Shown: piece by piece, positions 1-64,000 of the stretch | Layout: every line of letters begins with the position of its first letter | How positions within the stretch are numbered: position 1 is the stretch's first letter | Source of the DNA: Nitrospira sp. | GTDB taxonomy: Bacteria > Nitrospirota > Nitrospiria > Nitrospirales > Nitrospiraceae | Length of the DNA stretch: 64,000 nt | Direction of reading: 5' to 3' | Assembly (NCBI GenBank): GCA_016873495.1 | Contig: VGXC01000011.1 | Coordinates: 1 to 64,000, forward strand | The notes under the pieces: model-generated | What the model saw: only the letters and a program-made list of their open reading frames with translations | The model's database searches: none | Told to the model about the DNA's origin: nothing | Made by a program: the position numbers and the translations under genes

Positions 1-1639
1 CGTTGACCCGGATGTAGTAGGGCTTGCGTCCGTCGCTCTTGCGGCCCGAGCCGGACACCTGGATGTGGAACGTCTCGCCGTGTACGGTGAGGTTGAACTC
101 CACCGGGGCTAAATGAAGCTCGTGCGCCACCGCCGGGCCCTTTTCCGGCGGCGGTTCCAAGGCCGGCGGCTTGAGATCGCCCTTCTCGCGATCCTCGAAG
201 AACTCCCGCGCGATGGTCGGGAAGAGGGCGAAGGACAACACGTCTTCCTCGGAGGCCGCCTTACCCGCCGAGTCCCGCCTGGCTGCGTCCATCTCCGGTT
301 CCAGCCGATCCGCTGGCCGGCTCGTGATCGGCTCATCGGCGCCGATGGCGCGCGTCTGCACCTCGGCGGACACAGGCCCCGGAGGTTGCCCGTAGAGGCC
401 CAGGAAGTAATTCTTCGTTTCCGTGGTGATGACCTTGTACCGTTCGCCGGTCAGCACATTCAGCGTCGCCTGGGTGCCGACGATTTGGCTGCTGGGGGTG
501 ACCAGCGGCGGGTAGCCCATGTCCTGCCGGACGCGGGGCACCTCTTCCAACACCTGTCGCATCTTGTCGATCGCGTTTTGCTGCGCGAGCTGGGCCGCCA
601 GGTTGGAGAGCATGCCGCCGGGAATCTGCGAGGTCAGGATTTCCGCGTCCACGCCGGTGAAATCGCTTTCGAACTGCTGGTACTTGCGGCGGACCGTGCG
701 GAAATGCTCGGCGATCGGCACGAACCGCGCCAGTTCCAGCCCCGTGTCGTAGGGTGTGCCCCTCAGCGCGGCCACCAGGGTCTCGGTGGGCGGATGGGAG
801 GTCCCGCCGGCCAGCGGCGAGATGGAGGTGTCGAGCATGTCCAGTCCGCCCAGCACCCCCATGAGCGCCGACATGGAGGCCATGCCGGACGTGTAGTGGC
901 TGTGCAAGTGGATGGGCGCACGGACCGCAGCCTTGAGCCGCTTGACCAAGGTATAGGCGTCGGCGGGCGCCAGGAGCCCGGCCATGTCCTTGATGCAAAT
1001 CGTGTCGGTGCCCAGGTCTTCCAGTTTCTTGGCCAGATCGACGAATCGGTCCAGGCTGTGGACCGGGCTGACCGTGTAGCACAGGGAGGCCTCGACGTGC
1101 TTCCCGTTGGCTTTGACCTCGTGCATGGCCCGTTCCATGTTGCGCACATCGTTGAGGGCGTCGAAAATGCGGAAGACGTCGATGCCGTTGGCGGCGGAGC
1201 GTTCGATGAATTTTTCCAGCACGTCGTCGGCATAGTGCCGGTAGCCCACGATGTTCTGGCCGCGCAGGAGCATCTGCAGCCTGGTTCTGGGCATGGCTTG
1301 TTTCAGCGCCCGGAGTCGTTCCCAGGGGTCCTCTTTCAGGAAGCGCAGGCAGGTGTCGAACGTGGCGCCGCCCCAGACTTCCAGCGACCAGTAGCCCACC
1401 GCGTCCAGGTTGTGGGCGATCGGCAGCATGTCCTCGGTGCGCATGCGGGTGGCCAGTAAGGATTGGTGGCCGTCGCGCAAGGCCACGTCCGTGAGCAAGA
1501 GTTTTTTCCCCGGCGCGGAGCCGATCGGAAGCAGGGGTTTTGCCGTCTCCCTGAACGGCCCTTTGGCGTGGGTCTTCGGCACGGACCGAAGGTGGCTGGC
1601 CTTGCGCGAGGCCGGTTTCTTTTTGGGCATTTTGGCCAT
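1..1639 (-). CDS. pycB: Pyruvate carboxylase subunit B / oxaloacetate decarboxylase alpha-type subunit (3' end beyond window)
   Basis: Carboxyltransferase subunit that moves CO2 from carboxybiotin to pyruvate, giving oxaloacetate. About 546 codons are visible from ATG 1639 (ATG 1630 is an alternative) and the frame is still open at base 2. A lysine/arginine-rich N-terminus of about 45 residues precedes the catalytic domain, whose signature LTDVALRDGHQS lies near residues 49-60. Further on are the CIKDMAG strand and the metal-binding H-x-H of HLHSHYTSGMA. The visible end enters the linker towards a biotinyl domain, so the AMKM lysine is probably just outside the window. It follows pycA by 50 bases on the same strand, so the two are surely one operon. 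The carboxyltransferase family is certain; decarboxylase versus anaplerotic carboxylase rests on the pairing with pycA and on no membrane subunits being visible. Confidence 0.9.
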   Translation of the reverse strand, partial: MAKMPKKKPASRKASHLRSVPKTHAKGPFRETAKPLLPIGSAPGKKLLLTDVALRDGHQSLLATRMRTEDMLPIAHNLDAVGYWSLEVWGGATFDTCLRFLKEDPWERLRALKQAMPRTRLQMLLRGQNIVGYRHYADDVLEKFIERSAANGIDVFRIFDALNDVRNMERAMHEVKANGKHVEASLCYTVSPVHSLDRFVDLAKKLEDLGTDTICIKDMAGLLAPADAYTLVKRLKAAVRAPIHLHSHYTSGMASMSALMGVLGGLDMLDTSISPLAGGTSHPPTETLVAALRGTPYDTGLELARFVPIAEHFRTVRRKYQQFESDFTGVDAEILTSQIPGGMLSNLAAQLAQQNAIDKMRQVLEEVPRVRQDMGYPPLVTPSSQIVGTQATLNVLTGERYKVITTETKNYFLGLYGQPPGPVSAEVQTRAIGADEPITSRPADRLEPEMDAARRDSAGKAASEEDVLSFALFPTIAREFFEDREKGDLKPPALEPPPEKGPAVAHELHLAPVEFNLTVHGETFHIQVSGSGRKSDGRKPYYIRVN

Positions 1640-1689
1640 GTCGCTTGTGCGCGGGGGAAGTTCCCCTCGTGCGTCACTCCTTAAAATGT

Positions 1690-3108
1690 CTACAGTCCCT
1701 CATAGGCGGCGATGGCCGCGGAAATGGCGACGACCAGGTCCTCCGGCTCGTACTCGTCCTCGTAGGTGAACAGGTCCGGATGGGTCTCCAGGTACGAGGT
1801 GTCGAACCGTCCGGCGCGGAAATCCGGCTCCTCCATGATCTTCTTGAGGAAGGGAATCGTGGTCTTGAGCCCCCGCAAGACATATTCCTCCAACGATCGG
1901 TGCATCCGGCTGACCGTCTCGTCCCACGTGCGCCCGCGCACCGTCAGCTTGGCCAGGAGCGCGTCGTAGTAAGGCGGCACCGCGTAGTCTTTGTAGACGG
2001 CGCCGTCGATCCGGACGCCGATGCCGCCGGGCGAAAGGTAGGCGGTGACCGTGCCGGTGGAGGGCCGGAAATTGTTGCGCGGGTCCTCGGCGTTGATGCG
2101 GCATTGGATGGCATGTCCCTGGAGCGTGACGTCCTCTTGCTTGAACTCCAGCGGCTGGCCGGCGGCGATTGAAATCTGCGACCGGACGATATCCACGGCG
2201 GTGATCTGCTCGGTGACCGTGTGCTCCACCTGGATGCGCGGGTTCATCTCGATGAAGTAGAAGCGCCGGTCCTGGTCGAGAAGAAACTCCACGGTGCCGG
2301 CGTTGTCGTAGTGCACCGCATGGGCGATGGTGGCCGCTGCTTCGCCCATTTCGCGGCGCATGTCGGGCGTCAGGATCAGCGAGGGGGCGATCTCGATCAG
2401 CTTTTGGTGGCGGCGCTGGACGGAGCAATCGCGCTCGCCCAGGTGGATCACGTGCCCGTGCCGGTCGCCCAGGATCTGGAATTCGATATGGTGCGGCCGC
2501 TCGATGTATTTTTCGAGAAAGATGCTGCCGTCCCCGAAGGCCGCCAACGCTTCCCGAGCCGCGGTCTCCATGTTGTTGCGCAGTTCCGTGTCCGTGCGGA
2601 CCACGCGCAGGCCTCGCCCGCCGCCGCCGGCGCTGGCCTTGATCATGACCGGATAGCCGACCGAATGGGCGAAGGCCAGGGCTTCTTCGGCCTTCGTCAC
2701 CGCTTCATCTGTGCCGGGCACGATCGGGACGCCCACCTTTTTGGCCAGCTCGCGGGCTTTGACCTTGCTGCCCATCAGATGGATGACCTGGGGGGAGGGG
2801 CCGATAAAAGTGATGCCGGAGACCTGGCAGAGCTGCGCGAACTGGGCGTTTTCGGAGAGGAACCCGTACCCCGGATGGATCGCGTCGGCGCCGATGCGCA
2901 GCGCCAGGTCCACGATCTGCTGCATGTCCAAAAAGCCTTTGACCGGCCCCGGCCCGACCAGGTAGGCCTCGTCGGCCTTCTTGACGTAAATGCCGGTGGA
3001 ATCTGCCTCCGAATAGACGGCGGCGGTGGCGATGCTGAGTTCGCGGCAGGCGCGGATGATCCGCATCGCGATCTCGCCCCGATTGGCGACTAGAATCTTC
3101 TTGAACAT
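1690..3108 (-). CDS. pycA: Pyruvate carboxylase subunit A (biotin carboxylase)
   Basis: ATP-grasp biotin carboxylase of 472 residues, which carboxylates biotin from bicarbonate and ATP. The order of domains is N-terminal preATP-grasp (MFKKILVANRGEIA, then HPGYGFLSEN at about 79-88), ATP-grasp with the glycine loop GGGGRG at 161-166, EMNPRIQVEHTVTE near 290, and the C-terminal domain with RINAEDP. ATG 3108 was chosen because it gives the canonical MFKK start. A longer frame from 3162 would add 18 residues of no family similarity. Sequence and length would also suit AccC of acetyl-CoA carboxylase. The following carboxyltransferase of pyruvate type (pycB) makes two-subunit pyruvate carboxylase the better reading. 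Confidence 0.9.
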   Translation of the reverse strand: MFKKILVANRGEIAMRIIRACRELSIATAAVYSEADSTGIYVKKADEAYLVGPGPVKGFLDMQQIVDLALRIGADAIHPGYGFLSENAQFAQLCQVSGITFIGPSPQVIHLMGSKVKARELAKKVGVPIVPGTDEAVTKAEEALAFAHSVGYPVMIKASAGGGGRGLRVVRTDTELRNNMETAAREALAAFGDGSIFLEKYIERPHHIEFQILGDRHGHVIHLGERDCSVQRRHQKLIEIAPSLILTPDMRREMGEAAATIAHAVHYDNAGTVEFLLDQDRRFYFIEMNPRIQVEHTVTEQITAVDIVRSQISIAAGQPLEFKQEDVTLQGHAIQCRINAEDPRNNFRPSTGTVTAYLSPGGIGVRIDGAVYKDYAVPPYYDALLAKLTVRGRTWDETVSRMHRSLEEYVLRGLKTTIPFLKKIMEEPDFRAGRFDTSYLETHPDLFTYEDEYEPEDLVVAISAAIAAYEGL

Positions 3109-3237
3109 GATTGGAGAGGGCTCCCTCTGCTGCATATCCCGGGCTAGGGCGTGCGCGGCCATGGCCCGGGCTAAGAGTCCGCGTAAGCTAGCATAGCTGT
3201 TTGCGGAAAGTCGAGAGAGCTGAACGGGGAGTTCCCG

Positions 3238-3270
3238 GCTCCGAGCGCCGCCTAACAGGGCGCTCGGAGC
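3238..3270 (-). terminator. Strong hairpin downstream of the TIG-domain gene
   Basis: Perfect 12-bp inverted repeat (GCTCCGAGCGCC at 3238-3249 and its complement at 3259-3270) with a 9-base loop, 23 bases past the stop of the gene at 3293. There is no T-run in either direction. It is either a factor-assisted terminator or an mRNA 3' stabiliser. Confidence 0.45.
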
Positions 3271-3292
3271 ATGGGGGAGCCTGGCCGGCGGG

Positions 3293-3748
3293 CTACTTGG
3301 ATTTGATCAGGATGCCCTTGGAGCGGGCGTTGCCGCCGCCGGCGACCACGTCGATGAACGACATGCCCGCGCGGGCCTCGGGGACGACCACTTCGATCGT
3401 GGTGTCGTTCACGAGAGTGTACTGGACGGGCGCGCCGCCGGTGGCGCTGAAGGCCACACCGTGGAAGCACTCCTTGGTGCCGAAGTTCTCGCCTTTGATG
3501 ATGAGCTTTTGCCCCGGGGCCGCCTCGTCCGGTTCCACCTTATGGACTTTGGGGCGCTTGCTCCGGTCGCAGACCGGGTCCTTTTCGATCTTGTTCGCGT
3601 CGAAGCCCTTGATGGATTCCGTTCCGAACATGCTGAACCCGGTGCCTTCCTCCATGCCGCCTTCTGCGGCCCAGAGAAAGGGGACCGGCGTGCCGGCCAG
3701 CGCAAGAGACGCGATCAGCAGTACCGTGCGGAATATCTGCCTGCCCAT
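3293..3748 (-). CDS. Exported IPT/TIG-fold protein
   Basis: Protein of 151 residues with a signal peptide (hydrophobic core LLIASLALAG, likely cleavage after the A-x-A-like WAA near residue 27). The second half (about 68-150) has the pattern of an immunoglobulin-like IPT/TIG domain: PKVHKVEPDEAAPGQKLIIKGENFG, ending in a short strand. A single cysteine pair may form a disulfide. The start has an excellent AAGGAGGG site. It is separated by 30 bases from the upstream binding-protein gene and may be cotranscribed with it. Function unknown; TIG domains usually mediate binding. Confidence 0.75.
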   Translation of the reverse strand: MGRQIFRTVLLIASLALAGTPVPFLWAAEGGMEEGTGFSMFGTESIKGFDANKIEKDPVCDRSKRPKVHKVEPDEAAPGQKLIIKGENFGTKECFHGVAFSATGGAPVQYTLVNDTTIEVVVPEARAGMSFIDVVAGGGNARSKGILIKSK

Positions 3749-3778
3749 AAGTCCCTCCTTACGCGTGAATGATCTCGG

Positions 3779-4603
3779 TTATGATTTTGGATCAACGGGC
3801 GTATAGATCTCGTCCAGCAGCTTCTGTCCGTCCTTGGAGAGGGCAAAGGCTTCGAAGGCCTCGACCAGCGGATTCGGCTCTTTCTTGGACAGGAAGAGCA
3901 CGGGGCGCCGCAAGGAATAGCGGCCGTCCTTCACCGGCGGTTTTTCCGGCTCCACCTTATCGATCGTCAGCAAGCGCACGGGGACACCGGACGAGACGGC
4001 TTCCAATGCCGGGACCAGCGAGACGAAGGTCACCGCCGAGTTTGGGGCGAGGGTTCCGGCCACGGTCTTGATCGCCTTGTCGTCCGGGCCGATAACCTTG
4101 CTCTTGTCGGGAATCTGCCCGACGATCCCCAGGCGCTGCTCGAAGGCCTCGCGGATGTTGCGGTTGGCCGGCCGGTCGAGAATCAGCACCCTGGTTTCGG
4201 GCCCCCCCAGTTCGGACCAGAATTTCACCTTGCCGGTAAAGATGTCCGCCGCCTGCTTGGTCGTAATTTCCTTGGTCTGGTTGGAGAGGCTGACCATGAT
4301 GGCGATGCCGTCCCAGGCCACCTGGGTGGCTTTGAGCTCCGGGTCCGGTTTGCCCATCACGGCAAGTTGCGCCTGGCCCGATTTGACCAATTCGATGGGC
4401 TTGGAGATCTCGTCCCACTGGACGTCTATGTAGGCCCGCGGATTGGTCTTCTCGAAGGCCCGAGCCATCTTTTCAATGACGGTCAGCTCAGGCCCGTTGC
4501 CGACGATAGTCATGGAGCCGGCGGCGTCGCCGGCGGCCGCCGGCGACGCACCCGTCAGGCCGGCCAGGAACAGTCCGATCAGCACCCCTGCCATTGCACG
4601 CAT
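3779..4603 (-). CDS. PstS-like periplasmic substrate-binding protein
   Basis: Protein of 274 residues with a signal peptide cleaved near ASPAAAG (residues 18-25), then a type-II periplasmic binding fold: GSMTIVGNGPELTVIEKMARAFEKTNP resembles the phosphate-binding family, and KQAADIFTGKVKFWSELGG is the typical PstS hinge segment. The C-terminus ALSKDGQKLLDEIY is also typical. No permease or ATPase genes follow, so it acts alone or with distant partners. The ligand cannot be told from sequence: the family includes phosphate, tungstate and signalling proteins. Confidence 0.75.
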   Translation of the reverse strand: MRAMAGVLIGLFLAGLTGASPAAAGDAAGSMTIVGNGPELTVIEKMARAFEKTNPRAYIDVQWDEISKPIELVKSGQAQLAVMGKPDPELKATQVAWDGIAIMVSLSNQTKEITTKQAADIFTGKVKFWSELGGPETRVLILDRPANRNIREAFEQRLGIVGQIPDKSKVIGPDDKAIKTVAGTLAPNSAVTFVSLVPALEAVSSGVPVRLLTIDKVEPEKPPVKDGRYSLRRPVLFLSKKEPNPLVEAFEAFALSKDGQKLLDEIYTPVDPKS

Positions 4604-4743
4604 GAGGCCTCCTGTGTATGCCCGGATGAATCGAGAATGAACCGGATAAATGACGCATGCGGCATGATCGCCAGGAACGGAAGCAAAGTCAAGTCTGGGA
4701 AAGGGGGCGAGTGTTCAGTCGGAGCGGGGCGGGCCGAAGCGGG

Positions 4744-5055
4744 TCAGTTGCTGCCGCCGCTCGAGTCGGGCTTGGGCGTCCCGAAGTTATCCGGCGCCGG
4801 CACGACCCGCTTGCCCATGGCCGGGGGCAGCTTGGAGAACTTGTCCATCCGCTCGTTGAGCATGTCGTAGGCCTTCATTTCCTTGAAGCCGGGCTTGTGA
4901 TCGCCGACGATTTGGGAGGCGAAGGAAGACATCAACTTGGTGGATTTTTGCGCGCGGCAGTGCGGGCAGACCGTATCTTCCGCGCGAAAACTGACCGGTT
5001 GGACCTGCTCGAACTGTTGGCCGCAGCCTTCGCACCGATATTCATACAACGGCAT
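4744..5055 (-). CDS. FmdB-family zinc-ribbon protein
   Basis: Protein of 103 residues beginning MPLYEYRCEGCG, the hallmark of the FmdB regulatory zinc ribbon; the second knuckle is CPHC near residue 33. The C-terminal half is low-complexity (PDNFGTPKPDSSGG). ATG 5055 is preceded by AGAGGAG at ideal distance, which rules out the longer frame to 5085. A degenerate relative lies at 49838. The family is widespread and its biochemical role is not established. Confidence 0.85.
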   Translation of the reverse strand: MPLYEYRCEGCGQQFEQVQPVSFRAEDTVCPHCRAQKSTKLMSSFASQIVGDHKPGFKEMKAYDMLNERMDKFSKLPPAMGKRVVPAPDNFGTPKPDSSGGSN

Positions 5056-5310
5056 GGATGCTACTCCTCTGTGTGGACCCCCCACTGCGAACGAGGCTCA
5101 TTATACCGGAATCGACGGGCCGATGCGACTCCCGGGGCGCCGGGCGGTCCGGGACGGGGCTCTTGACCGTCACCCGATCCGTCGAGTATCTTACTCCGAG
5201 CGCGTGAGGGGATGCAGACCGCACGCGTGATCACTTGAGGGTGTTCTCCGGCGGCCGAGAGTGATCTGAAGGGCAGCCGGTTCACACGAAGTCTTGGAGG
5301 GAGGCGGGCC

Positions 5311-5487
5311 ATGCCGTTGTTGCTTCGGAAGTTTAAACTGACCACTGGAATGGTGCAGGAAGAGCGGATCGACGACCCGGATCGGATCGAGCGGTACATG
5401 AAGCTCTTCGAGAAGGACGACATCAAGAAGCTGGAAGCCGGCGGGAAAGTGTTCATCGAGAAGGATGAGTGGCAGCTCCTGCCCTGA
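5311..5487 (+). CDS. Small hypothetical protein (58 residues)
   Basis: A short open frame, MPLLLRKFKL...WQLLP, with a GGAGGGAGG ribosome-binding site 8 bases before the ATG. It is charged, rich in Asp/Glu/Lys, and has a regular helix-turn-strand look (RIERYMKLFEKDDIKKLEAGG). It has no cysteines and no membrane segment. I do not recognise a family. Strong translation signals and codon use like its neighbours make it a likely real gene. The 255 bases upstream (5056-5310) show only a possible minus-strand -10 TATAAT at 5100-5105. Confidence 0.65.
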   Translation: MPLLLRKFKLTTGMVQEERIDDPDRIERYMKLFEKDDIKKLEAGGKVFIEKDEWQLLP

Positions 5488-5628
5488 GAGCCCCGGTCAC
5501 GCTCACCCGGTTATCTGATCCGTCTTCTCCCTCCCTCCTCTAGGCTCGCTCCGCTGTCCTTGTCGCGGCGCGCCATGGTAGGCTTCAGCTATGCGAGGGG
5601 GCTGCCGTCTCGGTATAGAGGGATCGGT

Positions 5629-5832
5629 ATGGTGTACTGGATTCACATCGCCCGTTCGATCGACCGGGTGACGCTCCATAAGGAGAAATGCGCCGAGGTG
5701 CCGTCCAACGCCATCCGGACGGATTTCTGGGAGGGCGGCTGGTTCGACTATCCGACCAAGGAACGGGCCTTGGCGGCCATGGAGCAGGCCGGGACTACCT
5801 ACCAGAAGAACTGTCCGCTCTGCAAACCCTGA
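5629..5832 (+). CDS. Small hypothetical protein with C-terminal CPLC
   Basis: Protein of 67 residues, MVYWIHIARSIDRVTLHKEK...CPLCKP. ATG 5629 follows AGAGGG by 6 bases; the longer frame from 5560 lacks a site and has no family support. An internal Cys (KEKCAEV) and a terminal C-x-x-C could bind metal or be redox-active. Not recognised. It is followed at once by a heptad repeat array and the EamA gene. Confidence 0.6.
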   Translation: MVYWIHIARSIDRVTLHKEKCAEVPSNAIRTDFWEGGWFDYPTKERALAAMEQAGTTYQKNCPLCKP

Positions 5833-5837
5833 AGGAT

Positions 5838-5918
5838 GTGATGGGTGAAGTGTGAAGGGTGATCCCGTACAAAGGTAAGCGTCCCACTCATCACTGATCT
5901 CGGTTCACACATCACTGG
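5838..5918 (+). repeat. Inverted pair of heptad arrays (GTGAWNN / TCACNNA)
   Basis: Four exact seven-base units (GTGATGG, GTGAAGT, GTGAAGG, GTGATCC; 5838-5865), 18 unrelated bases, then five units of opposite sense (CCACTCA, TCACTGA, TCTCGGT, TCACACA, TCACTGG; 5884-5918). The two halves can pair into an imperfect hairpin. It ends 5 bases before the EamA ATG and takes the place of its Shine-Dalgarno region. Same family as 26930-27022. Confidence 0.8.
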
Positions 5919-5923
5919 ACGTC

Positions 5924-6793
5924 ATGCCCCACCTCATCCTGGTCCTCAGCGCGTTGATCTGGGGCGCGACCTATCCCTCCACCAAAGCCGTCCTCGCGCA
6001 GCTGCCGCCCTTTTCCTTTATGTTCGTGCGGTTCTTGCTCGGCTGCCTGCTGGTGGCCGCGGCCGTGCTCGCGCTGCGCCGCCGCATCCAGTGCGATCCG
6101 GCCACGCTGCGCATGAGCGTCATCGCCACGGTCTTTCTCTTTCTCGGCTTCGCGCTGCAAACCGAAGGGCTGGTCACGACGACGGCCTCCAAGTCCGCCT
6201 TCATTACCGTGCAATACGTCTTTCTGGTGCCGCTCTTTCTGCGCCGCTTCGAGCCGCGCACCTGGGCTGCGGCGGGTCTCTCCCTGGCCGGCTTGTGGCT
6301 GTTGGTGGACCCGCAGGGAGAGATGACCAGGGGGGACCTGCTGACGCTGGGCTGCGCGGCGGCCTACGCGGGCCACATCAGCTGCCTGGAGTCCTTCACG
6401 CAAAAGAGCGACCCGCTCTCACTCTTTCTCTGGCAGTTAGTGATGATTACGGTCGCCATGGTTCCGGCCATGCTCTGGGAGCGGCCTGGGGCCGACGCCT
6501 TCTCGCTCACGCCGCTGCTGCTCTCGGCCCTGCTCGTGAACGGCGTCTTCGCGACCGGAGCCTTCGCAATTCAGGTCTGGGCGCAGAAACGGCTGCCGGC
6601 CCCGCGCGTCGCGCTGATCTTTTCCTTGGAGCCGCTGTTCGCCGCATGGCTGGCCTGGCTGTTTTTGGACGAGCACTTGAGCGGGCGCGGCTGGGTCGGC
6701 AGCACGCTCATCGTGGGCGCCGTCCTGTGGGGGACCCTGGGACCGGCAGCCTCGGCGCCGAAAACGCCGCTGGCCGCGTCGCACGCGAGCTGA
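5924..6793 (+). CDS. EamA/DMT-family transporter
   Basis: Membrane protein of 289 residues with about ten hydrophobic segments in two EamA repeats. The first starts ILVLSALIWGATYPSTKAVL; the second holds ALIFSLEPLFAAWLAWLFLDEHLSGRGWVGSTLIVGAVLWG, the typical signature. It probably exports or exchanges a small metabolite such as an amino acid; the substrate cannot be predicted. There is no Shine-Dalgarno sequence, because the upstream heptad array runs to within 5 bases of the ATG. C-terminal tail AAS-rich. Confidence 0.85.
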   Translation: MPHLILVLSALIWGATYPSTKAVLAQLPPFSFMFVRFLLGCLLVAAAVLALRRRIQCDPATLRMSVIATVFLFLGFALQTEGLVTTTASKSAFITVQYVFLVPLFLRRFEPRTWAAAGLSLAGLWLLVDPQGEMTRGDLLTLGCAAAYAGHISCLESFTQKSDPLSLFLWQLVMITVAMVPAMLWERPGADAFSLTPLLLSALLVNGVFATGAFAIQVWAQKRLPAPRVALIFSLEPLFAAWLAWLFLDEHLSGRGWVGSTLIVGAVLWGTLGPAASAPKTPLAASHAS

Positions 6794-6820
6794 TCGTTCG
6801 GTGCAATCGAAAGGATCGTC

Positions 6821-7288
6821 ATGGCGCAGAAATTCGGGAACGGGCGGTGGGTGAAGGAAGGGCAGTTGGATAACCGCGTGGCCGGGACGGTGGTGGGGCG
6901 GATCACGTTCGCGGCGGTCGGCCCGGTGGACTTTTATCTGATGGGGGACTGCAAAGGCGAGATCGCCGGCAAAGTCATTCGTTTCCGGAACAGCCAGTTT
7001 GCCGACGAGGATTTAGCCGGGCAGGTGCTGGGGGACTTCGAGGTGCCGCAAGTCGGGGAGGTGAGCCTCATTTCCTTCGATCCCCATCCGCTGCTCTCGC
7101 CGCATCCTTATCTCGAATGGTTCTCGTTGCGGAAGAACCATTACCGGATCGAGTTGGCGGCGGGCGACGCCTGGATTCTGTCGGATGACGAGGCGGCTGC
7201 ATTCGATCAGGAGCATGAGTCGATTCGCCAGACGCTCAGTTCCCGTGCGCGGTCGACGAGGGGGCGCGCCGACTCGGATTGGGTTTAA
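6821..7288 (+). CDS. Hypothetical protein (155 residues)
   Basis: Soluble, no signal peptide: MAQKFGNGRWVKEGQLDNRVAGTVVGRITFAAVGPVDFYLMGDCKGEI. Mostly predicted beta-strand with a C-terminal helix of acidic then arginine-rich residues. The segment FDPHPLLSPHPYLEWFS is conspicuous. I do not recognise a domain. It starts 27 bases after the EamA gene on the same strand and overlaps the convergent DUF2878 gene by 4 bases at its end. Confidence 0.65.
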   Translation: MAQKFGNGRWVKEGQLDNRVAGTVVGRITFAAVGPVDFYLMGDCKGEIAGKVIRFRNSQFADEDLAGQVLGDFEVPQVGEVSLISFDPHPLLSPHPYLEWFSLRKNHYRIELAAGDAWILSDDEAAAFDQEHESIRQTLSSRARSTRGRADSDWV

Positions 7289-7830
7289 GCCGCCGTTGCC
7301 AGGGGCGGACTCAGTTTGCGCATCAGAACAAACAGCCCCGGCATCAGCAGGGCCCAGAGGCAGGCGAGGATGAGCAGGCTGAGGTTGATTTGCTCAGAGA
7401 GCTGTAACGCCCCCAGTTCGGACCCCGCATAGTAGCTCAACGGTCCTCCCGCCGCGCCCAGTCCTGCCGCCAGTCTCGGATGCTCCGCCAGCCAAGCCAA
7501 CGAACTGGGCAGGGTGCTGCCGAAGGTCATCCAGACGAAGAAGAGCCAGGGGGGGCAGAGCCAAGTCGGGAGGTATCCAGGCCGGAAGGAGAAGAGGCCG
7601 GCCAGGGCCAGGAGGCTGTCCAAGACGGCGCCCAGCAGGCCGACCGTGAGGAGCCAGAATGCCAAGTTTGGTGGGTGATCGGCTGAGCGGACCTGCAGGG
7701 TCAGGAGGATGGCTGCGAGGACCGGACCGGCCGTCGGGTGAGCGGAGGCGGCGCCCAGGACGCAGGCGAGCCAACCGACCTGGAAGGCTATGAAGTTGAA
7801 GAGTCTGGACTTCACGAGACCATCGAACAC
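7285..7830 (-). CDS. DUF2878-family membrane protein
   Basis: Protein of 181 residues with about five hydrophobic segments. The start FNFIAFQVGWLACVLGA and the block FRPGYLPTWLCPPWLFFVWMTFGSTLPSSLAWL match the DUF2878 family. In other proteobacteria this family lies in the same run with Cfa-like methyltransferase, DUF1365 and the FAD oxidoreductase, as here. Its first 19 bases overlap the end of the Cfa-like gene, so it is the last gene of that operon. Biochemical role unknown; possibly a membrane component of unusual-lipid metabolism. Confidence 0.8.
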   Translation of the reverse strand: MFDGLVKSRLFNFIAFQVGWLACVLGAASAHPTAGPVLAAILLTLQVRSADHPPNLAFWLLTVGLLGAVLDSLLALAGLFSFRPGYLPTWLCPPWLFFVWMTFGSTLPSSLAWLAEHPRLAAGLGAAGGPLSYYAGSELGALQLSEQINLSLLILACLWALLMPGLFVLMRKLSPPLATAA

Positions 7831-9140
7831 GCGGCCTCCGACAGACTCGGCGACGTCTGGAACGTGGTCTGGGGTCGATACAGGGGCTTCACGAAGAGCA
7901 GGTGGGCCGCGCTGATCGACCGTTCCAGGAAACCTCCCTCACAGTAGCAGAGGTACAATTCCCACAGACGCAGGAACGAGTCGGAATAGCCCAGGGCCCT
8001 GACCTTAGACCGGTTGGCGCACAGCCGTTCGCGCCAGCCGCGCAAGGTCGGGGGGTAATGGGCTCCGATATCTTCCAGGTGAAACAGCCCCATGTCCGTG
8101 GCCCGGGTGGCGGAAGAGCAGAGGGCGGTGACGGAAGGGATACAGCTTCCGGGAAAGATGTACTGCTGGATGAAGTCCACCGACCGTGTGGCCTGCTCGT
8201 ACCGCCGGTCCTCGATGGTGATGGCCTGGAGCAACATTCGGCCGTGCGGCTTCAAGAGGTCGCTGCACGCCTTGAAGTAAGTGTCGTAGTAGGCATGGCC
8301 TACGGCTTCGATCATTTCGATGGACACGAGCGCGTCGAAATTAGTGCCGAGCTCGTGCAAATCCCGATAGTCCTTGAGCAGCACCGTCACGCGATCCGTC
8401 AGCCCCGCCTCCTGCACCCGCCGGACCGCTACCTCGTACTGTCTCTGCGAGATGGTCGTGGTGGTGACCCGGCAGTGATAGTGGGAGGCCGCGTGGAGGG
8501 CGAACCCGCCCCAGCCCGTGCCGATTTCCAATACATGATCTGCCGATGAGAGGTTGAGCTTGCGGCAAATCCGGTCGTTCTTGGCCGTCGAGGCCTCGCG
8601 CAAGGGGCCGGTCTCCTGTTCGAAGAAGGCACAGGAGTACATCATTGTCTCATCCAACATTAGCGAGAAGAATTCGTTGCCCAGGTCGTAGTGGGCGGCA
8701 ATGTTGCGCCTGCTGCCGGTTCTGGTGTTGCGTTTCAGCCGATGGACGAGCTGCCGCAGCGGCGCGCTCAGTCGCGCGACGCCCTGCTCCATCCCGTCCA
8801 GCACCGCCCGGTTCCGCACCAGGATGCGCACGAGCGAAGTCAGGTCGTCGCAGGACCAGAGCCCATCCATATAGTCGCCGCCGGCGCCGACCGTCCCGCC
8901 GAAGGCCAGACTGCTGTAGACACTGGGATCGTGGATATGGATGGTGGCGGTGAGCGGGGCGTCGCCGGTTGTCCTGCCGAAGCTCTGTCGGCCGGATCCG
9001 TCGATCACGGCGATGCGGCCCCGCTGCAACCCCTCCCATCTGGCAAAGACCATGCGCCGGGCCAGTTGATCCAGCCAGGTTGTCCGGGAAGCGATCATCG
9101 ATTCCTCGTCGAGCACCATAGCCATGGCAGTCTCCTTCAT
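7812..9140 (-). CDS. cfa: Cyclopropane-fatty-acyl-phospholipid synthase-family methyltransferase
   Basis: SAM-dependent methyltransferase of 442 residues acting on unsaturated acyl chains of membrane phospholipids. An N-terminal lipid-binding region (about 20-120) precedes [25 protein letters not shown], then the SAM motif [16 protein letters not shown] and the EMIEAVG and FIQQYIFPG motifs of the family. It starts in an ATGA overlap with DUF1365, so translation is coupled. In this gene neighbourhood such proteins may carry out methylation towards methylated or furan fatty acids rather than ring closure; the sequence alone does not decide. Confidence 0.9.
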
Positions 9141-9910
9141 GCGATCGGATGGTCCCCCACCTCTTTACGCGGGTGGGTGTAGAGCGGGCAGCGTTTGAGC
9201 CAGAGGCGGAACGCTTGCCAATAAATGCCGCCGATCACCTGGCCGGTCATCAGCGGATATCGGAACAGGGCCAGGGCGAGCGAGAGGCCCGTGATCTCGC
9301 GGCGGGACAGGGTCATGGTGGCGTCGAAGAAAGATCCGGCCCCGTTTCGGTTTTCCATGTGGACGGCCAGCCGCTGTGCCGGGTCGGTGAATCGCCAGTC
9401 GTAGCGCACGTCCATGTCCATGAACGGGGAGACGTGGAACCCCTTGTCGAATCGGAACCGCTTATGAGACCCCTGGCCTTCGTTTCGGTCTTGTCCCAGC
9501 ACGTAGCAATGGCGTTCATTCCACGGCGTGTTGTGGACTTCCGCGACGATGGTCTCGACGACACGGCCTGTCCGGTCGAAGCAGTAGTAAAAGCTCACCG
9601 GGTTGAAGCAGTAACCGAAATAGCGGAGGTGGGTCAGGAGGCGGATGGGCCCCTCGGGCCGCTTGCCGGTCGTCTGGTCGACGAGCGTGCGGATGGTCTG
9701 TCCGAGGGGCACCGCCGGGTCGCCCGTGTGGTCGCTGCGTTTGAACCAGGCGAGGTTCGGCCGACCGACCGACCAGAGCCAACGGCCTTGGAAAATCCTA
9801 TCCAGCTCGTCCAGGTCCACATAGAGCATGAACAATCGGTAGCGGAAAGCATGCGTGGCAGGGCTGAATCGGCGATGCCGGACCGGGCCTTCATACAGAC
9901 AGCTGTTCAC
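9137..9910 (-). CDS. DUF1365-family protein
   Basis: Protein of 257 residues: [35 protein letters not shown], then [19 protein letters not shown] and [15 protein letters not shown], the invariant blocks of DUF1365. GTG 9910 was chosen because it overlaps the TGA of the FAD gene as GTGA and puts the family start (MNSCLYEG) at residue 1; longer readings have no similarity. The family always accompanies the COG2907 oxidoreductase and a Cfa homologue, which suggests action on the same lipid. The enzymatic step is unknown. Confidence 0.88.
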
Positions 9911-11169
9911 GATTCCAGTCCCTTTCCGAAGGAGCGGCAGACGGCCAGCGCGCTCTTGACGCCGTCTTCGTGGAAGCCGAAGCCCCAGTAGGCCCCGCAG
10001 AAGTGGGTGCGGCGCACCCCGCTGATCTCCGCGTGGCGTTGCTGGGCCGCCACCCCGCGCTGCGTATAGACCGGGTGGTGGTAGGTGATGCGTCTGATGA
10101 CTTTGGCCGGGTCGATCCCTTCGATGTGATTGAGCGTCACGCAAAAATGATGCGGAGATTGGAGGCGCTGGAGAAGGTTCATGTAATAGGTGACGCCCAC
10201 CCGGCTCCTCGGCTGGACGGGGATATGGTAGTTCCAACTGGCCCAGGCCAAACGTCGGCGCGGCAGGAGCGACGCGTCCGTGTGCAGGACGGTGTCGTTG
10301 GTCTGATAGGGAATGGCCCCCAGAATGTCCCGCTCTTGTTCGCTGGGATCGGCCAGGAGCGCCAGGGCCTGGTCGCTGTGCGTTGCCAAAACGATCTGGT
10401 CGAAGTCGTCCCGGCGCGGCGCCTCGCCCACTGGCTGCCAGACGATCTCGACCCGGTCCTGGTGGCGGGTGATGGACCGGACCGGAGACTGGAGCCGGAT
10501 GCGGTCCGCGTACGGACGGGTGAGGGCCTCGATATAACGGGACGAGCCGCCGGCCACGGTGCGCCACTGGGGTCGCTCGTTCACGCTGAGCATGCCGTGG
10601 TTGGTGAAGAACTCCACAAAGTAACGGGCGGGGAAGTCGAGCATCTGCATCGGGTCGGCCGACCAGATCGCGGCCCCCATCGGGACGATGTATTGGTTGA
10701 CGAACTCGCGTGAGTAGCGGTTCATCCGCAGGTAGGCGCCCAGGGTGGTGTCGTCGCTGCCGGTCCTCAACAGCTCCTTGGATTCGCGGCCAAACCGCAG
10801 GATATCCCGGATCATCCGGTGGAAGGAGGGGCGAAACAGATTGCGCCGCTGCGCGAACAGGGCGTTAAGCGAGGTGCCGTTGTACTCCAGGCCGGTCGTT
10901 TCGCAACGGACACTGAAGCTCATCTCGCTGGGCTGCGCGGCGACGTTCAGCCGGCGCAGCACCTTGATAAAGTTGGGATAGGTCCAGTCGTTGTACACGA
11001 TAAAGCCTGTGTCCACCGCGTAGGGGACGCCGTCCTTTTGAACTTCCACGGTGTGGGTATGGCCTCCGATGTAGTCGGCGGCCTCGAAGACGGTGATCTT
11101 GTGCTCGTCGCTCAGGAGATAGGCGGCAAGCAGGCCGGAGATGCCGGTGCCGACGACGGCGATCTTCAT
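9907..11169 (-). CDS. FAD-dependent amine-oxidase-fold oxidoreductase (COG2907 type)
   Basis: Protein of 420 residues starting [20 protein letters not shown], a dinucleotide-binding GxGxxG motif, with [10 protein letters not shown] following as in the flavin amine-oxidase fold. Mid-protein [21 protein letters not shown] and the C-terminal [19 protein letters not shown] match the COG2907 group found next to DUF1365 and Cfa. It probably oxidises or desaturates an acyl chain. Start and stop are both in 4-base overlaps with neighbours, so the gene sits inside a coupled operon. Confidence 0.88.
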
Positions 11170-11936
11170 GAAGATCGAACCAGTTGGCCGGCCAGCCGGT
11201 TGTAGAGAAAGCCAGGCAGCATGGCGAGGAGTTTGAAGGGGATGCTGAAGCGCTTGGGAAAATGAATTTCCTGCTTCTGCGCGGCAATCCCGTCGGCGAT
11301 GCGGCGGGCCGCGTCCTCGACCTCGATACGGAAGGGCATGGGAAAATCGTTCGCGTCTGTCAGGGGGGTTCGCACAAAACCGGGGCAGACGATCGAAACG
11401 GGAATCTGTTCCGGAGCCAGGTCGAGTCGCAGCGACTGGAGGAGATAATAGATGGCTGCCTTCGAAGTGCCGTAGGCTTCCGCGCGGGGCAAGCCGCCGT
11501 AGGCGACGGTGCTGCTCATGCCGACGAGATGGGGGTGGGCGGAGCGGCGCAGCAGCGGCAGGACCGCCTCGATGCCGTAGATCAGGCTCAGGAGATTGGT
11601 CCGGATCACCCGCTCGACCAGGGCGCTGTCGAATCGCTTGACGTCCACATATTCGCAGGTGCCGGCATTGAAGAAGGCGATATCGATCCCGCCGAAACGC
11701 TGCTCGATGAGCGATGCCGTTTGTTGGGTTGCCTGGCGATTCGTCACGTCAAGGGCGAGGGCGGCCAAGCGGCCGGCCGGTCCCTCCCGGACCAGAGCGT
11801 CCAGCGCTTCGTGGCTGCGAGCCGAGGCGATCACGGTTCCGCCGCGCCGGGCCAGCTCGAGAGCCGTGGCTCGGCCGATTCCCGAAGAGGCGCCGGTCAC
11901 CCAGATCCGGCGGCCGGAGAAGTCTTGCGCGGTCAT
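11166..11936 (-). CDS. Short-chain dehydrogenase/reductase
   Basis: Classical SDR of 256 residues: cofactor motif WVTGASSGIGRATALEL near 12-28, IAFFNAG, and catalytic Ser-Tyr-Lys in GMSSTVAYGGLPRAEAYGTSKAA (Y-x-x-x-K near 154-158). The C-terminal region is hydrophobic (FSIPFKLLAMLPGFLYNRLAG), suggesting membrane association, in keeping with a lipid substrate. ATGA overlap with the FAD oxidoreductase. Arg/Ser early in the fold is compatible with NADP but not decisive. Confidence 0.88.
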   Translation of the reverse strand: MTAQDFSGRRIWVTGASSGIGRATALELARRGGTVIASARSHEALDALVREGPAGRLAALALDVTNRQATQQTASLIEQRFGGIDIAFFNAGTCEYVDVKRFDSALVERVIRTNLLSLIYGIEAVLPLLRRSAHPHLVGMSSTVAYGGLPRAEAYGTSKAAIYYLLQSLRLDLAPEQIPVSIVCPGFVRTPLTDANDFPMPFRIEVEDAARRIADGIAAQKQEIHFPKRFSIPFKLLAMLPGFLYNRLAGQLVRSS

Positions 11937-11953
11937 GTGCGATCTCCTGAGGA

Positions 11954-12370
11954 CTACAGATGGGACTTGATGGCGCGGACGAGGGGCCCCAGCAGGGGGA
12001 CTCGCTCGTATAACAACGCGCCTACGTCGAAGTAGTCACGATGATATACGACCTTGTCCGCGAATCGGATGTGCGTGGCGCCGGGCAGATGGAGCAGTTC
12101 GCCTGGGTGGAAGCGGGCATGATGCAGGTGCATAATCCAGGTCAGGACCGCCTGGTCGTCCTGAACGACTTCGGCTTCAAAGGTGAAGCGGCAGCTGTGG
12201 ATGTCGGCGTAGAGCCGTTGGAAATAGGCGCGCAGGGCGGGAAGCCCCTGGATGCGGTGCAACGGATCCTCGAACAGAACCGACTCGTCGTAGAGGTCGT
12301 CGAGCAGCGAGAGCGAAGACCGAGTGAGGCGGTTGTACGTGTCCTTAAAGGTCCCGACCGACCGGCTCAA
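11954..12370 (-). CDS. NTF2/SnoaL-like protein
   Basis: Protein of 138 residues with the cone-shaped NTF2-like pattern: FKDTYNRLTRSSLSLLDDLYDESVLFEDPLHRIQG, then HHARFHPGELLHLPGATHIRF and HRDYFDVGALLYERVP. The frame is open far upstream into the desaturase gene. The best start is TTG 12370, which overlaps the desaturase TGA as TTGA and would be translationally coupled. Similar proteins occur in light- and ChrR-regulated lipid operons. Enzymatic role unknown; the fold often binds or isomerises hydrophobic ligands. Confidence 0.75.
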   Translation of the reverse strand: MSRSVGTFKDTYNRLTRSSLSLLDDLYDESVLFEDPLHRIQGLPALRAYFQRLYADIHSCRFTFEAEVVQDDQAVLTWIMHLHHARFHPGELLHLPGATHIRFADKVVYHRDYFDVGALLYERVPLLGPLVRAIKSHL

Positions 12371-13338
12371 GCCACCGCTTCCATGTCCAGGCGCTTGGAC
12401 GCCCGGATTCGGTCGGGCACGGGCTTCAGGTCCCAGATCAGCCCTGTCCACGACAGAGCGATCAGCCCGTAATAGGAGAGGTCGATCTCCCACCAATAGA
12501 AGCCTTGGCGGGTGGATGTGGGATAGTGATGGTGGTTGTTGTGCCAGCCCTCGCCGAGCGTGATGAGCGCCAGAATAAAGGAATTACGGCTGGTGTCTCC
12601 CGTATCGTACCGCTGTTCGCCGACCATATGGGCGAGCGAGTTGATCGTTTGCGTACAGTGGAAGAGGACGACGGTGGAGATGAAGAAGCCCCAGATCAGC
12701 ATCTGTCCGCCGGTGGTGCCCAGGCCTGGGGCGACCCGTTCCAAGAAGGCGCCGAGGCCGTAGAGGGACGTGCCCAGCAGGATCGGCACCAAGGTGTCGA
12801 AGCGGTCCAGGAAGCGCAGTTCCGGAAACTTGGCCAGGTCGGGCACGGCCTTCAAATTGGTGAGGAAGCTCGCCGGCGTCATGATCCACCCCATGTGGCT
12901 CATGAAGAACCCGTGTTGAATCGGCGAGTGCACATCCTGCGGCTGGTCTGAATAGAGATGATGATGCCGGTGATGGGCGGCCCACCAGAGCGGCCCGCGC
13001 TGGACGGCGGATGCGCCGAGGACGGCGAGGGCGAATTGGCACCAGCGTGTGGTCTTATAGGTCCGATGGGAAAAATAACGATGATAGATCGCGGTGACGG
13101 CAAACATGCGGATGACGTACAGCGCCGCGGCGACCGCCACCGCAGTCCAGCTCCATCCCACCCAGATCACCCCGAGGCACATGGCGTGGAGCCAGATGAA
13201 CGGGAGGCACCGCAGCCATTCGATCTTTTGGCCGTCGTGGCTGCGGGGCTGGTCCATCCCATCCCAGGAATCGAACCATCGAACGAAAGGCTGGAATGGA
13301 TTGGTCGAACGTGCCGGGGCGCTGGATGGCTGGGACAT
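12367..13338 (-). CDS. Membrane acyl desaturase (delta-9 type)
   Basis: Di-iron fatty acid desaturase of 323 residues with all three histidine boxes: HRYFSH, HHRHHH and GEGWHNNHHHYP. Hydrophobic pairs are at about 45-90 and 185-240. It introduces a double bond into acyl-CoA or acyl-lipid, giving the unsaturated substrate for the Cfa-like methyltransferase at the end of the same operon. A candidate promoter lies about 100 bases upstream. It is the first gene of the coupled set down to 7285. Confidence 0.92.
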   Translation of the reverse strand: MSQPSSAPARSTNPFQPFVRWFDSWDGMDQPRSHDGQKIEWLRCLPFIWLHAMCLGVIWVGWSWTAVAVAAALYVIRMFAVTAIYHRYFSHRTYKTTRWCQFALAVLGASAVQRGPLWWAAHHRHHHLYSDQPQDVHSPIQHGFFMSHMGWIMTPASFLTNLKAVPDLAKFPELRFLDRFDTLVPILLGTSLYGLGAFLERVAPGLGTTGGQMLIWGFFISTVVLFHCTQTINSLAHMVGEQRYDTGDTSRNSFILALITLGEGWHNNHHHYPTSTRQGFYWWEIDLSYYGLIALSWTGLIWDLKPVPDRIRASKRLDMEAVA

Positions 13339-13439
13339 CAGGCATGACTCCGTTGTCAGGGGTGCACAGCAATACGGCTGGCTTGGTTCTGGGATCGTGG
13401 ATCGCCGGCTAGAGGGAAGCCAGAGTGCATTGGCACCGC

Positions 13440-13468
13440 ACCATACTTGAATTGACGGGATAAATCAA
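13440..13468 (-). promoter_or_regulatory. Candidate promoter of the desaturase operon
   Basis: On the minus strand TTGATT (13468-13463), 17 bases, TATGGT (13445-13440). It overlaps the stop of the upstream gene and would give a leader of about 95 bases. Both boxes deviate from consensus by two bases. Confidence 0.4.
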
Positions 13469-14043
13469 GGCCTATGCAGGACTTGCGACTTCAGAGCCTC
13501 GCTGATGGGGTGGGGGCCGAGCCAGATGGCGAAGTAGGCGGAGGCAAAATCCGCTCCCTCGATGGTGCCCTTGGGGGTTCCGTTATGCGCCAGCTCCGTG
13601 CCGACGCCCGGCAGATAGGTCAGCGAATAGCGGTCACCCGGCTTGACGTCTTGATAGAGGGCATGGAGCCGGTCGATTTTTGGGCGCAGCGCAGTCATCG
13701 CGGCCGCCGGCACGTTTCGGGCCATGACCTCGGCCGCCGCCCGACCGAAATCCGGCCCGCTGATCGGCTGGAAGTACTGCAACTCCAAACGCTTGGGGAC
13801 GTCGGAGAGCACCTCGTTCGGTGCAACCCGTTCCTCGATGTACAAAGCGGCGACGTAGACCTTGATGGTGAACAGATAACGGGCCAGGCCGAGTCCACGG
13901 AGCGGCAAGGTCGTATCGCCGGTCCGATAGAAACCGCCGAACGTGACGCCCTCAATCTCGCTGGTCGGCCCTGCGTGGACGCCAGTGCCAGCCAATACGA
14001 GGGTGAAGAGGCAGAGGGCTGTGGTGATCTGTCGCAGGCGCAT
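13465..14043 (-). CDS. Exported chalcone-isomerase-like protein
   Basis: Protein of 192 residues with a signal peptide (LCLFTLVLAGTGVHAG), followed by a chalcone-isomerase-like domain: GVTFGGFYRTGDTTLPLRGLGLARYLFTIKVYVAALYIEE and YLPGVGTELAHNGTPKGTIEGADFASAYFAIWLG. Bacterial members bind fatty acids or are of unknown function; flavonoid chemistry is not implied. ATG 14043 overlaps the upstream TGA (TGATG); GTG 14046 is the alternative. A lipid-binding role would suit the neighbouring desaturase operon. Confidence 0.8.
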   Translation of the reverse strand: MRLRQITTALCLFTLVLAGTGVHAGPTSEIEGVTFGGFYRTGDTTLPLRGLGLARYLFTIKVYVAALYIEERVAPNEVLSDVPKRLELQYFQPISGPDFGRAAAEVMARNVPAAAMTALRPKIDRLHALYQDVKPGDRYSLTYLPGVGTELAHNGTPKGTIEGADFASAYFAIWLGPHPISEALKSQVLHRP

Positions 14044-15023
14044 CACAGGTGGTTACGGAGCATCAGCTCCTTCGGATGTGGATTGAGGTACACCTGATCG
14101 GCCAGGTAGCCGATGTCCAGATGCCGAATATAGTGTTTGACGAGGGTAAGCGGCACGACCAAGGGGGTCAGACCCTGGTGATAGTCTTTCAACACCTCCT
14201 GCAGCTCGTCCCGCTCGGCGGCGCTGAGGCGTGGCTTGAAAAAGCCGACCATGTGCTGGAGCACGTTGACATGTTTGCGTACGGTGGCTCGTACCTGCAA
14301 TGCCTGCATGAACAGGCTTGCGTAGGCGTGAGCCAAGTCGGTGGGGCGGTGCAGGCTCGCGTTGCCCACCAGTTGACCGAGCTTCTCATAGTGGGGGCGG
14401 CTGTGGGCCAGGAGGAGAAATTTATGCCGACGGTGAAAGTCCACCAGCCCTTGCCTGGTCAGACGGTGCCGCTGCAGCTCACGCCAGCGGGCATAGCTGA
14501 AGACGCGCTCGAGAAAGTTGTCCCGGATCGCGGGATCGGTGAGGCGGCCTTCCTCCTCGACCGGCACGAGCGGGAACTGTTCCTGAAAGATGCGCGCGAA
14601 GAGGCCGACCCCGTTGCGGGCCGGCAGGCCCTGCTCCGTATAGACGCGCACCCGTTCGATCCCGCAGCTCGGGGAGCCCTGTTTGAACACGTACCCGGAT
14701 AGGTCCATGGCATCCAGTTCTCGCACGCGATGGTGGGAGAATCGCTCCATCATGTGGGTGTGATCCAGGCCGGACTTGACGGTGAGGAGACGGGGCGCTT
14801 CGGGCGGACCGACCAGCCGCATGGCTTCGCGCGGCGTGCCGAGCCCCGCTTCGACCTCGGGACAGACCGGCACCCATTCGACGTGTCGGCCCAAGGTGTC
14901 GGCGAGAAATCGGTCCCGCTTGTGTCCGCCGTCGTACCGGACTTTCTCGCCCAGCAGGCAGCGGCTGATGCCGATGCGAATGGGAAGGGGGTCTGTGGTG
15001 GACATCGTGGTCGTGTGCGACAC
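14043..15023 (-). CDS. DUF523/DUF1722 (YbgA-type) protein
   Basis: Protein of 326 residues with two modules. The DUF523 part (about 15-160) carries IGISRCLLGEKVRYDGGHKRD, VCPEVEAGLGTPREAMRLV and FKQGSPSCGIERV with conserved cysteines. The DUF1722 part (about 190-310) carries FHRRHKFLLLAHSRPHYEKLGQLV. YbgA-type fusions are regularly next to photolyase genes, as here. GTG 15023 abuts the upstream stop; ATG 15005 is also possible. Cysteines in the first module may hold a metal centre. Reaction unknown. Confidence 0.85.
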   Translation of the reverse strand: MSHTTTMSTTDPLPIRIGISRCLLGEKVRYDGGHKRDRFLADTLGRHVEWVPVCPEVEAGLGTPREAMRLVGPPEAPRLLTVKSGLDHTHMMERFSHHRVRELDAMDLSGYVFKQGSPSCGIERVRVYTEQGLPARNGVGLFARIFQEQFPLVPVEEEGRLTDPAIRDNFLERVFSYARWRELQRHRLTRQGLVDFHRRHKFLLLAHSRPHYEKLGQLVGNASLHRPTDLAHAYASLFMQALQVRATVRKHVNVLQHMVGFFKPRLSAAERDELQEVLKDYHQGLTPLVVPLTLVKHYIRHLDIGYLADQVYLNPHPKELMLRNHL

Positions 15024-15563
15024 TCAGCCCTGCCTGGTCGATTCCGTTGCCTGAGGCATAAAGCGCCGCAGGTGTTCGGCGAGCATGGAGCAGACCATCG
15101 TCAAGTCAAATGGCCAGGCATAGCGCAGCGTCACTAGGGGGTATTGGGCGCGCAGGTGTTGCAGCGTGTCCGGAATCTCCAGTTCCGAGTGCGACCCCCC
15201 CGGGGTGAACATGGATGACAGGACCGTGATCTCCTGCGCGCCGGCGCCGACCAACTCCGCGACGGCCTCTTCGAGCGAGGGGGCGCAGAATTCATTATAG
15301 GCCAGCGCCAGCGGCACGCCGTTCAAGAACGGACGAAGGCGATCGGCCAGCGACTCCAGCCCGGTCCGATAGGGGTCGGTCTGCGCCGTGCGGGGCCACC
15401 GGCGGATCCGTTGGTCCAACTCGATTTCCTCGCTCGTGGCCGATGTGCCGGACGCGCGGCGCTGCGCTTCCAGACGCTTCAGCTTGGTGACCAGTTCCTG
15501 GGGGTAATCTTTCGGCACGCCTCCGTGCCCGACGAGGACGATGCCCTGTGCGGGTGCCGTCAT
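15024..15563 (-). CDS. CbiX-like chelatase (sirohydrochlorin cobaltochelatase family)
   Basis: Protein of 179 residues starting GIVLVGHGGVPKDYP, the first metal-binding histidine, with the second in SSMFTPGGSHSELEIPDTLQHL. This is the single-domain chelatase fold. ATG 15563 has AAGGA 8 bases upstream; the longer frame to 15608 has none. The insert TSEEIELDQRIRRWPRTAQTDPYRTGLESLADRL after the first histidine is longer than in classical CbiXS, so the substrate may differ. Between photolyase and YbgA, and with a B12-dependent light sensor in the window, cobalt/corrin metabolism is a reasonable inference, not proven. Confidence 0.72.
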   Translation of the reverse strand: MTAPAQGIVLVGHGGVPKDYPQELVTKLKRLEAQRRASGTSATSEEIELDQRIRRWPRTAQTDPYRTGLESLADRLRPFLNGVPLALAYNEFCAPSLEEAVAELVGAGAQEITVLSSMFTPGGSHSELEIPDTLQHLRAQYPLVTLRYAWPFDLTMVCSMLAEHLRRFMPQATESTRQG

Positions 15564-15635
15564 AGGAGCGGTTCCTTTCGATGGTGCGATCGTGCTGGAA
15601 TCAATCATGGTGGACCGGTTCCGTATGAGGTTCCC

Positions 15636-17057
15636 TCATCTTACCGGCTTCTCGCGCAGGTAGCGGACCCGGGCTTCCTTGTGATCCACGATTGGAAGGG
15701 GGTAGTCCTGCCCAAGGCGACAGGCATAGCGGCTCTGTTCGTCGATGCCCAAGGTCTCGGGGGCGTGAATGTATTTCGTGGGCACGGAGGCGAGCTCCGG
15801 CACGTATCGGCGGATGTAGTCGCCCGTGGGGTCGAACTTTTTGGCCTGGAGGGCCGGGTTGAAGATCCGATAGCTGGGCATGGCATCCGTTCCGGTGGAG
15901 GCGCACCATTGCCAATTTCCGTTGTTGGCGGCCTGGTCCGCGTCGAGCAGACGCTCCATGAAATACCGTTCTCCGAGGCGCCAGTCAAGGCGCAAGTCTT
16001 TGACGAGGAAGGAGGCGACGACCATGCGCACGCGATTGTGCATCCAGCCGGTTTCGTTCAATTGCCGCATCCCTGCATCCACCAACGGAAACCCGGTTCG
16101 GCCCCGAGACCACGCCTCATAGAGACGGCGGTCTGTTCGGTGCGGCGGGACCGCCGTCGGGCGAAACGGGCCGGTTGCCACGTGGGGGAACGAGGCCAGG
16201 ATGTGTTGGAAAAAATCCCGCCAGATGAGCTCATCCACCCAAGTTTGCGCGCCGGCGCGCCAGGCCTGGTCCTGCCGGGCGAAGGTCATGAGCGCCGCCT
16301 GCGCGGCGCTTCTCGTGGAGAGGGCTCCAAATCGGAAGTAGGGGGAGAGCATAGATGTTTCGTCGAGGGCCGGAAGATTTCTGCCGGTAGCATAACCTCC
16401 CAGGGGGCCCTTGAGAAACCACTTCAGCCGTGTCCTGGCTTCCCGCTCGCCTCCCGGTATGGTCGGCGTCAATTGTTCGTACCCCAGGTCGGCAGCTCCG
16501 GGGAGTTCGCGCGACGTCTCGATGCCGGTGGCGTGTTGGCTGACGGGGCGAGGGACGGTCAGCACGCGCGGGGCGGAAGTCCGCCATTGTTCCCACCACC
16601 GTTTTCGGTAAGCGCCGTAGCGCTGCATCGGTTGCCCGGCAGCTGACGCGATTTCGCCGGCTTCGAATATCACGTGGTCTTTGAATGTATGCACGGCGAT
16701 CCCGTGCTGCATGAGCGCGTGCCTCACGGCGTCGTCTCTGGTGCGGGCGGCCAGCTCGTAATCCCGATTCCAGTAGACCGCCTCGACGCCGGACTCGCGG
16801 GCCATGCGCAGGACTTCTTCGACCGGCTCACCCCGGCGCCACTGCAGGGGTATGCCGAGCGCCGCGAGCGATCGCCCCAGATCGTCCAGGCAGCGGAGCA
16901 TAAAGTTCACGCAGGCCGATCCGAACTGTCCGGATCGCAACAGCGGCTCGTCGAAGACGAACAACGGAATCACCTCGTCGCACTCGGCCAAGGCCGCCGT
17001 TAAGGCCGGCTGGTCATGGACGCGCAAGTCGCGCTTGAACCAAACGAGGCCTTTCAT
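15636..17057 (-). CDS. phrB: Deoxyribodipyrimidine photolyase (class I type)
   Basis: Photolyase/cryptochrome of 473 residues. An N-terminal antenna domain (GLVWFKRDLRVHDQPALTAAL) is followed by the FAD domain with LDETSMLSPYFRFGALSTR, WVDELIWRDFFQHIL, GFPLVDAGMRQLNETGWMHNRVRMVVASFLVKDLRLDWRLGE, and DADQAANNGNWQWCASTGTDA. This last stretch is typical of CPD photolyases using blue light to split cyclobutane dimers. It begins in an ATGA overlap with a small membrane protein. A cryptochrome-like sensor role cannot be excluded, but the active-site Trp/Asn pattern favours repair. Confidence 0.93.
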   Translation of the reverse strand: MKGLVWFKRDLRVHDQPALTAALAECDEVIPLFVFDEPLLRSGQFGSACVNFMLRCLDDLGRSLAALGIPLQWRRGEPVEEVLRMARESGVEAVYWNRDYELAARTRDDAVRHALMQHGIAVHTFKDHVIFEAGEIASAAGQPMQRYGAYRKRWWEQWRTSAPRVLTVPRPVSQHATGIETSRELPGAADLGYEQLTPTIPGGEREARTRLKWFLKGPLGGYATGRNLPALDETSMLSPYFRFGALSTRSAAQAALMTFARQDQAWRAGAQTWVDELIWRDFFQHILASFPHVATGPFRPTAVPPHRTDRRLYEAWSRGRTGFPLVDAGMRQLNETGWMHNRVRMVVASFLVKDLRLDWRLGERYFMERLLDADQAANNGNWQWCASTGTDAMPSYRIFNPALQAKKFDPTGDYIRRYVPELASVPTKYIHAPETLGIDEQSRYACRLGQDYPLPIVDHKEARVRYLREKPVR

Positions 17058-17494
17058 GGCGCGACCTCCTGTCGGTCATGGGTCTTGCCGGCGGGCGGCG
17101 AGGAGTCGTCGTCGGCAAAGACGGTGCGGCGCCACACGAGATATCCGGCAAAGAGGAGGGTCGTCGCGATGAAGGTCGACCGAATGGCATTGAAGCCCCA
17201 GGCCATCTGGTTTATAGCTTCGCTGGCGATGCCGAACCCGGCGTAGGCCAGACAGAGTCCCCAAGCCCAGGGACGCAGGAAGAGAAACCCATAGCCGATC
17301 GCCAGATGCAGGGCGGGGGATTGCAGTTTGATCAGAAGCCCCATCGGTCCGTTGAGAGTGGTGCCGAAGACTTTGAGGGCATACTCCGGATACAAGGCGA
17401 TGATGACCAGGTCGAAGAGCCCCACGATCAAAAAGAGGCCGCCGAGGAGTTTAATGTCCCGTCCGGTCCGTATCTGTGGTGTTGTGGCGTTCAT
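17054..17494 (-). CDS. Small integral membrane protein before phrB
   Basis: Protein of 146 residues with four predicted membrane helices (about 16-38, 50-74, 78-98, 102-124) and charged ends. Not recognised. Its stop overlaps the photolyase ATG, so the two are cotranslated; 37 bases separate it from the secreted protein upstream. It may be a membrane accessory of the light-stress operon. Confidence 0.7.
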   Translation of the reverse strand: MNATTPQIRTGRDIKLLGGLFLIVGLFDLVIIALYPEYALKVFGTTLNGPMGLLIKLQSPALHLAIGYGFLFLRPWAWGLCLAYAGFGIASEAINQMAWGFNAIRSTFIATTLLFAGYLVWRRTVFADDDSSPPAGKTHDRQEVAP

Positions 17495-17531
17495 GCGTAC
17501 GCTCCTTCGTGCCGGGCGGATGCATTGAGGC

Positions 17532-18080
17532 TTACCACTGCCAGGCCGGCGGGGCGGCTGTCCACCAACCGTCCGGCTTGGCCCCGCGCCAGGCGGCCTG
17601 TTCTTTCCAGAGACGTTCTGTTTCCTTCCGGTCGAGCCTGGTGGCCATAGCGGCGCTCACGTCGGACTGCTGGCGGACGCTGGTCTGGATCATTTCCTTG
17701 GCCATGCGCGCCATCCCGCCCGGCGGGTCCACCAGGTCCTGCGGGTCCTTGTATGCCAGGTTGAAATAAAGCTGATCGACCAGCCCCCACTGTTCTGCCC
17801 GGGACAGATGTTCCAGATATCCGTCGATCGCCTGGTAGACGTAGGTCAAGTAGACATAGCCGGCGGCCGAGGGGCGTTCCCGGATCAATTCCTCGCAGGC
17901 TTGGAGCGCATGGCGGTAATCCCCAGCGGCCAGAAAGACCTTGGCCTGCGCCGTATGGCTGGGCATCGGCCGGCCGTCGGCGGCGCGGCTCTGGCCGGGA
18001 TTCAACGATATGAGCGCCAGCCCCAGGATCAACCAGCGGAGGTGGCGACGGTTCAAGAGCAGCCTGAGCGTGGGCATCAT
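17532..18080 (-). CDS. Exported hypothetical protein, weak TPR character
   Basis: Protein of 182 residues with an N-terminal signal (LRWLILGLALISLNPGQSRAAD) after a basic start. AQAKVFLAAGDYRHALQACEELIRERPSAAGYVYLTYVYQAI has the spacing of two tetratricopeptide helices. The C-terminus is Trp-rich (GWWTAAPPAWQW), which is unusual. The start has AGAGG 7 bases upstream. No family recognised; probably periplasmic. Confidence 0.65.
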   Translation of the reverse strand: MMPTLRLLLNRRHLRWLILGLALISLNPGQSRAADGRPMPSHTAQAKVFLAAGDYRHALQACEELIRERPSAAGYVYLTYVYQAIDGYLEHLSRAEQWGLVDQLYFNLAYKDPQDLVDPPGGMARMAKEMIQTSVRQQSDVSAAMATRLDRKETERLWKEQAAWRGAKPDGWWTAAPPAWQW

Positions 18081-18153
18081 GATGAAACCTCTTTTCTGGA
18101 GGGGCCATGCATAGCTTCGCCCTGTCAGTCACATGATACTGAGTGGGGCAGAG

Positions 18154-18184
18154 GATGATCCCTGCGGATGAGGCAGGGATCATC
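18154..18184. terminator. Perfect 12-bp hairpin between two minus-strand genes
   Basis: GATGATCCCTGC (18154-18165), 7-base loop, exact complement at 18173-18184. No T-run follows on the minus strand. It separates the 114-residue protein gene (18243) from the gene at 17532 and may end transcription or protect an mRNA end. Confidence 0.45.
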
Positions 18185-18242
18185 ACTCGCGGCGGGAGGA
18201 TCCGAAGGAGGTTGCGGCACCCCCCGCACTTGCCAGTCGCCC

Positions 18243-18587
18243 TCAACGCACGTTGAATCGAACCCTGTCGGAGGCTTGGAGAAGCCGGTGATCGGCGGTG
18301 GCCGCCACCACTCGAATCTCGTGCGCCCCCGGCTTGAGTCCCATCAGGGGACTTTGAAATGCCGTCTGGTATTGGCCGTCCACAAATACATGGGCGTGAT
18401 AGGCCTGAGACCCTTTGCGTAACTCGAATTTCACATCGACGTCTTCGCTGGGAAGGGTCTCGCCGTTCCGCGGAGCCAGGATCGTCACCCGTGACCCGTC
18501 ATCGTCCGCTCCAGGGACCTCCGGGGGATAGGCCCAGGCAAGGAGGCCGCTCAGTACAATCAACCCCGCAATCACGGGCGTCCGCAT
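18243..18587 (-). CDS. Exported Ig-like beta-sandwich protein
   Basis: Protein of 114 residues with a short signal peptide (VIAGLIVLSGLLAWA) and a single beta-rich domain: SRVTILAPRNGETLPSEDVDVKFELRKGSQAYHAHVFVDGQ, ending DRVRFNVR. This has the layout of a small Ig-like domain with a histidine pair (YHAH) that might bind copper; that last point is a guess. The next upstream gene is 14 bases away (PDZ protein), so both are likely expressed together. Confidence 0.65.
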   Translation of the reverse strand: MRTPVIAGLIVLSGLLAWAYPPEVPGADDDGSRVTILAPRNGETLPSEDVDVKFELRKGSQAYHAHVFVDGQYQTAFQSPLMGLKPGAHEIRVVAATADHRLLQASDRVRFNVR

Positions 18588-18601
18588 GGGACCCTCCTCG
18601 G

Positions 18602-19096
18602 TTAGGTCGTTTTCTTTTTCCGGTAGAGGTCTTCTTCGGCCACGCGAATGATGGTCATTTCTTGTATGCTCGTATCCCGCCTCACGCTTACCTTGACGGA
18701 TGTCCCAACCTCGCCCCGCACCATGGTGACGACCTGCTCATAGGTCTTGCCTGCCAACGAGGCGCCGTCCACGGACACGAGCTCGTCCCCATGGGCGAGT
18801 CCCGCTTTACCCGCCGGTCCTTCCGGGTGAACGGTGCCGACGTAGAGAGCCGCCGGGTCTCCGACCCGCTTAGCCGAGAGTTGCAGCGCGATGCCGATGA
18901 CTCCCTTCGGAAAATTCGGATCCTGCCGGTAGCCCGATTCACCGTGGCCTTCTTTCATGCCGGGATGTCCCTCTCCGGCGAGGGCCTTCCCGGTCCGGCC
19001 CAGCGTCAGCAGGCCGAGGGCGACCCACGCGCCCCTGATCAACAGGTCGCGGCGTGAGGAAGTGGGCAGGGTGGCTATGGGTGATGTCTTGCGCAT
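18602..19096 (-). CDS. PDZ-domain protein with Tat-like signal
   Basis: Protein of 164 residues. The N-terminus has the twin-arginine motif SRRDLLIRG and a hydrophobic stretch, suggesting folded export by Tat. A single PDZ domain (about 85-150) is clear: GVIGIALQLSAK, then GPAGKAGLAHGDELVSVDGASLAGKTYEQVVTMVRGEVG. The linker holds HPGMKEGHGESG, possibly metal-binding. There is no protease domain, so it is probably an adaptor or scaffold in the periplasm. Confidence 0.75.
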   Translation of the reverse strand: MRKTSPIATLPTSSRRDLLIRGAWVALGLLTLGRTGKALAGEGHPGMKEGHGESGYRQDPNFPKGVIGIALQLSAKRVGDPAALYVGTVHPEGPAGKAGLAHGDELVSVDGASLAGKTYEQVVTMVRGEVGTSVKVSVRRDTSIQEMTIIRVAEEDLYRKKKTT

Positions 19097-19136
19097 GATC
19101 GATTCCCTCCGTGATGGTGAAGGATGCCTGCATAAT

Positions 19137-19156
19137 GCCGACCCTTTCCGGTCGGC
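19137..19156. terminator. Short GC hairpin
   Basis: GCCGACC, 6-base loop, GGTCGGC (perfect 7 bp) in the 96-base gap between the lipoprotein gene at 19193 and the PDZ gene. No T-run. Confidence 0.35.
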
Positions 19157-19192
19157 CGTGCCACTGCATCGTCGTCCTCGCCTCTGTGACGC

Positions 19193-19537
19193 TCAGTACA
19201 CCCGGTTATGCGGAATCTGCCGACGATATTCCCGTGCCATGGAGTCGGCTTCGTCGGCTTCCGCCAACAGGGACTTGGCCAGATCGAGGCTGTGCAGCGT
19301 TTCCGCGTGCTGGGCTCCTTTGAGCCGCGCCAACACCTGGGCTTCCAGTTCGTAACGCTGCGCGATTTCGCGGAGTGCCGTCGCCTGGCGTTTGTATTGA
19401 AATGCCAGATCGTGAGCCTGCGGCGTCATCGATTGCTGCAACGCGCTCGGCTCGGCGGGTGTGGTTGCCGCACATCCGATCGCTCCGGACAGGGTGAGCA
19501 TCAGCATAGTGCCGATGATGATTGGTGTGGATTTCAT
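19193..19537 (-). CDS. Predicted lipoprotein with helical domain
   Basis: Protein of 114 residues with a lipobox (LSGAIGC, acylated Cys near 22). The mature part is alpha-helical and rich in Ala, Glu, Gln and Arg (YKRQATALREIAQRYELEAQVLARLKG), probably a coiled-coil pair on the membrane surface. Not recognised beyond that. Confidence 0.65.
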   Translation of the reverse strand: MKSTPIIIGTMLMLTLSGAIGCAATTPAEPSALQQSMTPQAHDLAFQYKRQATALREIAQRYELEAQVLARLKGAQHAETLHSLDLAKSLLAEADEADSMAREYRRQIPHNRVY

Positions 19538-19581
19538 GGCGCGCTCTCCTTTCTTTACGGGTGTGTCGGTGATGGCTCCTT

Positions 19582-20556
19582 CTAGAGCGAGGCCTGCATC
19601 GGCATCGCCGTGCGAGGGGCCGTTTCTACAATTTGCTCCAGGGCTGCCTTCAAATTCGGATATCGGAAACGGAAGCCGCCGCTGAGGGCGACTGCCGGTT
19701 CTACCCGCTGACCGGTGGTCATCAGCGTGGAGAGCTCACCGAGTGCCAGCCGCAGGGCGAAGGCCGGGACGGGAATCCAAGAGGGACGCCCTAGAGCCCG
19801 TCCCAGGGTCCGGCAGAACTCTTTCATGGTCACGGCACCGGGAGCCACTCCGTTGACCGGTCCTTTTACTTCCTGATTTGTGAGGGTCCACTGGATCAAC
19901 CCGATAAGGTCTTGCCGATGAATCCAGGATACCCATTGGTCGCCTGGCGAAATGGGCCCGCCGAGGAACCATTGGAATGGGAGCAGCATCCGAGGCAAGG
20001 CCCCTCCGTCCGCTCCAAGCACCATGCCGAATCTCATCCGGACCACACGCAGGCCAAGGGCCTCGGCTTTGACGGCTTCCTGTTCCCAGGCTTGCGACAG
20101 GTCGGCCAAAAAGCCGGAGCCGACCGGCGCGTTTTCGGTCAGGGAGCCCCCGGCGCTGGCGCCGTAGAATCCAATACCGGAGGCGTTGAGCAGCACCTGT
20201 GGACGGGAGGCGGTCCGTGGTAGGGCCTGTACCAGCGCGGCCGTGGTTCCGACGCGGCTGTCCCAGAGGAGCTGCTTGCGAGCCCTGGTCCATCGGCCAT
20301 CCGCGATGGGCTCGCCGGCCAGGTTGATAATGGCGTCGGCTCCCTCCAGGGCCTTGGTCCAAGGTCCGAGGCTGCGCCCGTCCCAGGCGAGAGTGACGAT
20401 CGGCAAGGTCAAGTGGCGGACGGTCGCGCCGGGGGCCCGCGAGAGGATGGTAACCTGGTGTCCTGCATGGGCCAGGTGGGCCGCGAGCGGTCTGCCGATG
20501 AACCCTGTGCCTCCGGCAATGACGATGTGCTTGGAGCCCTCTTCATGCTCGCGCAT
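19582..20556 (-). CDS. TIGR01777-family epimerase-like protein
   Basis: Extended-SDR protein of 324 residues: KHIVIAGGTGFIGRPLAAHLAHAGHQVTILSR, then INLAGEPIADGRWT and ASGIGFYGASAGGSLTENAPVGSGFL, diagnostic of TIGR01777 (SulA/YfcH-like), and the C-terminal DUF1731 part from about 265. ATG 20556 has AAGGAG 8 bases upstream; GTG 20565 is too close to that site. Substrate unknown. Homologues often adjoin photolyase and MerR/LitR genes, consistent with the region. Confidence 0.85.
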   Translation of the reverse strand: MREHEEGSKHIVIAGGTGFIGRPLAAHLAHAGHQVTILSRAPGATVRHLTLPIVTLAWDGRSLGPWTKALEGADAIINLAGEPIADGRWTRARKQLLWDSRVGTTAALVQALPRTASRPQVLLNASGIGFYGASAGGSLTENAPVGSGFLADLSQAWEQEAVKAEALGLRVVRMRFGMVLGADGGALPRMLLPFQWFLGGPISPGDQWVSWIHRQDLIGLIQWTLTNQEVKGPVNGVAPGAVTMKEFCRTLGRALGRPSWIPVPAFALRLALGELSTLMTTGQRVEPAVALSGGFRFRYPNLKAALEQIVETAPRTAMPMQASL

Positions 20557-20593
20557 GATGTCCACTCCTTATCCGGCTGTTGCGTCGTCTTCT

Positions 20594-20941
20594 CTATGCC
20601 TCACGGCCTTGCCGATCCTCGTGGCGTCGAGTGGGATCCCCCTCGTCCCGCGCTGCGTCTGCCTGGTCCCGCTCTCCGGGGGGTGTGGAGGCGGTGATCG
20701 CCTGGCCGAACCGCCGCTGTTTGGTGCCGTGCAGGAGATTCGGGCGTTCGGCTATGCGGTTGCGCAGAATCACCGGGTCGATCACCTCGCCGCAGATCGT
20801 ACAGCGGTACGCGGTAAATTCGATCTGCCCCTGGTCGTCTCGCAGGTCCATGTAGGCGGACAGCACCATCAGTCCCCGGCAGCGTGGACATTCCAGCGGC
20901 TGCTCGTCGGCCTGGTTCGCCTGTTGCGGTGTTTCGGTCAC
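20594..20941 (-). CDS. Zinc-ribbon-like protein, paralogue of 24395
   Basis: Protein of 115 residues with LECPRCRGLMV near 16-26 and AYRCTICGEVIDPVI near 44-58: two C-x-x-C knuckles about 25 residues apart enclosing DLRDDQGQIEF. The same pattern, with the D-L-R-D-D-x-G-Q-I core, is in the protein at 24395. The tail is polar and disordered. GTG start. No known family; a nucleic-acid or protein-binding knuckle is likely. Confidence 0.65.
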   Translation of the reverse strand: MTETPQQANQADEQPLECPRCRGLMVLSAYMDLRDDQGQIEFTAYRCTICGEVIDPVILRNRIAERPNLLHGTKQRRFGQAITASTPPGERDQADAARDEGDPTRRHEDRQGREA

Positions 20942-21000
20942 GGCCGCATGCCACCTTTCTTCCGTCCTGGGCGGCTGACTGTCGTCGGAGTCGTACCCTT

Positions 21001-21834
21001 CTAGGGTCCATCGGCGCTCCGCGCACAGCGAAATCCGGTCCCGTGGGTCTGCAGCGCAAACCCGCCGCGACCTCTTGCTGATGTCGTGATGTCGGCCACG
21101 GGGCTATGCCAGGATCCGCCCCGAATCGATCGGACCACTCCCTGCTTGTCGGGACCCTTCGGGTTCATTTTCGGCGCGTGCTTGTAGTATTCCGGGTCGT
21201 ACCAATCGGAGACCCACTCCCTGGCATTGCCGGCCATGTCCTTGACGCCATAGGGTGAGTCTCCACCAGGCAATGACCCGACCGGATATAACGTCTTTTC
21301 CTCTTCCCATTCGCGGTCAAAATTTGCCCGTTTCGACGTCGCGGGTTCATTGCCCCAGGGAAAGACACGGCCATCTGTGCCACGTGCCGCCTTTTCCCAT
21401 TCCGCTTCGGTGGGGAGCCGCTTCTTGGCCCAGGCGCAATAGGCCTTGGCGTCGTACCAGGTCGTCTGGACGACCGGGAGTTGCTCGATGCCCTTCACGG
21501 AGAAGAGCGGGCCGGTGGCATAGGGATTCGGAGGGTTTCGATGGCCGGTGGTCGTGACAAACGCCATATAGCGTTCATTCGTGACTTCAACTTGATCGAT
21601 CGCAAAAGCGTCGAGGTACACGGATCGTTGCGGCCATTCATCCGCCCGGCCTTTGCCTTCCGGATTGCCCATTAGAAATTCTCCGGCTGGAATCGTCACC
21701 ATGGGGACCGAATCAAGCTCTTTCGAAGCCGGTGACGCCGCAATGACCGGAGACTGCGCCCCGGCGCAAGCGATGGCGATGATCACCGTCATCGTTTTCC
21801 AGCAAGTTGTTCTCCTCCGCAAGCCTGGTGTCAT
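21001..21834 (-). CDS. SUMF1/FGE-fold exported protein (copy 1)
   Basis: Protein of 277 residues with a signal-like N-terminus (MTVIIAIACAGAQSPVIAAS), then the formylglycine-enzyme-like fold: VPMVTIPAGEFLMGNPEGKGRADEWPQRSVYLDAFAIDQVEVTNERYMAF, KRLPTEAEWEKAARG, FPWGNEP, GNAREWVSDWYD, RGGSWHSP, THGTGFRCAR. The cysteine pair of true FGE (C-x4-C after GGS) is absent, so it should not make formylglycine. Starts in an ATGA overlap with the gene upstream. Confidence 0.85.
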   Translation of the reverse strand: MTPGLRRRTTCWKTMTVIIAIACAGAQSPVIAASPASKELDSVPMVTIPAGEFLMGNPEGKGRADEWPQRSVYLDAFAIDQVEVTNERYMAFVTTTGHRNPPNPYATGPLFSVKGIEQLPVVQTTWYDAKAYCAWAKKRLPTEAEWEKAARGTDGRVFPWGNEPATSKRANFDREWEEEKTLYPVGSLPGGDSPYGVKDMAGNAREWVSDWYDPEYYKHAPKMNPKGPDKQGVVRSIRGGSWHSPVADITTSARGRGGFALQTHGTGFRCARSADGP

Positions 21835-22199
21835 CTCTTCTGCTCCTTACTCCCTTCGATGGCATGGGACGTATGAATTTTGATTTGGCCGACCAATCGG
21901 TCCACCTGACGCTTGTCGCCCCGCTCAGCCGCCTCTTGCGCCTGAGTGACGAGGGTTCTGGCTTCGTGGAGGTGCTGTTCGATTTCGGCCTGCAGGGCGG
22001 GGGAGGCGACTGTTCCCCCTAAGGCCGCCCGATGATAGACCTCCCACGCATGATCCACGGTATGTTCGGCCTCATGGACCACCTTCGCGGTCTCCGGGTG
22101 CGGATTGCGGTTCGGATCGATCGGACCGGCCTGAACCGTCGCAGCCCCCAGGAAGGCACCGAATGAAATTCCGATAACGAGAGCTATGAAGCGTGTCAT
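21831..22199 (-). CDS. Exported helical protein
   Basis: Protein of 122 residues with a signal peptide (ALVIGISFGAFLGAATVQAG). The mature part is helical, with many His residues (HPETAKVVHEAEHTVDHAWEVYHRAAL) and a second helix bundle (EAEIEQHLHEAR-like). It resembles small metal-binding SmmA/DUF-type helical proteins, but I cannot name a family. Coupled by ATGA to SUMF1 copy 1, which suggests joint action in the periplasm. Confidence 0.68.
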   Translation of the reverse strand: MTRFIALVIGISFGAFLGAATVQAGPIDPNRNPHPETAKVVHEAEHTVDHAWEVYHRAALGGTVASPALQAEIEQHLHEARTLVTQAQEAAERGDKRQVDRLVGQIKIHTSHAIEGSKEQKR

Positions 22200-22251
22200 G
22201 TGTGCACCTCCGTCACGATCACACCGCTCTTCAGAACGGTGTCACATTCCC

Positions 22252-23310
22252 TCACGGCTTCCTCGTCGACTGTTCGATCAGCGACCGGAGTTCCAACAGT
22301 TCAACGTTCTTGGGATCAAGGGTCAGGCCGCGAGCCACCGCCTGTTGCGCGTCTGCAAACCGTTCTCTGCCCATCTCAACCAAGGCAGCAATGTAGGCGT
22401 CCTTGATCCGCTGTTCGATCTCGGGAGGGGCGGTTCTGGCGCAACGGAAGCCGAGGCCTACGCCATAGCTGTTATTAAGCGGGTGATTCCAGAACCGGTG
22501 GGTGGCTCTGACCGTGCTCTCCGGCGCGATCCACGATCCGCCGCGAATGACGCGCTTTTCTCCGACCGTCAGCCGGTCAACATAGGTGCCGGTGCCCCCT
22601 AGCCATACGGGTTTTTCAGGCCCGGACGGATTCACCATCGTTTCAAGCCGTCCGTAGTATCGCGGGTCATACCAATCTGAAACCCACTCAAAGACATTCC
22701 CAGCCATATTGAACACACCATAGTAACTGGCGCCCTCCGGATAAGAATCCACCGGCAGGGTCGCGTCATGATTCTTGCCATAGTTGGCTTTAGCCGGATC
22801 GAAGTCATTGCCCCAGGGGTAGAGGTTGGCCCTGGGACCCCGAGCCGCTTTTTCCCATTCCGCTTCGGTCGGAAGGCGTTTGCCACGATACGCACAGTAG
22901 GCTTTCGCGTCCTCCCAATTCACTCCAACTACCGGCTGTTCGGGCTTATTCAAGCGAGGATCATCCCAATAGGCCGGGGCGGCATGACCCTTCGCCCTAA
23001 TGAAGTCTCCATAAAGCTTGTTTGAGACCTCATACTTATCCATAAAGTATGAATCAAGGAACACCATGTGAGCCGGGCCTTCGTCGTTCAATGCGTCGGC
23101 CGACCACGGCGTGTTCATCCTGCGCTCGTACGCAGTGGATTTTTTGCCCGAGTTCGCAGGCGCTTCCTTATCAACTCCCATCACCGACGGCCCATGCCCG
23201 ATGTACACCATCTCTGCGGGAATCGACGATTCATCCGCCTGGCTTCTTCCGGTCGGCAGGCTCACGCCTACTATCAGGACCGCCAGAATTATGGCTTGCT
23301 TCATATTCAT
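22252..23310 (-). CDS. SUMF1/FGE-fold exported protein (copy 2)
   Basis: Protein of 352 residues. ATG 23310 follows GGGAG by 7 bases. Signal peptide AVLIVGVSLPTGRSQA, then AEMVYIGHGPSVMGVDKEAP, YFMDKYEVSNKLYGDFI, GKRLPTEAEWEKAARGP, YPWGNDFDPAKANYG, GNVFEWVSDWYDPRYYG, RGGSWIAPEST and GLGFRCART. A C-terminal extension of about 50 residues looks like one TPR-type hairpin (GRERFADAQQAVARGLTLDPKNVELLEL). FGE catalytic cysteines missing. A close sister of copy 3 in layout. Confidence 0.85.
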   Translation of the reverse strand: MNMKQAIILAVLIVGVSLPTGRSQADESSIPAEMVYIGHGPSVMGVDKEAPANSGKKSTAYERRMNTPWSADALNDEGPAHMVFLDSYFMDKYEVSNKLYGDFIRAKGHAAPAYWDDPRLNKPEQPVVGVNWEDAKAYCAYRGKRLPTEAEWEKAARGPRANLYPWGNDFDPAKANYGKNHDATLPVDSYPEGASYYGVFNMAGNVFEWVSDWYDPRYYGRLETMVNPSGPEKPVWLGGTGTYVDRLTVGEKRVIRGGSWIAPESTVRATHRFWNHPLNNSYGVGLGFRCARTAPPEIEQRIKDAYIAALVEMGRERFADAQQAVARGLTLDPKNVELLELRSLIEQSTRKP

Positions 23311-23383
23311 CACAGGTCTCCCGTCACCGCATGTGTGCGAAGGGGGGGCGGTTTTGCCGCCCGCCCCCTCGAAGTTTCATCTA

Positions 23384-24364
23384 TTACTTCTTCATGCTCT
23401 TCTTGATGCTCAACTTGATGAGATCACGGGTCGCCATGTACTCCTTGTTGCCCGGCTCTGCCGCCAACGCCTTTTCGATGGAATCTATCGCATCGGCATT
23501 CTTCTCCGCACCCATAGCGACGAGCGCTGCAATAAACGCATCCCGCCCCGCCTGCACGGTCTCGTCCGAAGCCGTCGGAGCCGACTTGGCGCAACGGAAT
23601 CCTAGCCCGACCCCATAGGAGTTATTGTCCGGCTGATTCCAGAACCGGTGACTGGTGTGCAGGGAAGTTTCCGGCGCCAGCCAAGAGCCGCCGCGCAGCA
23701 CCTTGACCGGACCCTGATTGGCAAAGTTGTAGCCCTTCTCAGCGCCTTTGGGATTCAACGCGATGCTCTCCTTATAGAATTTCGGGTCATACCAGTCCTC
23801 GACCCATTCAAAAACGTTTCCGGCCATGTTGTAGGCACCGAACCCGCTCACACCGTCCGGGTAAGAGTCCACCGGCGTCGTGCGACCGATATTCTGTCCA
23901 TAGTTGGCCTTCTTGGGATCGAGCTTGTGCCCCCATGGATAATGATTGTCGCCTCCCGGACCTTTGGCCGCCCGTTCCCATTCGGCTTCCGTCGGAAGCC
24001 GTTTGCCTTCCCACTTGCAGAAGGCGTTGGCATCGGTCCAGCTCACGCCGACGACCGGTTGATTGGCCTTGTTGAGCCGTGGGTCGTCCCAATAGGCCGG
24101 CGCCGGGTGGCCTGTGGCCTTCATAAACTCCTTGTAACGCGCATTCGACGCTTCATACTTGTCGATCAGATAGGCATCGAGCACGACCTGGTGCTTGGCT
24201 TCATCTGAATGCTCGTTGCTTCCCATGGTGAACTCGCCTTTGGGAATCGGCACCATGTCCGTGAGGTTCTTTGCCTGTTCGGCGGCTTGTGCCGAGGCCG
24301 CGGCTAATCCTGTCGTCAAGGTCAGCGCGATGACCGCCTGCTTGATGCGTGTGTAAGTCTCCAT
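23384..24364 (-). CDS. SUMF1/FGE-fold exported protein (copy 3)
   Basis: Protein of 326 residues from ATG 24364 (GAGGAGAAAGGA upstream). Signal peptide with ASAQAAE cleavage, then DMVPIPKGEFTMGSNEHSDEAKHQVVLDAYLIDKYEASNARYKEFM, GKRLPTEAEWERAAKGPGG, YPWGHKLDPKKANYG, GNVFEWVEDWYD, RGGSWLAPETS and GLGFRCAK. The same C-terminal TPR-like tail as copy 2 (AEKNADAIDSIEKALAAEPGNKEYMATRDL). FGE cysteines absent. Copies 2 and 3 clearly arose by tandem duplication. Confidence 0.85.
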   Translation of the reverse strand: METYTRIKQAVIALTLTTGLAAASAQAAEQAKNLTDMVPIPKGEFTMGSNEHSDEAKHQVVLDAYLIDKYEASNARYKEFMKATGHPAPAYWDDPRLNKANQPVVGVSWTDANAFCKWEGKRLPTEAEWERAAKGPGGDNHYPWGHKLDPKKANYGQNIGRTTPVDSYPDGVSGFGAYNMAGNVFEWVEDWYDPKFYKESIALNPKGAEKGYNFANQGPVKVLRGGSWLAPETSLHTSHRFWNQPDNNSYGVGLGFRCAKSAPTASDETVQAGRDAFIAALVAMGAEKNADAIDSIEKALAAEPGNKEYMATRDLIKLSIKKSMKK

Positions 24365-24394
24365 GTCCTTTCTCCTCCTCAATATTGAGCGCCG

Positions 24395-24745
24395 TTATGC
24401 GGCGCCCTGGGTTGATTGAACGGCCGACTGTCCGGACATCTGCTCGCTCCTGTGATTGAAAATTGGGGCCGAAGGAGCCCCGGCCCATTTGTTCCGGCGA
24501 CTGCTGATCGCCGCCTCGGGATGGAGTCTGTTGCGTTCGATCACCGCATCGAGGACATTCCCGCATTGGACGCAGCGCCTGGCGTCGAAGCAGATTTGTC
24601 CTGTGTCATCCCGGAGATCTTCGCAGTACTCCCACACCATCAGGCCTCCGCAGCGTTCGCAATCGGTTCTGGCGAATGAGCGAGAAGAGTCCTCGCGAAC
24701 CGCTGTTGCGACGGCACTTTCCGTTGTTGTTGCTTGCGTTGCCAT
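24395..24745 (-). CDS. Zinc-ribbon-like protein, paralogue of 20594
   Basis: Protein of 116 residues. ATG 24745 with a strong AAGGAGGGA site; the longer frame is not needed. DCERCGGLMVWEYCEDLRDDTGQICFDARRCVQCGNVLDAVIERNRL carries two C-x-x-C knuckles around the same DLRDDxGQI core as the protein at 20594. Ser/Thr/Gln-rich ends. It is the first gene on the minus side of the divergent promoter shared with the light sensor, and heads the run into the SUMF1 genes. Confidence 0.68.
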   Translation of the reverse strand: MATQATTTESAVATAVREDSSRSFARTDCERCGGLMVWEYCEDLRDDTGQICFDARRCVQCGNVLDAVIERNRLHPEAAISSRRNKWAGAPSAPIFNHRSEQMSGQSAVQSTQGAA

Positions 24746-24787
24746 GTCTCCCTCCTTTCTGCTCTGAATGGCTGTCAGCATCACGAT

Positions 24788-24882
24788 TTGTCTAATTCGT
24801 CCAACGTTATGGTCTATGTATAATACAAATTGTCCAATGTGTCAATAGTTATTTAAAAAATTATTTGACACACATTAGACAT
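24788..24882. promoter_or_regulatory. Putative CarH operator region: repeated ATTRGACA motifs and long imperfect palindrome
   Basis: AT-rich island in GC-rich DNA. Read on the minus strand: ATTAGACAA (24796-24788), GTTGGACGA (24805-24797) and ATTGGACAA (24838-24830). Read on the plus strand: ATTAGACAT (24874-24882). Arms at 24831-24847 and 24863-24881 form an imperfect palindrome around ATTTAAAAAATTA, each arm overlapping the -35 box of one divergent promoter. It looks like an autoregulated operator. Confidence 0.6.
24817..24845 (-). promoter_or_regulatory. Promoter for the 24745 gene run
   Basis: Minus strand TTGACA (24845-24840, perfect), 17 bases, TATACA (24822-24817); TTATAC with a 16-base spacer is the alternative. 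The -35 is followed by CATTGGACAA, one of the repeated motifs. Confidence 0.6.
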
Positions 24883-24893
24883 CATGATAAAGT
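24865..24893 (+). promoter_or_regulatory. Promoter for the light-sensor gene
   Basis: Plus strand TTGACA (24865-24870, perfect), 17 bases, TAAAGT (24888-24893). The spacer holds CATTAGACAT, a repeated motif. The -10 ends 13 bases before the ATG and no Shine-Dalgarno sequence is visible, so the mRNA would have a very short or no leader. Confidence 0.6.
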
Positions 24894-24906
24894 AGCCACA
24901 GTTGAA

Positions 24907-25818
24907 ATGAATACACATAGAATTCATAGGGTTGCAAAACTCACTGGGTTGTCAAAAGACGTGATCCGGGTCTGGGAACGTCGATATTCCCTCATCAAGC
25001 CGGCTCGCGGGGCAAATCGCTACCGCATTTACACGGATGAAGACGTAGCCTTGCTCAGGTACGTCAAAGCTGAGATGGAGAAGGGCAACTCAATCGGCGA
25101 TCTGGCCTCGCTCGGGCAGAATGAATTGCTTGCGCGAATGAAAGCAATGCCCGCGCAGGCGATTGTGGAAGCCGAGACCCTTTATGAGCGGTTGCTGAGC
25201 GAGTTGGTGGCGTGCCTGGAGCCGCTCGATCGGATGGTTTTCGAGCGGAAACTTAACGGCGCGGTGGCGGTGATCCCCTTCGAGGAGGCCTTGCATGGCA
25301 TCCTGCTGCCGTTGCAGGAGCGGGTCGGGAAACTTTGGCACGACGGACGAATCAATATAGCCGTGGAACACTATGTGACCAGGCAGGTGCAACAGAAGCT
25401 GTTCTCGGTGATGAACCAATTGCCGGTGAATGAACAGGGGCCGAAGGTCGTGGTGGCCTGTCCTCCGATGGAGGCCCATGAGATCGGGGCGCAGAGCGTG
25501 GCCTATCACTGCAGAGTGAGGGGGTGCCGAGTGTATTACCTTGGGGCCAACGTTCCCTTCGCCTCGCTGGCGGCCTTTTGCGAGCAAGTCCGACCAGATC
25601 TATTGTTGTTGTCGTTGACGGGGATTCTGCCGGAAGCGGAGGCGGAGGCCTTCGTGCGGGGCCTTTCAGAGTCCGTTACAGCCCAGCGTTCGATCATGGC
25701 CGGAGGCGAGGGGGCGAAGCAGATGCGAGAGCGTTTAGCGGAGGGACGGATCGCTGTACTGGACGACTTTGCCGCGCTGGATCGCCGCCTGATCGTGTTG
25801 ACGGCAGCCAATGCCTAG
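24907..25818 (+). CDS. CarH/LitR-type adenosylcobalamin-dependent light-sensing MerR regulator
   Basis: Protein of 303 residues from ATG 24907; the earlier TTG 24865 lies in the -35 box and is rejected. MerR-type helix-turn-helix (VAKLTGLSKDVIRVWERRYSLIKP) at 9-32, a four-helix cap at about 90-175, and a Rossmann cobalamin domain at 178-303. Signatures of the light-sensing group are present: W144-x9-E154-H155 in the cap and E189-x-H191-x-x-G194, the lower axial ligand, spaced almost as in Thermus CarH. In the dark the AdoCbl tetramer represses; light breaks the Co-C bond and releases DNA. It is the first gene before hemE. Confidence 0.88.
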   Translation: MNTHRIHRVAKLTGLSKDVIRVWERRYSLIKPARGANRYRIYTDEDVALLRYVKAEMEKGNSIGDLASLGQNELLARMKAMPAQAIVEAETLYERLLSELVACLEPLDRMVFERKLNGAVAVIPFEEALHGILLPLQERVGKLWHDGRINIAVEHYVTRQVQQKLFSVMNQLPVNEQGPKVVVACPPMEAHEIGAQSVAYHCRVRGCRVYYLGANVPFASLAAFCEQVRPDLLLLSLTGILPEAEAEAFVRGLSESVTAQRSIMAGGEGAKQMRERLAEGRIAVLDDFAALDRRLIVLTAANA

Positions 25819-25860
25819 CCGGAGGGCAGCGACTGCGGACGACCAACCGCGACGCCCGCA

Positions 25861-25890
25861 TTGACACCTTCTCCCTCGCCCACTTAGAAT
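25861..25890 (+). promoter_or_regulatory. Candidate hemE promoter
   Basis: TTGACA (25861-25866), 18 bases, TAGAAT (25885-25890). The -10 ends 9 bases before the hemE ATG and there is no Shine-Dalgarno sequence, consistent with a leaderless message. hemE could also be read through from the regulator gene. Confidence 0.5.
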
Positions 25891-25899
25891 GCGCGCCTG

Positions 25900-26925
25900 A
25901 TGAACGATCGATTTCTCAAAGCTTGCCGACGGGAGCCGGTGGATTGCACGCCGGTCTGGTTCATGCGCCAGGCCGGACGGTACATGCAGGAATACCAGGC
26001 GATTCGCGCCAAGCATTCCATTCTGGAGGTGTGCAAGACGCCCGAGCTTGCCGCCCAGGTCACGCTTCAACCGATCGACCGATTCCCGCTCGATGCCGCG
26101 ATCATTTTCGCCGATATCCTGCTGCCGTTGGAGGCGATGGGGCTTCGGCTGGAGTTTGCCGAGGGCGAGGGGCCGATCATTCATAATCCCCTCCGGGACC
26201 GGGCCTCGGTGGATCAACTACGGCCGGTAGATGGCGACGAGTTGGCCTACGTCGAGGAAGCGATCCGGCAGGCGCGGCGCGCGCTGACGGGCAAGGTGCC
26301 GCTGATCGGGTTCGCCGGCGCGCCGTTCACGCTGGCCAGTTATGCCATCGAAGGCGGCGGGTCGCGGAACTATATTCGTACGAAGCAGCTCATGTACCGG
26401 GAACCAGAAGTCTGGCACCGGTTGATGGACAAGTTGGCGCGGGTCGTGACCGGGTACCTGCGACGCCAGATCCGCGCCGGCGCCGAAGCGGTGCAACTGT
26501 TCGACAGCTGGGTGGGGTGCCTGTCGCCGGGGGACTATGCCGAATACGTCCTGCCGCATGTGCAACTGATTTTCGACGGGCTCAAACGCGAACAGGTGCC
26601 GTTGATCCACTTCGGGACGGGCACCGGCTCGTTGCTCCGGCTCATGCGCCAGGCCGGCGGCGACGTCATCGGTCTGGATTGGCGTGTGCACCTGGATGAC
26701 GCGTGGCAGACCGTGGGCCATGATGTGGCCGTCCAGGGGAACCTGGATCCGGTGGCCCTGTTCGCGTCCGTGCACGAGATCGAGCGGCGGGTGGAGGATA
26801 TCCTGCGGCGCGCGGCCGGCCGGCCCGGACACATCTTCAACCTGGGCCACGGGATTCTGCCGAACACGCCGATCGACGGCGTTGCGGTCACTGCCGAGAT
26901 GGTCCACAAGCTCAGCCAACGGTAA
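25900..26925 (+). CDS. hemE: Uroporphyrinogen decarboxylase
   Basis: Protein of 341 residues converting uroporphyrinogen III to coproporphyrinogen III. Signatures: PVWFMRQAGRYMQEY near 20-34, SILEVCKTPELAAQVTLQP, FADILLPLEAMG, GFAGAPFTLASYAIEGGGSRNY, and QLFDSWVGCLSPGDYAEYVLP. Full length. It starts 81 bases after the light-sensor gene and is followed by hemH and hemG, giving three porphyrin steps together. Confidence 0.95.
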   Translation: MNDRFLKACRREPVDCTPVWFMRQAGRYMQEYQAIRAKHSILEVCKTPELAAQVTLQPIDRFPLDAAIIFADILLPLEAMGLRLEFAEGEGPIIHNPLRDRASVDQLRPVDGDELAYVEEAIRQARRALTGKVPLIGFAGAPFTLASYAIEGGGSRNYIRTKQLMYREPEVWHRLMDKLARVVTGYLRRQIRAGAEAVQLFDSWVGCLSPGDYAEYVLPHVQLIFDGLKREQVPLIHFGTGTGSLLRLMRQAGGDVIGLDWRVHLDDAWQTVGHDVAVQGNLDPVALFASVHEIERRVEDILRRAAGRPGHIFNLGHGILPNTPIDGVAVTAEMVHKLSQR

Positions 26926-26929
26926 CGCA

Positions 26930-27022
26930 GTGAGAGGTGATGCGTGATGTGTGATGCGTGACGAGGGCGATGCATGAAGCCGGCTGCTCACCCATCACTC
27001 ATCACCCTTCACGCATCACAGA
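26930..27022 (+). repeat. Inverted pair of heptad arrays between hemE and hemH
   Basis: Five tandem seven-base units GTGAGAG, GTGATGC, GTGATGT, GTGATGC, GTGACGA (26930-26964), 23 bases, then TCACCCA, TCACTCA, TCACCCT, TCACGCA, TCACAGA (26988-27022). The halves are complementary and can fold on each other. It ends 7 bases before the hemH ATG. Same unit and layout as 5838-5918. Confidence 0.85.
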
Positions 27023-27029
27023 ACGTGTG

Positions 27030-27980
27030 ATGCCAAGCCCCCAACGACCGATCGCGATACTGCTGATGGCTCTGGGAGGGCCGGACAAGCTGGAGGATGT
27101 CGAGCCCTATCTCCTGGACGTCCGGGGGGGGCGGCCGACGCCGAAAGAACTGGTCGAAGAGATCCGCGAGCGGTACCGGCTCACCGGCGGGAAGTCGCCC
27201 GCGCCCGACATCACGCGGGAGGTGGCGCGCAAGCTGGAGCAGCGGCTGAATGGGACGGGCGACGAGCGGGTCCGTTGTTATGTCGGATTCCGCCACTGGC
27301 ATCCGTACATCAAGGACGTCTACGCGGAGTTGGTGGACGACCGCCCTGAACGGCTGATCTGCCTCTGCATGGCGCCGCAATATTCTTCGCTCAGCGTCGG
27401 CGCCTACGGGAAAAAGGTCGAGGAGGCCAGGGCCGCGCTGGGCGGAGAGTTTCCCGTCACCTTCGTGCAGAGTTGGCATCGGCATCCGGGTTTGATCAAG
27501 GCCCTGGCCGACAACGTGTCGGCGGGGCTTTTGAAGTTTCCGGCGGAGGTCCGCGGACGAGTGCCCATTGTCTTTACGGCCCACAGCCTGCCGGAGCGGA
27601 TTCTGGCCATGAACGATCCTTATCCCGACGAGGTCCGGGGGACTGTCGAGGCTGTGTGCCAACGGTTGGGCCCGGTCACGTCGCGGTTCGCGTTTCAAAG
27701 CCAGGGCCGGTCCAGCGAGAAATGGTTGGGCCCGACCGTGGAGGCGACGCTGGAGGACTTGCACCGGGAAGGGCACCGGCAGGTGCTCATCGCGCCGATC
27801 GGATTTCTGTCGGACCATCTCGAAGTCCTTTACGATGTGGACATCGAGTTCAAGCAACTGGCTGCGTCGAAGGGCATGAGCCTCGAACGGATTCCCATGC
27901 TGAACGCGACCCAGCCGTTGATCGACACCCTGGCCTCGATCCTGGAGGGGCATCTGGCCAGCCCAGTCGGACGATCGTGA
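27030..27980 (+). CDS. hemH: Ferrochelatase
   Basis: Protein of 316 residues from ATG 27030 (the frame upstream runs through the heptad array and is not coding). Core motifs: ILLMALGGPDKLEDVEPYLLDV, MAPQYSSLSVGAYGKKVEEA, VTFVQSWHRHPGLIKALADNV and VFTAHSLPERI with the catalytic His, then APIGFLSDHLEVLYDVDIE with the conserved Glu. It inserts iron into protoporphyrin IX, or acts on coproporphyrin in the alternative route. Four bases separate it from hemG. Confidence 0.93.
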   Translation: MPSPQRPIAILLMALGGPDKLEDVEPYLLDVRGGRPTPKELVEEIRERYRLTGGKSPAPDITREVARKLEQRLNGTGDERVRCYVGFRHWHPYIKDVYAELVDDRPERLICLCMAPQYSSLSVGAYGKKVEEARAALGGEFPVTFVQSWHRHPGLIKALADNVSAGLLKFPAEVRGRVPIVFTAHSLPERILAMNDPYPDEVRGTVEAVCQRLGPVTSRFAFQSQGRSSEKWLGPTVEATLEDLHREGHRQVLIAPIGFLSDHLEVLYDVDIEFKQLAASKGMSLERIPMLNATQPLIDTLASILEGHLASPVGRS

Positions 27981-27984
27981 CGCA

Positions 27985-29448
27985 GTGAGCGGCGCTCCTC
28001 GACATGTGGCCATCGTCGGTGGCGGGATCGCTGGTTTGGCGACCGCCTTCGCCTTGCAGGAGCAGGCGGGCCAGGCCGAGTTTCCCCTCTCCCTGACCGT
28101 GATCGAAGCCGCTGCCTCGTGGGGCGGCAAGATCGCCACCCATCGGGTCGGCGACCTCGTGATCGAACGGGGGCCCGATTCGTTCCTCTCCCAGAAACCG
28201 GCGGGCCTCGAACTTTGCGCGAAGCTGGGGCTGTCCGACCGGATCGTCAATACCAACCCGTCCGAGAAAGGGGCGTTCGTCTACTCGCGCGGCAAGTTGC
28301 GCCAGCTGCCCGAAGGGCTGGTCCTCTTCGTACCTTCCAAGCTCGGCCCGTTCCTGCGCAGCGGGCTCCTCTCTCTACCCGGCATCATGCGGATGGGCGC
28401 CGACCTGGCGCTGCCTAGGCAGCACGTGAAAGGCGACGAATCGTTGGCGTCGTTTTTCCGCCGCCGGTTCGGCGCGGAGGCCTTCGACCGGTTGATCGAG
28501 CCGCTCATGGCCGGCATCTATGCGGGGGACGCGGAGCAGATGAGTTTGCGCGCGACTTTCCCTCGTTTCATCGAGTTGGAGCGGAAACACGGCAGTCTGA
28601 TCCGCGGCATGCTGGCGAGTCGCCGGAAAGCCGCGTTCTCCGGCCAGGCAGCACCCAGCGCCGGGCCTCGACGGACGATGTTCGTGACGTTGAAGGACGG
28701 CATGGACGAGCTGACGCGTGCGCTCGCGGGGCGCGTCGAGCAAGACGGAGCGGGGTTGCAGCTGGGGCGGCGCGTCACGGCTCTGCGGGCGCCCTCCGTG
28801 CGATCCAAAGTTTGGACCTACGATCTGATGCTGGAGGACGGAGGCGTGGTGACGGCGGATGTCGTCGTGTTGGCGGTTCCGGCCTATGTGGCGGCGCCGC
28901 TCATCCGCCCGCACAGCCGGCCTGCGGCGGAGAAGCTGGAGGCGATCCCCTATGCGACGACGGCCACCGCCTCTCTGGCCTATGCCGCTAAGGATCTGGG
29001 GCCGCAGGTGCGGGGCTTCGGGTTCGTCGTGCCGCGCGCGGAACAACGGGACCTGATCGCCGCCACCTGGACCTCTCTGAAGTGGCCGCACCGGGCGCCG
29101 CCCTCCCAGACGTTGATCCGCTGCTATCTGGGCGGCGTGGGGCGGGAGCAAAGCTTGGCGTTAAACGACGAAGCGCTCCTGGGACGGGTGAAGGAAGAGT
29201 TGCGCGCGCTGGCGGGCATTACCGCCGAACCGGCCTATGCGGAGGTGTCCCGCTGGGATCGGGGGATGCCTCAGTATACGATCGGCCATCCGAGCCGGTT
29301 AGAGGCGCTTCAGGTGGCCTTGAATCCCTATAAGGGACTCTATCTCACCGGCGCCGCCTACCGGGGTGTCGGCATTCCAGATTGCATCAAGGATGGGTCC
29401 GATACGGCGGCGCACATCGTTCGATATCTCACCGAGCGTCGAGCTTAG
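27985..29448 (+). CDS. hemG: Protoporphyrinogen/coproporphyrinogen III oxidase (HemY type)
   Basis: FAD protein of 487 residues: HVAIVGGGIAGLATAFALQEQ (GxGxxG), IERGPDSFLSQKPAGLELC, EPLMAGIYAGDAEQMSLRATFPRF and the C-terminal GLYLTGAAYRGVGIPDCIKDGSDTA, all typical of the oxygen-dependent HemY family. GTG start at 27985. Whether it works on proto- or coproporphyrinogen is not decided by sequence. It completes hemE-hemH-hemG, whose products are photosensitisers, next to a light-sensing regulator. Confidence 0.92.
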   Translation: MSGAPRHVAIVGGGIAGLATAFALQEQAGQAEFPLSLTVIEAAASWGGKIATHRVGDLVIERGPDSFLSQKPAGLELCAKLGLSDRIVNTNPSEKGAFVYSRGKLRQLPEGLVLFVPSKLGPFLRSGLLSLPGIMRMGADLALPRQHVKGDESLASFFRRRFGAEAFDRLIEPLMAGIYAGDAEQMSLRATFPRFIELERKHGSLIRGMLASRRKAAFSGQAAPSAGPRRTMFVTLKDGMDELTRALAGRVEQDGAGLQLGRRVTALRAPSVRSKVWTYDLMLEDGGVVTADVVVLAVPAYVAAPLIRPHSRPAAEKLEAIPYATTATASLAYAAKDLGPQVRGFGFVVPRAEQRDLIAATWTSLKWPHRAPPSQTLIRCYLGGVGREQSLALNDEALLGRVKEELRALAGITAEPAYAEVSRWDRGMPQYTIGHPSRLEALQVALNPYKGLYLTGAAYRGVGIPDCIKDGSDTAAHIVRYLTERRA

Positions 29449-29464
29449 CCCGGACCGTCGGGTC

Positions 29465-29493
29465 TTGCCAAGCATCCTCGGCAAATTTATAGT
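29465..29493 (+). promoter_or_regulatory. Candidate promoter of the rhodanese gene
   Basis: TTGCCA (29465-29470), 17 bases, TATAGT (29488-29493), 48 bases before the start codon. Confidence 0.5.
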
Positions 29494-29540
29494 ACGGTGC
29501 ATGTCGACGGGGCGAACGGCCCCCTGCGAAGGAGGTGCGG

Positions 29541-30134
29541 GTGGAGGGATGGCTGTGGGGAACGGCGGGCGTCGCGCTGGTCGCGGCGATGGTGGCGATT
29601 CGCCGAGCCGTCAGGCTGGCGCAGGAACTCGACCGGCTTAAGCGGGAGCAGCGCGAGGTCTTCGCCAAGCTGCAGCAGCTCGGCGAAGACCTGAAACGTA
29701 CGGTCGAGCCTCTGCGCGTGCACCTGGCCACGGTGGCCGGCGGCCGGCCGGTTTCGAGAGAGCTGATCTTCAGCGGACGGCTGTATGAGACGCTGTCCGC
29801 GCTCGAGGCGCAGCGGCTCCGCGATGCAGCGCCGGAGCCGGCGATCATGGTGGATGTGCGCAGCCCGCGCGAGTATGCCGTCAAACGGATTGCCGGCGCA
29901 AAGCTGGTGCCGCTCGAGGAGTTGGAGCAGCGGTATGAGACGGACATCCCCGAGAGCGCCGGGAGAGTCTTCGTTTATTGCGCGACCGGCGAGCGAAGCC
30001 GCCTGGCCTGCGACTTTCTCAGCCGGAAAGGCTATGCGAACCTCTATCACATCCGGGATGGATTGCAGGGATGGAGCGGGCCGACCGAAGGGGAGGGCGC
30101 GTTGACCCTGATCCAGATTGAACGGAAGACCTGA
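29541..30134 (+). CDS. Membrane-anchored rhodanese-domain protein
   Basis: Protein of 197 residues. An N-terminal membrane helix (WLWGTAGVALVAAMVAI) is followed by a coiled-coil (LAQELDRLKREQREVFAKLQQLGEDL), then a rhodanese domain (about 75-185) with VDVRSPREYAVKRIAGAKLVPLEEL and active-site loop YCATGERSR, Cys in first position. GTG 29541 is preferred because GAAGGAGG lies 5 bases before it; GTG 29535 overlaps that site. Likely a thiol/persulfide transferase facing the cytoplasm. Confidence 0.82.
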   Translation: MEGWLWGTAGVALVAAMVAIRRAVRLAQELDRLKREQREVFAKLQQLGEDLKRTVEPLRVHLATVAGGRPVSRELIFSGRLYETLSALEAQRLRDAAPEPAIMVDVRSPREYAVKRIAGAKLVPLEELEQRYETDIPESAGRVFVYCATGERSRLACDFLSRKGYANLYHIRDGLQGWSGPTEGEGALTLIQIERKT

Positions 30135-30136
30135 GC

Positions 30137-30544
30137 GTGGCCGACCCCTTTTCGATCCTCAACGTGTTGGGGCCGTATCGTGAACCGCACGAGCCGGCAC
30201 TCTCGTACGACTATGCCATCCAGCGTCCCAACTGGCCGACGGCCCATGCCGTCCGCGTGAAGGTCTCGCTGGCGGAGGAACTCGACTACCTGAAGACGGG
30301 GGTGCTGGGTCTGTCCGGCGGCAGCCCGGGCCAGCAGCTCCGGATGAATCAATTGTTGACGAAGCGCATCGCGGACCGCAAGTTGCAGATCGCCAATGAT
30401 GAAGGATTGTTCTCGCAGCGGCTGGACGTGAAAATCGATCCGTTCACTGGGCCCTTCGCGCATCTGTTCCCTCGGCTGGAGGCATGGATGCAGGAGAATA
30501 AGGCGGCCCTTCGGCAGGAAGTCCAGCAAGCGGCCGGAATCTAA
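30137..30544 (+). CDS. Hypothetical protein (135 residues)
   Basis: MADPFSILNVLGPYREPHEPALSYDYAIQRPNWPTAHAVRVKVSLAEELDYLKTG: soluble, mixed fold, no cysteines. It starts with GTG 2 bases after the rhodanese stop, so the two are one operon. Not recognised. The 278 bases after it hold an inverted repeat with a DnaA-box-like core and a short palindrome. Confidence 0.65.
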   Translation: MADPFSILNVLGPYREPHEPALSYDYAIQRPNWPTAHAVRVKVSLAEELDYLKTGVLGLSGGSPGQQLRMNQLLTKRIADRKLQIANDEGLFSQRLDVKIDPFTGPFAHLFPRLEAWMQENKAALRQEVQQAAGI

Positions 30545-30609
30545 ACGGCCTACTCCGGTCCCTCCTCGCCGAAACCTTCAAAAAGTCCATAAATTTCTGC
30601 CGTTATTTG

Positions 30610-30642
30610 TGTCCCCAGAATCTGTGGATAAGGCTGGGGACA
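30610..30642. repeat. Inverted repeat with a perfect DnaA-box sequence in its loop
   Basis: TGTCCCCAG (30610-30618) and its exact complement CTGGGGACA (30634-30642) enclose TGTGGATAA (30623-30631), the reverse complement of the consensus DnaA box TTATCCACA. Located between convergent genes, with T/A-rich sequence on the left. Confidence 0.5.
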
Positions 30643-30788
30643 AGTGGTCCCGGGCAGGAAAAATATGCGGTCTGGACGCAGGCGGAACAGAGTGCTCAAC
30701 TTTTAGGCATTGTGGTGGTCGGATAGCCCCCTACTAGATATAGTGGACCACGTAGTTTCTCCCAATGGTAAGTCTGGCCCTGAGCATA

Positions 30789-30802
30789 GCTTGTGCACAA
30801 GC
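30789..30802. repeat. 14-bp perfect palindrome GCTTGTGCACAAGC
   Basis: Perfect dyad 21 bases beyond the stop of the 30823 gene. It could be a regulator site or a weak terminator stem; no T-run. Confidence 0.4.
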
Positions 30803-30822
30803 CAGGCTTGGCGCGAAGCGTT

Positions 30823-31488
30823 TTAGAAGAGTTGGCGGAAGGTTTTCGAGTGAACCCCGGACTCGTCGGCGAAGCCCAGCGAGGCCTGATCGGGGCGGCC
30901 GGTATCGTTCAAATCGATGCGGTAATGGCCACGCACGGCTTCCATCGCGGTCTCGAACGGGACCGCTTGCGGGTAGAGTTCGCCGGGCGCGTGGGCGCCG
31001 CGCGCCAGCACGCCGATCGCCGCAGGCCTGGCAAATTGCGCGTCGGAAAAAATATAAATATCCGCAATCGCATGGTCGCCCAACTTGTGGCCCGGTGAGG
31101 TGGCGGGTAGCATGGCGGACAGCTGGTTGGCCAGCCGGGCGTCGCGCAACCGTTTTAAGAGGCCGACGATCTGGCTCTCCGTGGCTTGCGGCGAGACGAC
31201 GATGCCCACGGCGTTGATCTCGGGGATGGCGGTTTTGACTTTGAACATGACCGGGGCTGCGTCCGGTTCCTCCATGACGGACGCCGGAGTCGGCTCGGGC
31301 GCGACCGCCGGCTTTTGCTTGGAACTGGGAATGTAGAGCCACATGAGCAGCCAGAGGCCGAAGATGACCCCGAAGACGACGACGAGGGGATGGGCGCCGG
31401 CCCGCTTGCCTTCTTCGTAGGGGCCCGTCTCGGGGCTCGCCGATTCTTGGGTCGAGGGGCCGGCGGTCCGGTCTTGTTCGTTGTTCAT
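30823..31488 (-). CDS. Single-span membrane protein, periplasmic domain of unknown function
   Basis: Protein of 221 residues from ATG 31488. A Glu/Pro-rich cytoplasmic N-terminus, one membrane helix (LVVVFGVIFGLWLLMWLYIP near 36-55), a Pro/Ala linker, then a soluble domain of about 140 residues (VMFKVKTAIPEINAVGIVVSPQATESQIVGLLKRLRDARL). The segment IADIYIFSDAQFARP resembles a strand-loop common in DUF4875-like domains, but I would not assign it. It lies 26 bases downstream of mazG. Confidence 0.62.
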   Translation of the reverse strand: MNNEQDRTAGPSTQESASPETGPYEEGKRAGAHPLVVVFGVIFGLWLLMWLYIPSSKQKPAVAPEPTPASVMEEPDAAPVMFKVKTAIPEINAVGIVVSPQATESQIVGLLKRLRDARLANQLSAMLPATSPGHKLGDHAIADIYIFSDAQFARPAAIGVLARGAHAPGELYPQAVPFETAMEAVRGHYRIDLNDTGRPDQASLGFADESGVHSKTFRQLF

Positions 31489-31514
31489 GAGCGTGCTCGT
31501 ACGCGCCAGCTTGG

Positions 31515-32366
31515 TTACCGGCTCGCGTCGCTGTCGGTGGTGGACGCAGCCAAGACCCGTTTGGCGTCGTTCCATAACGAGTCCAGCTCGTCCAGCGTCA
31601 TGTCGTCGAGCGCACGCCCGGCTCGTGCCGCAGCGGCCTCCATCAGCTGGAAGCGGGCCACGAACCGGTTGGTGGACCCGCGCAGGGCTTCTTCCGGGTT
31701 GACCTTGACGAACCGCGCCAGGTTCACCATCGCGAAGAACAAATCCCCGAACTCCGATTCGATCCGGTCGGCCTTGTCGTCGGTGTTGTCCGCCACAGCC
31801 TCGCGCAATTCACGGACTTCTTCTTCGATTTTTACCATCACGCGCTCGGTCCCCTCCCGGGTATGGGGCCAGTCGAAGCCCACCCGCGAGGCGCGCGCTT
31901 GCACTTGAAAAGCCCGCAGGAGCGCCGGCAGCGTCTTGGGGACGCCGTGTAATGCGGACTCGGTCTGGCCGGCCCGCGCCCGTTCGTCCCGTTTGATTTG
32001 TTCCCAATTCGAATAGACCTGATCGGGAGAGAGGCGGTCTTCCCCTTGCGGTTGCTCCTGCGTGTCGAACACGTGGGGGTGGCGGCGAACCAGTTTGTCG
32101 GCCAGCTGCTCCAGTACCTCGGCGATCGTGAACGTGCCCATTTCCGCGCCGATTTGGGCATGAAACAGGACCTGAAGAAACAGGTCGCCCAGCTCTTCGC
32201 GAAGCTTGCGGGGATCCTGTTGGTCGATAGTTTCGAGGACTTCGTACGCCTCTTCGATCAGATAGGGCTTCAACGACTCGTGCGTTTGCTTGCGGTCCCA
32301 GGGACAACCGTCTGGCGCGCGCAGTTTCGCCATCAACTCGACCAACCGATCGAAAGACTCCGACAT
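31515..32366 (-). CDS. mazG: Nucleoside triphosphate pyrophosphohydrolase MazG
   Basis: Protein of 283 residues with two MazG domains. The first begins LVELMAKLRAPDGCPWDRKQTHESLKPYLIEEAYEVLETI and carries E-E-A-Y-E and E-E-L-G-D-L-F-L-Q metal-binding helices; the second has KIEEEVRELREAVADN and ESEFGDLFFAMVNLARF. It hydrolyses non-canonical or excess NTPs to NMPs. Clear -10 TATAAT upstream. Confidence 0.93.
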   Translation of the reverse strand: MSESFDRLVELMAKLRAPDGCPWDRKQTHESLKPYLIEEAYEVLETIDQQDPRKLREELGDLFLQVLFHAQIGAEMGTFTIAEVLEQLADKLVRRHPHVFDTQEQPQGEDRLSPDQVYSNWEQIKRDERARAGQTESALHGVPKTLPALLRAFQVQARASRVGFDWPHTREGTERVMVKIEEEVRELREAVADNTDDKADRIESEFGDLFFAMVNLARFVKVNPEEALRGSTNRFVARFQLMEAAAARAGRALDDMTLDELDSLWNDAKRVLAASTTDSDASR

Positions 32367-32389
32367 GCCGTTCTCCTCAAACCGCCCGC

Positions 32390-32417
32390 ATTATACCTGT
32401 TTTGCGGCCGGCTTCAA
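32390..32417 (-). promoter_or_regulatory. Candidate mazG promoter
   Basis: Minus strand TTGAAG (32417-32412), 16 bases, TATAAT (32395-32390, perfect), 24 bases before the mazG ATG. Confidence 0.55.
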
Positions 32418-32504
32418 TGAGCTGCCCGCGGCCCGATCGGTTGCGCGGCGTCTTGAAAATATGATACCGTAACCCCGCGTAGACGTGGATGTTTGGAGCT
32501 GAAC

Positions 32505-32930
32505 ATGGGCGCAGAAAACGAAGAAGGATTCGTCGTTCGCGATCGGCGCGGCCGTTCGGATGACCAGGGCTCCGTTTCGTCAGGGACCCCACAGGCCGAG
32601 GCGCTGAAGCGGGATGCGCCGATGGCTTCGCAGGGCGATCAGGCTGCGGCCCACGAGTCGGGTCTGCCGGTGACGTTTTCGTCCTTCGTGTTTTCGCTCG
32701 GCACCTCGGCGTTGATGATGATGGGGGAACGATTGGACCCCCGGCAGCCTCAGGTGCCCGTAAATCTCGGGCAAGCCAAGGAAATCATCGATATCCTGTC
32801 GATGCTGGAGAGTAAGACGAAAGGCAATCTGACCACGGAGGAGCAGGCGGTGCTGGATGATCTGCTGTATGCCCTGCGAATAAAGTACGTGGACCTGGCG
32901 TCGGGCAAACCAGCCGCCAAATCGCCTTGA
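32505..32930 (+). CDS. DUF1844-family protein
   Basis: Protein of 141 residues from ATG 32505 (GGAGCTGAAC upstream). The C-terminal half is DUF1844: TFSSFVFSLGTSALMMMGERLDP, then VNLGQAKEIIDILSMLESKTKGNLTTEEQAVLDDLLYALRIKYVD. The N-terminal half is polar and disordered. Function unknown; widespread in Deltaproteobacteria, Nitrospirota and Planctomycetes as a single-copy gene. Confidence 0.85.
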   Translation: MGAENEEGFVVRDRRGRSDDQGSVSSGTPQAEALKRDAPMASQGDQAAAHESGLPVTFSSFVFSLGTSALMMMGERLDPRQPQVPVNLGQAKEIIDILSMLESKTKGNLTTEEQAVLDDLLYALRIKYVDLASGKPAAKSP

Positions 32931-33060
32931 TCAAGGGCGTTGCCCTGCCGCACTGTTCTTCTCTCCTCGTCCAGCCTCCGTGTCCGTTGCGTCTGCAAGT
33001 GTGGCCAAGTCCGGCGGCACCGGGCCCCGGTCTCCTCAACACTGGACCGAGCAAACTGCG

Positions 33061-34314
33061 ATGACACTCCATCTGCAGATGGCGCTCCGTTCTCCGGCGT
33101 TGCCGCTCCTGGCCGGCCTCTGGTGCTGTGTGGCGTGGGGAGGCGGGCACCAGCAAGGGGAAGGGCGCGACGTGCTTGCCCTCGCTCAGGACCAGCCGCC
33201 GTCCGTCGGCGCGTCCGATCCATTCAATCGATGGGAGGGCGCAGCGGCCCCGAGCTGGGCGGCCCAGGCCTGGGCCGCCGGCGGATGGGCGTTGCTCGAC
33301 CGGGGCGATGCCCGGGGCGCGCAGCAGGCGTTTGCGGCGGCGGCGGAACTGGTTCCCCACGAAGCCGTCTACTGGGTCGGCCTGGGACTCAGTTGGCATC
33401 GGGCGCGGCGGGATGGCCTAGCCCTGCCGGCGCTTGAACATGCCTTGGTGCTCGATCCGCATGTCGGGCAAGCGCACAAACTCCTAGGCGATATTTTGGA
33501 ACGTCAGGGGGACGTCCGGGGCGCCTTGACCCATTTCGAAATCGCGCTGCGGCAGGATCCGGCCGATGTCGAAGTGAAGGAGCGTCTCCCCGGGCTGCGG
33601 CGCGCGGCCCAGTTCGAAGCCACCCTGAGCCGCCTGTTCAACCAGCACTTTGTCGTGGCCTACCAGGGGATTCAGAACCGAGCCACTGCGTTGCAGGTGG
33701 CCCAGCAATTGGATCGGACGGCCGAGCAGGTGGGGCGCCTCTTCGACTATATGCCGCAGGATTCCTTTGTCGTCATCCTGTATCCGCGCGAACAGTTTCG
33801 ATCCGTGACCGGAAGCCCCCGTTGGGCCGGCGGCTTTTTCGACGGCCGCCTGCACCTGCCCGTCGAGAGCCTGGCCGATCAGCCGCAGGATTGGCAGGCG
33901 CTGCTTGCGCACGAGTATGCCCATGCGGTTGTGCATCGGCTCAGCGCGGGCCAGGCCCCGACCTGGTTGCAGGAAGGGTTGGCGCTCTACTGTGAAGATC
34001 CGTCCGGCTCCGCTCCGCTGTCGTTGCGTGTGGCGGACGAGACGGAGTTGCGGCAAGCCCAGAATCGTTTCCAGGGGGAGTCGCCGCGTGCCGCCGCCGA
34101 GGCTTATGCCGAGAGCGCGCAGATGGTGCGCGCGTTGATCAAGAAGCACGGCCTGGAAAAAATCCGTCGTCTCCTCCGCGCCTTGGCGGAGGCGCCGAAT
34201 TTCGACGAGGCCTTTGCATCCGTATTGGGAGAGCCGTTCCGCGGCATGGCCGGAGGGCCGGATTCCACCGGTTCCCGTCCCGTCGGTCGTGCGGCAGGAG
34301 GCACCGCAGGGTGA
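33061..34314 (+). CDS. Exported TPR and gluzincin-like (peptidase MA) protein
   Basis: Protein of 417 residues from ATG 33061. A hydrophobic N-terminal signal, TPR repeats (about 85-190; AHKLLGDILERQGDVRGALTHFEIALRQDPADVEVKERL), then a peptidase-MA-like domain with zinc motif HEYAHAVVH and downstream Glu in WLQEGLALYCED. This is a complete HExxH...E set (Y in the third position), so catalysis is possible. The last bases overlap the next gene (histidine kinase), hinting that the two are read together. Confidence 0.82.
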   Translation: MTLHLQMALRSPALPLLAGLWCCVAWGGGHQQGEGRDVLALAQDQPPSVGASDPFNRWEGAAAPSWAAQAWAAGGWALLDRGDARGAQQAFAAAAELVPHEAVYWVGLGLSWHRARRDGLALPALEHALVLDPHVGQAHKLLGDILERQGDVRGALTHFEIALRQDPADVEVKERLPGLRRAAQFEATLSRLFNQHFVVAYQGIQNRATALQVAQQLDRTAEQVGRLFDYMPQDSFVVILYPREQFRSVTGSPRWAGGFFDGRLHLPVESLADQPQDWQALLAHEYAHAVVHRLSAGQAPTWLQEGLALYCEDPSGSAPLSLRVADETELRQAQNRFQGESPRAAAEAYAESAQMVRALIKKHGLEKIRRLLRALAEAPNFDEAFASVLGEPFRGMAGGPDSTGSRPVGRAAGGTAG

Positions 34315-36587
34315 TGCCCGATCCGACCAAACCAGAGCCCGTCGAAGAAACGGTCGCGGAAGGCGAGCGCCGGAAATTTTACTCGCGTCCGGTCTGGATC
34401 GTGCTGCTGCTGCTCCTTCCCTGTTTGGCACTGACCTACTACTACGCCCAGGATGTTTCCCGGTACGCGGTGCCCGGCCCCTCCGATTCCGATTCACTGC
34501 TGCCGAGTCCGAGCTATGCCTTCGTCCTCTTGCTGGTCAATCTGGACCTGATCGGACTGGTTGTCCTGACGTTGCTTCTGTCCCGGAACCTGATCAAGGC
34601 CTATTTCGAGCGGCGGCACCGTTTGGTCGGGTCCGGATTCCGGGCAAAGCTGGTGGCGGCCTTCATCGGATTCGCCTTGATCCCGACGATGCTGCTCGCA
34701 GTCGTGGCCAGCGGGCTCGTCAACAAGGCGGTCGATGTCTGGTTCAGCGAGCAGATCGAACAGGTGCTGGCGGACTCCTACGACGTGGCGCGGATGCATC
34801 ACGAGGGCCATACGGTTTTGGCGGTGAACAGCGCCCGCGCCATCAGCCGCGAGATTTTCCGCGAGGAGATGCTGATCCCCGAGCAGCGGGAATTGCTGAT
34901 CGCTACGATGGATCGGAAGCGGGCCGAACACAATCTGGCCGGCGTGGAGGTCTATTCGGCGAAAATGGAGCCGCTGACCAAGACGACGGATCGGGCTGTG
35001 CCCGCCTCCGTGTTGGATCTGCCGATCGGGCAACTGGTGCTGCAGGTGTTGAAAGAAAAAAAGGAGCTGACGTCGGCGCAGGAGGCGCAAACCGGCCGGC
35101 TGATCCGCGCGGCGGTTCCGATTGCCTCCAATGCCCGCGAGGGCGAGGTGGACGGCGTCGTGGTGGTGGATGCCTATGTACCGGAGTCCCTGCTGGCCAA
35201 GATGGAAGGGATCTCGCGCCAGTATACGGAATACCGGCAGATTAAAGCGCTGCGCAATCCGATCAAAGTCGGGGCCTACCTGTTCGTGGCCGTGGTGACG
35301 GTCATGATCCTGTTCGGCGCCACCTGGTTCGGTTTCTATGTGGCACGCGGCATTACGGTGCCGATTCAGCGGCTGGCCGAGGCCACAGAGGCGGTGGCCC
35401 ACGGCAACCTCAATGTCAGGCTGGACGTGAAGGCGACCGACGAGATCGGCACGCTCGTGGAATCCTTCAATCGGATGACGGCCGATCTGAAGGGGAGCAA
35501 GTCGAAGCTGGAGGAGGCGAACGTGTCGCTGCGGCAGTCCAACGTGGAGCTGGACCGCCGGCGCGCCTATACCCAGGCCGTGGTGGACACCATCGCCTCC
35601 GGGGTGCTGTCGATCGACAAGAACGGCGCGATCACGACCTTCAATCCCTCGGCGGAGCGAATCCTCGGCGTGCTGGGCAACCAGATGCGCGGCCGGCCGG
35701 TCAACGAGGCCTTTAAGGAACTGGGCGTGGAGCTGTTCCAAAGCGCCTATGACCGCATGCTGGCGGAGCGTCGCGACAGCTTCTCGTTGGAAGGGCCGCT
35801 GGATGTGCAGGGCAAGTTTCTCACCATCGGATTGAACTGCTCTCGGATGCGCGACGATGCTGGGAACGACTTGGGGTTCGTGTTCGTGTTCGAAGATTTG
35901 ACCGAGCTGATCAAGGCGCAGAAGACCGCCGCCTGGCAAGAGGTGGCCCAGCGGATCGCGCACGAGATCAAGAACCCACTCACGCCTATTCAGCTGTCAG
36001 CCCAGCGGTTGCGCAAGAAGTTTTTCGAAAAGTCGCCGGACTTTGAGGCGATCTTCGACGAGTCCACGACGGTGATTGTGAACGAGGTGAACAGCCTCAA
36101 GCAGATGGTGGACGAATTTTCGAAATTCGCGCGGATGCCGGCCCCCCGCATGGCCAAAGAGTCGCTGCACGACATCATTCAAGACGTGGTGGCCCTCTAC
36201 CGAGGCGCGCATCGGGAGATCGAGTGGGTGGTGGAGCTGGACGACACGCTGCCTCCGATGAACCTGGACCGGGAACAGATGAAGCGAGCGTTCGTGAATC
36301 TCCTGGACAATGCCGCGCAGGCGATGAACCACAAGGGGCGGCTGTGGATTACGACCCGCTACGAGGCCAAGCGGCACCGGTCGGTGGTGAGCGTGGCGGA
36401 CGAAGGGGTGGGCATCAATCCCGAGGATCAAGAGAAGCTCTTCGTGCCGTACTTCTCGCGAAAGCGGACCGGCACCGGACTGGGGTTGGCGATCGTGCAC
36501 CGCATCATCACGGATCACGATGGGCAGATTCGCGCAGCCAACAACCAGCCGAAGGGCGCCGTGTTTACGATCGAGTTGCCGGTGTGA
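34314..36587 (+). CDS. NtrY-like sensor histidine kinase
   Basis: Protein of 757 residues. Membrane helices at about 22-42, 65-92, 103-130 and a last one near 318-345 flank an extracytoplasmic sensor region (about 130-315). Then HAMP (ARGITVPIQRLAEATEAVAHGNLNVRLDV), PAS (VVDTIASGVLSIDKNGAITTFNPSAERILG), HisKA (QEVAQRIAHEIKNPLTPIQLSAQRL, phospho-His in AHEIKNP) and HATPase (FVNLLDNAAQAMNHKG, DEGVGINPEDQEKLFVPYFSRKRTGTGLGLAIV). The stimulus is unknown. ATG 34314 shares bases with the upstream stop (TGATG). Pairs with the regulator at 36684. Confidence 0.92.
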   Translation: MPDPTKPEPVEETVAEGERRKFYSRPVWIVLLLLLPCLALTYYYAQDVSRYAVPGPSDSDSLLPSPSYAFVLLLVNLDLIGLVVLTLLLSRNLIKAYFERRHRLVGSGFRAKLVAAFIGFALIPTMLLAVVASGLVNKAVDVWFSEQIEQVLADSYDVARMHHEGHTVLAVNSARAISREIFREEMLIPEQRELLIATMDRKRAEHNLAGVEVYSAKMEPLTKTTDRAVPASVLDLPIGQLVLQVLKEKKELTSAQEAQTGRLIRAAVPIASNAREGEVDGVVVVDAYVPESLLAKMEGISRQYTEYRQIKALRNPIKVGAYLFVAVVTVMILFGATWFGFYVARGITVPIQRLAEATEAVAHGNLNVRLDVKATDEIGTLVESFNRMTADLKGSKSKLEEANVSLRQSNVELDRRRAYTQAVVDTIASGVLSIDKNGAITTFNPSAERILGVLGNQMRGRPVNEAFKELGVELFQSAYDRMLAERRDSFSLEGPLDVQGKFLTIGLNCSRMRDDAGNDLGFVFVFEDLTELIKAQKTAAWQEVAQRIAHEIKNPLTPIQLSAQRLRKKFFEKSPDFEAIFDESTTVIVNEVNSLKQMVDEFSKFARMPAPRMAKESLHDIIQDVVALYRGAHREIEWVVELDDTLPPMNLDREQMKRAFVNLLDNAAQAMNHKGRLWITTRYEAKRHRSVVSVADEGVGINPEDQEKLFVPYFSRKRTGTGLGLAIVHRIITDHDGQIRAANNQPKGAVFTIELPV

Positions 36588-36678
36588 CGTGAAGCGTGAA
36601 GAAAGAGAACCTCTCTATCAACAACGCGATACGAACGACGAGATACGAGAGACGTTTTTGACCGACGAGGAACGAGGA
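36582..36678 (+). repeat. Heptad array between kinase and regulator
   Basis: Units GTGTGAC, GTGAAGC, GTGAAGA (36582-36602; the first contains the kinase stop), then ACGCGAT, ACGAACG, ACGAGAT, ACGAGAG, ACGTTTT (36624-36658) and ACGAGGA twice (36665-36678). All are seven bases apart within each block. The last unit runs into the Shine-Dalgarno site of the regulator gene. Confidence 0.75.
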
Positions 36679-36683
36679 GAAGA

Positions 36684-38066
36684 ATGGCTGAATCGATTCT
36701 GATCGTGGACGACGAACCGGGCATCCTCAGCAGCGTCAGTCGGATTCTTGAGGATGAAGGCTATCAGGTGTCGGTCGCCAAAAGCGGCGCCGAGGCGCTC
36801 AAGATGATCGCCGCCGAGCCGCCCGATCTCGTGATGCTGGACATCTGGATGCCCGAGATGGACGGGTTGGAGACCTTGAAGAAGATCAAGGAGCAGGCCC
36901 CGAAATTCCAGGTCATGATGATGTCGGGCCACGGGTCCATCGAGACGGCGGTCAAAGCCATCAAGCTGGGAGCCTATGATTATATCGAGAAGCCCCTTTC
37001 GCTGGATAACATCATGCTGCGGGTCCGGCATGCGCTCGATCAGCGCCGCCTGGAAGAAGAAAATCTCAAGCTGCGGACGACGGTCGCGCGGCGGTTCGAG
37101 CTGGTGGGGACGTCCCCGGTCATGGAGAAGCTGCGGCAGCTCATCGAGACCGCCGGCCCGACCACCGGCCGGGTCCTGCTCGCCGGGGAGAACGGCACCG
37201 GCAAGGAGCTGGTGGCCAGGGCGATCCATATGGCCAGCCCGCGCCGGGACAAGCCCTTCGTGGCCGTCAACTGCGCGGCGATTCCCGAAACCCTGATCGA
37301 GAGCGAGTTGCTCGGCCATGAGCGGGGCTCGTTCACCGGGGCCACGACGCAGAAGCGGGGGCAGTTCGAACAGGCGGACGGGGGGACCCTGTTTCTGGAC
37401 GAGATCGGGGACATGAGCCTGAGCACTCAGGCTAAGGTATTGCGGGTGTTGCAGGAGCAGCAGTTCACGCGCGTCGGCGGCAACAAGCTGATCAAGGTGG
37501 ACGTGCGGGTGATCGCCGCGTCGAACAAGAACCTGGCCAAGGAGATCGAAAAAGGCACCTTCCGCGAGGACCTGTTCTACCGGCTGAACGTGCTGCCGAT
37601 CGAGGTTCCTCCGCTGCGCGATCGGCGGGAGGACATTCCGCTGTTGGTCACACATTTTCTGCACATGGCGGCGGAGGAGCAGGGGCTGAAGCTCAAAGAA
37701 GTGGAGGAGGGGGCGCTGGCCGTGCTGCAGGCCTATGAGTGGCCGGGGAACATTCGCGAGCTGCGCAATCTGATCGAGCGGTTGCTGATCATGGTGCCGG
37801 GGCCGGTGATCGAGGCTTCGGACATCGAAGGGTTTCTGCAAGCCAAGCCGGCATCCGGCCCCGCGTCCGGCTCGATCGCACTTGTCGGCCAGTCCTACGA
37901 CTCGCTCAAGGACGCCCGCAACGCCTTCGAGCGGGACTATATTGCCCGCAAACTCCGCGAGCACAGTTGGAACGTTTCCCGCACGGCCGACGAACTCAAG
38001 ATCGAACGCAGCCATCTGCATCGAAAGATCAAGCTGTTGAACATCGAACTGCGGCCGGAGCACTAG
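36684..38066 (+). CDS. NtrX/NtrC-type sigma-54 response regulator
   Basis: Protein of 460 residues. Receiver domain (ILIVDDEPGILSSV; phospho-Asp in DLVMLDIWMPEMDG), AAA+ domain with Walker A GENGTGKE, ESELLGHERGSFTGA and GGTLFLDEIGDM, arginine-finger region DVRVIAASNKNL, and a Fis-type HTH at the end (ERDYIARKLREHSWNVSRTADELKIERSHLHRKIKLL). The sigma-54 loop reads GSFTGA instead of GAFTGA, a conservative change seen in some NtrX proteins. It should activate sigma-54 promoters in response to the upstream kinase. Confidence 0.93.
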   Translation: MAESILIVDDEPGILSSVSRILEDEGYQVSVAKSGAEALKMIAAEPPDLVMLDIWMPEMDGLETLKKIKEQAPKFQVMMMSGHGSIETAVKAIKLGAYDYIEKPLSLDNIMLRVRHALDQRRLEEENLKLRTTVARRFELVGTSPVMEKLRQLIETAGPTTGRVLLAGENGTGKELVARAIHMASPRRDKPFVAVNCAAIPETLIESELLGHERGSFTGATTQKRGQFEQADGGTLFLDEIGDMSLSTQAKVLRVLQEQQFTRVGGNKLIKVDVRVIAASNKNLAKEIEKGTFREDLFYRLNVLPIEVPPLRDRREDIPLLVTHFLHMAAEEQGLKLKEVEEGALAVLQAYEWPGNIRELRNLIERLLIMVPGPVIEASDIEGFLQAKPASGPASGSIALVGQSYDSLKDARNAFERDYIARKLREHSWNVSRTADELKIERSHLHRKIKLLNIELRPEH

Positions 38067-38174
38067 GCTGGTTGTCTGCAAGAGGTTCCGACCCTCTTCT
38101 CTGGCCGTGGGCCATATTCGTCCGTCATTTCGGGCATTATGCAACGATCAACCGTTTTGTAAGGATTATGAACC

Positions 38175-39527
38175 ATGGCTGAGACTGTCCGGAGCGTCAC
38201 CATTGAAAAACTCGTCCAGGGGGGGCGTGGTCTTGTGCGCCAACAAAATGGGAAGGTCGTACTCGTGCGCGGGGCGATCGCGGGCGAGACTGTGTCGCTG
38301 GTGGAGGGAGGCAAGCACAAGGGTGTCCAGGAGGCGAGGGTCGGCAAGGTACTGGTCGCCTCGCCGGATCGGGTGGCGGCGCCTTGCCCCGTCTACGAGC
38401 AGTGCGGGGGCTGCCAGTTGCAGCACCTCGGTTACGAGGCGCAGCTCGTTCAGAAGCGGGCGATCCTGCAGGAGACGCTGGCCCGCGTGGGCAAGATCAC
38501 GGCGATCGACCTCCCTCCGGTGATTCCCTCTCCGGACCCCTATGGCTATCGCAGCACGGTCCGGTTCATGGTTTTTCGCCCGGTGAAGGCCCAGAAGAAG
38601 GCTCAGGAGAAGGGACCAGGGCAAGAGAAAGAGCGGGGACAAGGGAATCGTCTGGCGTTGGGGTTTCATCGGGAGGGTTCGCACGAGCCGGTGCCTGCCG
38701 CCGGGTGCCTGTTGGCCTCCGAACCGATGCGGGAGGCTGCGGCCCTGATCGATGAGCGGCTGACTATGGGAAAGCGCCTGTCGCTGCATCTGGAATCGGT
38801 TGAGATCCGGTACTCGATTGCATCCGGGTCGCTGCTGTTGATCCATCACACGGGACCTGCCAAACCGGATGAAGCGCAGACCGTCTTCGAATTGTTTCAG
38901 GATATGCCGAAGCTCGTAGGGCAGGTGCTCGTGGCCCAGAACGGCAAGCGTTGGGTCCAGGGACAGGGCTGGATCGAAGACCGATTGGACGAGATGACCT
39001 TCAGAATCAGCGACCGGTCGTTCATGCAGACCCACTGGCGCCTCGCGGAGGTCTTGTCGAAGACGATCACCGGCTGGTTGGGACCGTTGGGGGGGGTGCG
39101 GGTGTTGGAGTTGTATGCCGGCATCGGCATGCTGGGGCTGCCCCTGGCCCGCGCCGGCGCGCTGGTCACGGAAGTGGAGGCGAACGAGGCAGCGCTGGCC
39201 GATTGCCGTCACGCCGCGAAAGTGAACCACATCGGCCGCTGCCGGTTCCGGCCGCTCACGGCCGAGGCGATGCTGGCCGAGGCGCGACCCGGTGAGTACG
39301 ACCTGATCCTTATGGACCCGCCCCGCACCGGCTTGAGTGCGGACTGTGTTCAGGAATTGCTGCGAGTCGGGCCGGGGCGGCTGCTCTACCTGTCCTGCGA
39401 TCCGGCGACGCTCGGGCGCGATCTGGGGCGCCTGGCCGGCGGCGGCTACAAGGTGGCACGGTTGCAGGCCTTCGACATGTTTCCGCAGACGGCGCATATC
39501 GAAACGCTCGTCGAACTCACTCGTTGA
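38175..39527 (+). CDS. rlmD: 23S rRNA (uracil-C5)-methyltransferase, RlmD/TrmA family
   Basis: Protein of 450 residues. N-terminal TRAM domain (SVTIEKLVQGGRGLVRQQNGKVVLVRGAIAGETV), iron-sulfur cysteines CPVYEQCGGCQ with a fourth in PAAGCLL, then the SAM domain with QTHWRLAEVL, VLELYAGIGMLGLPLA, DLILMDPPRTGL and the catalytic loop YLSCDPATLGRDL. A Lys/Gln/Gly-rich insert (about 137-160) is unusual. The precise uridine target is uncertain within the family. Confidence 0.88.
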   Translation: MAETVRSVTIEKLVQGGRGLVRQQNGKVVLVRGAIAGETVSLVEGGKHKGVQEARVGKVLVASPDRVAAPCPVYEQCGGCQLQHLGYEAQLVQKRAILQETLARVGKITAIDLPPVIPSPDPYGYRSTVRFMVFRPVKAQKKAQEKGPGQEKERGQGNRLALGFHREGSHEPVPAAGCLLASEPMREAAALIDERLTMGKRLSLHLESVEIRYSIASGSLLLIHHTGPAKPDEAQTVFELFQDMPKLVGQVLVAQNGKRWVQGQGWIEDRLDEMTFRISDRSFMQTHWRLAEVLSKTITGWLGPLGGVRVLELYAGIGMLGLPLARAGALVTEVEANEAALADCRHAAKVNHIGRCRFRPLTAEAMLAEARPGEYDLILMDPPRTGLSADCVQELLRVGPGRLLYLSCDPATLGRDLGRLAGGGYKVARLQAFDMFPQTAHIETLVELTR

Positions 39528-39567
39528 CCCCCCATGCCGGCCTCCGGTATGATCCGGCTCCAGTCCG

Positions 39568-39602
39568 CAATTCTAAATTCACAATTCGCCATTTAAAATT
39601 TT
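39568..39602 (+). repeat. Heptad array before purM
   Basis: Five seven-base units CAATTCT, AAATTCA, CAATTCG, CCATTTA, AAATTTT, ending 6 bases before the purM ATG. AT-rich, unlike the flanking genes. Confidence 0.7.
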
Positions 39603-39608
39603 GGCGGT

Positions 39609-40643
39609 ATGACAACCTACCGACAGGCGGGCGTGGATATCGAGGCTGGGGACGAACTCGTCCGCCGGATCACGCCGCTGGTCCGCACGACGTTCCGGCC
39701 GGAGGTGATGACGGACCTGGGCGGCTTCGGCGGCCTCTTCCGTTTCCAGGCCGAGAAATTTAAAGAGCCGGTGCTGGTGTCCGGCACCGATGGGGTGGGG
39801 ACCAAGCTCAAGATTGCTTTCCTCATGGACAAGCACGACACGGTGGGCATCGACCTGGTGGCCATGTGCGTCAACGACGTGGCGGTCAGCGGCGCCGAAC
39901 CTCTGTTCTTTCTGGACTACTTCGCGACGGGGAAGCTGGCTGTTGACAAGGCCGAAGCGGTCGTGAAGGGCGTGGCCGAGGGGTGTCGGCAGGCCGGCTG
40001 CGCGCTGATCGGCGGGGAGACGGCGGAGATGCCTTCCTTCTATCCGGAAGGGGAATATGACCTGGCGGGCTTTGCCGTCGGTGTGGTGGATCGGCCCAGG
40101 ATCATCGACGGGCGTGCCATCAAGCAAGGCGATGCGGTGATCGGCCTGGCCTCGACCGGCCTGCACAGCAACGGCTATTCGCTGGCGCGACGCGTGTTGC
40201 TGGACGAGGGCAAGCTGTCCCTTACGAGCAAGCCGGCCGATTTGGACCGGACATTGGGAGAAGCCTTGCTGGCGCCGACCAGAATCTATGCTAAACAGAT
40301 CCTGACTTTGGCCGCTGAGTGTCACATCAAAGGCATCGCCCATATCACCGGGGGCGGATTGACCGAGAATCTGCCGCGCGTGCTGCCCGACGGCTCTGTC
40401 GCGCAATTGAAGCGTGCCGCCTGGCCCGTGCCGCCCCTGTTTGCCATGCTCGCCAAGATGGGCAAGGTGGAGCAGGAGGAAATGTACCGGGTGTTCAACA
40501 TGGGCATCGGCCTGGTGCTGGTCGTGCCGGCTGAACAGGCCGATCGAGTCATCAGCCGCGCGGGTGAACTGGGAGACCGGGGCTATAAGATCGGCGAGAT
40601 CGTGGCGGGACCGGCAGGGGAAAAGAGCGTCGCCTATGTCTAA
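39609..40643 (+). CDS. purM: Phosphoribosylformylglycinamidine cyclo-ligase (AIR synthetase)
   Basis: Protein of 344 residues, fifth step of purine synthesis. [110 protein letters not shown] and [17 protein letters not shown] are all canonical. Overlaps purN by 8 bases. Confidence 0.96.
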
Positions 40644-41298
40644 GCTGCGGATCGGGGTTCTCGCATCCGGGCGTGGCTCCAACCTCCAGGCCATCATTGA
40701 CGCGATCGAAGCTGGGACGCTCCAGGCCGAGATCGCCCTCGTCCTGTCCAATAAGCAGGATGCAGTCGCCCTGAACAGGGCCCGCAAGCACAAGATCGAA
40801 ACCCATTTCCTCGACCCCAAACCCTTCAAGGACCGTCCGGATGCGCGCGAGGCCTACGACCGGGCCATCTTGGAGGTGTTGGGGAAGCACAGGGTCGAGT
40901 TGGTCGTTCTGGCCGGCTATATGAAGATCGTGACGTCGGTCCTGATCGACGCCTATGCGAACCGGATGATGAACATCCATCCGTCGCTGCTCCCGTCCTT
41001 TCCTGGTCTGGAAGTCCAGAAGAAGGCCTTGGACTGGGGTGTGAAGATCGCCGGCTGCACCGTGCACTTCGTCACGGAAGGAGTGGACGAGGGACCGATC
41101 ATCATCCAGGCTGCCGTGCCGATCCTGGAGGGAGACACGCCGGAGGCCCTGGCGGCCCGCATCCTGGTGCAGGAACACCAGCTCTATCCTCAGGCCATCC
41201 AGCTCTATGCGGAAGGGAAGCTGAAAGTGGACGGCCGGAGAGTGTTGGTCGCGGGGGGCTCGACCCAGGGCACGGCGGCGCTGATCAGCCCGGCCTGA
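40636..41298 (+). CDS. purN: Phosphoribosylglycinamide formyltransferase
   Basis: Protein of 220 residues, third step of purine synthesis using 10-formyl-THF. [22 protein letters not shown] at the start, [63 protein letters not shown] with catalytic Asn-His-Asp. Chosen start ATG 40636 overlaps the purM end, giving coupled translation. Confidence 0.95.
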
Positions 41299-41313
41299 GG
41301 GCGCAAGTTCCCG

Positions 41314-41342
41314 TGGAGAGACGGTTCGGACTCATGTATAAT
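41314..41342 (+). promoter_or_regulatory. tRNA-Ala promoter
   Basis: TGGAGA (41314-41319), 17 bases, TATAAT (41337-41342, perfect), 15 bases before the tRNA 5' end. Confidence 0.55.
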
Positions 41343-41357
41343 GGCGGGTATTCGGGT

Positions 41358-41433
41358 GGGGGGCTAGCTCAGTTGGGAGAGCACGACGTTCGCAACGTCG
41401 GGGTCGGGGGTTCAAATCCCCTGCCCTCCACCA
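41358..41433 (+). tRNA. tRNA-Ala (anticodon CGC)
   Basis: 76 bases with the CCA encoded. Acceptor GGGGGGC pairs with GCCCTCC and includes the G3-U70 identity pair of alanine tRNA. Anticodon stem CGACG/CGTCG with loop TTCGCAA gives anticodon CGC. T-arm GGGGG-TTCAAAT-CCCC. Confidence 0.97.
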
Positions 41434-41590
41434 TACCAAGCTTCGCTTGAGCCGGCCCCTTCGATCAATTGGGGCCGGAGAGGTTTTGGGCCTCCAGTAA
41501 TCAAATTCTTCGCTTGCGTGTACCGACGCGCTTTTGATTTGCGCGGCGGAGAACCCCTCCAGCAATCTTGGGGTTCTTTTCTTCGTGTGA
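41434..41590 (+). ncRNA. Structured element downstream of tRNA-Ala (copy A)
   Basis: Directly after the CCA: hairpin CAAGC-TTC-GCTTG (41437-41449); hairpin CCGGCCCC-(TTCGATCAATT)-GGGGCCGG (41452-41478); a conserved linker ending AAATTCTTCGCTTGCGTG (41503-41520); hairpin around CCGACGCGC/GCGCGGCGG (41523-41549); terminator-like hairpin AGAACCCC...GGGGTTCT with T-rich tail (41550-41583) and CTTCGTG. Aligned with 57736-57905, the stems covary while loops and linkers are kept, so it acts as RNA. Not a family I recognise. Confidence 0.65.
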
Positions 41591-41665
41591 CCCGCCGCGT
41601 TCAATCAACTCGCGGCGGATAGTTACTTTGCCACTGGTAATCAAATTCTTTGTAGACGCGTAAGG
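41591..41665 (+). ncRNA. Second, partial copy of the structured element (copy B)
   Basis: Hairpin CCGCCGCG-(TTCAATCAACT)-CGCGGCGG (41592-41618): again 8 bp and an 11-base loop of pattern TTCRATCANNT. Then a linker GCCACTGGTAATCAAATTCTTTG (41630-41652) matching copy A. The first hairpin and the ACCG stem are missing. Confidence 0.6.
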
Positions 41666-41717
41666 AGTTGTCATAGTCGCCTAAAGGGTGAGCGTGGGAA
41701 TAGCAGCTTAGCTTGAG

Positions 41718-41754
41718 GGACCAGTTCTCGAAAGGGGACTGGCCCTTTTATTTT
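41718..41754 (+). terminator. Intrinsic terminator closing the tRNA-Ala transcript
   Basis: GGACCAGTTCTC-GAAA-GGGGACTGGCCC (41718-41745; one mismatch, two G-T pairs) followed by TTTTATTTT. The best terminator in the window. It suggests that tRNA and downstream elements form one transcript of about 400 bases. Confidence 0.75.
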
Positions 41755-41827
41755 AGAGGTGATCGCAGATTAGGAGGGCGGAGGGCAGCGATCAGGTCCT
41801 GAGGCTGCCGAGGAAAAAGGAGAAAAA

Positions 41828-41965
41828 ATGGCACTCGTCAAATGCCCTGAATGCGGCAAGGAGGTTTCATTATTAGCTCGGGCCTACCCGTCATGTGCTT
41901 ATCCCATACTCCAGGCAAGCACGGTCATTCTTTCAAAAGAGCCCTCCAGCAGTCTGCCGGAATAA
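41828..41965 (+). CDS. Small zinc-ribbon protein with damaged second knuckle
   Basis: Protein of 45 residues: MALVKCPECGKEVSLLARAYPSCAYPI. The first C-x-x-C is intact. In the common small zinc-ribbon family the second knuckle reads CPSCGYPI, but here its first Cys is Tyr and Gly is Ala, so it can hardly bind zinc normally. Preceded by AGGAGAAAAA. Possibly decaying. Confidence 0.55.
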   Translation: MALVKCPECGKEVSLLARAYPSCAYPILQASTVILSKEPSSSLPE

Positions 41966-41989
41966 TCCAAAGTGACAGGCGAAACAGCC

Positions 41990-42220
41990 ATGCGATTTCG
42001 CAACCCAGCAACCGGCCAGATCGTCGAGATCACCAATCCATTTTTATGGGCACTTCTCTTTGGTCGCTTTTATTGGGCGAAACATGAAGCATGGATCGGT
42101 GTCATATTAGGTGTCCTGGCGGCCTTCATGACATTCGGACTTTCTTGGTTCATTGCCCCTATCTTCGCTCAACTCGTGCTGCGCCATCGGTATCTCCACA
42201 ATGGCTGGCAAGAAGCCTAA
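41990..42220 (+). CDS. Small membrane protein
   Basis: Protein of 76 residues, MRFRNPATGQIVEITNPFLWALLFGRFYWAKHEAW, with one clear hydrophobic helix (VILGVLAAFMTFGLSWFIAPIF) and a weaker one near FLWALLFGRFYW. It resembles small DUF2628-like membrane proteins. ATG 41990 preferred over GTG 41972. It starts 24 bases after the zinc-ribbon gene; such pairs are common in genomes. Confidence 0.65.
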   Translation: MRFRNPATGQIVEITNPFLWALLFGRFYWAKHEAWIGVILGVLAAFMTFGLSWFIAPIFAQLVLRHRYLHNGWQEA

Positions 42221-42330
42221 ATAGGCCCCTCATTCCTCTCCCCCTTCATCCCCCGCTCCCTCACCGGCGACCGGTAGGCCTTGAGGTTGGCGAATAACTG
42301 CCTCGGCTTGGCGGCATCGATCACCTGCGC
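42217..42330 (-). pseudogene. Decayed duplicate of the 3' end of the LOG gene
   Basis: Read on the minus strand it gives VIDAAKPRQLFANLKAYRSPV followed by RERGMKGERNEGPI and a stop. The LOG protein at 43725 ends VIEAKEPEQLLASLQAYRSPV and TERWMKRGES. DNA match is roughly three in four bases over about 95 bases, highest around CACCGGCGACCGGTA. It lies on the far side of the DUF4143 ATPase gene in the same orientation, so the ATPase is bracketed by two LOG ends. Upstream of the Val the similarity fades. Confidence 0.75.
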
Positions 42331-42401
42331 CTGACTGCGGCGAAGTTCTGCGGGTCGGTCGGAAATCCGTGCGGCACGGTCATGAGGCGGATTGTTCTGG
42401 T

Positions 42402-43565
42402 TCAGTCAGCGGACGGCTTGGCTGGGCCGGGCATGACGGCTCGAATCAGGCCTGGAAGACTCGAAATCATGATCGTGAGGTCGTCGGTTCGGCGCGTGTA
42501 GGTCCGCTCCACGTCGTGGGCGACGATGCGAAGGTCGGCCTTCGGATATTGATGCGCGAAGGCTTTGAGGTTGGTCGCGTCCACATCTGCAGCGGACCAC
42601 TTGCACTCCACCGCGATCGGCGGCTTGCCCCGTCGCGAGAGAATCAGGTCGACCTCATGCCCTCGCTTGTCTCGCCAGTAGCCGATGCGACGGGTTTGGA
42701 GGTGCGCGTGCAGTTCGTTGAGGACGAGGTGCTCCCACAACAGACCCAAGTCTTCCGAGCGGAGAGCCTCCCATCCTCGGTACGCACAGACGAATCCCGT
42801 GTCGAACGCATAGACTTTGGGGGCGGCCACGATTTCTGTCGGGCGATGGGTTGAAAACGGGCGCAGCACATGGACGAGATAGGTGGATTCGAGGACGGCG
42901 AGGTAGTTCACGATCGTTTGGCGGCTGACTTCACAGGCGCGGGTAAAGCGCGTGGCCTCGAACAACCCTCCGCTCTGGGCAAACAGGAGCTCGGCGAATC
43001 GTTCGAAGGAATGCCGACGCTCCAAACGGAAGAGCGTCTGCACATCTTTCGCCCAATACGAATCCATCCATTCTTGGAACGCCTGCTCGGGAAGAGGCGA
43101 CGACATGAAGAACGGCGGGAGCCCGCCGTGCAGCAGACGGTGGCGAATGTCGTCATGGCCGAATGGCGCCAAGTCCGCCAAGATCATGGGCGTGAGCCAG
43201 ACGTCGGCTTTCCGGCCCGTCAAGGTGTCGCGAAATTTGGCCGAGGCGCCCAGCACCGATGAGCCGGTCGCGATCACTTTGGTCGTCGGGTAGTGGTCTG
43301 CGGCGATCTTGAGCAACTCGGACGGATTGGCCAGACGGTGGACTTCATCCAGGATGACCCGTCGTCCCCGATGTTGATCAAGAAAGGCCTGCGGATCGTC
43401 CAGCATGCGCCGGATGCGCGGCAGTTCACAGTCAAGGTACTCGCTGTTGGGCAGGGATTGGCAGAGAGACGTTTTCCCCACCCGACGGACACCGGAGAGC
43501 CAGAGCAACGATCGCTTGCCCCAGGCCTGCTCGATTCGCGCTTGCCACCACGTTCGCTGCACCAT
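42402..43565 (-). CDS. AAA_14/DUF4143 ATPase
   Basis: Protein of 387 residues. Walker A GVRRVGKTSL near 25-34, Walker B RVILDEVHRL near 69-78, and sensor ATGSSVLGASAKFRD. The C-terminal DUF4143 part has YRGWEALRSEDLGLLWEHLVLNELHAHLQ and a PD-(D/E)xK-like core HEVDLILSRRGKPPIAVECKWS. Such proteins are numerous, often mobile accessory genes of unclear role (possibly restriction or defence). Flanked by LOG 3'-end copies. Confidence 0.87.
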   Translation of the reverse strand: MVQRTWWQARIEQAWGKRSLLWLSGVRRVGKTSLCQSLPNSEYLDCELPRIRRMLDDPQAFLDQHRGRRVILDEVHRLANPSELLKIAADHYPTTKVIATGSSVLGASAKFRDTLTGRKADVWLTPMILADLAPFGHDDIRHRLLHGGLPPFFMSSPLPEQAFQEWMDSYWAKDVQTLFRLERRHSFERFAELLFAQSGGLFEATRFTRACEVSRQTIVNYLAVLESTYLVHVLRPFSTHRPTEIVAAPKVYAFDTGFVCAYRGWEALRSEDLGLLWEHLVLNELHAHLQTRRIGYWRDKRGHEVDLILSRRGKPPIAVECKWSAADVDATNLKAFAHQYPKADLRIVAHDVERTYTRRTDDLTIMISSLPGLIRAVMPGPAKPSAD

Positions 43566-43573
43566 CGGCGTCT

Positions 43574-43602
43574 AGCTTAGCGTAAAGTGATGCCAAACGC
43601 AA
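43574..43602 (-). promoter_or_regulatory. Promoter of the DUF4143 gene with overlapping dyad
   Basis: Minus strand TTGCGT (43602-43597), 17 bases, TAAGCT (43579-43574), only 8 bases before the ATG with no Shine-Dalgarno sequence. An inverted repeat AAACGC...GCGTTT (43595-43616) covers the -35, so autorepression is plausible. Confidence 0.5.
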
Positions 43603-43724
43603 ATTTGATGGCGTTTAGATTTTTTTCCAGCAGGTGACTTTCCTCTTTCGGCCAGGCCGGCGGTAGAGCGGGCGGAGAGGTTGTCGGATTCCAGCAGTCG
43701 CTTCCCTGCACTGTGTGCCGGTAC

Positions 43725-44306
43725 TCAGCTCTCTCCCCTCTTCATCCATCTTTCCGTCACCGGCGACCGGTAAGCCTGAAGGCTGGCGAGTAACTGCTCT
43801 GGCTCCTTGGCTTCGATCACCAGGGTTCCCATGGTCTGACTCAGAAATCCCTCGGCCACTTGCCGGTCGAGTTGGGCGAGCAGGGGATCGTAGAACCCGG
43901 CGACGTTTAAGAGCCCGCAAGGCTTCCGGTGCAGGCCCAGTTGCGCCCAGGTGACCACTTCGCAGAATTCCTCCAAGGTGCCATATCCGCCGGGCAGGGC
44001 GATAAAGGCGTCGGACAGTTCCGCCATTAGGGCCTTGCGTTCGTGCATGGAGCGGACGACCCGGAGGTCGGTGACGCGGGGATGGGCGATTTCCTGGATG
44101 GTCAGGGCATGGGGAATGACGCCGGTCACTGTTCCTCCTGCGTCCAAGACCGCATCGGCCAGGAGTTTCATCAGCCCGATCCCGCCCCCTCCATAGATCA
44201 GCCCGATCCCTTCGCGGGCCAGCAAACCGCCCAAGGCCTTGGCTGCCTCTGCATAGGCGGGACTGGTGCCTTCCCTGGAGCCGCAAAAGACGCAGATCCG
44301 CTTCAT
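43725..44306 (-). CDS. LOG-family (TIGR00730) nucleotide 5'-monophosphate phosphoribohydrolase
   Basis: Protein of 193 residues: RICVFCGSREGTSPAYAEAAKALGGLLAREGIGLIYGGGGIGLMKLLADAVLDAGG, MHERKALMAELSDAFIALPGGYGTLEEFCEVVTWAQLGLH. The PGGxGTxxE motif and catalytic Arg are present. Family members release the base from AMP or cytokinin nucleotides. A decayed duplicate of its last 35 codons is at 42217. The 160 bases between it and the ATPase ATG hold only the ATPase promoter. Confidence 0.9.
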   Translation of the reverse strand: MKRICVFCGSREGTSPAYAEAAKALGGLLAREGIGLIYGGGGIGLMKLLADAVLDAGGTVTGVIPHALTIQEIAHPRVTDLRVVRSMHERKALMAELSDAFIALPGGYGTLEEFCEVVTWAQLGLHRKPCGLLNVAGFYDPLLAQLDRQVAEGFLSQTMGTLVIEAKEPEQLLASLQAYRSPVTERWMKRGES

Positions 44307-44360
44307 GGATGTGCCGTAGAAACTGAAAAGAGGTTATGGAGAAGCACAGTCGGGGAGAGA

Positions 44361-44807
44361 CTATGTGAGTTTGGCGCGGACCAGGTCGCTGATCTGTTTG
44401 CCGTCCACCGTCTGGCCGGCCAGCTTGGCCATGACGGCTTTCATGACGGTGCCCATGTCCTTGGGCGAGGTGGCGCCGGTCTCCTGGATCGCCGCCGAGA
44501 CCGCCTGCGCGATTTCGTCCGCCGAGAGAGCCTTGGGCAGGTAGGCTTCGATGATGGCGATCTCTTTGAGCTCTTTGCCGGCCAGATCGTCCCGCTTGGC
44601 TTTCTGATACTGCTCAACCGACTCTTTGCGCTGCTTGATCAGCGTCGTCATGATGCGGCTGAGGTCCGCGTCGTCCAGGTCCTTCTTGAGTTCGATCTCC
44701 TTGTTCAGCGCCGCGGCCTTGATCATGCGGATCACGTCCATGCGGAGCTGGTCCTTGCTCTTCATGGCTTGCTTGAGGTCTTCCGAGAGGCGGTCGAACA
44801 GCGACAT
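44361..44807 (-). CDS. GatB/YqeY-domain protein
   Basis: Protein of 148 residues, all helical: SLFDRLSEDLKQAMKSKDQLRMDVIRMIKAA, then TLIKQRKESVEQYQKAKRDDLAGKELKEIAIIEAYLPKALS and GTVMKAVMAKLAGQTVDGKQISDLVRAKL. Free-standing YqeY resembles the tRNA-binding tail of GatB; its own function is not settled. In other genomes it usually follows rpsU. Confidence 0.9.
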   Translation of the reverse strand: MSLFDRLSEDLKQAMKSKDQLRMDVIRMIKAAALNKEIELKKDLDDADLSRIMTTLIKQRKESVEQYQKAKRDDLAGKELKEIAIIEAYLPKALSADEIAQAVSAAIQETGATSPKDMGTVMKAVMAKLAGQTVDGKQISDLVRAKLT

Positions 44808-44818
44808 GGACGTCTCCT

Positions 44819-45814
44819 TCAGTGTGACGACGCCGACGTATCGCCCGGGCAGGTCCCTGGCGTCATGTAGAGCAGATAGTTGCCCATACCATGCCCCTCC
44901 TCCGGGTTGTGCAAGGGACGATGGTAGACCATGGTCATCTCATAGTCGTCCTTGGTGTTCACGGAAAAGCCGCGATCGTCTTTGAAGACTTGATGGGGTT
45001 GGAAGGCCCGGAAGTTGCCGTCCAGTTCGACGTCCGGCACGGTCCGGAGCAGCGTCTTCTTGGTGGTCTTGTTGTCCAGCGCGATCAGCAGCAATTGATC
45101 GTGGCCGTGGGGGTAGGCGAACTTCACGCAGCCGTCCATGTTGAACTTGAGCGGAGCCGACTGCACCTGCAAGCCTGGGTTGATGATGATCCCCTCGTCG
45201 GTCTGGTTGGGGCCCCGTTGATCGAACTTGCTGTAACAGACGACGTTGACGCCGACCTGATACACGTCCATGTCCTGCACGGGCGCCCCTTCCGGGGCCA
45301 GCTCGATCGTGAAGGTGGCCATGACGTCCTTGGTGGGCAGGGCCTTGTGGTAGAAGGCCACCACGACCATCAGCTTCTTGTCCTTTTCAAGCCTGACCCC
45401 GTAGCCGGCGGGAAACTTCGTTTCGGTCATTTCCATGCCGGCGCCGGCAAAGAACAGCGGCTCGCCCGGACAGGACACGCTGTCCTTGTCGAGGTTCATC
45501 AGCAGGACGTGGTGGAGCCACTGGCGCGGCAGGGGCTTCCCGTCCTTCGTGAAGATGGCCGACTTGTAGCCGATCATATGGCGATCCTTGACGACCTGAA
45601 AGATATGTTTGGGGATGCTGGCGGCCAGGTCGCCGTCGTGGCCGGTCGGCAGGTCCATCGGCCCGAAGGTGAGGGTCAGAGTATTGCCCTCCAGGGTGAC
45701 CGTAGTTTTTTCTTCCAGAGAGGGGGCGTGTCCACCGTGCTGGTGGTTGCCGTCTGCCAGCGCGGGGCCGGCCACAATCAGGCTGAGCATTAGTGTTAGG
45801 GTAACCAGCTTCAT
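44819..45814 (-). CDS. Exported copper-monooxygenase-like (PHM-fold) protein
   Basis: Protein of 331 residues with a signal peptide (LMLSLIVAGPALA) followed by NHQHGGH. The rest follows the type-II, ascorbate-dependent copper monooxygenase layout. WLHHVLLMNLD has the His pair. CPGEPLFFAGAGMEMTETKFPAGYGVRLEKDKKLMVVVAFYH matches the second-domain start ending in a His. FAYPHGHDQLLLIAL offers H-x-H, and GMGNYLLYM offers the Met ligand. A real enzyme is possible, but similarity is distant. SD GAGGAG upstream. Downstream of a TPR protein gene. Confidence 0.6.
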   Translation of the reverse strand: MKLVTLTLMLSLIVAGPALADGNHQHGGHAPSLEEKTTVTLEGNTLTLTFGPMDLPTGHDGDLAASIPKHIFQVVKDRHMIGYKSAIFTKDGKPLPRQWLHHVLLMNLDKDSVSCPGEPLFFAGAGMEMTETKFPAGYGVRLEKDKKLMVVVAFYHKALPTKDVMATFTIELAPEGAPVQDMDVYQVGVNVVCYSKFDQRGPNQTDEGIIINPGLQVQSAPLKFNMDGCVKFAYPHGHDQLLLIALDNKTTKKTLLRTVPDVELDGNFRAFQPHQVFKDDRGFSVNTKDDYEMTMVYHRPLHNPEEGHGMGNYLLYMTPGTCPGDTSASSH

Positions 45815-45846
45815 AGGTTAGGAACTCCTCGTGTGAGACCGTTCGC

Positions 45847-46572
45847 TTACTTGGCGTTGGCTCCGACAGATTCTCCCGGCTTCAACGTGGCCAGGAGTTT
45901 TTCCGCTTCTGGACGGTACCGGCGGGCCCAGGCATAGGCGTCGCTCGGATGGTCCATCGCGATGATCGCTTGAAGTTCGCGTTTCGCCGAATCCGGGTCG
46001 CGGCGTTTGACGTACATCTTGGCCAAGTCCAGCCGGGCATGGGAATAGCTGGGGTCGATGGACACGGCTTTCTTCAGGTAGTCGAGGGCGACGGCTTGGT
46101 TGCCGCCCAGGAACTGGGGCAATTCTTCCAGCATCATGCCGGCCATGTGGAGCGCGGCCACGTGATCCTTTTGCAGCTCCAGCGCTCGCTTTGCATGGGT
46201 CTTGATGTCGTCCAGCGCCATGAGTGAGGCGGCGATGCCCTTCGTATCCGCGGCGCTGCCCATGTTGGCGGCGTAAAGGTAGTGCGCCTCCGCATTTTTG
46301 TCATCCAGTTCTATGGCGCGCTTGGCGAGGCGCGCGCCTTCCTCGAAAGCCGCCAACTTCCGCGGCTTCTCGGTGTAGAGCTCTTCGCCGATGTCGAGGT
46401 AGAGGCCGGCCAATTGGATGAGCAGCTTGGGGTCTGAGGACTCCTGGGCCTTGGCGTCCAGGAGTAGTTTCAGGTCCTTCTCCAACGACTGGGGATAATC
46501 GGGCGGCGGCGCCGGCGGTTGAGCGGCCGACGGGAGCGCCAGCCACACAAGCAGCGTGCAGACGAGGAGCAA
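45847..46572 (-). CDS. Exported TPR protein
   Basis: Protein of 241 residues with a signal-like N-terminus (LLVCTLLVWLALPSAAQ); TTG start, since no ATG is available before the hydrophobic core. The rest is helical repeats: ARLAKRAIELDDKNAEAHYLYAANMG, HAKRALELQKDHVAALHMAGMMLEELPQFLGGNQAVALDYLKKAVSIDPSYSHARLDLAKMYV. The G-G-N-Q loop resembles TatT/RMD-type TPR proteins. Separated by 32 bases from the copper-monooxygenase-like gene, so likely coexpressed. Confidence 0.75.
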   Translation of the reverse strand: MLLVCTLLVWLALPSAAQPPAPPPDYPQSLEKDLKLLLDAKAQESSDPKLLIQLAGLYLDIGEELYTEKPRKLAAFEEGARLAKRAIELDDKNAEAHYLYAANMGSAADTKGIAASLMALDDIKTHAKRALELQKDHVAALHMAGMMLEELPQFLGGNQAVALDYLKKAVSIDPSYSHARLDLAKMYVKRRDPDSAKRELQAIIAMDHPSDAYAWARRYRPEAEKLLATLKPGESVGANAK

Positions 46573-46656
46573 CCTCAGCGAACAAGGTCCGGGACTGGTG
46601 GGGGCTGGTTTTATATTGCGCTCCGGCTGCCGAGTGTCAACGAGACGGTCGGTTCC

Positions 46657-47184
46657 TTACTTCAAAGACGGAAACGCCTGGTTGCTGCTCGATGTGCCCG
46701 GTGTGATGGACACCTCGCTGCGGAAGGACTCATGGAACGTCACCAGCATCCACTGTCCGTTGCGCCGCTCCATGATGCCGGTCTCGCGCAGGGGGAGGAG
46801 CATCCGCACTTCCTCTTTGCCGCTGCCGAGGTAGCGAATGTAGTCCAGCTCCATCGAAAACCAGGCGGTCTCGCCGCGCGTCCAGACCTTCAGCTCGGTG
46901 ATCGGAATCTCGATGCGCATGGCGTCCTTGAACTCGGTCTCCATGTCGCGGGAAAAGTCCGCCCACCCGACGTATTTTCGCCCTTCGATTGTGTAACTCA
47001 CGATATCGTCGTCATGAGCCATGAACTTGGCAATCGTGGCCATATCCTTGTTCTCGTTCGCCCGCACCAGCGCCCGCAGGACGCCTTCCGGAGTCGTGAA
47101 ATCAGCCGTATAGCCGGTCGTTGCACAGAGCAGGATGAGAACAGAGAGGGCAATTAAGGTTCGGGTTCGGCAGGTCGGGAACAT
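46657..47184 (-). CDS. Exported SnoaL/NTF2-like protein
   Basis: Protein of 175 residues from ATG 47184 with a signal peptide (LIALSVLILLCATTGYTA). The mature part is a SnoaL-3-type cone: DFTTPEGVLRALVRANENKDMATIAKFMAHDDDIVSYTIEGRKYVGWADFSRDMETEF, AWFSMELDYIRY, NGQWMLVTFHES. The fold is clear, the ligand unknown. Confidence 0.75.
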   Translation of the reverse strand: MFPTCRTRTLIALSVLILLCATTGYTADFTTPEGVLRALVRANENKDMATIAKFMAHDDDIVSYTIEGRKYVGWADFSRDMETEFKDAMRIEIPITELKVWTRGETAWFSMELDYIRYLGSGKEEVRMLLPLRETGIMERRNGQWMLVTFHESFRSEVSITPGTSSSNQAFPSLK

Positions 47185-47391
47185 CAAGAGCCTCCGTCGG
47201 CGGGCTCAAGGAGGCCCTCAAGATGGCTTCACGTTACACGCGGGCGCGGTCCCTTGTCAATGGGTTGCAGCTGTTCGGGACTGGATGGTGAGGAGCGGAC
47301 GGGGCGCTGGCAAGTCCGAGGCAGGTGTTGCATAATAGTCCCGCTGGGCTTGGGTATCGCATTGCGCATGGCAATTGAAGGAGGAAGCGTC

Positions 47392-47586
47392 ATGGACAGA
47401 GCGGAGCGTCTGATCGGACTGTTGGCCACGGCGGTGATGCTTGGAAGTCTGTCGCTCGTCGGTTGCGCAGCGCCTCCCCCGCCGATCCCCCAGAAGGACA
47501 TACGGAACCATGCCGATCAATTCAACGAGAAGATGAAGCAGGAGGAAGGGGAGAAGGGGCAGCCGCCCCACGGCATGATGCACTAA
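47392..47586 (+). CDS. Small lipoprotein
   Basis: Protein of 64 residues: MDRAERLIGLLATAVMLGSLSLVGCAAPPPPIPQ. Lipobox LSLVGC, then a Pro-rich stretch, a short charged helix and a His/Met-rich end (PPHGMMH). ATG 47392 has GAAGGAGGA 6 bases upstream. Not recognised. Confidence 0.65.
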   Translation: MDRAERLIGLLATAVMLGSLSLVGCAAPPPPIPQKDIRNHADQFNEKMKQEEGEKGQPPHGMMH

Positions 47587-47607
47587 CCCGGTCTGAATCG
47601 CCCAGGG

Positions 47608-48984
47608 TTATGCTTCCCCGCCGCGCTCACGTTTGGCGAGCGCTTCGCTGAGCGGTTTGACGAAGGGCAATTTCGTGAGGAGTTGCCGGTGCGAGATCGA
47701 TTCGACCGCGCGCGCTTCGCCGAAGGTCCCCAGTAACGTGAGGGACACGATCAGCCGGAGGAGACCGGAGAGGAAAAAGACCATCGGTAAATTCGAGGCC
47801 AGATGCACGTTCACGCCGGCCCAATGAATTTCCGCAGGCGTCACGGTTGCCAACCAGCCACCTATCATGGCGCCGACGAACCAGCCGATAGCGTTGATCG
47901 TATGCCAGACCGCGACGCCTTTCGCCCGGTCTTCCGCGCGCACGGCGTCGAAGACGTAATTCTGAAGACCGAGCGCGAGACCCGCCCAGACGATGCCTCC
48001 CAATAAATTTACGAGGACGAGGAACGCCAGGTTGGTGGAGAGCAGGTAGAGCATGGGCAACACCGGCACCGCGAGCCCGGTCACCACCATGAGCTTTTTG
48101 TTCCCATACCGATCGCTGATCGCGCCCCAGGGTTTGAGCGTGAGGAACTGTCCCAGGACGCCGGCCGCCAGCCAGGTTCCATATTCCAGATAGGTGAAGT
48201 GCAGGTCCCGGATCATATAAATCACAAAATAGGGACCGGCGATCAGAACGCAGACGTGCATGAGACCGGAAAACAGCAGAAACCGCTTGAAGTTCACGCT
48301 GCGCTCGTGGCGTAAAAAGTCCAGGACGTGCACCTCCGCTTCGCGCGTGGAGGCCGCTGTGGCCTCGTCGATGCGGGCCAGGGCGGAGGTGGAGCCGGCC
48401 CTGGCTGCGGCAGCCAGGAGGAAAATGACGGCGAATCCGGCCCAGGGCCAGGGATTGTCCTGGGTCTGGACCGATTGGAGAATCAGCCCGGCCAGGCAGA
48501 GGGCCGAGAAGTTGGTGACGGCCATGATTTTAGCCCGGCGGGCGAAATAGGCTCCGCGCTCGTTGGGTTCAAGCAAATCCGTGATAAGGCTGTGCCAGGC
48601 CGGCACGATGAAATGGCCCAAGGCGAAATAAACCACTGCGCAGGCAATCAGCAACCAGGCTCCGTATTCGGGAACCATGAGAGGCAGAGCCACGAGCGGC
48701 AACCAAAAGAACGTCTGACTGCCGGCGCCCGCCAGTATGATCGTCTTGCGGTGCCGGAGTCGGTTCAGCACTTTGACCGAGATCAACTGGGCCCAGGTTC
48801 CCACCAGCTGGGGAAGGGCCGACAGCAGCCCGATCTGCAAAGGGGTGGCATGGAGAAGCAGGGCGAAGGCGGAGAGATAGTTCTCCCCGCCGCCTTGCAC
48901 GGCGGCGTAAAAGGCTCCGTCGCGAAGGCCGGCGCGCCGGCTTTGTTCTCGTATGTCGTATTGGTCGTCCGTCGTGTTACTCAT
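47608..48984 (-). CDS. MFS transporter
   Basis: Protein of 458 residues from ATG 48984, with about twelve membrane helices in two halves. SAFALLLHATPLQIGLLSALPQLVGTWAQL starts the first half; KPWGAISDRYGNKKLMVVTGLAVPVLPMLYLLS holds the inter-helix motif of the second half. The N-terminal segment RRAGLRDGAFYAAVQGGGENYLSAF is typical of a subgroup of uncharacterised permeases. Substrate unknown. Confidence 0.87.
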   Translation of the reverse strand: MSNTTDDQYDIREQSRRAGLRDGAFYAAVQGGGENYLSAFALLLHATPLQIGLLSALPQLVGTWAQLISVKVLNRLRHRKTIILAGAGSQTFFWLPLVALPLMVPEYGAWLLIACAVVYFALGHFIVPAWHSLITDLLEPNERGAYFARRAKIMAVTNFSALCLAGLILQSVQTQDNPWPWAGFAVIFLLAAAARAGSTSALARIDEATAASTREAEVHVLDFLRHERSVNFKRFLLFSGLMHVCVLIAGPYFVIYMIRDLHFTYLEYGTWLAAGVLGQFLTLKPWGAISDRYGNKKLMVVTGLAVPVLPMLYLLSTNLAFLVLVNLLGGIVWAGLALGLQNYVFDAVRAEDRAKGVAVWHTINAIGWFVGAMIGGWLATVTPAEIHWAGVNVHLASNLPMVFFLSGLLRLIVSLTLLGTFGEARAVESISHRQLLTKLPFVKPLSEALAKRERGGEA

Positions 48985-49110
48985 CCGGTCTTCCACTGTG
49001 CCATGAGCCGTGAAGGAGGGCGCATTCGATGGTGCGCGGCCGACTCTGCGGAGGGCGAAGAACCGACTGGTATTATTATAGCAGAGGGTGTTCGCCGTCG
49101 GTGGCGACAG

Positions 49111-49139
49111 TTGCAATGCACACCCTCTTGCAGTAGGCT
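49111..49139 (+). promoter_or_regulatory. Promoter with -10 box 6 bases from the ATG
   Basis: TTGCAA (49111-49116), 17 bases, TAGGCT (49134-49139), then ATTTTT and the ATG at 49146. Transcription would start at or next to the A of the ATG. No Shine-Dalgarno sequence. Confidence 0.45.
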
Positions 49140-49145
49140 ATTTTT

Positions 49146-49805
49146 ATGAAGGGAATCGGGGTTGCGAGGCTTTGCATGCTCGGAAGAGGGGCGAATCGGC
49201 TGCCCGCGTTGGCGCTTGTGTGCGCCTTCATAGCAGGCGGGGCGGGGGCGGTCGAGTCGCGCGAGTTGCTGGCTCCAAAGGAACAAGCGGATACGTCCGT
49301 GGACGAGACCAAGATGCCATCCCTGGACCTGCAGAAGCGCAATGTGCCGCAATCGCTGTTCACCTGGATTGTCATGGCCAAGGGGTATGAAGTGGAGTGG
49401 GACACGTTCGGCCGCAAGGGCTGGTACACTCAGGACCCCCGCCTGAAGCCGGTCGAGCCGGGCACGTCCGTGTTTCCTCCGGATACCCCGTCTATCTATA
49501 TCGTGTTTGAAGTGCCTCCGCTGGAAGATCCCGCGACATTCGGCGCGATATGGTTTTTGGAGGATGCCCAGGGTAAATTGTCGGAACAGCCGGTGGGGAA
49601 GGATTCCCTGTTCGTGCCCTGGCACGAGAAACAGGGATTTTTGGAATTGAAGAAGCCGGTCGATGGGTGGAAGCAGGGCTCCTATCTGGTGAAGATCTTC
49701 ATCAGCCCGGAGGGGCAACAGTCGTTCCATGCGGTCAATCAGGTCGGGACCATGCGCTTCCAGATCAGCGACCAGCCCGCCAAGTCCGCCGCTCCTCCCA
49801 AGTAA
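49146..49805 (+). CDS. Exported hypothetical protein
   Basis: Protein of 219 residues with a signal peptide (LPALALVCAFIAGGAGAVE). The mature part is beta-rich: QSLFTWIVMAKGYEVEWDTFGRKGWYTQDPRLKPVEPGTSVFPPDTPSIYIVFEVPP and MRFQISDQPA at the end, as in periplasmic Ig-like domains. No family recognised. The mRNA appears leaderless. Confidence 0.65.
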   Translation: MKGIGVARLCMLGRGANRLPALALVCAFIAGGAGAVESRELLAPKEQADTSVDETKMPSLDLQKRNVPQSLFTWIVMAKGYEVEWDTFGRKGWYTQDPRLKPVEPGTSVFPPDTPSIYIVFEVPPLEDPATFGAIWFLEDAQGKLSEQPVGKDSLFVPWHEKQGFLELKKPVDGWKQGSYLVKIFISPEGQQSFHAVNQVGTMRFQISDQPAKSAAPPK

Positions 49806-49837
49806 TCTTCATCTTGCAGCGGAAATAGCGAGGCGTT

Positions 49838-50113
49838 ATGCCGATGTATGAATACATGGCGGAGCGGTGCCTGCGTCAGCCGCCTTGTGCGCGGCGCAAG
49901 GAATATCTGCAGCGCATGACCGAGGCGAGTTTGACCGCCTGTCGGGAATGCGGCGCGCCGATCACGAGGATCTTTTCTTCCTTTGCCGCCCGGTCGGGAG
50001 CCGTGGGGGGCTCGTCTCCGGATCCGACCCCCTTGAACATCACGGGCATGCCGGCTCCGTCGAATATGGGAGATGGCGCGGGCGGCGAGGGGCCCTGCGG
50101 GCACGAGCATTGA
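49838..50113 (+). CDS. FmdB-like protein with degenerate zinc ribbon
   Basis: Protein of 91 residues starting MPMYEYMAERCLRQPPCARRKEYLQRM. The family start M-P-x-Y-E-Y is kept, but the usual C-x-x-C knuckle is replaced by C-x5-C in an expanded loop. The second knuckle CRECGAPITRIFSSFA is normal. Gly/Pro/Ser-rich tail with GPCGHEH. Paralogue of the protein at 4744. Zinc binding may be altered. Confidence 0.7.
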   Translation: MPMYEYMAERCLRQPPCARRKEYLQRMTEASLTACRECGAPITRIFSSFAARSGAVGGSSPDPTPLNITGMPAPSNMGDGAGGEGPCGHEH

Positions 50114-50164
50114 GCTGCGAAGAGCTGATGGCAAATAGCTGATGGCCGGCCGCTGGAGGATTAA

Positions 50165-50437
50165 ATGAAAGTGACGGACCCGGAAAAGCTGGCGCTGCTG
50201 TATGAGCGGTTTAAGGATGTGTGTCTGGTCGAAAAGGAAGTGTGGAAGGAAATATTTCTGCCGCGCGACGCGGGGAAAGGAATGATCCTGACCAACGTTC
50301 AGGATCGCTACGACGTCGTTATCGACGATCCGGCCATCGAGGATACGCTGGACGCCAATATCCCCCTCGGCGGAAAATCCCTCGCGGCCGCCATCCAACA
50401 GTACCGAGAGCACATCGGCTTCATCAAGAAAAGCTAG
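50165..50437 (+). CDS. Hypothetical protein (90 residues)
   Basis: MKVTDPEKLALLYERFKDVCLVEKEVWKEIFLPRDAGKGMILTNVQDRYDVVIDDPAIED: soluble, acidic, mixed fold. SD-like GGAGGA before the ATG. Between two heptad arrays (a partial one with AGCTGAT units at 50123-50150 upstream, and 50436-50498 over its stop). Not recognised. Confidence 0.62.
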   Translation: MKVTDPEKLALLYERFKDVCLVEKEVWKEIFLPRDAGKGMILTNVQDRYDVVIDDPAIEDTLDANIPLGGKSLAAAIQQYREHIGFIKKS

Positions 50438-50498
50438 CCATCAGCCGTCAGCTACCCGCTCTTAGGGAGAAGCTGAAGGCTGACCGCTGAGAGCTATT
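50436..50498. repeat. Nine-unit heptad array between convergent genes
   Basis: Nine consecutive units in exact register: AGCCATC, AGCCGTC, AGCTACC, CGCTCTT, AGGGAGA, AGCTGAA, GGCTGAC, CGCTGAG, AGCTATT. The left part is roughly the complement of the right part, so it can fold. It overlaps the stop codons of both neighbouring genes. The longest array in the window. Confidence 0.8.
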
Positions 50499-51108
50499 GT
50501 TTCACCAGTTCCCGTTCCACGTCGCGCACGATCTCGTCGGCCAGGGGCTTCGTCCGGTGCTGGTAGCGGGCCACGACGTTGCCTTTCCGGTCCACGAGAT
50601 ACTTCTGGAAGTTCCACTCCACTTCGCCGGGAAACGGACTCTGTTCGGTGAGGTAGCGGTAGAGGGGGTGTTTGTCGCCGCCCTTCACGCTGATCTTCGT
50701 GAACAGTGGAAAGGTCAGGCTGTACTTGGTGTAGCAGAAGTTCTTGATTTCCTGGTTGGTGCCCGGCTCCTGCTGGCCGAAATTGTTGGCGGGAAAGGCC
50801 AGAATTTCAAGCCCCTTCGCCTGGTAGCGCTCGTACATCTCCTGCATGTCCCCGTACTGAGGGGTGTTCCCGCAGAAACTGGCGGTGTTGACCAGCAACA
50901 GAACCTTGCCCTTGAACTGGCCGAGCGAGACGGGTTTGCCGTCGATGTCGTTCAACGTGAAGTCGTACACAGACCCGGTTTGTGAGGCCATCAGGATCGG
51001 TCCTTTCCCGCCCGGCGGTTCCTCCGCCAGAGAATAACTTGGACTGCAACTCAGCACGAACCCCATCAACAACCACAAGTGTCTGGCGCTGACATTGGTG
51101 CTGTGCAT
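50494..51108 (-). CDS. Exported glutathione peroxidase-family protein
   Basis: Protein of 204 residues with an N-terminal signal or lipoprotein-like segment (LWLLMGFVLSCSPSYSLAEE; a lipobox around VLSC is possible). GPx fold: VYDFTLNDIDGKPVSLGQFKGKVLLLVNTASFCGNTPQYGDM with peroxidatic Cys, FPANNFGQQEPGTNQEIKNFC, and VEWNFQKYLVDRKGNVVARY. It is a cysteine, not selenocysteine, enzyme; it reduces lipid or hydrogen peroxides, probably with thioredoxin. Confidence 0.92.
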   Translation of the reverse strand: MHSTNVSARHLWLLMGFVLSCSPSYSLAEEPPGGKGPILMASQTGSVYDFTLNDIDGKPVSLGQFKGKVLLLVNTASFCGNTPQYGDMQEMYERYQAKGLEILAFPANNFGQQEPGTNQEIKNFCYTKYSLTFPLFTKISVKGGDKHPLYRYLTEQSPFPGEVEWNFQKYLVDRKGNVVARYQHRTKPLADEIVRDVERELVKQ

Positions 51109-51123
51109 GGAAGCCCCCTCTGC

Positions 51124-52011
51124 TTATGACAGGCGCTGGAGCGCCGCAATCCGCTCTTCGATCGGCGGATGGGTGGCGAACAGGTGCATGAACCCGTTCG
51201 ACTTGCCGGAAATCTTCATCGTGGCCAGGGCGTCCTGGGTGGTGTATTCCACCTGGGCCCGGTTGACCCACCGGTCGATGGCCCGCAGCGCCGAAATCAT
51301 TCCGTCGCGCCCGTAGGCCTTGGCGGAAAACGCGTCGGCTCCGAACTCCCGCCGGCGCGAGAACCAGCTGATCGGGATCATGGCCAGGAAGGACAGGACG
51401 ATCTGCAGGAACATGTAGACGCCGAAGGCCAGCATCTCGTTGCGCTCGGCGAGGTTCCGATAGACCCAGCGGCTGATGAAGTACACGAACGTATTCATCA
51501 GGCCGGCGAGAACCGTCGTGGTGAACATGTCGCCGTTGTAGACATGGCCCATTTCGTGGGCCAGGACCGCCCGCACTTCCTGCTCGTTGAGGTTGCTCAA
51601 CAACCCGGTGGACACGGCCACCATCGAATTGTTCTTCGTAGGACCCGTGGCGAACGCGTTCGGGTCTTCTCCTTCATAGACCCAGACTTCCGGCATCTTA
51701 ATGCCGACCCGCTGGGCGATGTCCTGCACCGTCGAATAGATCACGTGCTCGGCCTGAGACTTGGGCTGGGTGATCTGATAGCACTCCAGCATGGAACGAG
51801 CCATTTGCTTGGAGAACGCCAGACTGAGGAACGCGCCCCCGAATCCGATAACCATGGCCCAGACCAGATCCTGCTGGTTGACCGCTCCGCGGACATCGAT
51901 GCCGAAGGCCGGCAGGATAAAATTGACCAGCACATGGAACGAGATCGACAACGTCACGAAAATCAATACGTTGGCGATCAGTAACAGCGCCATGCCCTTC
52001 AACCACTTCAT
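51124..52011 (-). CDS. htpX: HtpX-type M48 membrane protease
   Basis: Protein of 295 residues from ATG 52011 (GGAGGG 6 bases upstream). Membrane helices at the N-terminus (about 7-27 and 38-60) and mid-protein; zinc motif HEMGH in VRAVLAHEMGHVYNGDM, third ligand Glu in RRREFGADAFSAKAYG, C-terminal HLFATHPPIEERIAAL. A quality-control protease for misfolded membrane proteins. A perfect -10 TATAAT lies on the minus strand at 52109-52104, with no good -35. Confidence 0.93.
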   Translation of the reverse strand: MKWLKGMALLLIANVLIFVTLSISFHVLVNFILPAFGIDVRGAVNQQDLVWAMVIGFGGAFLSLAFSKQMARSMLECYQITQPKSQAEHVIYSTVQDIAQRVGIKMPEVWVYEGEDPNAFATGPTKNNSMVAVSTGLLSNLNEQEVRAVLAHEMGHVYNGDMFTTTVLAGLMNTFVYFISRWVYRNLAERNEMLAFGVYMFLQIVLSFLAMIPISWFSRRREFGADAFSAKAYGRDGMISALRAIDRWVNRAQVEYTTQDALATMKISGKSNGFMHLFATHPPIEERIAALQRLS

Positions 52012-52287
52012 GTCATCCCTCCATAACAAACATGCTTGGGTCCTGCATTCTGCCTCTTGCCTATGCCAGTATTTACGGTGCGATATCAGACTTGCCGAGT
52101 TCTATTATACAAGCCCCAGGGCGAAAAAACATCTGCGGGCCTATCCTTGGTGGCCATGTTGGAGATGTAGATAACGCCGTTCCTCGGTTCGTCAAGACTC
52201 CACCTGAGCTTTCAGATGGGCCAAGTTGCTGATTCCTTGGGTCGAATCGGTTGACGTCCCCGACTGCTTCTGTTACTAGAGAGGGCT

Positions 52288-52710
52288 ATGAACGATCCTC
52301 GTGTCTCCCGCGCTCTTTGGGCCAGAACGATCCTATTGATAGTGCTTGTCGCCTGGGTCAATGCCGTTTCCGTGGCTTGGGCCGGAGAGCCGACGACCCT
52401 GGAGCCGGGCACCGATGGGGTCCAACGGGCCACCATCATCCTGGACAGTTATTCATACAGTCCCGACCGTCTGATCGTTCTGGCAGGCAAGCCGGTGGAG
52501 TTGACGCTGACCAGCGTCACGACGATCACGCCGCATAACTTTATCATCAAAGAACTGGCCGTTGAGCAGGACGTCGGCGCGGGAAAGACCGTGACCGTCC
52601 GCTTCACGCCCATGCAGCCAGGCGTCTACCTGTTCTATTGCGACAAGAAGCTGCTGTTCCTGCCTAGCCATCGTGAAAAAGGCATGGAAGGTCGGCTGGA
52701 AGTCCGTTAG
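52288..52710 (+). CDS. Cupredoxin-domain protein
   Basis: Protein of 140 residues with a signal peptide (ILLIVLVAWVNAVSVAWAG). Cupredoxin fold with copper ligands: His in TPHNFIIKEL, Cys in YLFYCDKKLLFLPSH, then His and Met in SHREKGM. The arrangement resembles the small blue-copper nitrosocyanin/plastocyanin-like group. A TTGACG-N17-TACTAG promoter (52251-52279) ends 8 bases from the ATG. Followed 12 bases later by the squalene/phytoene synthase gene. Confidence 0.82.
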   Translation: MNDPRVSRALWARTILLIVLVAWVNAVSVAWAGEPTTLEPGTDGVQRATIILDSYSYSPDRLIVLAGKPVELTLTSVTTITPHNFIIKELAVEQDVGAGKTVTVRFTPMQPGVYLFYCDKKLLFLPSHREKGMEGRLEVR

Positions 52711-52722
52711 GAAGCGACCAGC

Positions 52723-53775
52723 GTGGCTGCTGCCGTCCATACCGCTGCGCACAGGCATCTGCTGCTGATCGATCTCCTCAAGCGGGTCTCCCGGTCTTTT
52801 TTCCTCACCTTGAACGTGCTCCCCCGTTGCGTGCGGGACCAGATTGGGCTGGCCTATCTCTTTGCCAGGGCGGCCGATACGATCGCCGATACGGACCTCA
52901 TCGATCGGGAACGGCGCTTGCTGTTCTTGGAGCAGTTCAGGCACCAGTTCGAGACGGATGAGGTTTCATGGAGCGAGGTGCACGCGATCCAGGCTGCTGT
53001 AGCGCCTCATCAGGTTGAGTCTGCCGAACGCCGGCTATTGGAGCAGCTGGAAGACTGCTTCCGCCTGTATCTGGAGCTTGAGGACGACGACCAGGCCCGC
53101 ATCCGCACGTTGATGGGCACCTTGACCAATGGGATGGTCATGGACCTGCAATCCTTCCCGGGCGACAACCAGAGCCGGCTGACGGCGCTTCCGGCACTCG
53201 AGAACCTGGATCGCTACACCTATTATGTGGCCGGCTGCGTGGGTGAGTTCTGGACCGGGATGATGTGCGCCCACCTGCCGGCGCTCGCCGCCTGGGACGA
53301 GAAGCGCATGGCCGCCGTTGGGGTTCGATTCGGCAAAGGCCTCCAACTCACCAACATCCTCAAAGACCTGCCCCGCGATTTGCAGCGGGGGCGCTGTTAT
53401 ATGCCTGCCTCATTGCTCCAGGAAGCAGGGCTGACGCCGAGCGACCTGCTGCGCAATGACAATTTACCCAAGGCTAAGCCGGTTCTAGACAAGCTCGTAC
53501 GTCTGGCCTTGGAGCATTTGGATCAGGGCTGGCTCTATACGCTGGCGATCCCGAGGCGGGAAGTCCGGCTGCGGCTGGCCTGCATGTGGCCGATCCTCTT
53601 TGCCGGGGCGACCTTGCAGAGAATCGCTGCCTCGCCCGATTGGCTGGATGCGACGGCCAATCTCAAGATGCCGAAGGGGCAGGTCTACCGGATCATGGCG
53701 CTGACGACACTCACGGGCGGCTGCGGCTATGTCGGGACGGCAATGTGGGGCCGGTTGCGGAAGCAGGTCGGCTGA
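52723..53775 (+). CDS. Squalene/phytoene synthase-family protein
   Basis: Trans-isoprenyl synthase of 350 residues condensing two prenyl diphosphates. First Asp motif DTIAD at 52-56 in YLFARAADTIADT; second in LQLTNILKDLPRDLQRGRCYMP. SRSFFLTLNVLP is the usual start. Product may be squalene, presqualene diphosphate or phytoene. No HpnC/D pair or CrtI is in the window. GTG start with AGGAAG upstream. Its last 114 bases are duplicated at 54528, beyond the VapBC module. Confidence 0.88.
   Translation: MAAAVHTAAHRHLLLIDLLKRVSRSFFLTLNVLPRCVRDQIGLAYLFARAADTIADTDLIDRERRLLFLEQFRHQFETDEVSWSEVHAIQAAVAPHQVESAERRLLEQLEDCFRLYLELEDDDQARIRTLMGTLTNGMVMDLQSFPGDNQSRLTALPALENLDRYTYYVAGCVGEFWTGMMCAHLPALAAWDEKRMAAVGVRFGKGLQLTNILKDLPRDLQRGRCYMPASLLQEAGLTPSDLLRNDNLPKAKPVLDKLVRLALEHLDQGWLYTLAIPRREVRLRLACMWPILFAGATLQRIAASPDWLDATANLKMPKGQVYRIMALTTLTGGCGYVGTAMWGRLRKQVG
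53662..53775 (+). repeat. Direct repeat, left copy (3' end of the prenyl synthase gene)
   Basis: From CTCAAGATGCCGAAGGGG to the stop. The first 70 or so bases are identical to 54528-54598; beyond that the copies differ at about a dozen positions, mostly synonymous (TATGTCGGG versus TACGTGGGG). Distance between copies 866 bases. Confidence 0.9.
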
Positions 53776-53802
53776 TGGGATCGCGCCGGTCGGCTTTGGC
53801 CA

Positions 53803-53831
53803 TTGACATATACCCGTCCCTACTGTATGGT
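53803..53831 (+). promoter_or_regulatory. Promoter of the vapBC-like module
   Basis: TTGACA (53803-53808, perfect), 17 bases, TATGGT (53826-53831), 7 bases, ATG. No Shine-Dalgarno sequence: the mRNA should begin at the start codon. Confidence 0.65.
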
Positions 53832-53838
53832 TTTCCAT

Positions 53839-54066
53839 ATGAAGACAACCTTAGTCATTGACGATCGAGTCATGGCCAGGCTTCGGGAGGAGGCGGCTCG
53901 GCAGGGGAAGACGATTTCGGAGCTTGTGGAAGCAGCTTTGCGCCTCATGCTTCAGGCGCAGAAGCCCAAGCCGGTCATCCCACCGCTTCCGTCGTTCCAT
54001 GGCGGCGGATATCTGGTGGACATCGCCGATCGAGACGCCTTGTATCAGGCGATGGAAGGGCGCTAG
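53839..54066 (+). CDS. VapB-like ribbon-helix-helix antitoxin
   Basis: Protein of 75 residues: MKTTLVIDDRVMARLREEAARQGKTISELVEAALRLML is a ribbon-helix-helix DNA-binding half, followed by a Pro-rich linker and a toxin-binding tail (FHGGGYLVDIADRDALYQAMEG). The stop overlaps the GTG start of the PIN gene by one base. It should repress its own promoter. Confidence 0.85.
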   Translation: MKTTLVIDDRVMARLREEAARQGKTISELVEAALRLMLQAQKPKPVIPPLPSFHGGGYLVDIADRDALYQAMEGR

Positions 54067-54503
54067 TGTTCGTCGTGGATACGAACGTGCTGGTCTATGC
54101 GGCTGACGCGGACGCCCCGGCCTCCGATCGTTGCCGAACGTTGCTCGAAGAGTGGCGTCGTCAGCGATCCGCCTGGTATACGACGTGGAGTGTGTTCTAT
54201 GAGTTTCTTCGAATCGTGACCCACCCCCGTGTCTTGCGAACCCCCTGGACTGCTGGCCAGGCGTGGAGCTTCGTGGACGCGATGCTGGCCTCGCCGGCAC
54301 TGGGTATCCTCATCGAAACCGATCGCCACGCTGCGGTGGTCGATCAGGTTCTCCAAGAAATACCACACCTGAGCGGGAACGTGCTGCACGATGCGCACAC
54401 AGCCGCCCTCATGCGCGAGCACGGCATCCGACGTATCTACACGCGTGACACCGACTTCCATCGCTTTCCCTTCCTCGAAGTCGTCGATCCATTAGCCACA
54501 TAA
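54066..54503 (+). CDS. VapC-like PIN-domain toxin
   Basis: Ribonuclease of 145 residues. PIN acidic residues D5 (FVVDTNVLVY), E46 (SVFYEFLRI), D109 (LHDAHTAAL) and D128/D130 (YTRDTDFHRF) are all present, so it looks active. GTG start on the antitoxin stop. The module is bracketed by two copies of the prenyl synthase 3' end. Confidence 0.87.
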   Translation: MFVVDTNVLVYAADADAPASDRCRTLLEEWRRQRSAWYTTWSVFYEFLRIVTHPRVLRTPWTAGQAWSFVDAMLASPALGILIETDRHAAVVDQVLQEIPHLSGNVLHDAHTAALMREHGIRRIYTRDTDFHRFPFLEVVDPLAT

Positions 54504-54527
54504 CCTCGCCGCCGAGGCGGACCGCGA

Positions 54528-54646
54528 CGCTCAAGATGCCGAAGGGGCAGGTCTACCGGATCATGGCGCTGACGACACTCACGGGCGGCTGCGGCTACGT
54601 GGGGACGGCGCTGTGGGGCCGGCTCAGAAAACAAGTCGGCTGCTGA
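54528..54646 (+). pseudogene. Direct repeat, right copy: detached 3' end of a squalene/phytoene synthase gene
   Basis: Encodes LKMPKGQVYRIMALTTLTGG then CGYVGTALWGRLRKQVGC and a stop. It lacks any start and the rest of the gene. The 5' part is identical to the intact gene; the 3' part has diverged but is still read-frame-conserving, as if it is the older or another strain's allele. Marks the far end of the inserted toxin-antitoxin segment. Confidence 0.88.
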
Positions 54647-54867
54647 ATATGGTCTCCAACTTGGTGCTCAGTTGTTCGACCCCATAGGGACGGGGACCTC
54701 GAAGAACCAGCCGGTGCACCGTCTCGTCGCGGCTGCAAGCTTGATGCTCGTTCTTCCTCGCCTTGTATGATCCTGCGATCACGCCCGTGGACAAAGCGCA
54801 TCTTGATGTGTGGGATAGGCGGGTGAAAACAATGGCGTGTTGAGCAGCCGATTGAGAACGCCAAGGG
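54647..54867. other. Non-coding gap without identified feature
   Basis: 221 bases after the right repeat. Minus-strand frames are open but have no start signal, family motif or typical codon use. I see no terminator or promoter. It may be residue of the same insertion event. Confidence 0.4.
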
Positions 54868-55146
54868 CTACTTCTTCTGCGGCACCAGCATCTTCTCGCC
54901 TTTTCTGAAGACCGCATAGATCGCCTGCGACGGGCAGGCGTCCAGGCAGAGGCGGCAGCCTTCCAAGCAGCGGGAGGAATCGAATTTGAACGGCGGGGTG
55001 GAGAGCCAGGCGCCGGTCGGGCAGACCGGCATGCAGATGGACTGGTGCGTACAACGGTCGGGGTGACGGACGAGGTGATCGCGGATGACCATCATGGGCG
55101 TGACTCCTTCAAACAGGGCTTTGGAGAACAGCTCCAGCATGTTCAT
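54868..55146 (-). CDS. 4Fe-4S ferredoxin-type protein
   Basis: Protein of 92 residues with two cysteine clusters: CTHQSICMPVCPTGAW (C-x5-C-x3-C-P) and CLEGCRLCLDACPSQAIY (C-x3-C-x2-C-x3-C-P). The first lacks the usual C-x-x-C-x-x-C spacing and may be a three-Cys or altered cluster. The second is nearly regular. Electron carrier, partner unknown. Neighbouring 2Fe-2S and zinc-ribbon genes suggest a small redox operon. Confidence 0.82.
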   Translation of the reverse strand: MNMLELFSKALFEGVTPMMVIRDHLVRHPDRCTHQSICMPVCPTGAWLSTPPFKFDSSRCLEGCRLCLDACPSQAIYAVFRKGEKMLVPQKK

Positions 55147-55159
55147 GGCCGGGCGATCC

Positions 55160-55570
55160 TCATTTCCATTCTTTCACCAACTGGCGTAGCCGATCTTTGA
55201 GCTCGGGGATCTGTTCCAGATTGTTCTGGATAGCGCCGACGATTTTTTCCAGCCGGGCCGCCTTCAGCGCGTCCCGGTCCTTCTTCACCAGTCGATCGTA
55301 CTCCCGATAGGCGTCCTGGTGCTTGGGTTCCAGCGCGGCCCGCGCGGTGCGCAGGCTCTCGCCGAGTTCATGAGGCTGCGCATCGAGCGGCGGGGCCACC
55401 ACGAAGGATCCGTCGGTGAAGACCAGCGTCGCCGCCCCTGGCTTCGAAGGGAGGGGTGAAACGGCCTCGACGGTCTTGCCTTGAAGCGTCTCCCAGGAGC
55501 CGGTCAATCCGGGGAACTGCTTCATGAAGGAGACCTTTTCCATGTTGGCTTTCCATTTTTCCTCCGCCAT
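55160..55570 (-). CDS. Hypothetical protein between iron-sulfur genes
   Basis: Protein of 136 residues from ATG 55570 (GGAGG 5 bases upstream). KQFPGLTGSWETLQGKTVEAVSPLPSKPGAATLVFTDGSFVVAPPLDAQPHELGESL is a compact beta domain, then a long charged helix (LVKKDRDALKAARLEKIVGAIQNNLEQI). No cysteines. Not recognised. 13 bases upstream of the ferredoxin gene in reading order. Confidence 0.65.
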   Translation of the reverse strand: MAEEKWKANMEKVSFMKQFPGLTGSWETLQGKTVEAVSPLPSKPGAATLVFTDGSFVVAPPLDAQPHELGESLRTARAALEPKHQDAYREYDRLVKKDRDALKAARLEKIVGAIQNNLEQIPELKDRLRQLVKEWK

Positions 55571-55597
55571 GCCGACCTCCAACCGGAACGAATCGCA

Positions 55598-55948
55598 CTA
55601 CGATTTTGGCGGTGCTAATTTCTTCGGCGCGGGATGGTCCGGCATCAACAGGCGTTCGACGATCTCGCCTTTGACGACATGGCGTTCCATGATCTCGGTC
55701 ACGTCCGCTTCCGACCCGACCCAATACCAGACCCCCTCCGGATAGATCACGACACTGGGTCCGTACTCGCAATGGTCGAGGCAGCCGGCTTTATTGGCCC
55801 GGACGGTTCCTTTCAAGCCGAGGCGGTCCACTTCCTTTTTGAAAAAAGCGTGCAGCTTTTCCGATCCTTGATTGGCGCAGCAACCGCGAGGATCGTCTTT
55901 GGGCCGTTGGTTGATGCAAACGAAAATATGACGCGTGAAGGTGGACAC
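55598..55948 (-). CDS. Thioredoxin-like [2Fe-2S] ferredoxin
   Basis: Protein of 116 residues: RHIFVCINQRPKDDPRGCCANQGSEKLHAFFKKEVDRLGL, then VRANKAGCLDHCEYGPSVVIYPEGVWY. Cysteines are at 11, 23/24, 56 and 60, the pattern of the shethna/NuoE-like thioredoxin-fold 2Fe-2S family. Electron transfer in the cytoplasm. The next gene (55160) follows after 27 bases. Confidence 0.87.
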   Translation of the reverse strand: MSTFTRHIFVCINQRPKDDPRGCCANQGSEKLHAFFKKEVDRLGLKGTVRANKAGCLDHCEYGPSVVIYPEGVWYWVGSEADVTEIMERHVVKGEIVERLLMPDHPAPKKLAPPKS

Positions 55949-55960
55949 GGGCCAGCGTTG

Positions 55961-56377
55961 CTATCGTGGCCCGGCGGCAGGTGAAGTGTCCGCACGGGCT
56001 TGGACCCGCTCGACCAAGGTGCGGACATCGGAGGGATCGAGCAGGCGCGATCCCTGTGCATGTCCGGCTAAAATGGCGGTGATTTCCCTGAGGCGCAACT
56101 GGGCCCGCTGGAACGGCTCCGCGCCGGTGAGTTCGGAGGGCTGTCCCTGGCTCAACTTGTCGAATTCGGCGCGGATATCGCGGAAGTCCCGTTGGAGGTT
56201 CTTGTGCATCGAGCAGGCCTCGCAGTACCACTTGGGGCTTTGATCGGCAGACGGGGAGAGCCGGTCGTAGGTGCGGCCGAAAAAGTCCTTGCCCAGAGAG
56301 AGTTTCTGCAAGGGCCCTTGCTGGGACCCGCAGGCATCGCATTGTCCCGCCGAGAAACTTGTCTGCCCGTCTGCCAC
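55961..56377 (-). CDS. Zinc-ribbon-containing hypothetical protein
   Basis: Protein of 138 residues: CDACGSQQGPL near 13-23 and WYCEACSMHKNL near 50-61 form two C-x-x-C pairs; the rest is helical (FRDIRAEFDKLSQGQPSE, REITAILAGHAQG). Not recognised. 12 bases separate it from the 2Fe-2S gene, so it probably heads this minus-strand operon. Confidence 0.65.
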   Translation of the reverse strand: MADGQTSFSAGQCDACGSQQGPLQKLSLGKDFFGRTYDRLSPSADQSPKWYCEACSMHKNLQRDFRDIRAEFDKLSQGQPSELTGAEPFQRAQLRLREITAILAGHAQGSRLLDPSDVRTLVERVQARADTSPAAGPR

Positions 56378-56530
56378 AGGTGAGCCCTCCGGAAAACGGG
56401 CGGATCATACTATAGGTGCTCACGGCCTGTCCAGCCTCGGGGAGGAGAGAGGCTGGCACCAGATTGGGTCGCTTACGGAGTATAATATCTCGTTCTCATA
56501 CGGTCGATCGAGCTGATCGGGAGGAGTGAC

Positions 56531-57634
56531 ATGATCATCGGCGTGCCGCGAGAAATCAAAGACCATGAGTTTCGGGTGAGCCTGACCCCGGAAGGCGTCA
56601 GGACCCTGTGCGCCGCCGGCCATACGGTCTGGGTCGAGCCGACGGCCGGGGATGGCAGCGGGTTCTCCGACGAACAGTATCGTCAAGCCGGCGCCCGCCT
56701 GGCCGGGTCGAAGGACCAGCTCTTCAAAGAGGCGGAGCTGATCGTAAAGGTGAAGGAGCCCCTGGCGTCGGAATATGCCCTGTTCCGTTCCGGCCAGCTC
56801 CTGTTTACGTACCTGCACCTGGCCGCGTCGGTGGAACTGACGAAGGCGTTGATGGAGGCGCAGGTCACGGCCATCGCCTATGAGACGACCGAGAGCCAGG
56901 ACGGAAGCCTGCCGATGCTGAAGCCCATGAGCGAGATCGCCGGCCGACTGGCGGTGCAGGTCGGCGCCGGATATTTGGAGCGGCTGCAGGGAGGATCCGG
57001 CGTGTTGCTGGGCGGAGTCCCCGGCGTTGCGCCAGGCACAGTCGTGGTGCTGGGAGCCGGGGTGGTCGGAAGCGCCGCGACCGAGATTGCCGTAGGGATG
57101 GGGGCCCAGGTCACGGTGATCAACCAGGATCTGGAGCGTCTGCGGGAACTGGACACGCTCTACCGGGGACGGATCGTGACGCTGGCCTCCCATCAGTCCT
57201 GGATCGACCGGGCGGTCGAAGAGGCGGACTTGGTCATCGGCGCCGTGATGGTGCGGGGGGCCAAGGCGCCCAAGCTGGTGTCCCGCTCGGTCGTGGCCCG
57301 TATGCGTTCCGGCTCCGTGATCGTGGACGTGGCGGTGGATCAAGGGGGGTGCATTGAAACGACTCGCCCGACCAGCCATTCCGATCCCGTGTACCGCGTG
57401 GAGGGGGTCTTGCACTATTGTGTGCCGAACATGCCGGGCATTGTGCCGCGGACCTCGACTTTGGCCTTGACCAACGCGACACTTCCCTTTATAGTTCGCC
57501 TGGCCTCGGCGGGACTCGAGCCGGCCATGCGCGCCGATCCCGGCTTTGCACGCGGGATCAATGTCGCGAAGGGCAAGGTGATGTGTCGTGCCGTGGCCGA
57601 AGCCCATGGAATGCCGTGGACGTCGCCAGCCTGA
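56531..57634 (+). CDS. ald: Alanine dehydrogenase
   Basis: Protein of 367 residues, NAD-dependent interconversion of alanine and pyruvate. [44 protein letters not shown] (active-site Lys), FTYLHLAAS (His), [34 protein letters not shown] (NAD), [24 protein letters not shown] and [22 protein letters not shown]. Full length, with GGGAGGAG upstream. Confidence 0.96.
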
Positions 57635-57658
57635 CGTGAGCGGAATGGAAATCTGGAT

Positions 57659-57735
57659 CGGGGCGTAGCGCAGCCCGGTAGCGCACCGCGTTCGGGACGC
57701 GGGAGTCGCAGGTTCAAATCCTGTCGCCCCGACCA
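57659..57735 (+). tRNA. tRNA-Pro (anticodon CGG)
   Basis: 77 bases with CCA encoded. Acceptor CGGGGCG/CGCCCCG, D-arm with GCGCAGCCCGGTAGCGC, anticodon stem CCGCG/CGCGG with loop TTCGGGA giving CGG, T-arm with TTCAAAT. 24 bases after the ald stop, so it may be cotranscribed with it. Confidence 0.97.
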
Positions 57736-57905
57736 CACCAACCTTCGGTTGCACCGCCCGCTTCGATCATATGCGGGTGGATTGGTACGTTGCCTCAAGT
57801 AGGCTTAAATTCTTTCGCTTGCGTGGACCGCTCGCCTATTTTCTTATTGAGGCGAGCGGAGAAACACCTCAAATATCCGGAGCGTTTTTGTTCTTCTTCG
57901 TGCAA
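57736..57905 (+). ncRNA. Structured element downstream of tRNA-Pro (copy C)
   Basis: Hairpin CAACC-TTC-GGTTG (57739-57751); hairpin CCGCCCGC-(TTCGATCATAT)-GCGGGTGG (57754-57780), 8 bp and an 11-base loop; linker with AAATTCTTTCGCTTGCGTGGACCG (57807-57830); perfect hairpin CCGCTCGCCT/AGGCGAGCGG (57828-57860); AGAAA, then GCGTTTTTGTTCTTCTTCGTG. Order, loops and linkers agree with copy A after tRNA-Ala while stems have changed on both sides. Confidence 0.65.
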
Positions 57906-57952
57906 CGCGCACTTGCCGCTCAATCGATTTCCACCCCAACCATCCTATCTTC

Positions 57953-58240
57953 ATGTCTTCAGCCCAGACAGTTCGTGCCGTCATTCTGGTGAGCGGCTTG
58001 GTGCAAGGCGTCGGCTTTCGCGCCTTTGTCGAAGGAGAGGCCTGCCGGCTTGGGCTCACCGGGGGTGTGTGCAACCGCGAGGACGGTCGGGTTGAATCGG
58101 TTGTCGAAGGAGCGCGGACCGTGGTGGAGGCGTTCATCGAGCGGCTTCGCACCGGGCCGCGCCTGGCGCGGGTCGAGAGCCTCGAGGTCGAATGGGAGCC
58201 GCCCACCGGTCGGGACAGAGGATTCCAGATCTGGTATTGA
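57953..58240 (+). CDS. acyP: Acylphosphatase
   Basis: Protein of 95 residues. Phosphate loop GLVQGVGFRAF with catalytic Arg23 and catalytic Asn41 in GGVCNREDG, ending GFQIWY. It hydrolyses carboxyl-phosphate bonds. Gly-Leu replaces the common Gly-Arg-Val start of the loop, without loss of key residues. Weak ribosome-binding site. Confidence 0.92.
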   Translation: MSSAQTVRAVILVSGLVQGVGFRAFVEGEACRLGLTGGVCNREDGRVESVVEGARTVVEAFIERLRTGPRLARVESLEVEWEPPTGRDRGFQIWY

Positions 58241-58280
58241 TGTCGAACAGGGTGACGAGACGAGAAAGGGGAACGTGCCG

Positions 58281-58796
58281 ATGGACTACAAGAAACTGAT
58301 TCGCGAAGTGCCCGACTTCCCCAAGCCGGGAATCCTTTTTTATGACATCACGACGCTGCTGAAGGATGCCCAGGCATTTCGGACGGTGCAGGATGAGTTG
58401 GTAGCCCGGTATCGCGATCAGGGCATCTCGAAGATCGTCGGGATCGAATCCCGAGGCTTCATCCTCGGGAGTCCGCTGGCCTATCAGATCGGCGCAGGGT
58501 TCGTCCCGGTTCGCAAGCCGGGCAAGCTGCCGGCCGACACCTATGAGGTCAAGTACAAACTGGAATATGGGTCCAACTCGCTCGCGATCCATCGCGACGC
58601 GATCGCGATGGGCGAACGGGTGCTGGTGGTCGACGATCTGCTCGCGACCGGCGGAACGGCAGCGGCCACGATCAGCCTGATCCGTCAGCTCGGCGGTGAG
58701 ATTGCGGGCATGGTGGTGCTGGTGGAATTGACCGATCTCAAAGGTCGAGACAAGTTGGATGGCTGCCCCTTGCACGCGCTGATCACCTATCCATAA
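58281..58796 (+). CDS. apt: Adenine phosphoribosyltransferase
   Basis: Protein of 171 residues, adenine salvage to AMP. LIREVPDFPKPGILFYDITTLLKD at the start, GIESRGFILGSPLAYQIGAGFVPVRKPGKLP, YGSNSLAIHRDAI, PRPP motif VLVVDDLLATGGTAAA, and VVLVELTDLKGRDKL. ATG 58281 with AAAGGGGAACG upstream; the long open frame before it is the out-of-frame acylphosphatase gene. Confidence 0.95.
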   Translation: MDYKKLIREVPDFPKPGILFYDITTLLKDAQAFRTVQDELVARYRDQGISKIVGIESRGFILGSPLAYQIGAGFVPVRKPGKLPADTYEVKYKLEYGSNSLAIHRDAIAMGERVLVVDDLLATGGTAAATISLIRQLGGEIAGMVVLVELTDLKGRDKLDGCPLHALITYP

Positions 58797-58852
58797 GCAA
58801 GCCGTTTCGATGTGGGGCCCATGGCGTCGGCCGTGCATGTGTGCCGGAGCGC

Positions 58853-58881
58853 TTGTCAAACCAACAGTGCCGTGTTAAGAA
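58853..58881 (+). promoter_or_regulatory. Candidate promoter of the DksA-like gene
   Basis: TTGTCA (58853-58858), 17 bases, TAAGAA (58876-58881), 48 bases before the ATG. Confidence 0.45.
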
Positions 58882-58929
58882 TACGCCGCCTTTTTCAGGC
58901 CGATGGCCCAAGGGAGGGATGCGTAAACG

Positions 58930-59493
58930 ATGTCCACGAAGGGAAAGGTCAAAAAGAAACCCGTGAATAAATCGTCTAAATCCGTTAAGCCGTCCGCGAA
59001 GCGATCCGTGGCCAAAGTGAAGGGAAAGGGAGCGTCGGAGGTTGCTGTGTCCGACGGGAAGCGGACGATCGCGACGACCCATGACGCGCCGAAAGCCAAG
59101 TCGAAATACGCCGGCCGCCGGGACGCGTTGCACCGCATGTTGATGGCGAAGCGGCAGGAGATCATGAAGGAGATCGGCGCCTCGCTGGGGCAGTCCTTGA
59201 CGGAAGATCAGCAGCGCCGCCTAGAGTCGGCGATGGACGTCGGAGACCAGGCGTTGATGGATCTCGAGCGGGAGATGGGGATCTCGCTCATGGAAATGCG
59301 GAATCGGAAGCGGCAGTTAATCGACGAGGCTCTCGTCAGTTTGGATGAGGGCACCTATGGAATCTGCGCCGAATGCGGCGTGGACATCAGCGAGAAGCGG
59401 CTGGCCGCCGTGCCCTTTGCGAAGCTATGCGTCGAGTGTCAGTCCCAGCAAGAATTGATGGAGAAGATCGAAAAGGGCGAGGAGCGAGACTGA
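58930..59493 (+). CDS. DksA/TraR-family zinc-finger protein with long basic N-terminus
   Basis: Protein of 187 residues. About 60 N-terminal residues are rich in Lys, Ser and Val (TKGKVKKKPVNKSSKSVK), a histone-like tail. Then the DksA coiled-coil (RDALHRMLMAKRQEIMKEI, EDQQRRLESAMDVGDQALMDLEREM) and zinc finger CAECGVDISEKRLAAVPFAKLCVEC with four Cys. It likely binds the RNA polymerase secondary channel. The coiled-coil tip lacks the D-x-x-D-x-A of E. coli DksA in that exact form. Confidence 0.87.
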   Translation: MSTKGKVKKKPVNKSSKSVKPSAKRSVAKVKGKGASEVAVSDGKRTIATTHDAPKAKSKYAGRRDALHRMLMAKRQEIMKEIGASLGQSLTEDQQRRLESAMDVGDQALMDLEREMGISLMEMRNRKRQLIDEALVSLDEGTYGICAECGVDISEKRLAAVPFAKLCVECQSQQELMEKIEKGEERD

Positions 59494-59525
59494 GGCGGCC
59501 GGACCGCCCGCCCGTGGATGAATGT

Positions 59526-60215
59526 ATGAAGGCCGTGGTGTTGGCCAGCGGGGGACTCGACTCCACGGTGACGGCGGCGGTGGCCAAGCGGGACGGTTAC
59601 GACCTCTATCTGCTCACGGTCGGGTATGGGCAGCGGCATCGCATCGAAGTCGAACGGGCGCGGCAAATCGGTGTCGCGCTGGGGGCTGCCGGCCATTTGG
59701 TGTTGGACCTGGACCTCCGATTGATCGGCGGCTCGGCGTTGATCTCCGAGCAGGCCGTCCCCAAGGATCGATCCAGGGCCGAGCGAGCGGAAGGCATCCC
59801 CGTCACCTATGTGCCGGCGCGCAACACGATCTTTCTGTCGCTGGCCTTGGCGCATGCCGAAACCTTGGGAGCGGCCTGGATCTACTTCGGCGCCAACGTC
59901 GTGGACTATTCCGGATATCCGGATTGCCGGCCGGAGTACCTCCGGGCCTTCGAACAGGTGGCGCGTCTGGGGACCAAGGCCGGGATGGGCGGGGCCGGAA
60001 TCGGAATCAGGGCGCCGTTGCTCCAGATGACGAAGGCCGAGATCATCCGCCAGGGGCTGACGTTGGGGGCGCCGTTGCACCTGACGCATAGCTGTTACGA
60101 TCCTGCGCCGGGGGGGGCTGCCTGCGGCCGATGCGACAGTTGTCGTATTCGGCTGGAAGGTTTCAAAGCGGCCGGGATGGCCGACCCGATTGCCTATGTC
60201 GGCGCGCTGAGCTGA
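59526..60215 (+). CDS. queC: 7-cyano-7-deazaguanine synthase
   Basis: Protein of 229 residues, preQ0 formation for queuosine. ATP-pyrophosphatase loop LASGGLDSTVTAAVA, VGYGQRHRIEVERA, IPVTYVPARNTIFLSLALAHAETL, GANVVDYSGYPDCRPEYLRAF, and zinc cysteines in HSCYDPAPGGAACGRCDSC. ATG 59526 lies 32 bases after the DksA-like gene. Confidence 0.95.
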   Translation: MKAVVLASGGLDSTVTAAVAKRDGYDLYLLTVGYGQRHRIEVERARQIGVALGAAGHLVLDLDLRLIGGSALISEQAVPKDRSRAERAEGIPVTYVPARNTIFLSLALAHAETLGAAWIYFGANVVDYSGYPDCRPEYLRAFEQVARLGTKAGMGGAGIGIRAPLLQMTKAEIIRQGLTLGAPLHLTHSCYDPAPGGAACGRCDSCRIRLEGFKAAGMADPIAYVGALS

Positions 60216-60225
60216 ACGGAGCCCC

Positions 60226-60408
60226 ATGTCGCCTGAAGAATTCTTCATGTATCTCACGATCGGACTGATCGTACTGGTGCCGATTTCCGCCAGACTCTAC
60301 CGGTATTTCACCGCCGGCCAAGTTAAGCGAATGCTGCGGGAAGAGTTCGGCAAGGGGTCCAAGGCCGGCGAGCCGTCTCAGCCGGGGACTGGACCGAAAG
60401 GATCATGA
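60226..60408 (+). CDS. Small membrane protein
   Basis: Protein of 60 residues with one helix (YLTIGLIVLVPISARLY), then a basic amphipathic part and a Gly/Ser/Pro tail. GGAGCC before the ATG. The stop overlaps the cytochrome gene (ATGA), so it may be an accessory or anchor for it. Confidence 0.65.
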   Translation: MSPEEFFMYLTIGLIVLVPISARLYRYFTAGQVKRMLREEFGKGSKAGEPSQPGTGPKGS

Positions 60409-60806
60409 GCATGGCCAATTGGATCGGCGCGGCGGTGAGACGGGGCCTCGTAACCGGCGCGAGCATGATCGTGTTGGCAACAATCGTCCCGGTGGCGTCG
60501 GCGAAGCCGGACGCGCCGCCGGTTCCGGCGGAGTTCGGCAAGGGCGAGGCCAAGTTCAAGGCCAACTGCGCCCGCTGCCATGGGGAGCGGGGCGTGGGGA
60601 CCAATCAAGGGCCGCCGCTGGTGCACAAGATTTATGAGCCCAACCATCATGGAGATCCGACCTTCCAGCGGGCGGCCGCCAATGGGGTCCGCGCGCACCA
60701 TTGGCAGTTCGGCGACATGCCACGGATCGACGGGGTGACGCCCGACGACGTGGAACAGATCGTCAAATATGTCCGCTGGCTCCAGCGCCAGGCGGGGATC
60801 ATGTAG
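60405..60806 (+). CDS. Periplasmic cytochrome c (single heme)
   Basis: Protein of 133 residues with a signal peptide (MIVLATIVPVASA). Class-I cytochrome: heme site C55-A-R-C58-H59 in KFKANCARCHGERGVGTNQGPPLV, Met ligand in QFGDMPRIDGV, C-terminal helix DDVEQIVKYVRWLQRQ. Probably a soluble electron carrier. Starts in an ATGA overlap with the small membrane protein. Confidence 0.9.
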   Translation: MSMANWIGAAVRRGLVTGASMIVLATIVPVASAKPDAPPVPAEFGKGEAKFKANCARCHGERGVGTNQGPPLVHKIYEPNHHGDPTFQRAAANGVRAHHWQFGDMPRIDGVTPDDVEQIVKYVRWLQRQAGIM

Positions 60807-60997
60807 GTCGATATTCAGCGCGCGCGTTCGGCCATCCGTCCGAGACCCTCCTCCGCACCTGCATTTGACTTCCAGTGACGGTTCTTCATAAGCTGAATCG
60901 AGATTCGTGCGCATTGTCCGGAGGGCGAAGTGTGTTCGACACCAACCTGGGACGGCCGGCTCTTCGCTGCGTTCGGCCCATAGCGGAGGAGGGGGTC

Positions 60998-61843
60998 ATG
61001 AACATCTCACGGGGACGATGGGTAACAGTGCTGGGGGTGGGCGTCGTGTTGCTGATGACGTCGGGGTGCATTATGCCGGCCATCGACGCAGGACATGAAG
61101 GTGTGTTGGTGCAGAAGCCGATTTTCTTCGGTCACGGCGGTGTGGACCCGGTCCCTATCCCCACCGGGCGCATTCTTGCGGCCTTGACGACCGAAGTGAT
61201 CGACGTCGATATCCGGCCGACCCAGTACTCGGAACACTTCGATATTATCTCCTCGGAAAACGCCCCCGTGTCGTTTGATGCCTTCTTCATCGCCAATGTG
61301 GTGGAGGGGCGGTCGCCCGAGTTGATCGCGCGGTTTGGCCCCAACTGGTACACCAACAACATCAAGGAGGCGTTCCGGACCATCGTCAGGGAAGAAGTGC
61401 AGAAGTATGCGCTCTTCGAGCTGACCACCAAGTCCGCCACGCGGGTCAAGCTACAGGATGCGATCGACCACGAGGTACGGACCAGGATCATCGAAAAACA
61501 GAGCGTTCCTATTCGCTTGAATCGGGTGGTCGTGGGAGGGATCCTGCCGCCAAAAGGCGTCCTCGACCAGACGGCGCAGACGATTATTCAGGAACAGCGC
61601 CGCATCACGATGGTGGAGTTCCAGAAAGCCGAGGAGATGCGGGAGAAAGCGGAACGGCAGCGGGGGATCGCGGACCGAGCCTACCGGGAAAGCCTCGGGC
61701 TGACCGCGCCGGAGTTTGTCGACCTGCGCCGGATCGAAGTCCAGAAAGAGATCGTCTCCCATGCCCCCAACTCGAACCTGACGATCATCATGGGCATGGA
61801 GAAGATGGGGATCAACCTGCCGCCTATCAGTGCTGACAAATAG
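60998..61843 (+). CDS. SPFH/prohibitin-domain lipoprotein
   Basis: Protein of 281 residues from ATG 60998 (GGAGGAGGGGG upstream). Lipobox LLMTSGC near 22-28, then an SPFH/band-7 domain (AGHEGVLVQKPIFFGHGGVDPVPIPTGRILAALTTEVIDVDIRP, VSFDAFFIANVV) and a coiled-coil (QEQRRITMVEFQKAEEMREKAERQR). A lipid-anchored rather than transmembrane SPFH protein is unusual. It probably forms membrane-associated rings. Confidence 0.82.
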   Translation: MNISRGRWVTVLGVGVVLLMTSGCIMPAIDAGHEGVLVQKPIFFGHGGVDPVPIPTGRILAALTTEVIDVDIRPTQYSEHFDIISSENAPVSFDAFFIANVVEGRSPELIARFGPNWYTNNIKEAFRTIVREEVQKYALFELTTKSATRVKLQDAIDHEVRTRIIEKQSVPIRLNRVVVGGILPPKGVLDQTAQTIIQEQRRITMVEFQKAEEMREKAERQRGIADRAYRESLGLTAPEFVDLRRIEVQKEIVSHAPNSNLTIIMGMEKMGINLPPISADK

Positions 61844-62018
61844 AAGGATGTTAATAAAGGCTTCCGGCTTTGTTCTCGCTTGGTTTCCGGCCTCGACGTA
61901 CGTGGCAACGCGAGAGGCAAGGCAACTATCCGCTCGCAGTTGTCGAAGCGACCGGTTCAAGCGAAGCTTGGTATGTACCTCCTCGGCTTTTTCCCTCGAT
62001 GCGACCTTGAAATGGGAA

Positions 62019-62042
62019 CTACGCGCGTCATGGCGCGCGTAG
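62019..62042. terminator. Perfect 9-bp hairpin between convergent genes
   Basis: CTACGCGCG, 6-base loop, CGCGCGTAG. It lies in the 266-base gap between the SPFH gene and the convergent FlgT-like gene and could stop transcription from either side; no T-run. The rest of the gap shows nothing identifiable. Confidence 0.45.
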
Positions 62043-62109
62043 GGTGGGTGGGTGAGAAGGTGCCTTTTGGAGCATCCTGAACCGATGGGCAAGATTGGAT
62101 CGGGCCAGG

Positions 62110-62865
62110 TTATTTCACCAGCCAAGCCCGGTAGGAGCGGGTACGGGGCGGTTTGACGAACTTCTGCACCCCAATTTGCCCGGGATTCAAGACTTCCCCC
62201 GGCGCGGTCTTGCGGGCCGGAGACCGGTCGCTCCCGATGGGGACCCCCTGGGCGTCGTAAAAATCGATCATGACATCCGCATGTTCTCGCAGACCGCCAG
62301 CATAGGCGGTGTTGAGCCAGTCCAGCCGTTGCAAAGCTTTGAACACGACGACGACGGTCCCGTCCTCCTCCTCGCGCACGCTTAAAATCTTCAAGGCGCG
62401 GTTCTGGTCCAGGCCGGGCGATTCCTTGCCCTGTCCGCGATTGATCTCCCGCTCGATCACCGCCTTGACCTCCTGCGGATTGATTGTGGCGCGCACCTTG
62501 GCGTAGACCGTCCGATCTTTGTCCGCCTGCTCCAACAGCTGCACATCTTTCAGGTAGCCGGAGGCGATGACCTGGCGCACCTGATTGAGCAGCGCCTGGT
62601 CGGTTACGGAGGCGGTGGCTTCGAGGAAGGGGCGAGATCGGTCGACGGCCATGCGGACGGCTTCCGTGTACGCGATGTTCTTCGCCTCGGCCAGGCTCAC
62701 CGGATCGTGGTAGGTGTAGCGATAGTCCCCCACGATCTCGACCCGCTCGTTCTGAGCCGGCGGGGCCGGCTGCGCCAGGGCTGCCCAGGGCAGGCCTAGG
62801 GCGAGCCCCACCGTCACGGCCAGCGCGAACCTCAATCGTCCGACTCGTTCTCTCTGTAGCAGCAT
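62110..62865 (-). CDS. Exported protein with FlgT-N-like domain
   Basis: Protein of 251 residues with a signal peptide (GLALGLPWAALAQ). ERVEIVGDYRYTYHDPVSLAEAKNIAYTEAVRMAVDRSRPFLEATASV and VRQVIASGYLKDVQLLEQADKDRTVYAKVRATINPQEVKAVIEREI follow the LPP20/FlgT N-terminal domain, a fold used in surface or flagellar assembly. The C-terminal third (DWLNTAYAGGLREHADVMIDFYD) is a second small beta domain. No flagellar genes nearby, so a general envelope role is likelier. Confidence 0.72.
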   Translation of the reverse strand: MLLQRERVGRLRFALAVTVGLALGLPWAALAQPAPPAQNERVEIVGDYRYTYHDPVSLAEAKNIAYTEAVRMAVDRSRPFLEATASVTDQALLNQVRQVIASGYLKDVQLLEQADKDRTVYAKVRATINPQEVKAVIEREINRGQGKESPGLDQNRALKILSVREEEDGTVVVVFKALQRLDWLNTAYAGGLREHADVMIDFYDAQGVPIGSDRSPARKTAPGEVLNPGQIGVQKFVKPPRTRSYRAWLVK

Positions 62866-62889
62866 GAGGATGCACCTCCTCTCTGAACG

Positions 62890-63558
62890 CTAACGCAAGG
62901 TCTGGAGAAAATTGTCCGCGACGTCGGCGACGAGGGCTTCCCGGACAGCCGGTTCCTGTGGCACGGCGATCCCTTCATGGATAATGGCGGTGGCCTCCTG
63001 GTACCAGATCGTCTGGCCGGAATGGGCTTCGAGGAGCGTGAGGGTTAACGATCGACGATATTCCGGTCTGCCGAACGAGACCGTGCCGAGGTTGGCGGCA
63101 CTTTCCCAGGATCCCTCGACCAGTAAGACCCCGTCCGCCTTGACGAGTCGGGCGGCATTCAAGATCGCCTCCGTTCTCTCGCGGTCGGACATCGGGATGC
63201 CGGCTTGAGATCCAGCCAGGCGTCGCTGAGTCTTGAGCGCCGCTTGATATTGCGTGTGGGACACGACGGTGAACCGGCCGCTCTTCTGGAGCCGCTCGCC
63301 CATGTCCAAGCCGACCCGATCGAGTTTTCCACGGCTGGCGTCGGGGAGACCGAACTGCTCCTCTAAGCTGGACGGCAGGACGATCCCAATGGTTCGGATG
63401 TCGGTGGCCGATCCGCGTAGCGGAGCTTGAACGGCCAAATCCGTGTCAATGCTGGTGGGAAGGTACATGCCCAGGAAGCATCCGCCTACGGTGAGCAAGA
63501 TCCCACCCAGTCCGCAGAATCGGAGGGCGTGCGTGAGGGGTCGTATTGGCGAGGACAT
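62890..63558 (-). CDS. CsgG-like lipoprotein
   Basis: Protein of 222 residues with a lipobox (LLTVGGC near 21-27). IRTIGIVLPSSLEEQFG, MGERLQKSGRFTVVSHTQYQAALKTQR, AARLVKADGVLLVEGSW and RSLTLTLLEAHSGQTIWYQEATAI have the alpha-beta pattern of the CsgG/GNA1162 nucleotide-like fold. Together with the FlgT-like gene 24 bases downstream it probably forms an outer-membrane or periplasmic assembly operon. Confidence 0.72.
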   Translation of the reverse strand: MSSPIRPLTHALRFCGLGGILLTVGGCFLGMYLPTSIDTDLAVQAPLRGSATDIRTIGIVLPSSLEEQFGLPDASRGKLDRVGLDMGERLQKSGRFTVVSHTQYQAALKTQRRLAGSQAGIPMSDRERTEAILNAARLVKADGVLLVEGSWESAANLGTVSFGRPEYRRSLTLTLLEAHSGQTIWYQEATAIIHEGIAVPQEPAVREALVADVADNFLQTLR

Positions 63559-63695
63559 GGGCTAGAGGCTCCTCAAGATACAACCGGCCCTTTATGGTAA
63601 CGGCCGCTAGGAGCCCTGTCAAACCAGCGGCGGGCAGCCATTCTAAACCCGCAAGGGGTGGGTGCGGAACTGGTCCGCCATGGACGGTCGGTTTA

Positions 63696-63977
63696 TTAGT
63701 TCAGCAAGAGTCCCGCCATGGCCGCCAGGCCGCCGGCTAGGGACAGGAGAAAGCCGATACCTCCCAGGGCGAACCAGGGCTTGATCTGCGCCAGCTCGTC
63801 ATGCGTGAGGTGCGGATGCAGGTCTGCGGGAGCCCACCACCATTTGGCCGGCAGCACGTTTTTTTTCGACAGGACGCGGTAGAGAACCACGTGGTACCAC
63901 AGACCGGTCGGAACTCCGACGACGAGGCCGAGCAGGAGGGTCAAGAGTCCCACCGCCGTCATGAGCTGAGGCGTCAA
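63696..63977 (-). CDS. Small membrane protein at the window edge
   Basis: At least 89-93 residues with helices at both ends (AVGLLTLLLGLVVGVPTGLWYHVVLYRVL and ALGGIGFLLSLAGGLAAMAGLLLN) and a central DLHPHLTHDELAQIKPWF. TTG 63977 or ATG 63962 could start it, but the frame stays open to base 64000 with hydrophobic residues, so the true start may lie outside. The gap 63559-63695 holds nothing clear. Confidence 0.6.
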   Translation of the reverse strand: MTPQLMTAVGLLTLLLGLVVGVPTGLWYHVVLYRVLSKKNVLPAKWWWAPADLHPHLTHDELAQIKPWFALGGIGFLLSLAGGLAAMAGLLLN

Positions 63978-64000
63978 GAGAGTGGTTGCCAGGCCGAGCA

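Follow-up and report, generated by a model that had tools for sequence, protein, structure and literature searches.

Intergenic regions in the genome of this Nitrospira sp. carry cassettes made of two facing arrays of degenerate seven-base units, and comparisons between sister species show that these cassettes are gained, lost and swapped whole at gene junctions and then drift near the local intergenic rate. In related species, a cassette is retained at the same site with another sequence in it, suggesting either an undescribed process of DNA writing or a hairpin whose function is indifferent to sequence. The class is one of heptameric intergenic repeats with many cores and one architecture within a single genome.

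The window, i.e. the whole stretch of 64,000 nucleotides under study, belongs to contig 11 of G000, a genome of 3.19 Mb in 89 contigs. The sample from this genome (464 kb) consists of the window together with 20 stretches of 20 kb each, including two that were picked because they contain arrays; a sister genome (G003) and other sister species of the same genus (G001, G002) were compared with it. Gene limits were taken from a simple codon-usage caller, which gives exact stops and approximate starts. The period-7 arrays reported at six places in the preliminary description were all recovered, with a lag-7 identity of 0.44-0.64, and they do lie between genes (hemE/hemH, EamA, NtrY-like kinase/NtrC-like regulator, RNA uracil methyltransferase/AIRS-type kinase, glutathione peroxidase), as follows:

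5838..5862, plus strand: left arm with four GTGANNN cores, exact match, starting 5 nt past the upstream stop (5832)
5891..5915, minus strand: right arm, GTGANNN on the minus strand (TCAC on the plus strand), 1 mismatch, ending 8 nt before the EamA ATG (5924)
26930..26961, plus strand: left arm in the hemE-hemH gap, GTGANNN, motif match
26988..27019, minus strand: right arm in the hemE-hemH gap, motif match, with the hemH ATG at 27030
about 36588..36683, plus strand: degenerate ACGA/CGTGAAG heptads in the gap between the NtrY-like kinase and the NtrC-like regulator
about 39566..39600, no strand assigned: AATT-core heptads (the core is its own reverse complement) preceding the AIRS-type kinase gene (39609)
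50123..50150, plus strand: weak array, AGCTGATGGC recurring at 14 nt
50436..50498, no strand assigned: facing pair TCAGC.../...GCTGA between convergent genes (stop at 50437 on the plus strand, stop at 50494 on the minus strand)

Facing pairs are thus present at 5838-5918 and 26930-27022 (GTGA..TCAC in both) and at 50436-50498 (TCAGC..GCTGA). Lag 14 exceeds lag 7 at 39568-39602 (0.67) and at 50123-50150 (0.71), and the array at 36582-36678 is degenerate (16/28 lag-7 matches). At the gathering score, Rfam identified two tRNAs only in the window and no known RNA at the arrays. As for the suggestion that arrays take the place of Shine-Dalgarno sequences, the latter are missing here before hemH and EamA, but several relatives have one between the array and the ATG; the replacement is local and not a property of the array class.

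When an array is called from four units and a minimum of four fixed columns, the 464 kb of G000 contain 65 at period 7, versus 0-5 for periods 4-6 and 8-11 at a comparable threshold and 0 after a second-order Markov shuffle. Without the two array-chosen stretches, 44 arrays are found in 424 kb, i.e. roughly 330 per genome by proportion. The lag-7 autocorrelation that had been proposed as a check shows an excess over shuffles genome-wide: in 241 intergenic gaps, z reaches 10.2, 8.9 and 5.1 at lags 7, 14 and 21, and coding DNA displays only its 3-base period in the lag analysis. At least 17/28 lag-7 matches were observed in 33 gaps; shuffled sequences gave 0.85 such gaps and unrelated lags 0-5, and lag 14, a multiple of 7, reached the threshold in 21. 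The pattern GTGA(N3)x4 has 48 exact matches versus 1 for the reversed pattern. In addition, perfect GTGAAGC arrays of at least 9 units, a slippage-prone form of the GTGA family, occur in the same genome at C13:30307-30387 and C4:73694-73757 (L058:13694-13756).

Similar arrays are widespread. GTGA heptads of at least 5 units are found, among the matches listed, in Chloroflexota, Desulfobacterota, Bacteroidota, Verrucomicrobiota, Cyanobacteria, Acidobacteriota and others; around the GTGA-picked loci of other phyla, again among the matches listed, period 7 was counted 348 times versus 1-17 for other periods, many of these loci being perfect simple sequence repeats. Of 295 genomes of the phylum, 85 contain TCAGCNN x4. 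The sampled stretches of G004 and G017 have no heptad excess, and arrays abound in G005, G014, G020 and G022. Genomes G063 (Chloroflexaceae) and G079 (Sulfurovum), with >120 and >30 matches respectively, carry perfect TCAGCCT/TCAGCAC/TCAGCGT repeats, in contrast with the mixed TCAGCNN of the window's family.

The unit is composed of 4-5 fixed and 2-3 free bases, with a locus-specific core. Its usual form has five fixed and two free bases (CGTGA-NN, TCAGC-NN, TGAAT-KN, AAAAT-KN, ATRGC-NN), with GGCNAKR and AGTTTTN as variants, and a genome uses few cores (effectively 13 of 512 5-mer classes in G000). With the class of each column (fixed or free) read from the opposite arm, which avoids circularity, fixed columns diverge by 14% between units and free ones by 60%. 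Identity in free columns is 0.391 for neighbours, 0.412 for units two apart, 0.392 for units three apart and 0.353 for units of the other arm; neighbours are therefore no more alike there than more distant units or those of the facing arm. Free positions are random even in the arrays whose cores are best preserved: one AGCNNTC array of G002 has five columns intact in 8/8 units and two random ones, and its ortholog in G001 has kept most free bases and lost about 6 of 40 core bases (hand count).

Four identical units were found in only 5 of 251 arrays, and identical units tend to avoid each other. In the GTGANNN arrays of the family, with overlapping matches removed by eye, 18 identical pairs are direct neighbours and 29 lie two apart, versus 2:1 in random order (p = 6e-5); in TCAGCNN arrays these counts are 10 and 13 (p = 0.02), and complementary bases are over-represented among the differences between neighbours (z about 4 at both positions). 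An automated test on the 251 family arrays gave 27 identical neighbours versus 37.6 expected (p = 0.007) and a lowered column identity between neighbours (z = -3.2, p < 0.001), and loci of other phyla show avoidance in the same direction. This is the opposite of what stepwise duplication should produce, since duplication makes adjacent units most alike; it would also be expected from the survivorship of slippage-resistant arrays.

The locus-specific units and inverted pairs of the preliminary description proved to be general. A second array with the reverse-complement core is encountered within about 100 bp of 40/67 arrays in G000, 20/33 in G003 and 80/114 in other family members, and the controls (reversed core, complemented core and distant window, respectively) gave 1, 9 and 2 in G000, 0, 1 and 0 in G003, and 5, 19 and 0 in other family members, the complemented-core control being inflated by self-complementary cores such as AATT. 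A cassette is typically composed of two facing arrays of roughly 4-6 heptads each, separated by a spacer of about 10-60 nt (median 27 nt); an element of 4+4 units spans 82.5 bp (median), and the periodicity starts 4 nt (median) past the upstream stop codon. Facing arms occupy 88/556 co-directional and 10/77 convergent gaps (98/633 together) versus 2/135 divergent ones (Fisher p = 4e-7). Both arms carry the same degenerate unit, the order of units differs between arms, and no complementarity in register was detected between them (mean rank 0.54, p = 0.18).

Some simple roles can be set aside. TGA, TAA and TAG are enriched in array gaps, but a role as all-frame stop codons was rejected, as all frames of one strand are closed in a minority of arrays only and the upstream stop shows neither a preference for TGA nor a register with the array. 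Intrinsic terminators were likewise rejected, TTTT following the hairpin in 1/55 cases and at none of the two window pairs tested. At L042:10058-10167 and L051:14924-15040 of G000, TCAGC...GCTGA arms surround an inner hairpin, terminator-like in appearance in the second locus; this hairpin is kept in G003 and the arms vary.

The persistence of the cassette at one junction, with a changing sequence, is best illustrated by the hemE-hemH gap. In 15 pooled family sequences of this gap, the lag-7 identity is 0.489 (0.254 in shuffles), with 0.434 at lag 14, 0.362 at lag 21 and all other lags at background. A facing pair is present in nearly all of the 15 genomes and in nearly every related genus, with differing cores: GTGATG, GTGAAY, AGC, ACGAATG, AAAGGCA, AAAATGA, ATGGCTG and GGCGAGA. 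The gap of G004 has no heptads, and that of G018 (L194) has a different, longer insert. A dispersed repeat, GTGCTCGCGCANCGCGCAC...GTGCTCGCTGGACGCGCGCAGTTGAGG, is found at like gene junctions of several genomes, among them L043:7529-7658 and L056:16768-16891 of G000 and the hemE-hemH gap of G018. In the kinase-regulator gap (36588-36683 of the window), the core is ACGA in G000, GTGAA in G003, TCAGCNN in G001 and G002, and GTGA in G005. Identical arrays in relatives, which had been expected to argue for a conserved function, were thus not encountered, the sequence being unconserved at the same junction.

Comparison of sister genomes further revealed whole-cassette changes: (i) at two junctions where the genes overlap or nearly touch in G000 and G003, G001 has cassettes of 94 bp (where the genes overlap) and 126 bp, (ii) a junction of 11 bp in G000 and G003 measures 79 bp in G002, (iii) a junction of 6 bp in G002 and G003 measures 91 bp in G000 and G001, and (iv) one convergent junction is empty in G002, and carries GTGA in G000 and GGTTNAG in G003. 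The coding flanks of gained or lost cassettes are mostly near-identical, the last codons of the upstream gene being able to differ, and gained or swapped arms change together, both at once. At L057 12125, G000 and G003 carry different hairpins in a gap that is otherwise homologous. Among G000-G003 pairs, 9/18 gaps with facing arms are unalignable, versus 11/82 without (p = 0.0015). Orthologous arrays differ mostly by substitution or full replacement; the single clean one-unit difference, of exactly one heptad (7 nt), separates the array pairs of G001 and G002 at L047 8112.

Homologous arms differ by 10.9% in fixed columns, 24.2% in free columns and 18.8% in spacers (29 comparisons from few loci, overlapping and not independent), so that the core rate is 0.58 of the spacer rate; in gaps without arrays the difference is 13-22%, according to the genome pair. 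An ortholog count in which replaced arms were not separated gave 13.4% for the core and 28.8% for free positions. According to our own calculation, a model of identical starting units evolving at ortholog rates predicts about 28% divergence in free columns when fixed columns reach 14%, whereas the actual value is 60%. In the simplest reading, the units of an array were unlike at their free positions from the outset. Alternatively, selection or correction that acted far more strongly on the cores at an earlier time could have left fixed cores and random free bases, as a core rate below that of the spacers may suggest; strong purifying selection on the cores was rejected, a rate of 0.58 being too weak.

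The explanation to which we incline, tentatively and with somewhat less than even confidence, is that a 7-nt copying process writes the heptad hairpin cassettes without any need for a host function. A cassette would arise in one or a few events, through DNA copying that advances in 7-nt steps, re-anchors on the 4-5 fixed bases and leaves the other bases unfaithfully copied; a strand switch during copying would give the facing arm, and selection would then purge the cassettes that hit genes or divergent promoters, the host not requiring those that remain. This process is favoured by (i) the exact period of 7 for every core and facing arms far above the controls, (ii) the conservation in one arm of columns fixed in the other, free columns being free in both, (iii) random free bases beside intact cores, together with neighbour avoidance, (iv) whole-cassette gain and loss and array gaps that are often unalignable, and (v) the lack of a close second copy of the tested cassette and of Y1/RAYT in the genome. 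Neither a writer gene nor an intermediate was found for it, which counts against it. Snap-back copying of one arm from the other was rejected as a recent state, the arms not being complementary in unit order. Replacement might also proceed by recombination with unsampled relatives, in which case the birth of the cassette would have taken place elsewhere.

That a hairpin of whatever sequence is useful at junctions, for 3'-end protection, cistron insulation or pausing, is a serious but doubtful alternative: selection would keep one hairpin while its sequence turns over, period 7 being a by-product of how hairpins arise. The strongest argument for such a function is the pair present at hemE-hemH in nearly all genomes in spite of differing cores, and it is consistent with the more stable folding of array gaps relative to other gaps (median z -2.5 vs -0.4) and with the location of cassettes after stop codons rather than between divergent genes. 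Nevertheless, the mRNA strand shows no surplus of G-U pairs relative to A-C mismatches (102 vs 87, p = 0.31), and no difference in folding energy was observed between sense and antisense (p = 0.22), so that RNA-level selection on the stem was rejected; moreover, the arms are not complementary in register, T-runs are as rare as reported above, many junctions are empty in sister species and the cores drift nearly as fast as the spacers. The lack of an RNA-strand signature and the frequent absence at other junctions weigh most heavily against this alternative.

Ordinary heptameric tandem repeats, produced by polymerase slippage, blurred by mutation and deprived of identical neighbours by further slippage (survivorship), appear unlikely as the whole explanation. 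Heptamers are the commonest bacterial repeats of 5-11 nt, and a 7-nt polymerase footprint has been proposed (Mrazek 2007, cited in PMC4679880 and PMC4692102). The perfect GTGAAGC arrays show that slippage acts in this genome too, perfect TCAGCCT/TCAGCAC arrays exist in Chloroflexaceae, and the complement-type neighbour differences enriched in TCAGCNN arrays are of the least slippable kind. Slippage alone accounts neither for facing arms with the same core, nor for random free columns beside intact cores, nor for junctions of 0-11 bp that become 79-126 bp long with no intermediates. The 'active slippage' of the preliminary description is not supported as worded, as adjacent units resemble each other less than those two apart do, and a gain or swap affects the two arms at once; the one-heptad change at L047 8112 between G001 and G002 suggests that slippage acts on arrays without explaining how they start.

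Insertion of a non-autonomous mobile element (MITE or REP/REPIN-like) at junctions is improbable, despite the presence or absence at precise junctions, the palindromic form, the extragenic location and the other MITE-like repeats that fill similar gaps in these genomes. Near-identical copies are absent for the one cassette tested, no donor copy exceeding 75% over most of its length; at least 10 core families exist, with no shared ends or loop among the listed cassettes; and Y1/RAYT is absent from G000, G003, G007, G026 and G033 despite abundant arrays, with 0 matches to Y1_Tnp/RAYT in the 99.97% complete G000. The earlier view that the arrays are not an ordinary spread element is therefore upheld. 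A MITE-like repeat with ends like TTGAAAAAGGCC...GGCCTTTTTGAACATCCTG was observed at L238:8784-8979 (G002), L182:7708-7899 and L234:6688-6849 (both G003), the G002 copy holding heptad arrays of two families. Lastly, tandem iteron-like protein-binding sites, which would fit a repeated core with free spacer bases and the limited core set, are very improbable, as the core at one junction changes between sisters with the same flanking genes and many cores coexist per genome.

The closest known relative is the (GGGANTN)n family of Xanthomonas, found at the same junctions in related species with differing sequence and length and as facing pairs (70 in Xcc, 75 in Xac), for which no function is reported (Rehm et al. 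2015, PMC4692102). The Xanthomonas repeats (GGGAATC) share with the cassettes the seven-base period, a usual number of four units, a unit of five conserved and two free bases, facing pairs, proximity to the upstream ORF, rarity between divergent ORFs and turnover at junctions. In contrast to their single G-rich, supposedly quadruplex-forming unit, at least 10 unrelated cores, mostly without GGG, coexist here in one genome, and no quadruplex-capable G-tract is present in the main cores GTGA, TCAGC, TGAAT, AAAAT, ATRGC and GGCNAKR; quadruplexes are thus not the general reason. Marine Beggiatoaceae also have heptamer arrays in many gaps, namely TAACTGA direct repeats of 2-6 units related to no functional gene class (MacGregor 2015, PMC4679880), but these consist of one exact heptamer with rare single-base variants, lie mostly just before start codons and include one indirect repeat only. 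Seven-base intergenic units are shared with the cyanobacterial STRR and with LSSR (Mrazek 2007), which are defined by identical units; the units described here are degenerate, with fixed columns and facing pairs, and are therefore not STRR in the strict sense. Like REP/BIME and REPINs, the cassettes are extragenic palindromes at gene ends, many per genome, but they have neither the conserved consensus (as judged from one cassette and the core set) nor the RAYT transposase of the latter. Among open-access full texts, no report of mixed-core facing heptads in one genome was found beyond PMC4692102 and PMC4679880.

More broadly, these repeats may represent an undescribed writing process, with facing arrays, 7-nt steps, a 4-5 nt anchor and 2-3 randomised nt, that rewrites junctions between close species and would include the heptamers of Xanthomonas, Beggiatoaceae and cyanobacteria as particular instances; we regard this as possible, with more doubt than confidence. 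Earlier accounts of heptamer repeats each dealt with a single sequence and sought the explanation in it, as a quadruplex or a translational signal; an architecture that is constant while the sequence varies implies that such sequence-specific explanations are not general. For annotation, cassette junctions mimic lost Shine-Dalgarno sequences and fast-evolving spacers. As to why the period is seven, the arrays would constitute a natural record of a 7-nt copying step, available at hundreds of loci per genome and in sister species that differ by whole cassettes.

Follow-up and report, generated by a model that had tools for sequence, protein, structure and literature searches.

Repeated sequences with a potential to fold are known in bacteria both behind tRNA genes and dispersed between genes. 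The tyrT repeats of Escherichia coli include a copy of the tRNA 3' end, and BOX elements form modular arrays. RtT RNA is described as being released from tRNA operon transcripts (Bosl and Kersten 1991, cited in PMC4986893), and BOX elements of Streptococcus pneumoniae are described as small interspersed repeats (PMC3049150). REP sequences and their BIMEs are short intergenic hairpins, which occur in tens to more than 100 copies per genome, form arrays, show compensatory changes in their stems and are specific to lineages (PMC2817692).

Here, we analyze similar sequences in a stretch of 64,000 nucleotides of a Nitrospira genome (the window). The genome of the window (G000; 3.19 Mb in 89 contigs, 99.97% complete) was compared with a complete relative (G015) and with other relatives, including G003 and G007. 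In the window, structured trailers directly follow the encoded CCA of tRNA-Ala and tRNA-Pro. We conclude that these trailers are probably arrays of a mobile hairpin repeat of Nitrospiraceae, which is dispersed, REP-like and specific to the lineage, and which follows a new insertion rule. The repeat is undescribed and family-wide; its general kind is already known, while its insertion rule is unusual.

Structure and distribution of the units

The unit is 70–95 nt long and is comprised of TACC, a small hairpin with a loop of 2–4 nt, a GC stem of at least 8 bp, and a conserved tail, in this order. Alignments of 20 and 21 copies yielded two unit types sharing one frame. In both types, TACC is followed by hairpin 1, CAANC-TTC-GNTTG with variants. 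The 8-bp stem of type A encloses an 11-nt loop, TTCRATCANNT, and its tail reads ATAGKTACTTTGCCNCCAGT; in type B, the loop is longer and variable, and the tail reads AGAAACACCTCAAGTG. The left junction is fixed between CCNCCA and TACC, and the right-hand boundary is not sharply defined. No terminal inverted repeats were found in the unit consensus, and no target duplication could be defined. Neighbouring units are arranged head to tail (110 pairs on the same strand vs. 2 on opposite strands), and the arrays of G015 contain from one to five units.

The original prediction listed three copies of a covarying RNA element, two behind tRNA-Ala and one behind tRNA-Pro. All three GC stems with 11-nt loops are present as claimed, but the layout had to be corrected to A-B-A behind tRNA-Ala and A-B behind tRNA-Pro (Table 1). 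The middle unit of the first array is short and resembles type B; it gave no separate match to the type B model at E 0.001. Two further copies in the window, the A unit within a MITE and the B unit near the left end, had been overlooked.

Table 1. Units, adjacent genes and related features of the window.
Feature	Position	Strand	Description
Type B unit	5218..5298	-	Directly next to TTGGAGGGAGG, the Shine-Dalgarno of a short ORF on the + strand (start codon ATG, 5311); conserved in G003
tRNA-Ala(CGC)	41358..41433	+	Encoded CCA is the target end of the array
Type A unit 1	41434..41513	+	TACC, hairpin 1 (41437-41449), 8-bp stem with loop TTCGATCAATT (41452-41478), tail; 80.6 bits; folded
Short type-B-like unit	41510..41572	+	CGCTTGCG hairpin, long stem (~41523-41549) with one mismatch, AGAACCCCTCCAG tail
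Type A unit 2	41573..41660	+	Stem 41592-41618, loop TTCAATCAACT; 73.8 bits
Intrinsic-terminator-like hairpin and T run	41721..41751	+	Terminator 41721-41742; possible end of the tRNA-Ala transcript
Empty site	51100..51125	-	Intergenic, between two genes of the same direction; G015 (L342) has B units in the orthologous gap
tRNA-Pro(CGG)	57659..57735	+	Encoded CCA at the 3' end
Type A unit	57736..57812	+	Model match and fold; stem 57754-57780, loop TTCGATCATAT
Type B unit	57813..57889	+	49.1 bits (type B model) and fold
MITE (CAGGATG... ends)	~61845..62079	-	A unit 61899-61972 near the apex

Pairing is retained in both types. In the type A stem, 96.7% of cells pair, double changes occur in six of the eight pairs, and the covariation score was reached by none of 500 shuffles. 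In the 21 type B sequences, all 11 predicted pairs are kept in every sequence, with double changes in seven of them; for 123 type B units from a single genome, the paired share of cells is 96.8%, and nine of the 11 pairs have double changes (again, 0 of 500 shuffles). As pairing is kept with double changes across copies of both types, the structure is genuine and is being maintained, whether in RNA or in folded DNA, and the selection on structure that was proposed for the three copies thus stands. Counts of stem mispairs, used as a test for the strand, were 14 for G-T vs. 7 for A-C in the two alignments.

Copies were searched for with covariance models of type A (R1) and type B (R2). R1 contains one wrong base pair (column 18 with column 75), which lowers its scores slightly and is not present in R2; a scan with loose stem rules yielded mostly chance stems and was left out. 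The search that had been suggested for further copies recovered many of them near tRNAs, with E-values down to 5e-23. In G000, R1 and R2 had 45 and 47 matches, respectively, at E ≤ 0.01, the two sets overlapping, and a loop-stem pattern had 23 matches in the 3.19 Mb vs. none for the reversed control pattern. G015 carries 135 type B units by R2. Among 396 sampled genomes of the phylum, type B is present in 104 of 110 genomes of Nitrospiraceae vs. one of 286 others. Type A was found by R1 in 29 of 61 relatives; in another family of the order, R1 gave weak matches. In 84,980 species genomes, a strict pattern of the element occurs in 94 stretches; among the matches listed, all are from Nitrospira or Nitrospirae. 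Viral contigs, phage records and plasmid records contained no match to the unit.

As was suspected, no named family in Rfam matches the unit: searches of the window and of the arrays, at gathering and permissive thresholds, returned only tRNAs and chance matches, and RtT was not among them. Literature searches on Nitrospira, on tRNA or Shine-Dalgarno repeats and on the unit sequence yielded no description of it, and otherwise only general papers on REPs.

Sites occupied by the arrays

Arrays open immediately 3' of CC(T/A/G)CCA, with the TACC of their first unit on the same strand as the CCA. The trinucleotide in front of the first unit is CCA in 53 of the 59 arrays of G015 and in 98 of 126 arrays from four genomes; most of the remaining arrays follow the ACA of the MITE. 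The CC(T/A/G)CCA site is either the 3' end of a tRNA or tmRNA, or the complement of the Shine-Dalgarno sequence (CCTCC) of a gene. The parts thus follow tRNAs, as had been noted, and lie immediately downstream of the CCA in many tRNAs and in tmRNA, but they are not confined to them.

In G000, a unit directly follows the CCA of 15 of 42 tRNA and tmRNA genes (13 of 40 found by a script, and the two tRNAs of the window by hand), and in G003, of 13 of 42. In G015, nine arrays lie directly behind tRNAs and one behind tmRNA, and four more follow 47–51 nt copies of the 3' halves of tRNAs (Glu-CTC, Arg-TCG, Gly-CCC, and Arg-CCT). These four are probably tRNA ends displaced by genomic islands, since each intact tRNA is situated 2.9–21.7 kb away; a displaced copy of the tRNA end is a described signature of an island (PMC4383910). 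The four stretches of contig 1 of G015 that lie between an intact tRNA and its 3'-half copy are 4000385-4003292, 646624-668299, 2789165-2798534, and 1649549-1656297.

Between G000 and G003, the unit-bearing tRNAs tend to coincide (Fisher p 0.0002), and the sharing between G000 and G015 is weak (p 0.045). Functional retention could be an alternative cause of the shared presence of units at particular tRNAs. The set of unit-bearing tRNAs differs between genera, and most tRNAs have no unit. A and B units are exchanged at the same tRNA in the case of Lys-TTT, Arg-CCT, and Pro-CGG. For the last of these, the orthologous locus in G003 has no A unit, and its array opens with a different B unit. In two genera, an antisense array abuts the 5' end of tRNA-Ser(TGA).

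Two other repeats were observed behind tRNAs. One is a short element, GGGGGTTCCGAAGGGGGTGYGCCCCCTTCGTGGGG...GGGGGCTGGCCCCCT, at L206, L210, and L218 (own genome), L100, L102, L389, and L376; several of its copies end with a copy of a tRNA 3' end, e.g., of tRNA-Thr (L102) and tRNA-Asp (L206). The other, palindromic and directly behind tRNAs at L205, L218, and L092 (own genome), L371, L378, and L381, reads TTGGCGCGAYNGRA...CNGGCAGTGRCGCGCCAG, followed by a conserved stretch up to GGTGTCGC.

The second setting of the arrays is the start of protein genes. In the fetched parts of G015, whose loci were chosen because they bear units, 30 of 60 arrays directly abut TGGAGG, the Shine-Dalgarno sequence of an ORF on the opposite strand, with the start codon usually 8–15 nt from the boundary. 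CCTCCA is occupied at 31 of 49 Shine-Dalgarno-like sites vs. five of 144 elsewhere, in loci again selected for units and with most of the other sites lying within genes. The functions of ten adjacent proteins are unrelated, including LeuA-like, flagellar rod, MauG, AhpC/TSA, DUF520, and response regulator proteins.

The leuA locus of G015 (L340) is informative about the transcribed strand. A T-box-like leader (1007-1238, +; E 2.2e-19, 86.1 bits, just below the gathering score of 93) is followed by a unit (1270-1361, -) and by the LeuA-like ORF (from 1374, +). As the T-box lies on the strand of the gene and upstream of the unit, a transcript of the leader would contain the unit as its reverse complement. 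This gene order supports the conclusion that the transcribed strand at Shine-Dalgarno arrays is opposite to the one at tRNA arrays. Judging by these orientations, a single RNA of a fixed sense, needed if the units are tRNA trailers, cannot explain both settings.

Probable mobility and the origin of the arrays

Comparison of orthologous loci provides several signs of mobility; neither an excision nor a transposition event was observed. At orthologous gene starts, Shine-Dalgarno sequences without a unit were found at L179, L195, L365, and ca. 51.1 kb of the window, and the leuA gene of L075 has TGGAGG and no B unit. These empty sites come from divergent species, and at any single one of them loss of a unit may be the alternative to non-insertion. 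Units are also nested in other units, and the apex of the hairpin that hosts them is a frequent position. The MITE of the window is present in G003 at the same place without the A unit; it is widespread in the lineage, where copies with and without the A unit both exist.

We also observed a difference at the tRNA-Ala locus. In G003, a stretch of 13.8 kb separates two A-unit sequences (contig 4, 57988-71781), where the window has one (41459-41539). TCTTCGATCAAAT is common to the junctions of this stretch, in agreement with recombination between A units, the likelier origin of the difference; an integrase island was considered and dropped, the tested ORFs being signal-transduction genes. Elsewhere in the window, two segments of ca. 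5 and 10 kb (7288-12355 and 15542-25884) are absent from the syntenic position in contig 4 of G003.

Several RNA-based explanations have to be weighed against a mobile repeat. The units could be functional tRNA trailers, co-transcribed with the tRNA and acting in 3' processing, in protection, or as small RNAs after cleavage, with all other copies as by-products. This would account for the strong covariation of the stems and for the units behind the CCA in G000, G003, and G015, the tmRNA and the displaced ends included. Co-transcription, as suggested in the original prediction, is plausible for tRNA-Ala, which has a promoter-like TATAAT upstream and a terminator-like part downstream of the array. 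A trailer RNA as such is nevertheless quite unlikely, given that about half of the G015 arrays are situated away from tRNAs, at Shine-Dalgarno sequences of the opposite strand, and are read in the opposite sense, that the unit-bearing set varies between genera with most tRNAs unit-free, and that A and B replace each other at three tRNAs. It is still less likely that the reverse complement acts as a regulatory RNA in the leaders of protein genes, affecting stability or translation, while the copies at tRNAs are strays: the abutment to the Shine-Dalgarno sequence is exact, and at leuA the unit lies between the T-box-like leader and the Shine-Dalgarno sequence, but the adjacent genes are functionally unrelated, orthologues lack units, and the array length varies from one to five. 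The idea of a T-arm mimic for tRNA enzymes, prompted by the loop UUCRAUC, has lost most of its ground and is now hardly tenable. The first seven letters of the loop do match a T-loop; still, the loop of 11 nt and the stem of 8 bp contrast with 7 and 5 in a T-arm, type B units have an unrelated loop at the same positions after the CCA, and A units reside in MITEs away from tRNAs.

Among mobile elements, the units could be REP elements of a RAYT system, moved by a REP-associated Y1 transposase that has since been lost from some genomes. Like REPs, they are high-copy short intergenic hairpin repeats with compensatory changes (PMC2817692), and Y1_Tnp is present in G015 and 30 other relatives. However, G000, G003, and G007, all rich in units, have no match to Y1_Tnp (PF01797). 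Moreover, the units are head to tail instead of alternating in orientation, and start with TACC in place of GTAG-type words, and the CCNCCA rule falls outside the description of REPs (PMC2817692). We therefore regard this origin as unlikely. The same three genomes had no match to Y2_Tnp or RVT_1, and Y1, Y2, and reverse transcriptase were set aside as mobilisers on the grounds of their absence there.

We thus favour the units being non-autonomous mobile hairpin elements, which would be moved in trans and would insert after CCNCCA. The mobilising enzyme would use the folded strand as its substrate and join the 5' end of the unit to DNA that is cut after CCNCCA. Arrays would then lengthen or shorten through additional insertions and through recombination among units. 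That the enzyme recognises the unit in its folded form would explain the conservation of the structure. Copies would survive at tRNA ends and ribosome-binding sites because the target word is found there and an adjacent insertion spares the tRNA or the Shine-Dalgarno sequence; the pattern of sites fits either a preference of the enzyme or mere survival of copies. More tentatively, and with less confidence than we place in a mobile repeat as such, the units may represent an undescribed class of single-strand hairpin elements that insert precisely 3' of CCNCCA, and hence at tRNA and tmRNA CCA ends and Shine-Dalgarno complements across the family, by means of a mobiliser that is neither Y1, Y2, nor reverse transcriptase.

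Nitrospira are nitrite oxidisers and comammox bacteria. If the mobile-repeat explanation is true, their repeat has an insertion rule directed at two short words that are more constrained than any others in a bacterial genome, the CCA end of tRNA and the Shine-Dalgarno sequence. The units would then be a natural case of safe-site targeting and a new system in which to seek a mobilising enzyme, as well as a reminder that an RNA-like element with covariation behind a tRNA may be a DNA repeat. The repeat would also add structured sequence to many gene leaders and tRNA transcripts, with possible effects on expression.

Comparison with known repeat systems

The Nitrospira units resemble MITEs in being short non-coding repeats, and one MITE of the lineage carries an A unit; unlike MITEs, they have no terminal inverted repeats or definable target duplication. 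To our knowledge, no target word comparable to CCNCCA is known for BOX elements. Like the units, BOX elements are small interspersed repeats (PMC3049150). Their modular arrays are a further likeness. RtT RNA, as presented in PMC4986893, is similar as a repeated structured sequence behind a tRNA gene, whereas the Nitrospira units have no match to the Rfam RtT family, extend beyond tRNA operons, and contain no copy of the tRNA 3' end.

The similarity to IS200/IS605 elements and to REP systems is in kind only: Y1 is missing in G000, G003, and G007. In the units, the left junction, CCNCCA followed by TACC, is fixed, and the right end is not sharply defined. As for IS91-like (Y2) elements and elements driven by reverse transcriptase, these three genomes have no match to Y2_Tnp or RVT_1. 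REP and BIME sequences (PMC2817692) share with the units all the properties listed at the outset, i.e., short intergenic hairpins, copy number, arrays, compensatory changes in stems, and restriction to a lineage. By contrast, the units of Nitrospira are abundant in genomes without the Y1 transposase and are arranged head to tail, as opposed to the alternating orientation in BIMEs. Each unit has two hairpins, and carries TACC after CCNCCA rather than a GTAG-type word at the hairpin foot. Finally, unlike REPs, the Nitrospira units are positioned exactly at the CCA ends of tRNAs and at Shine-Dalgarno complements.
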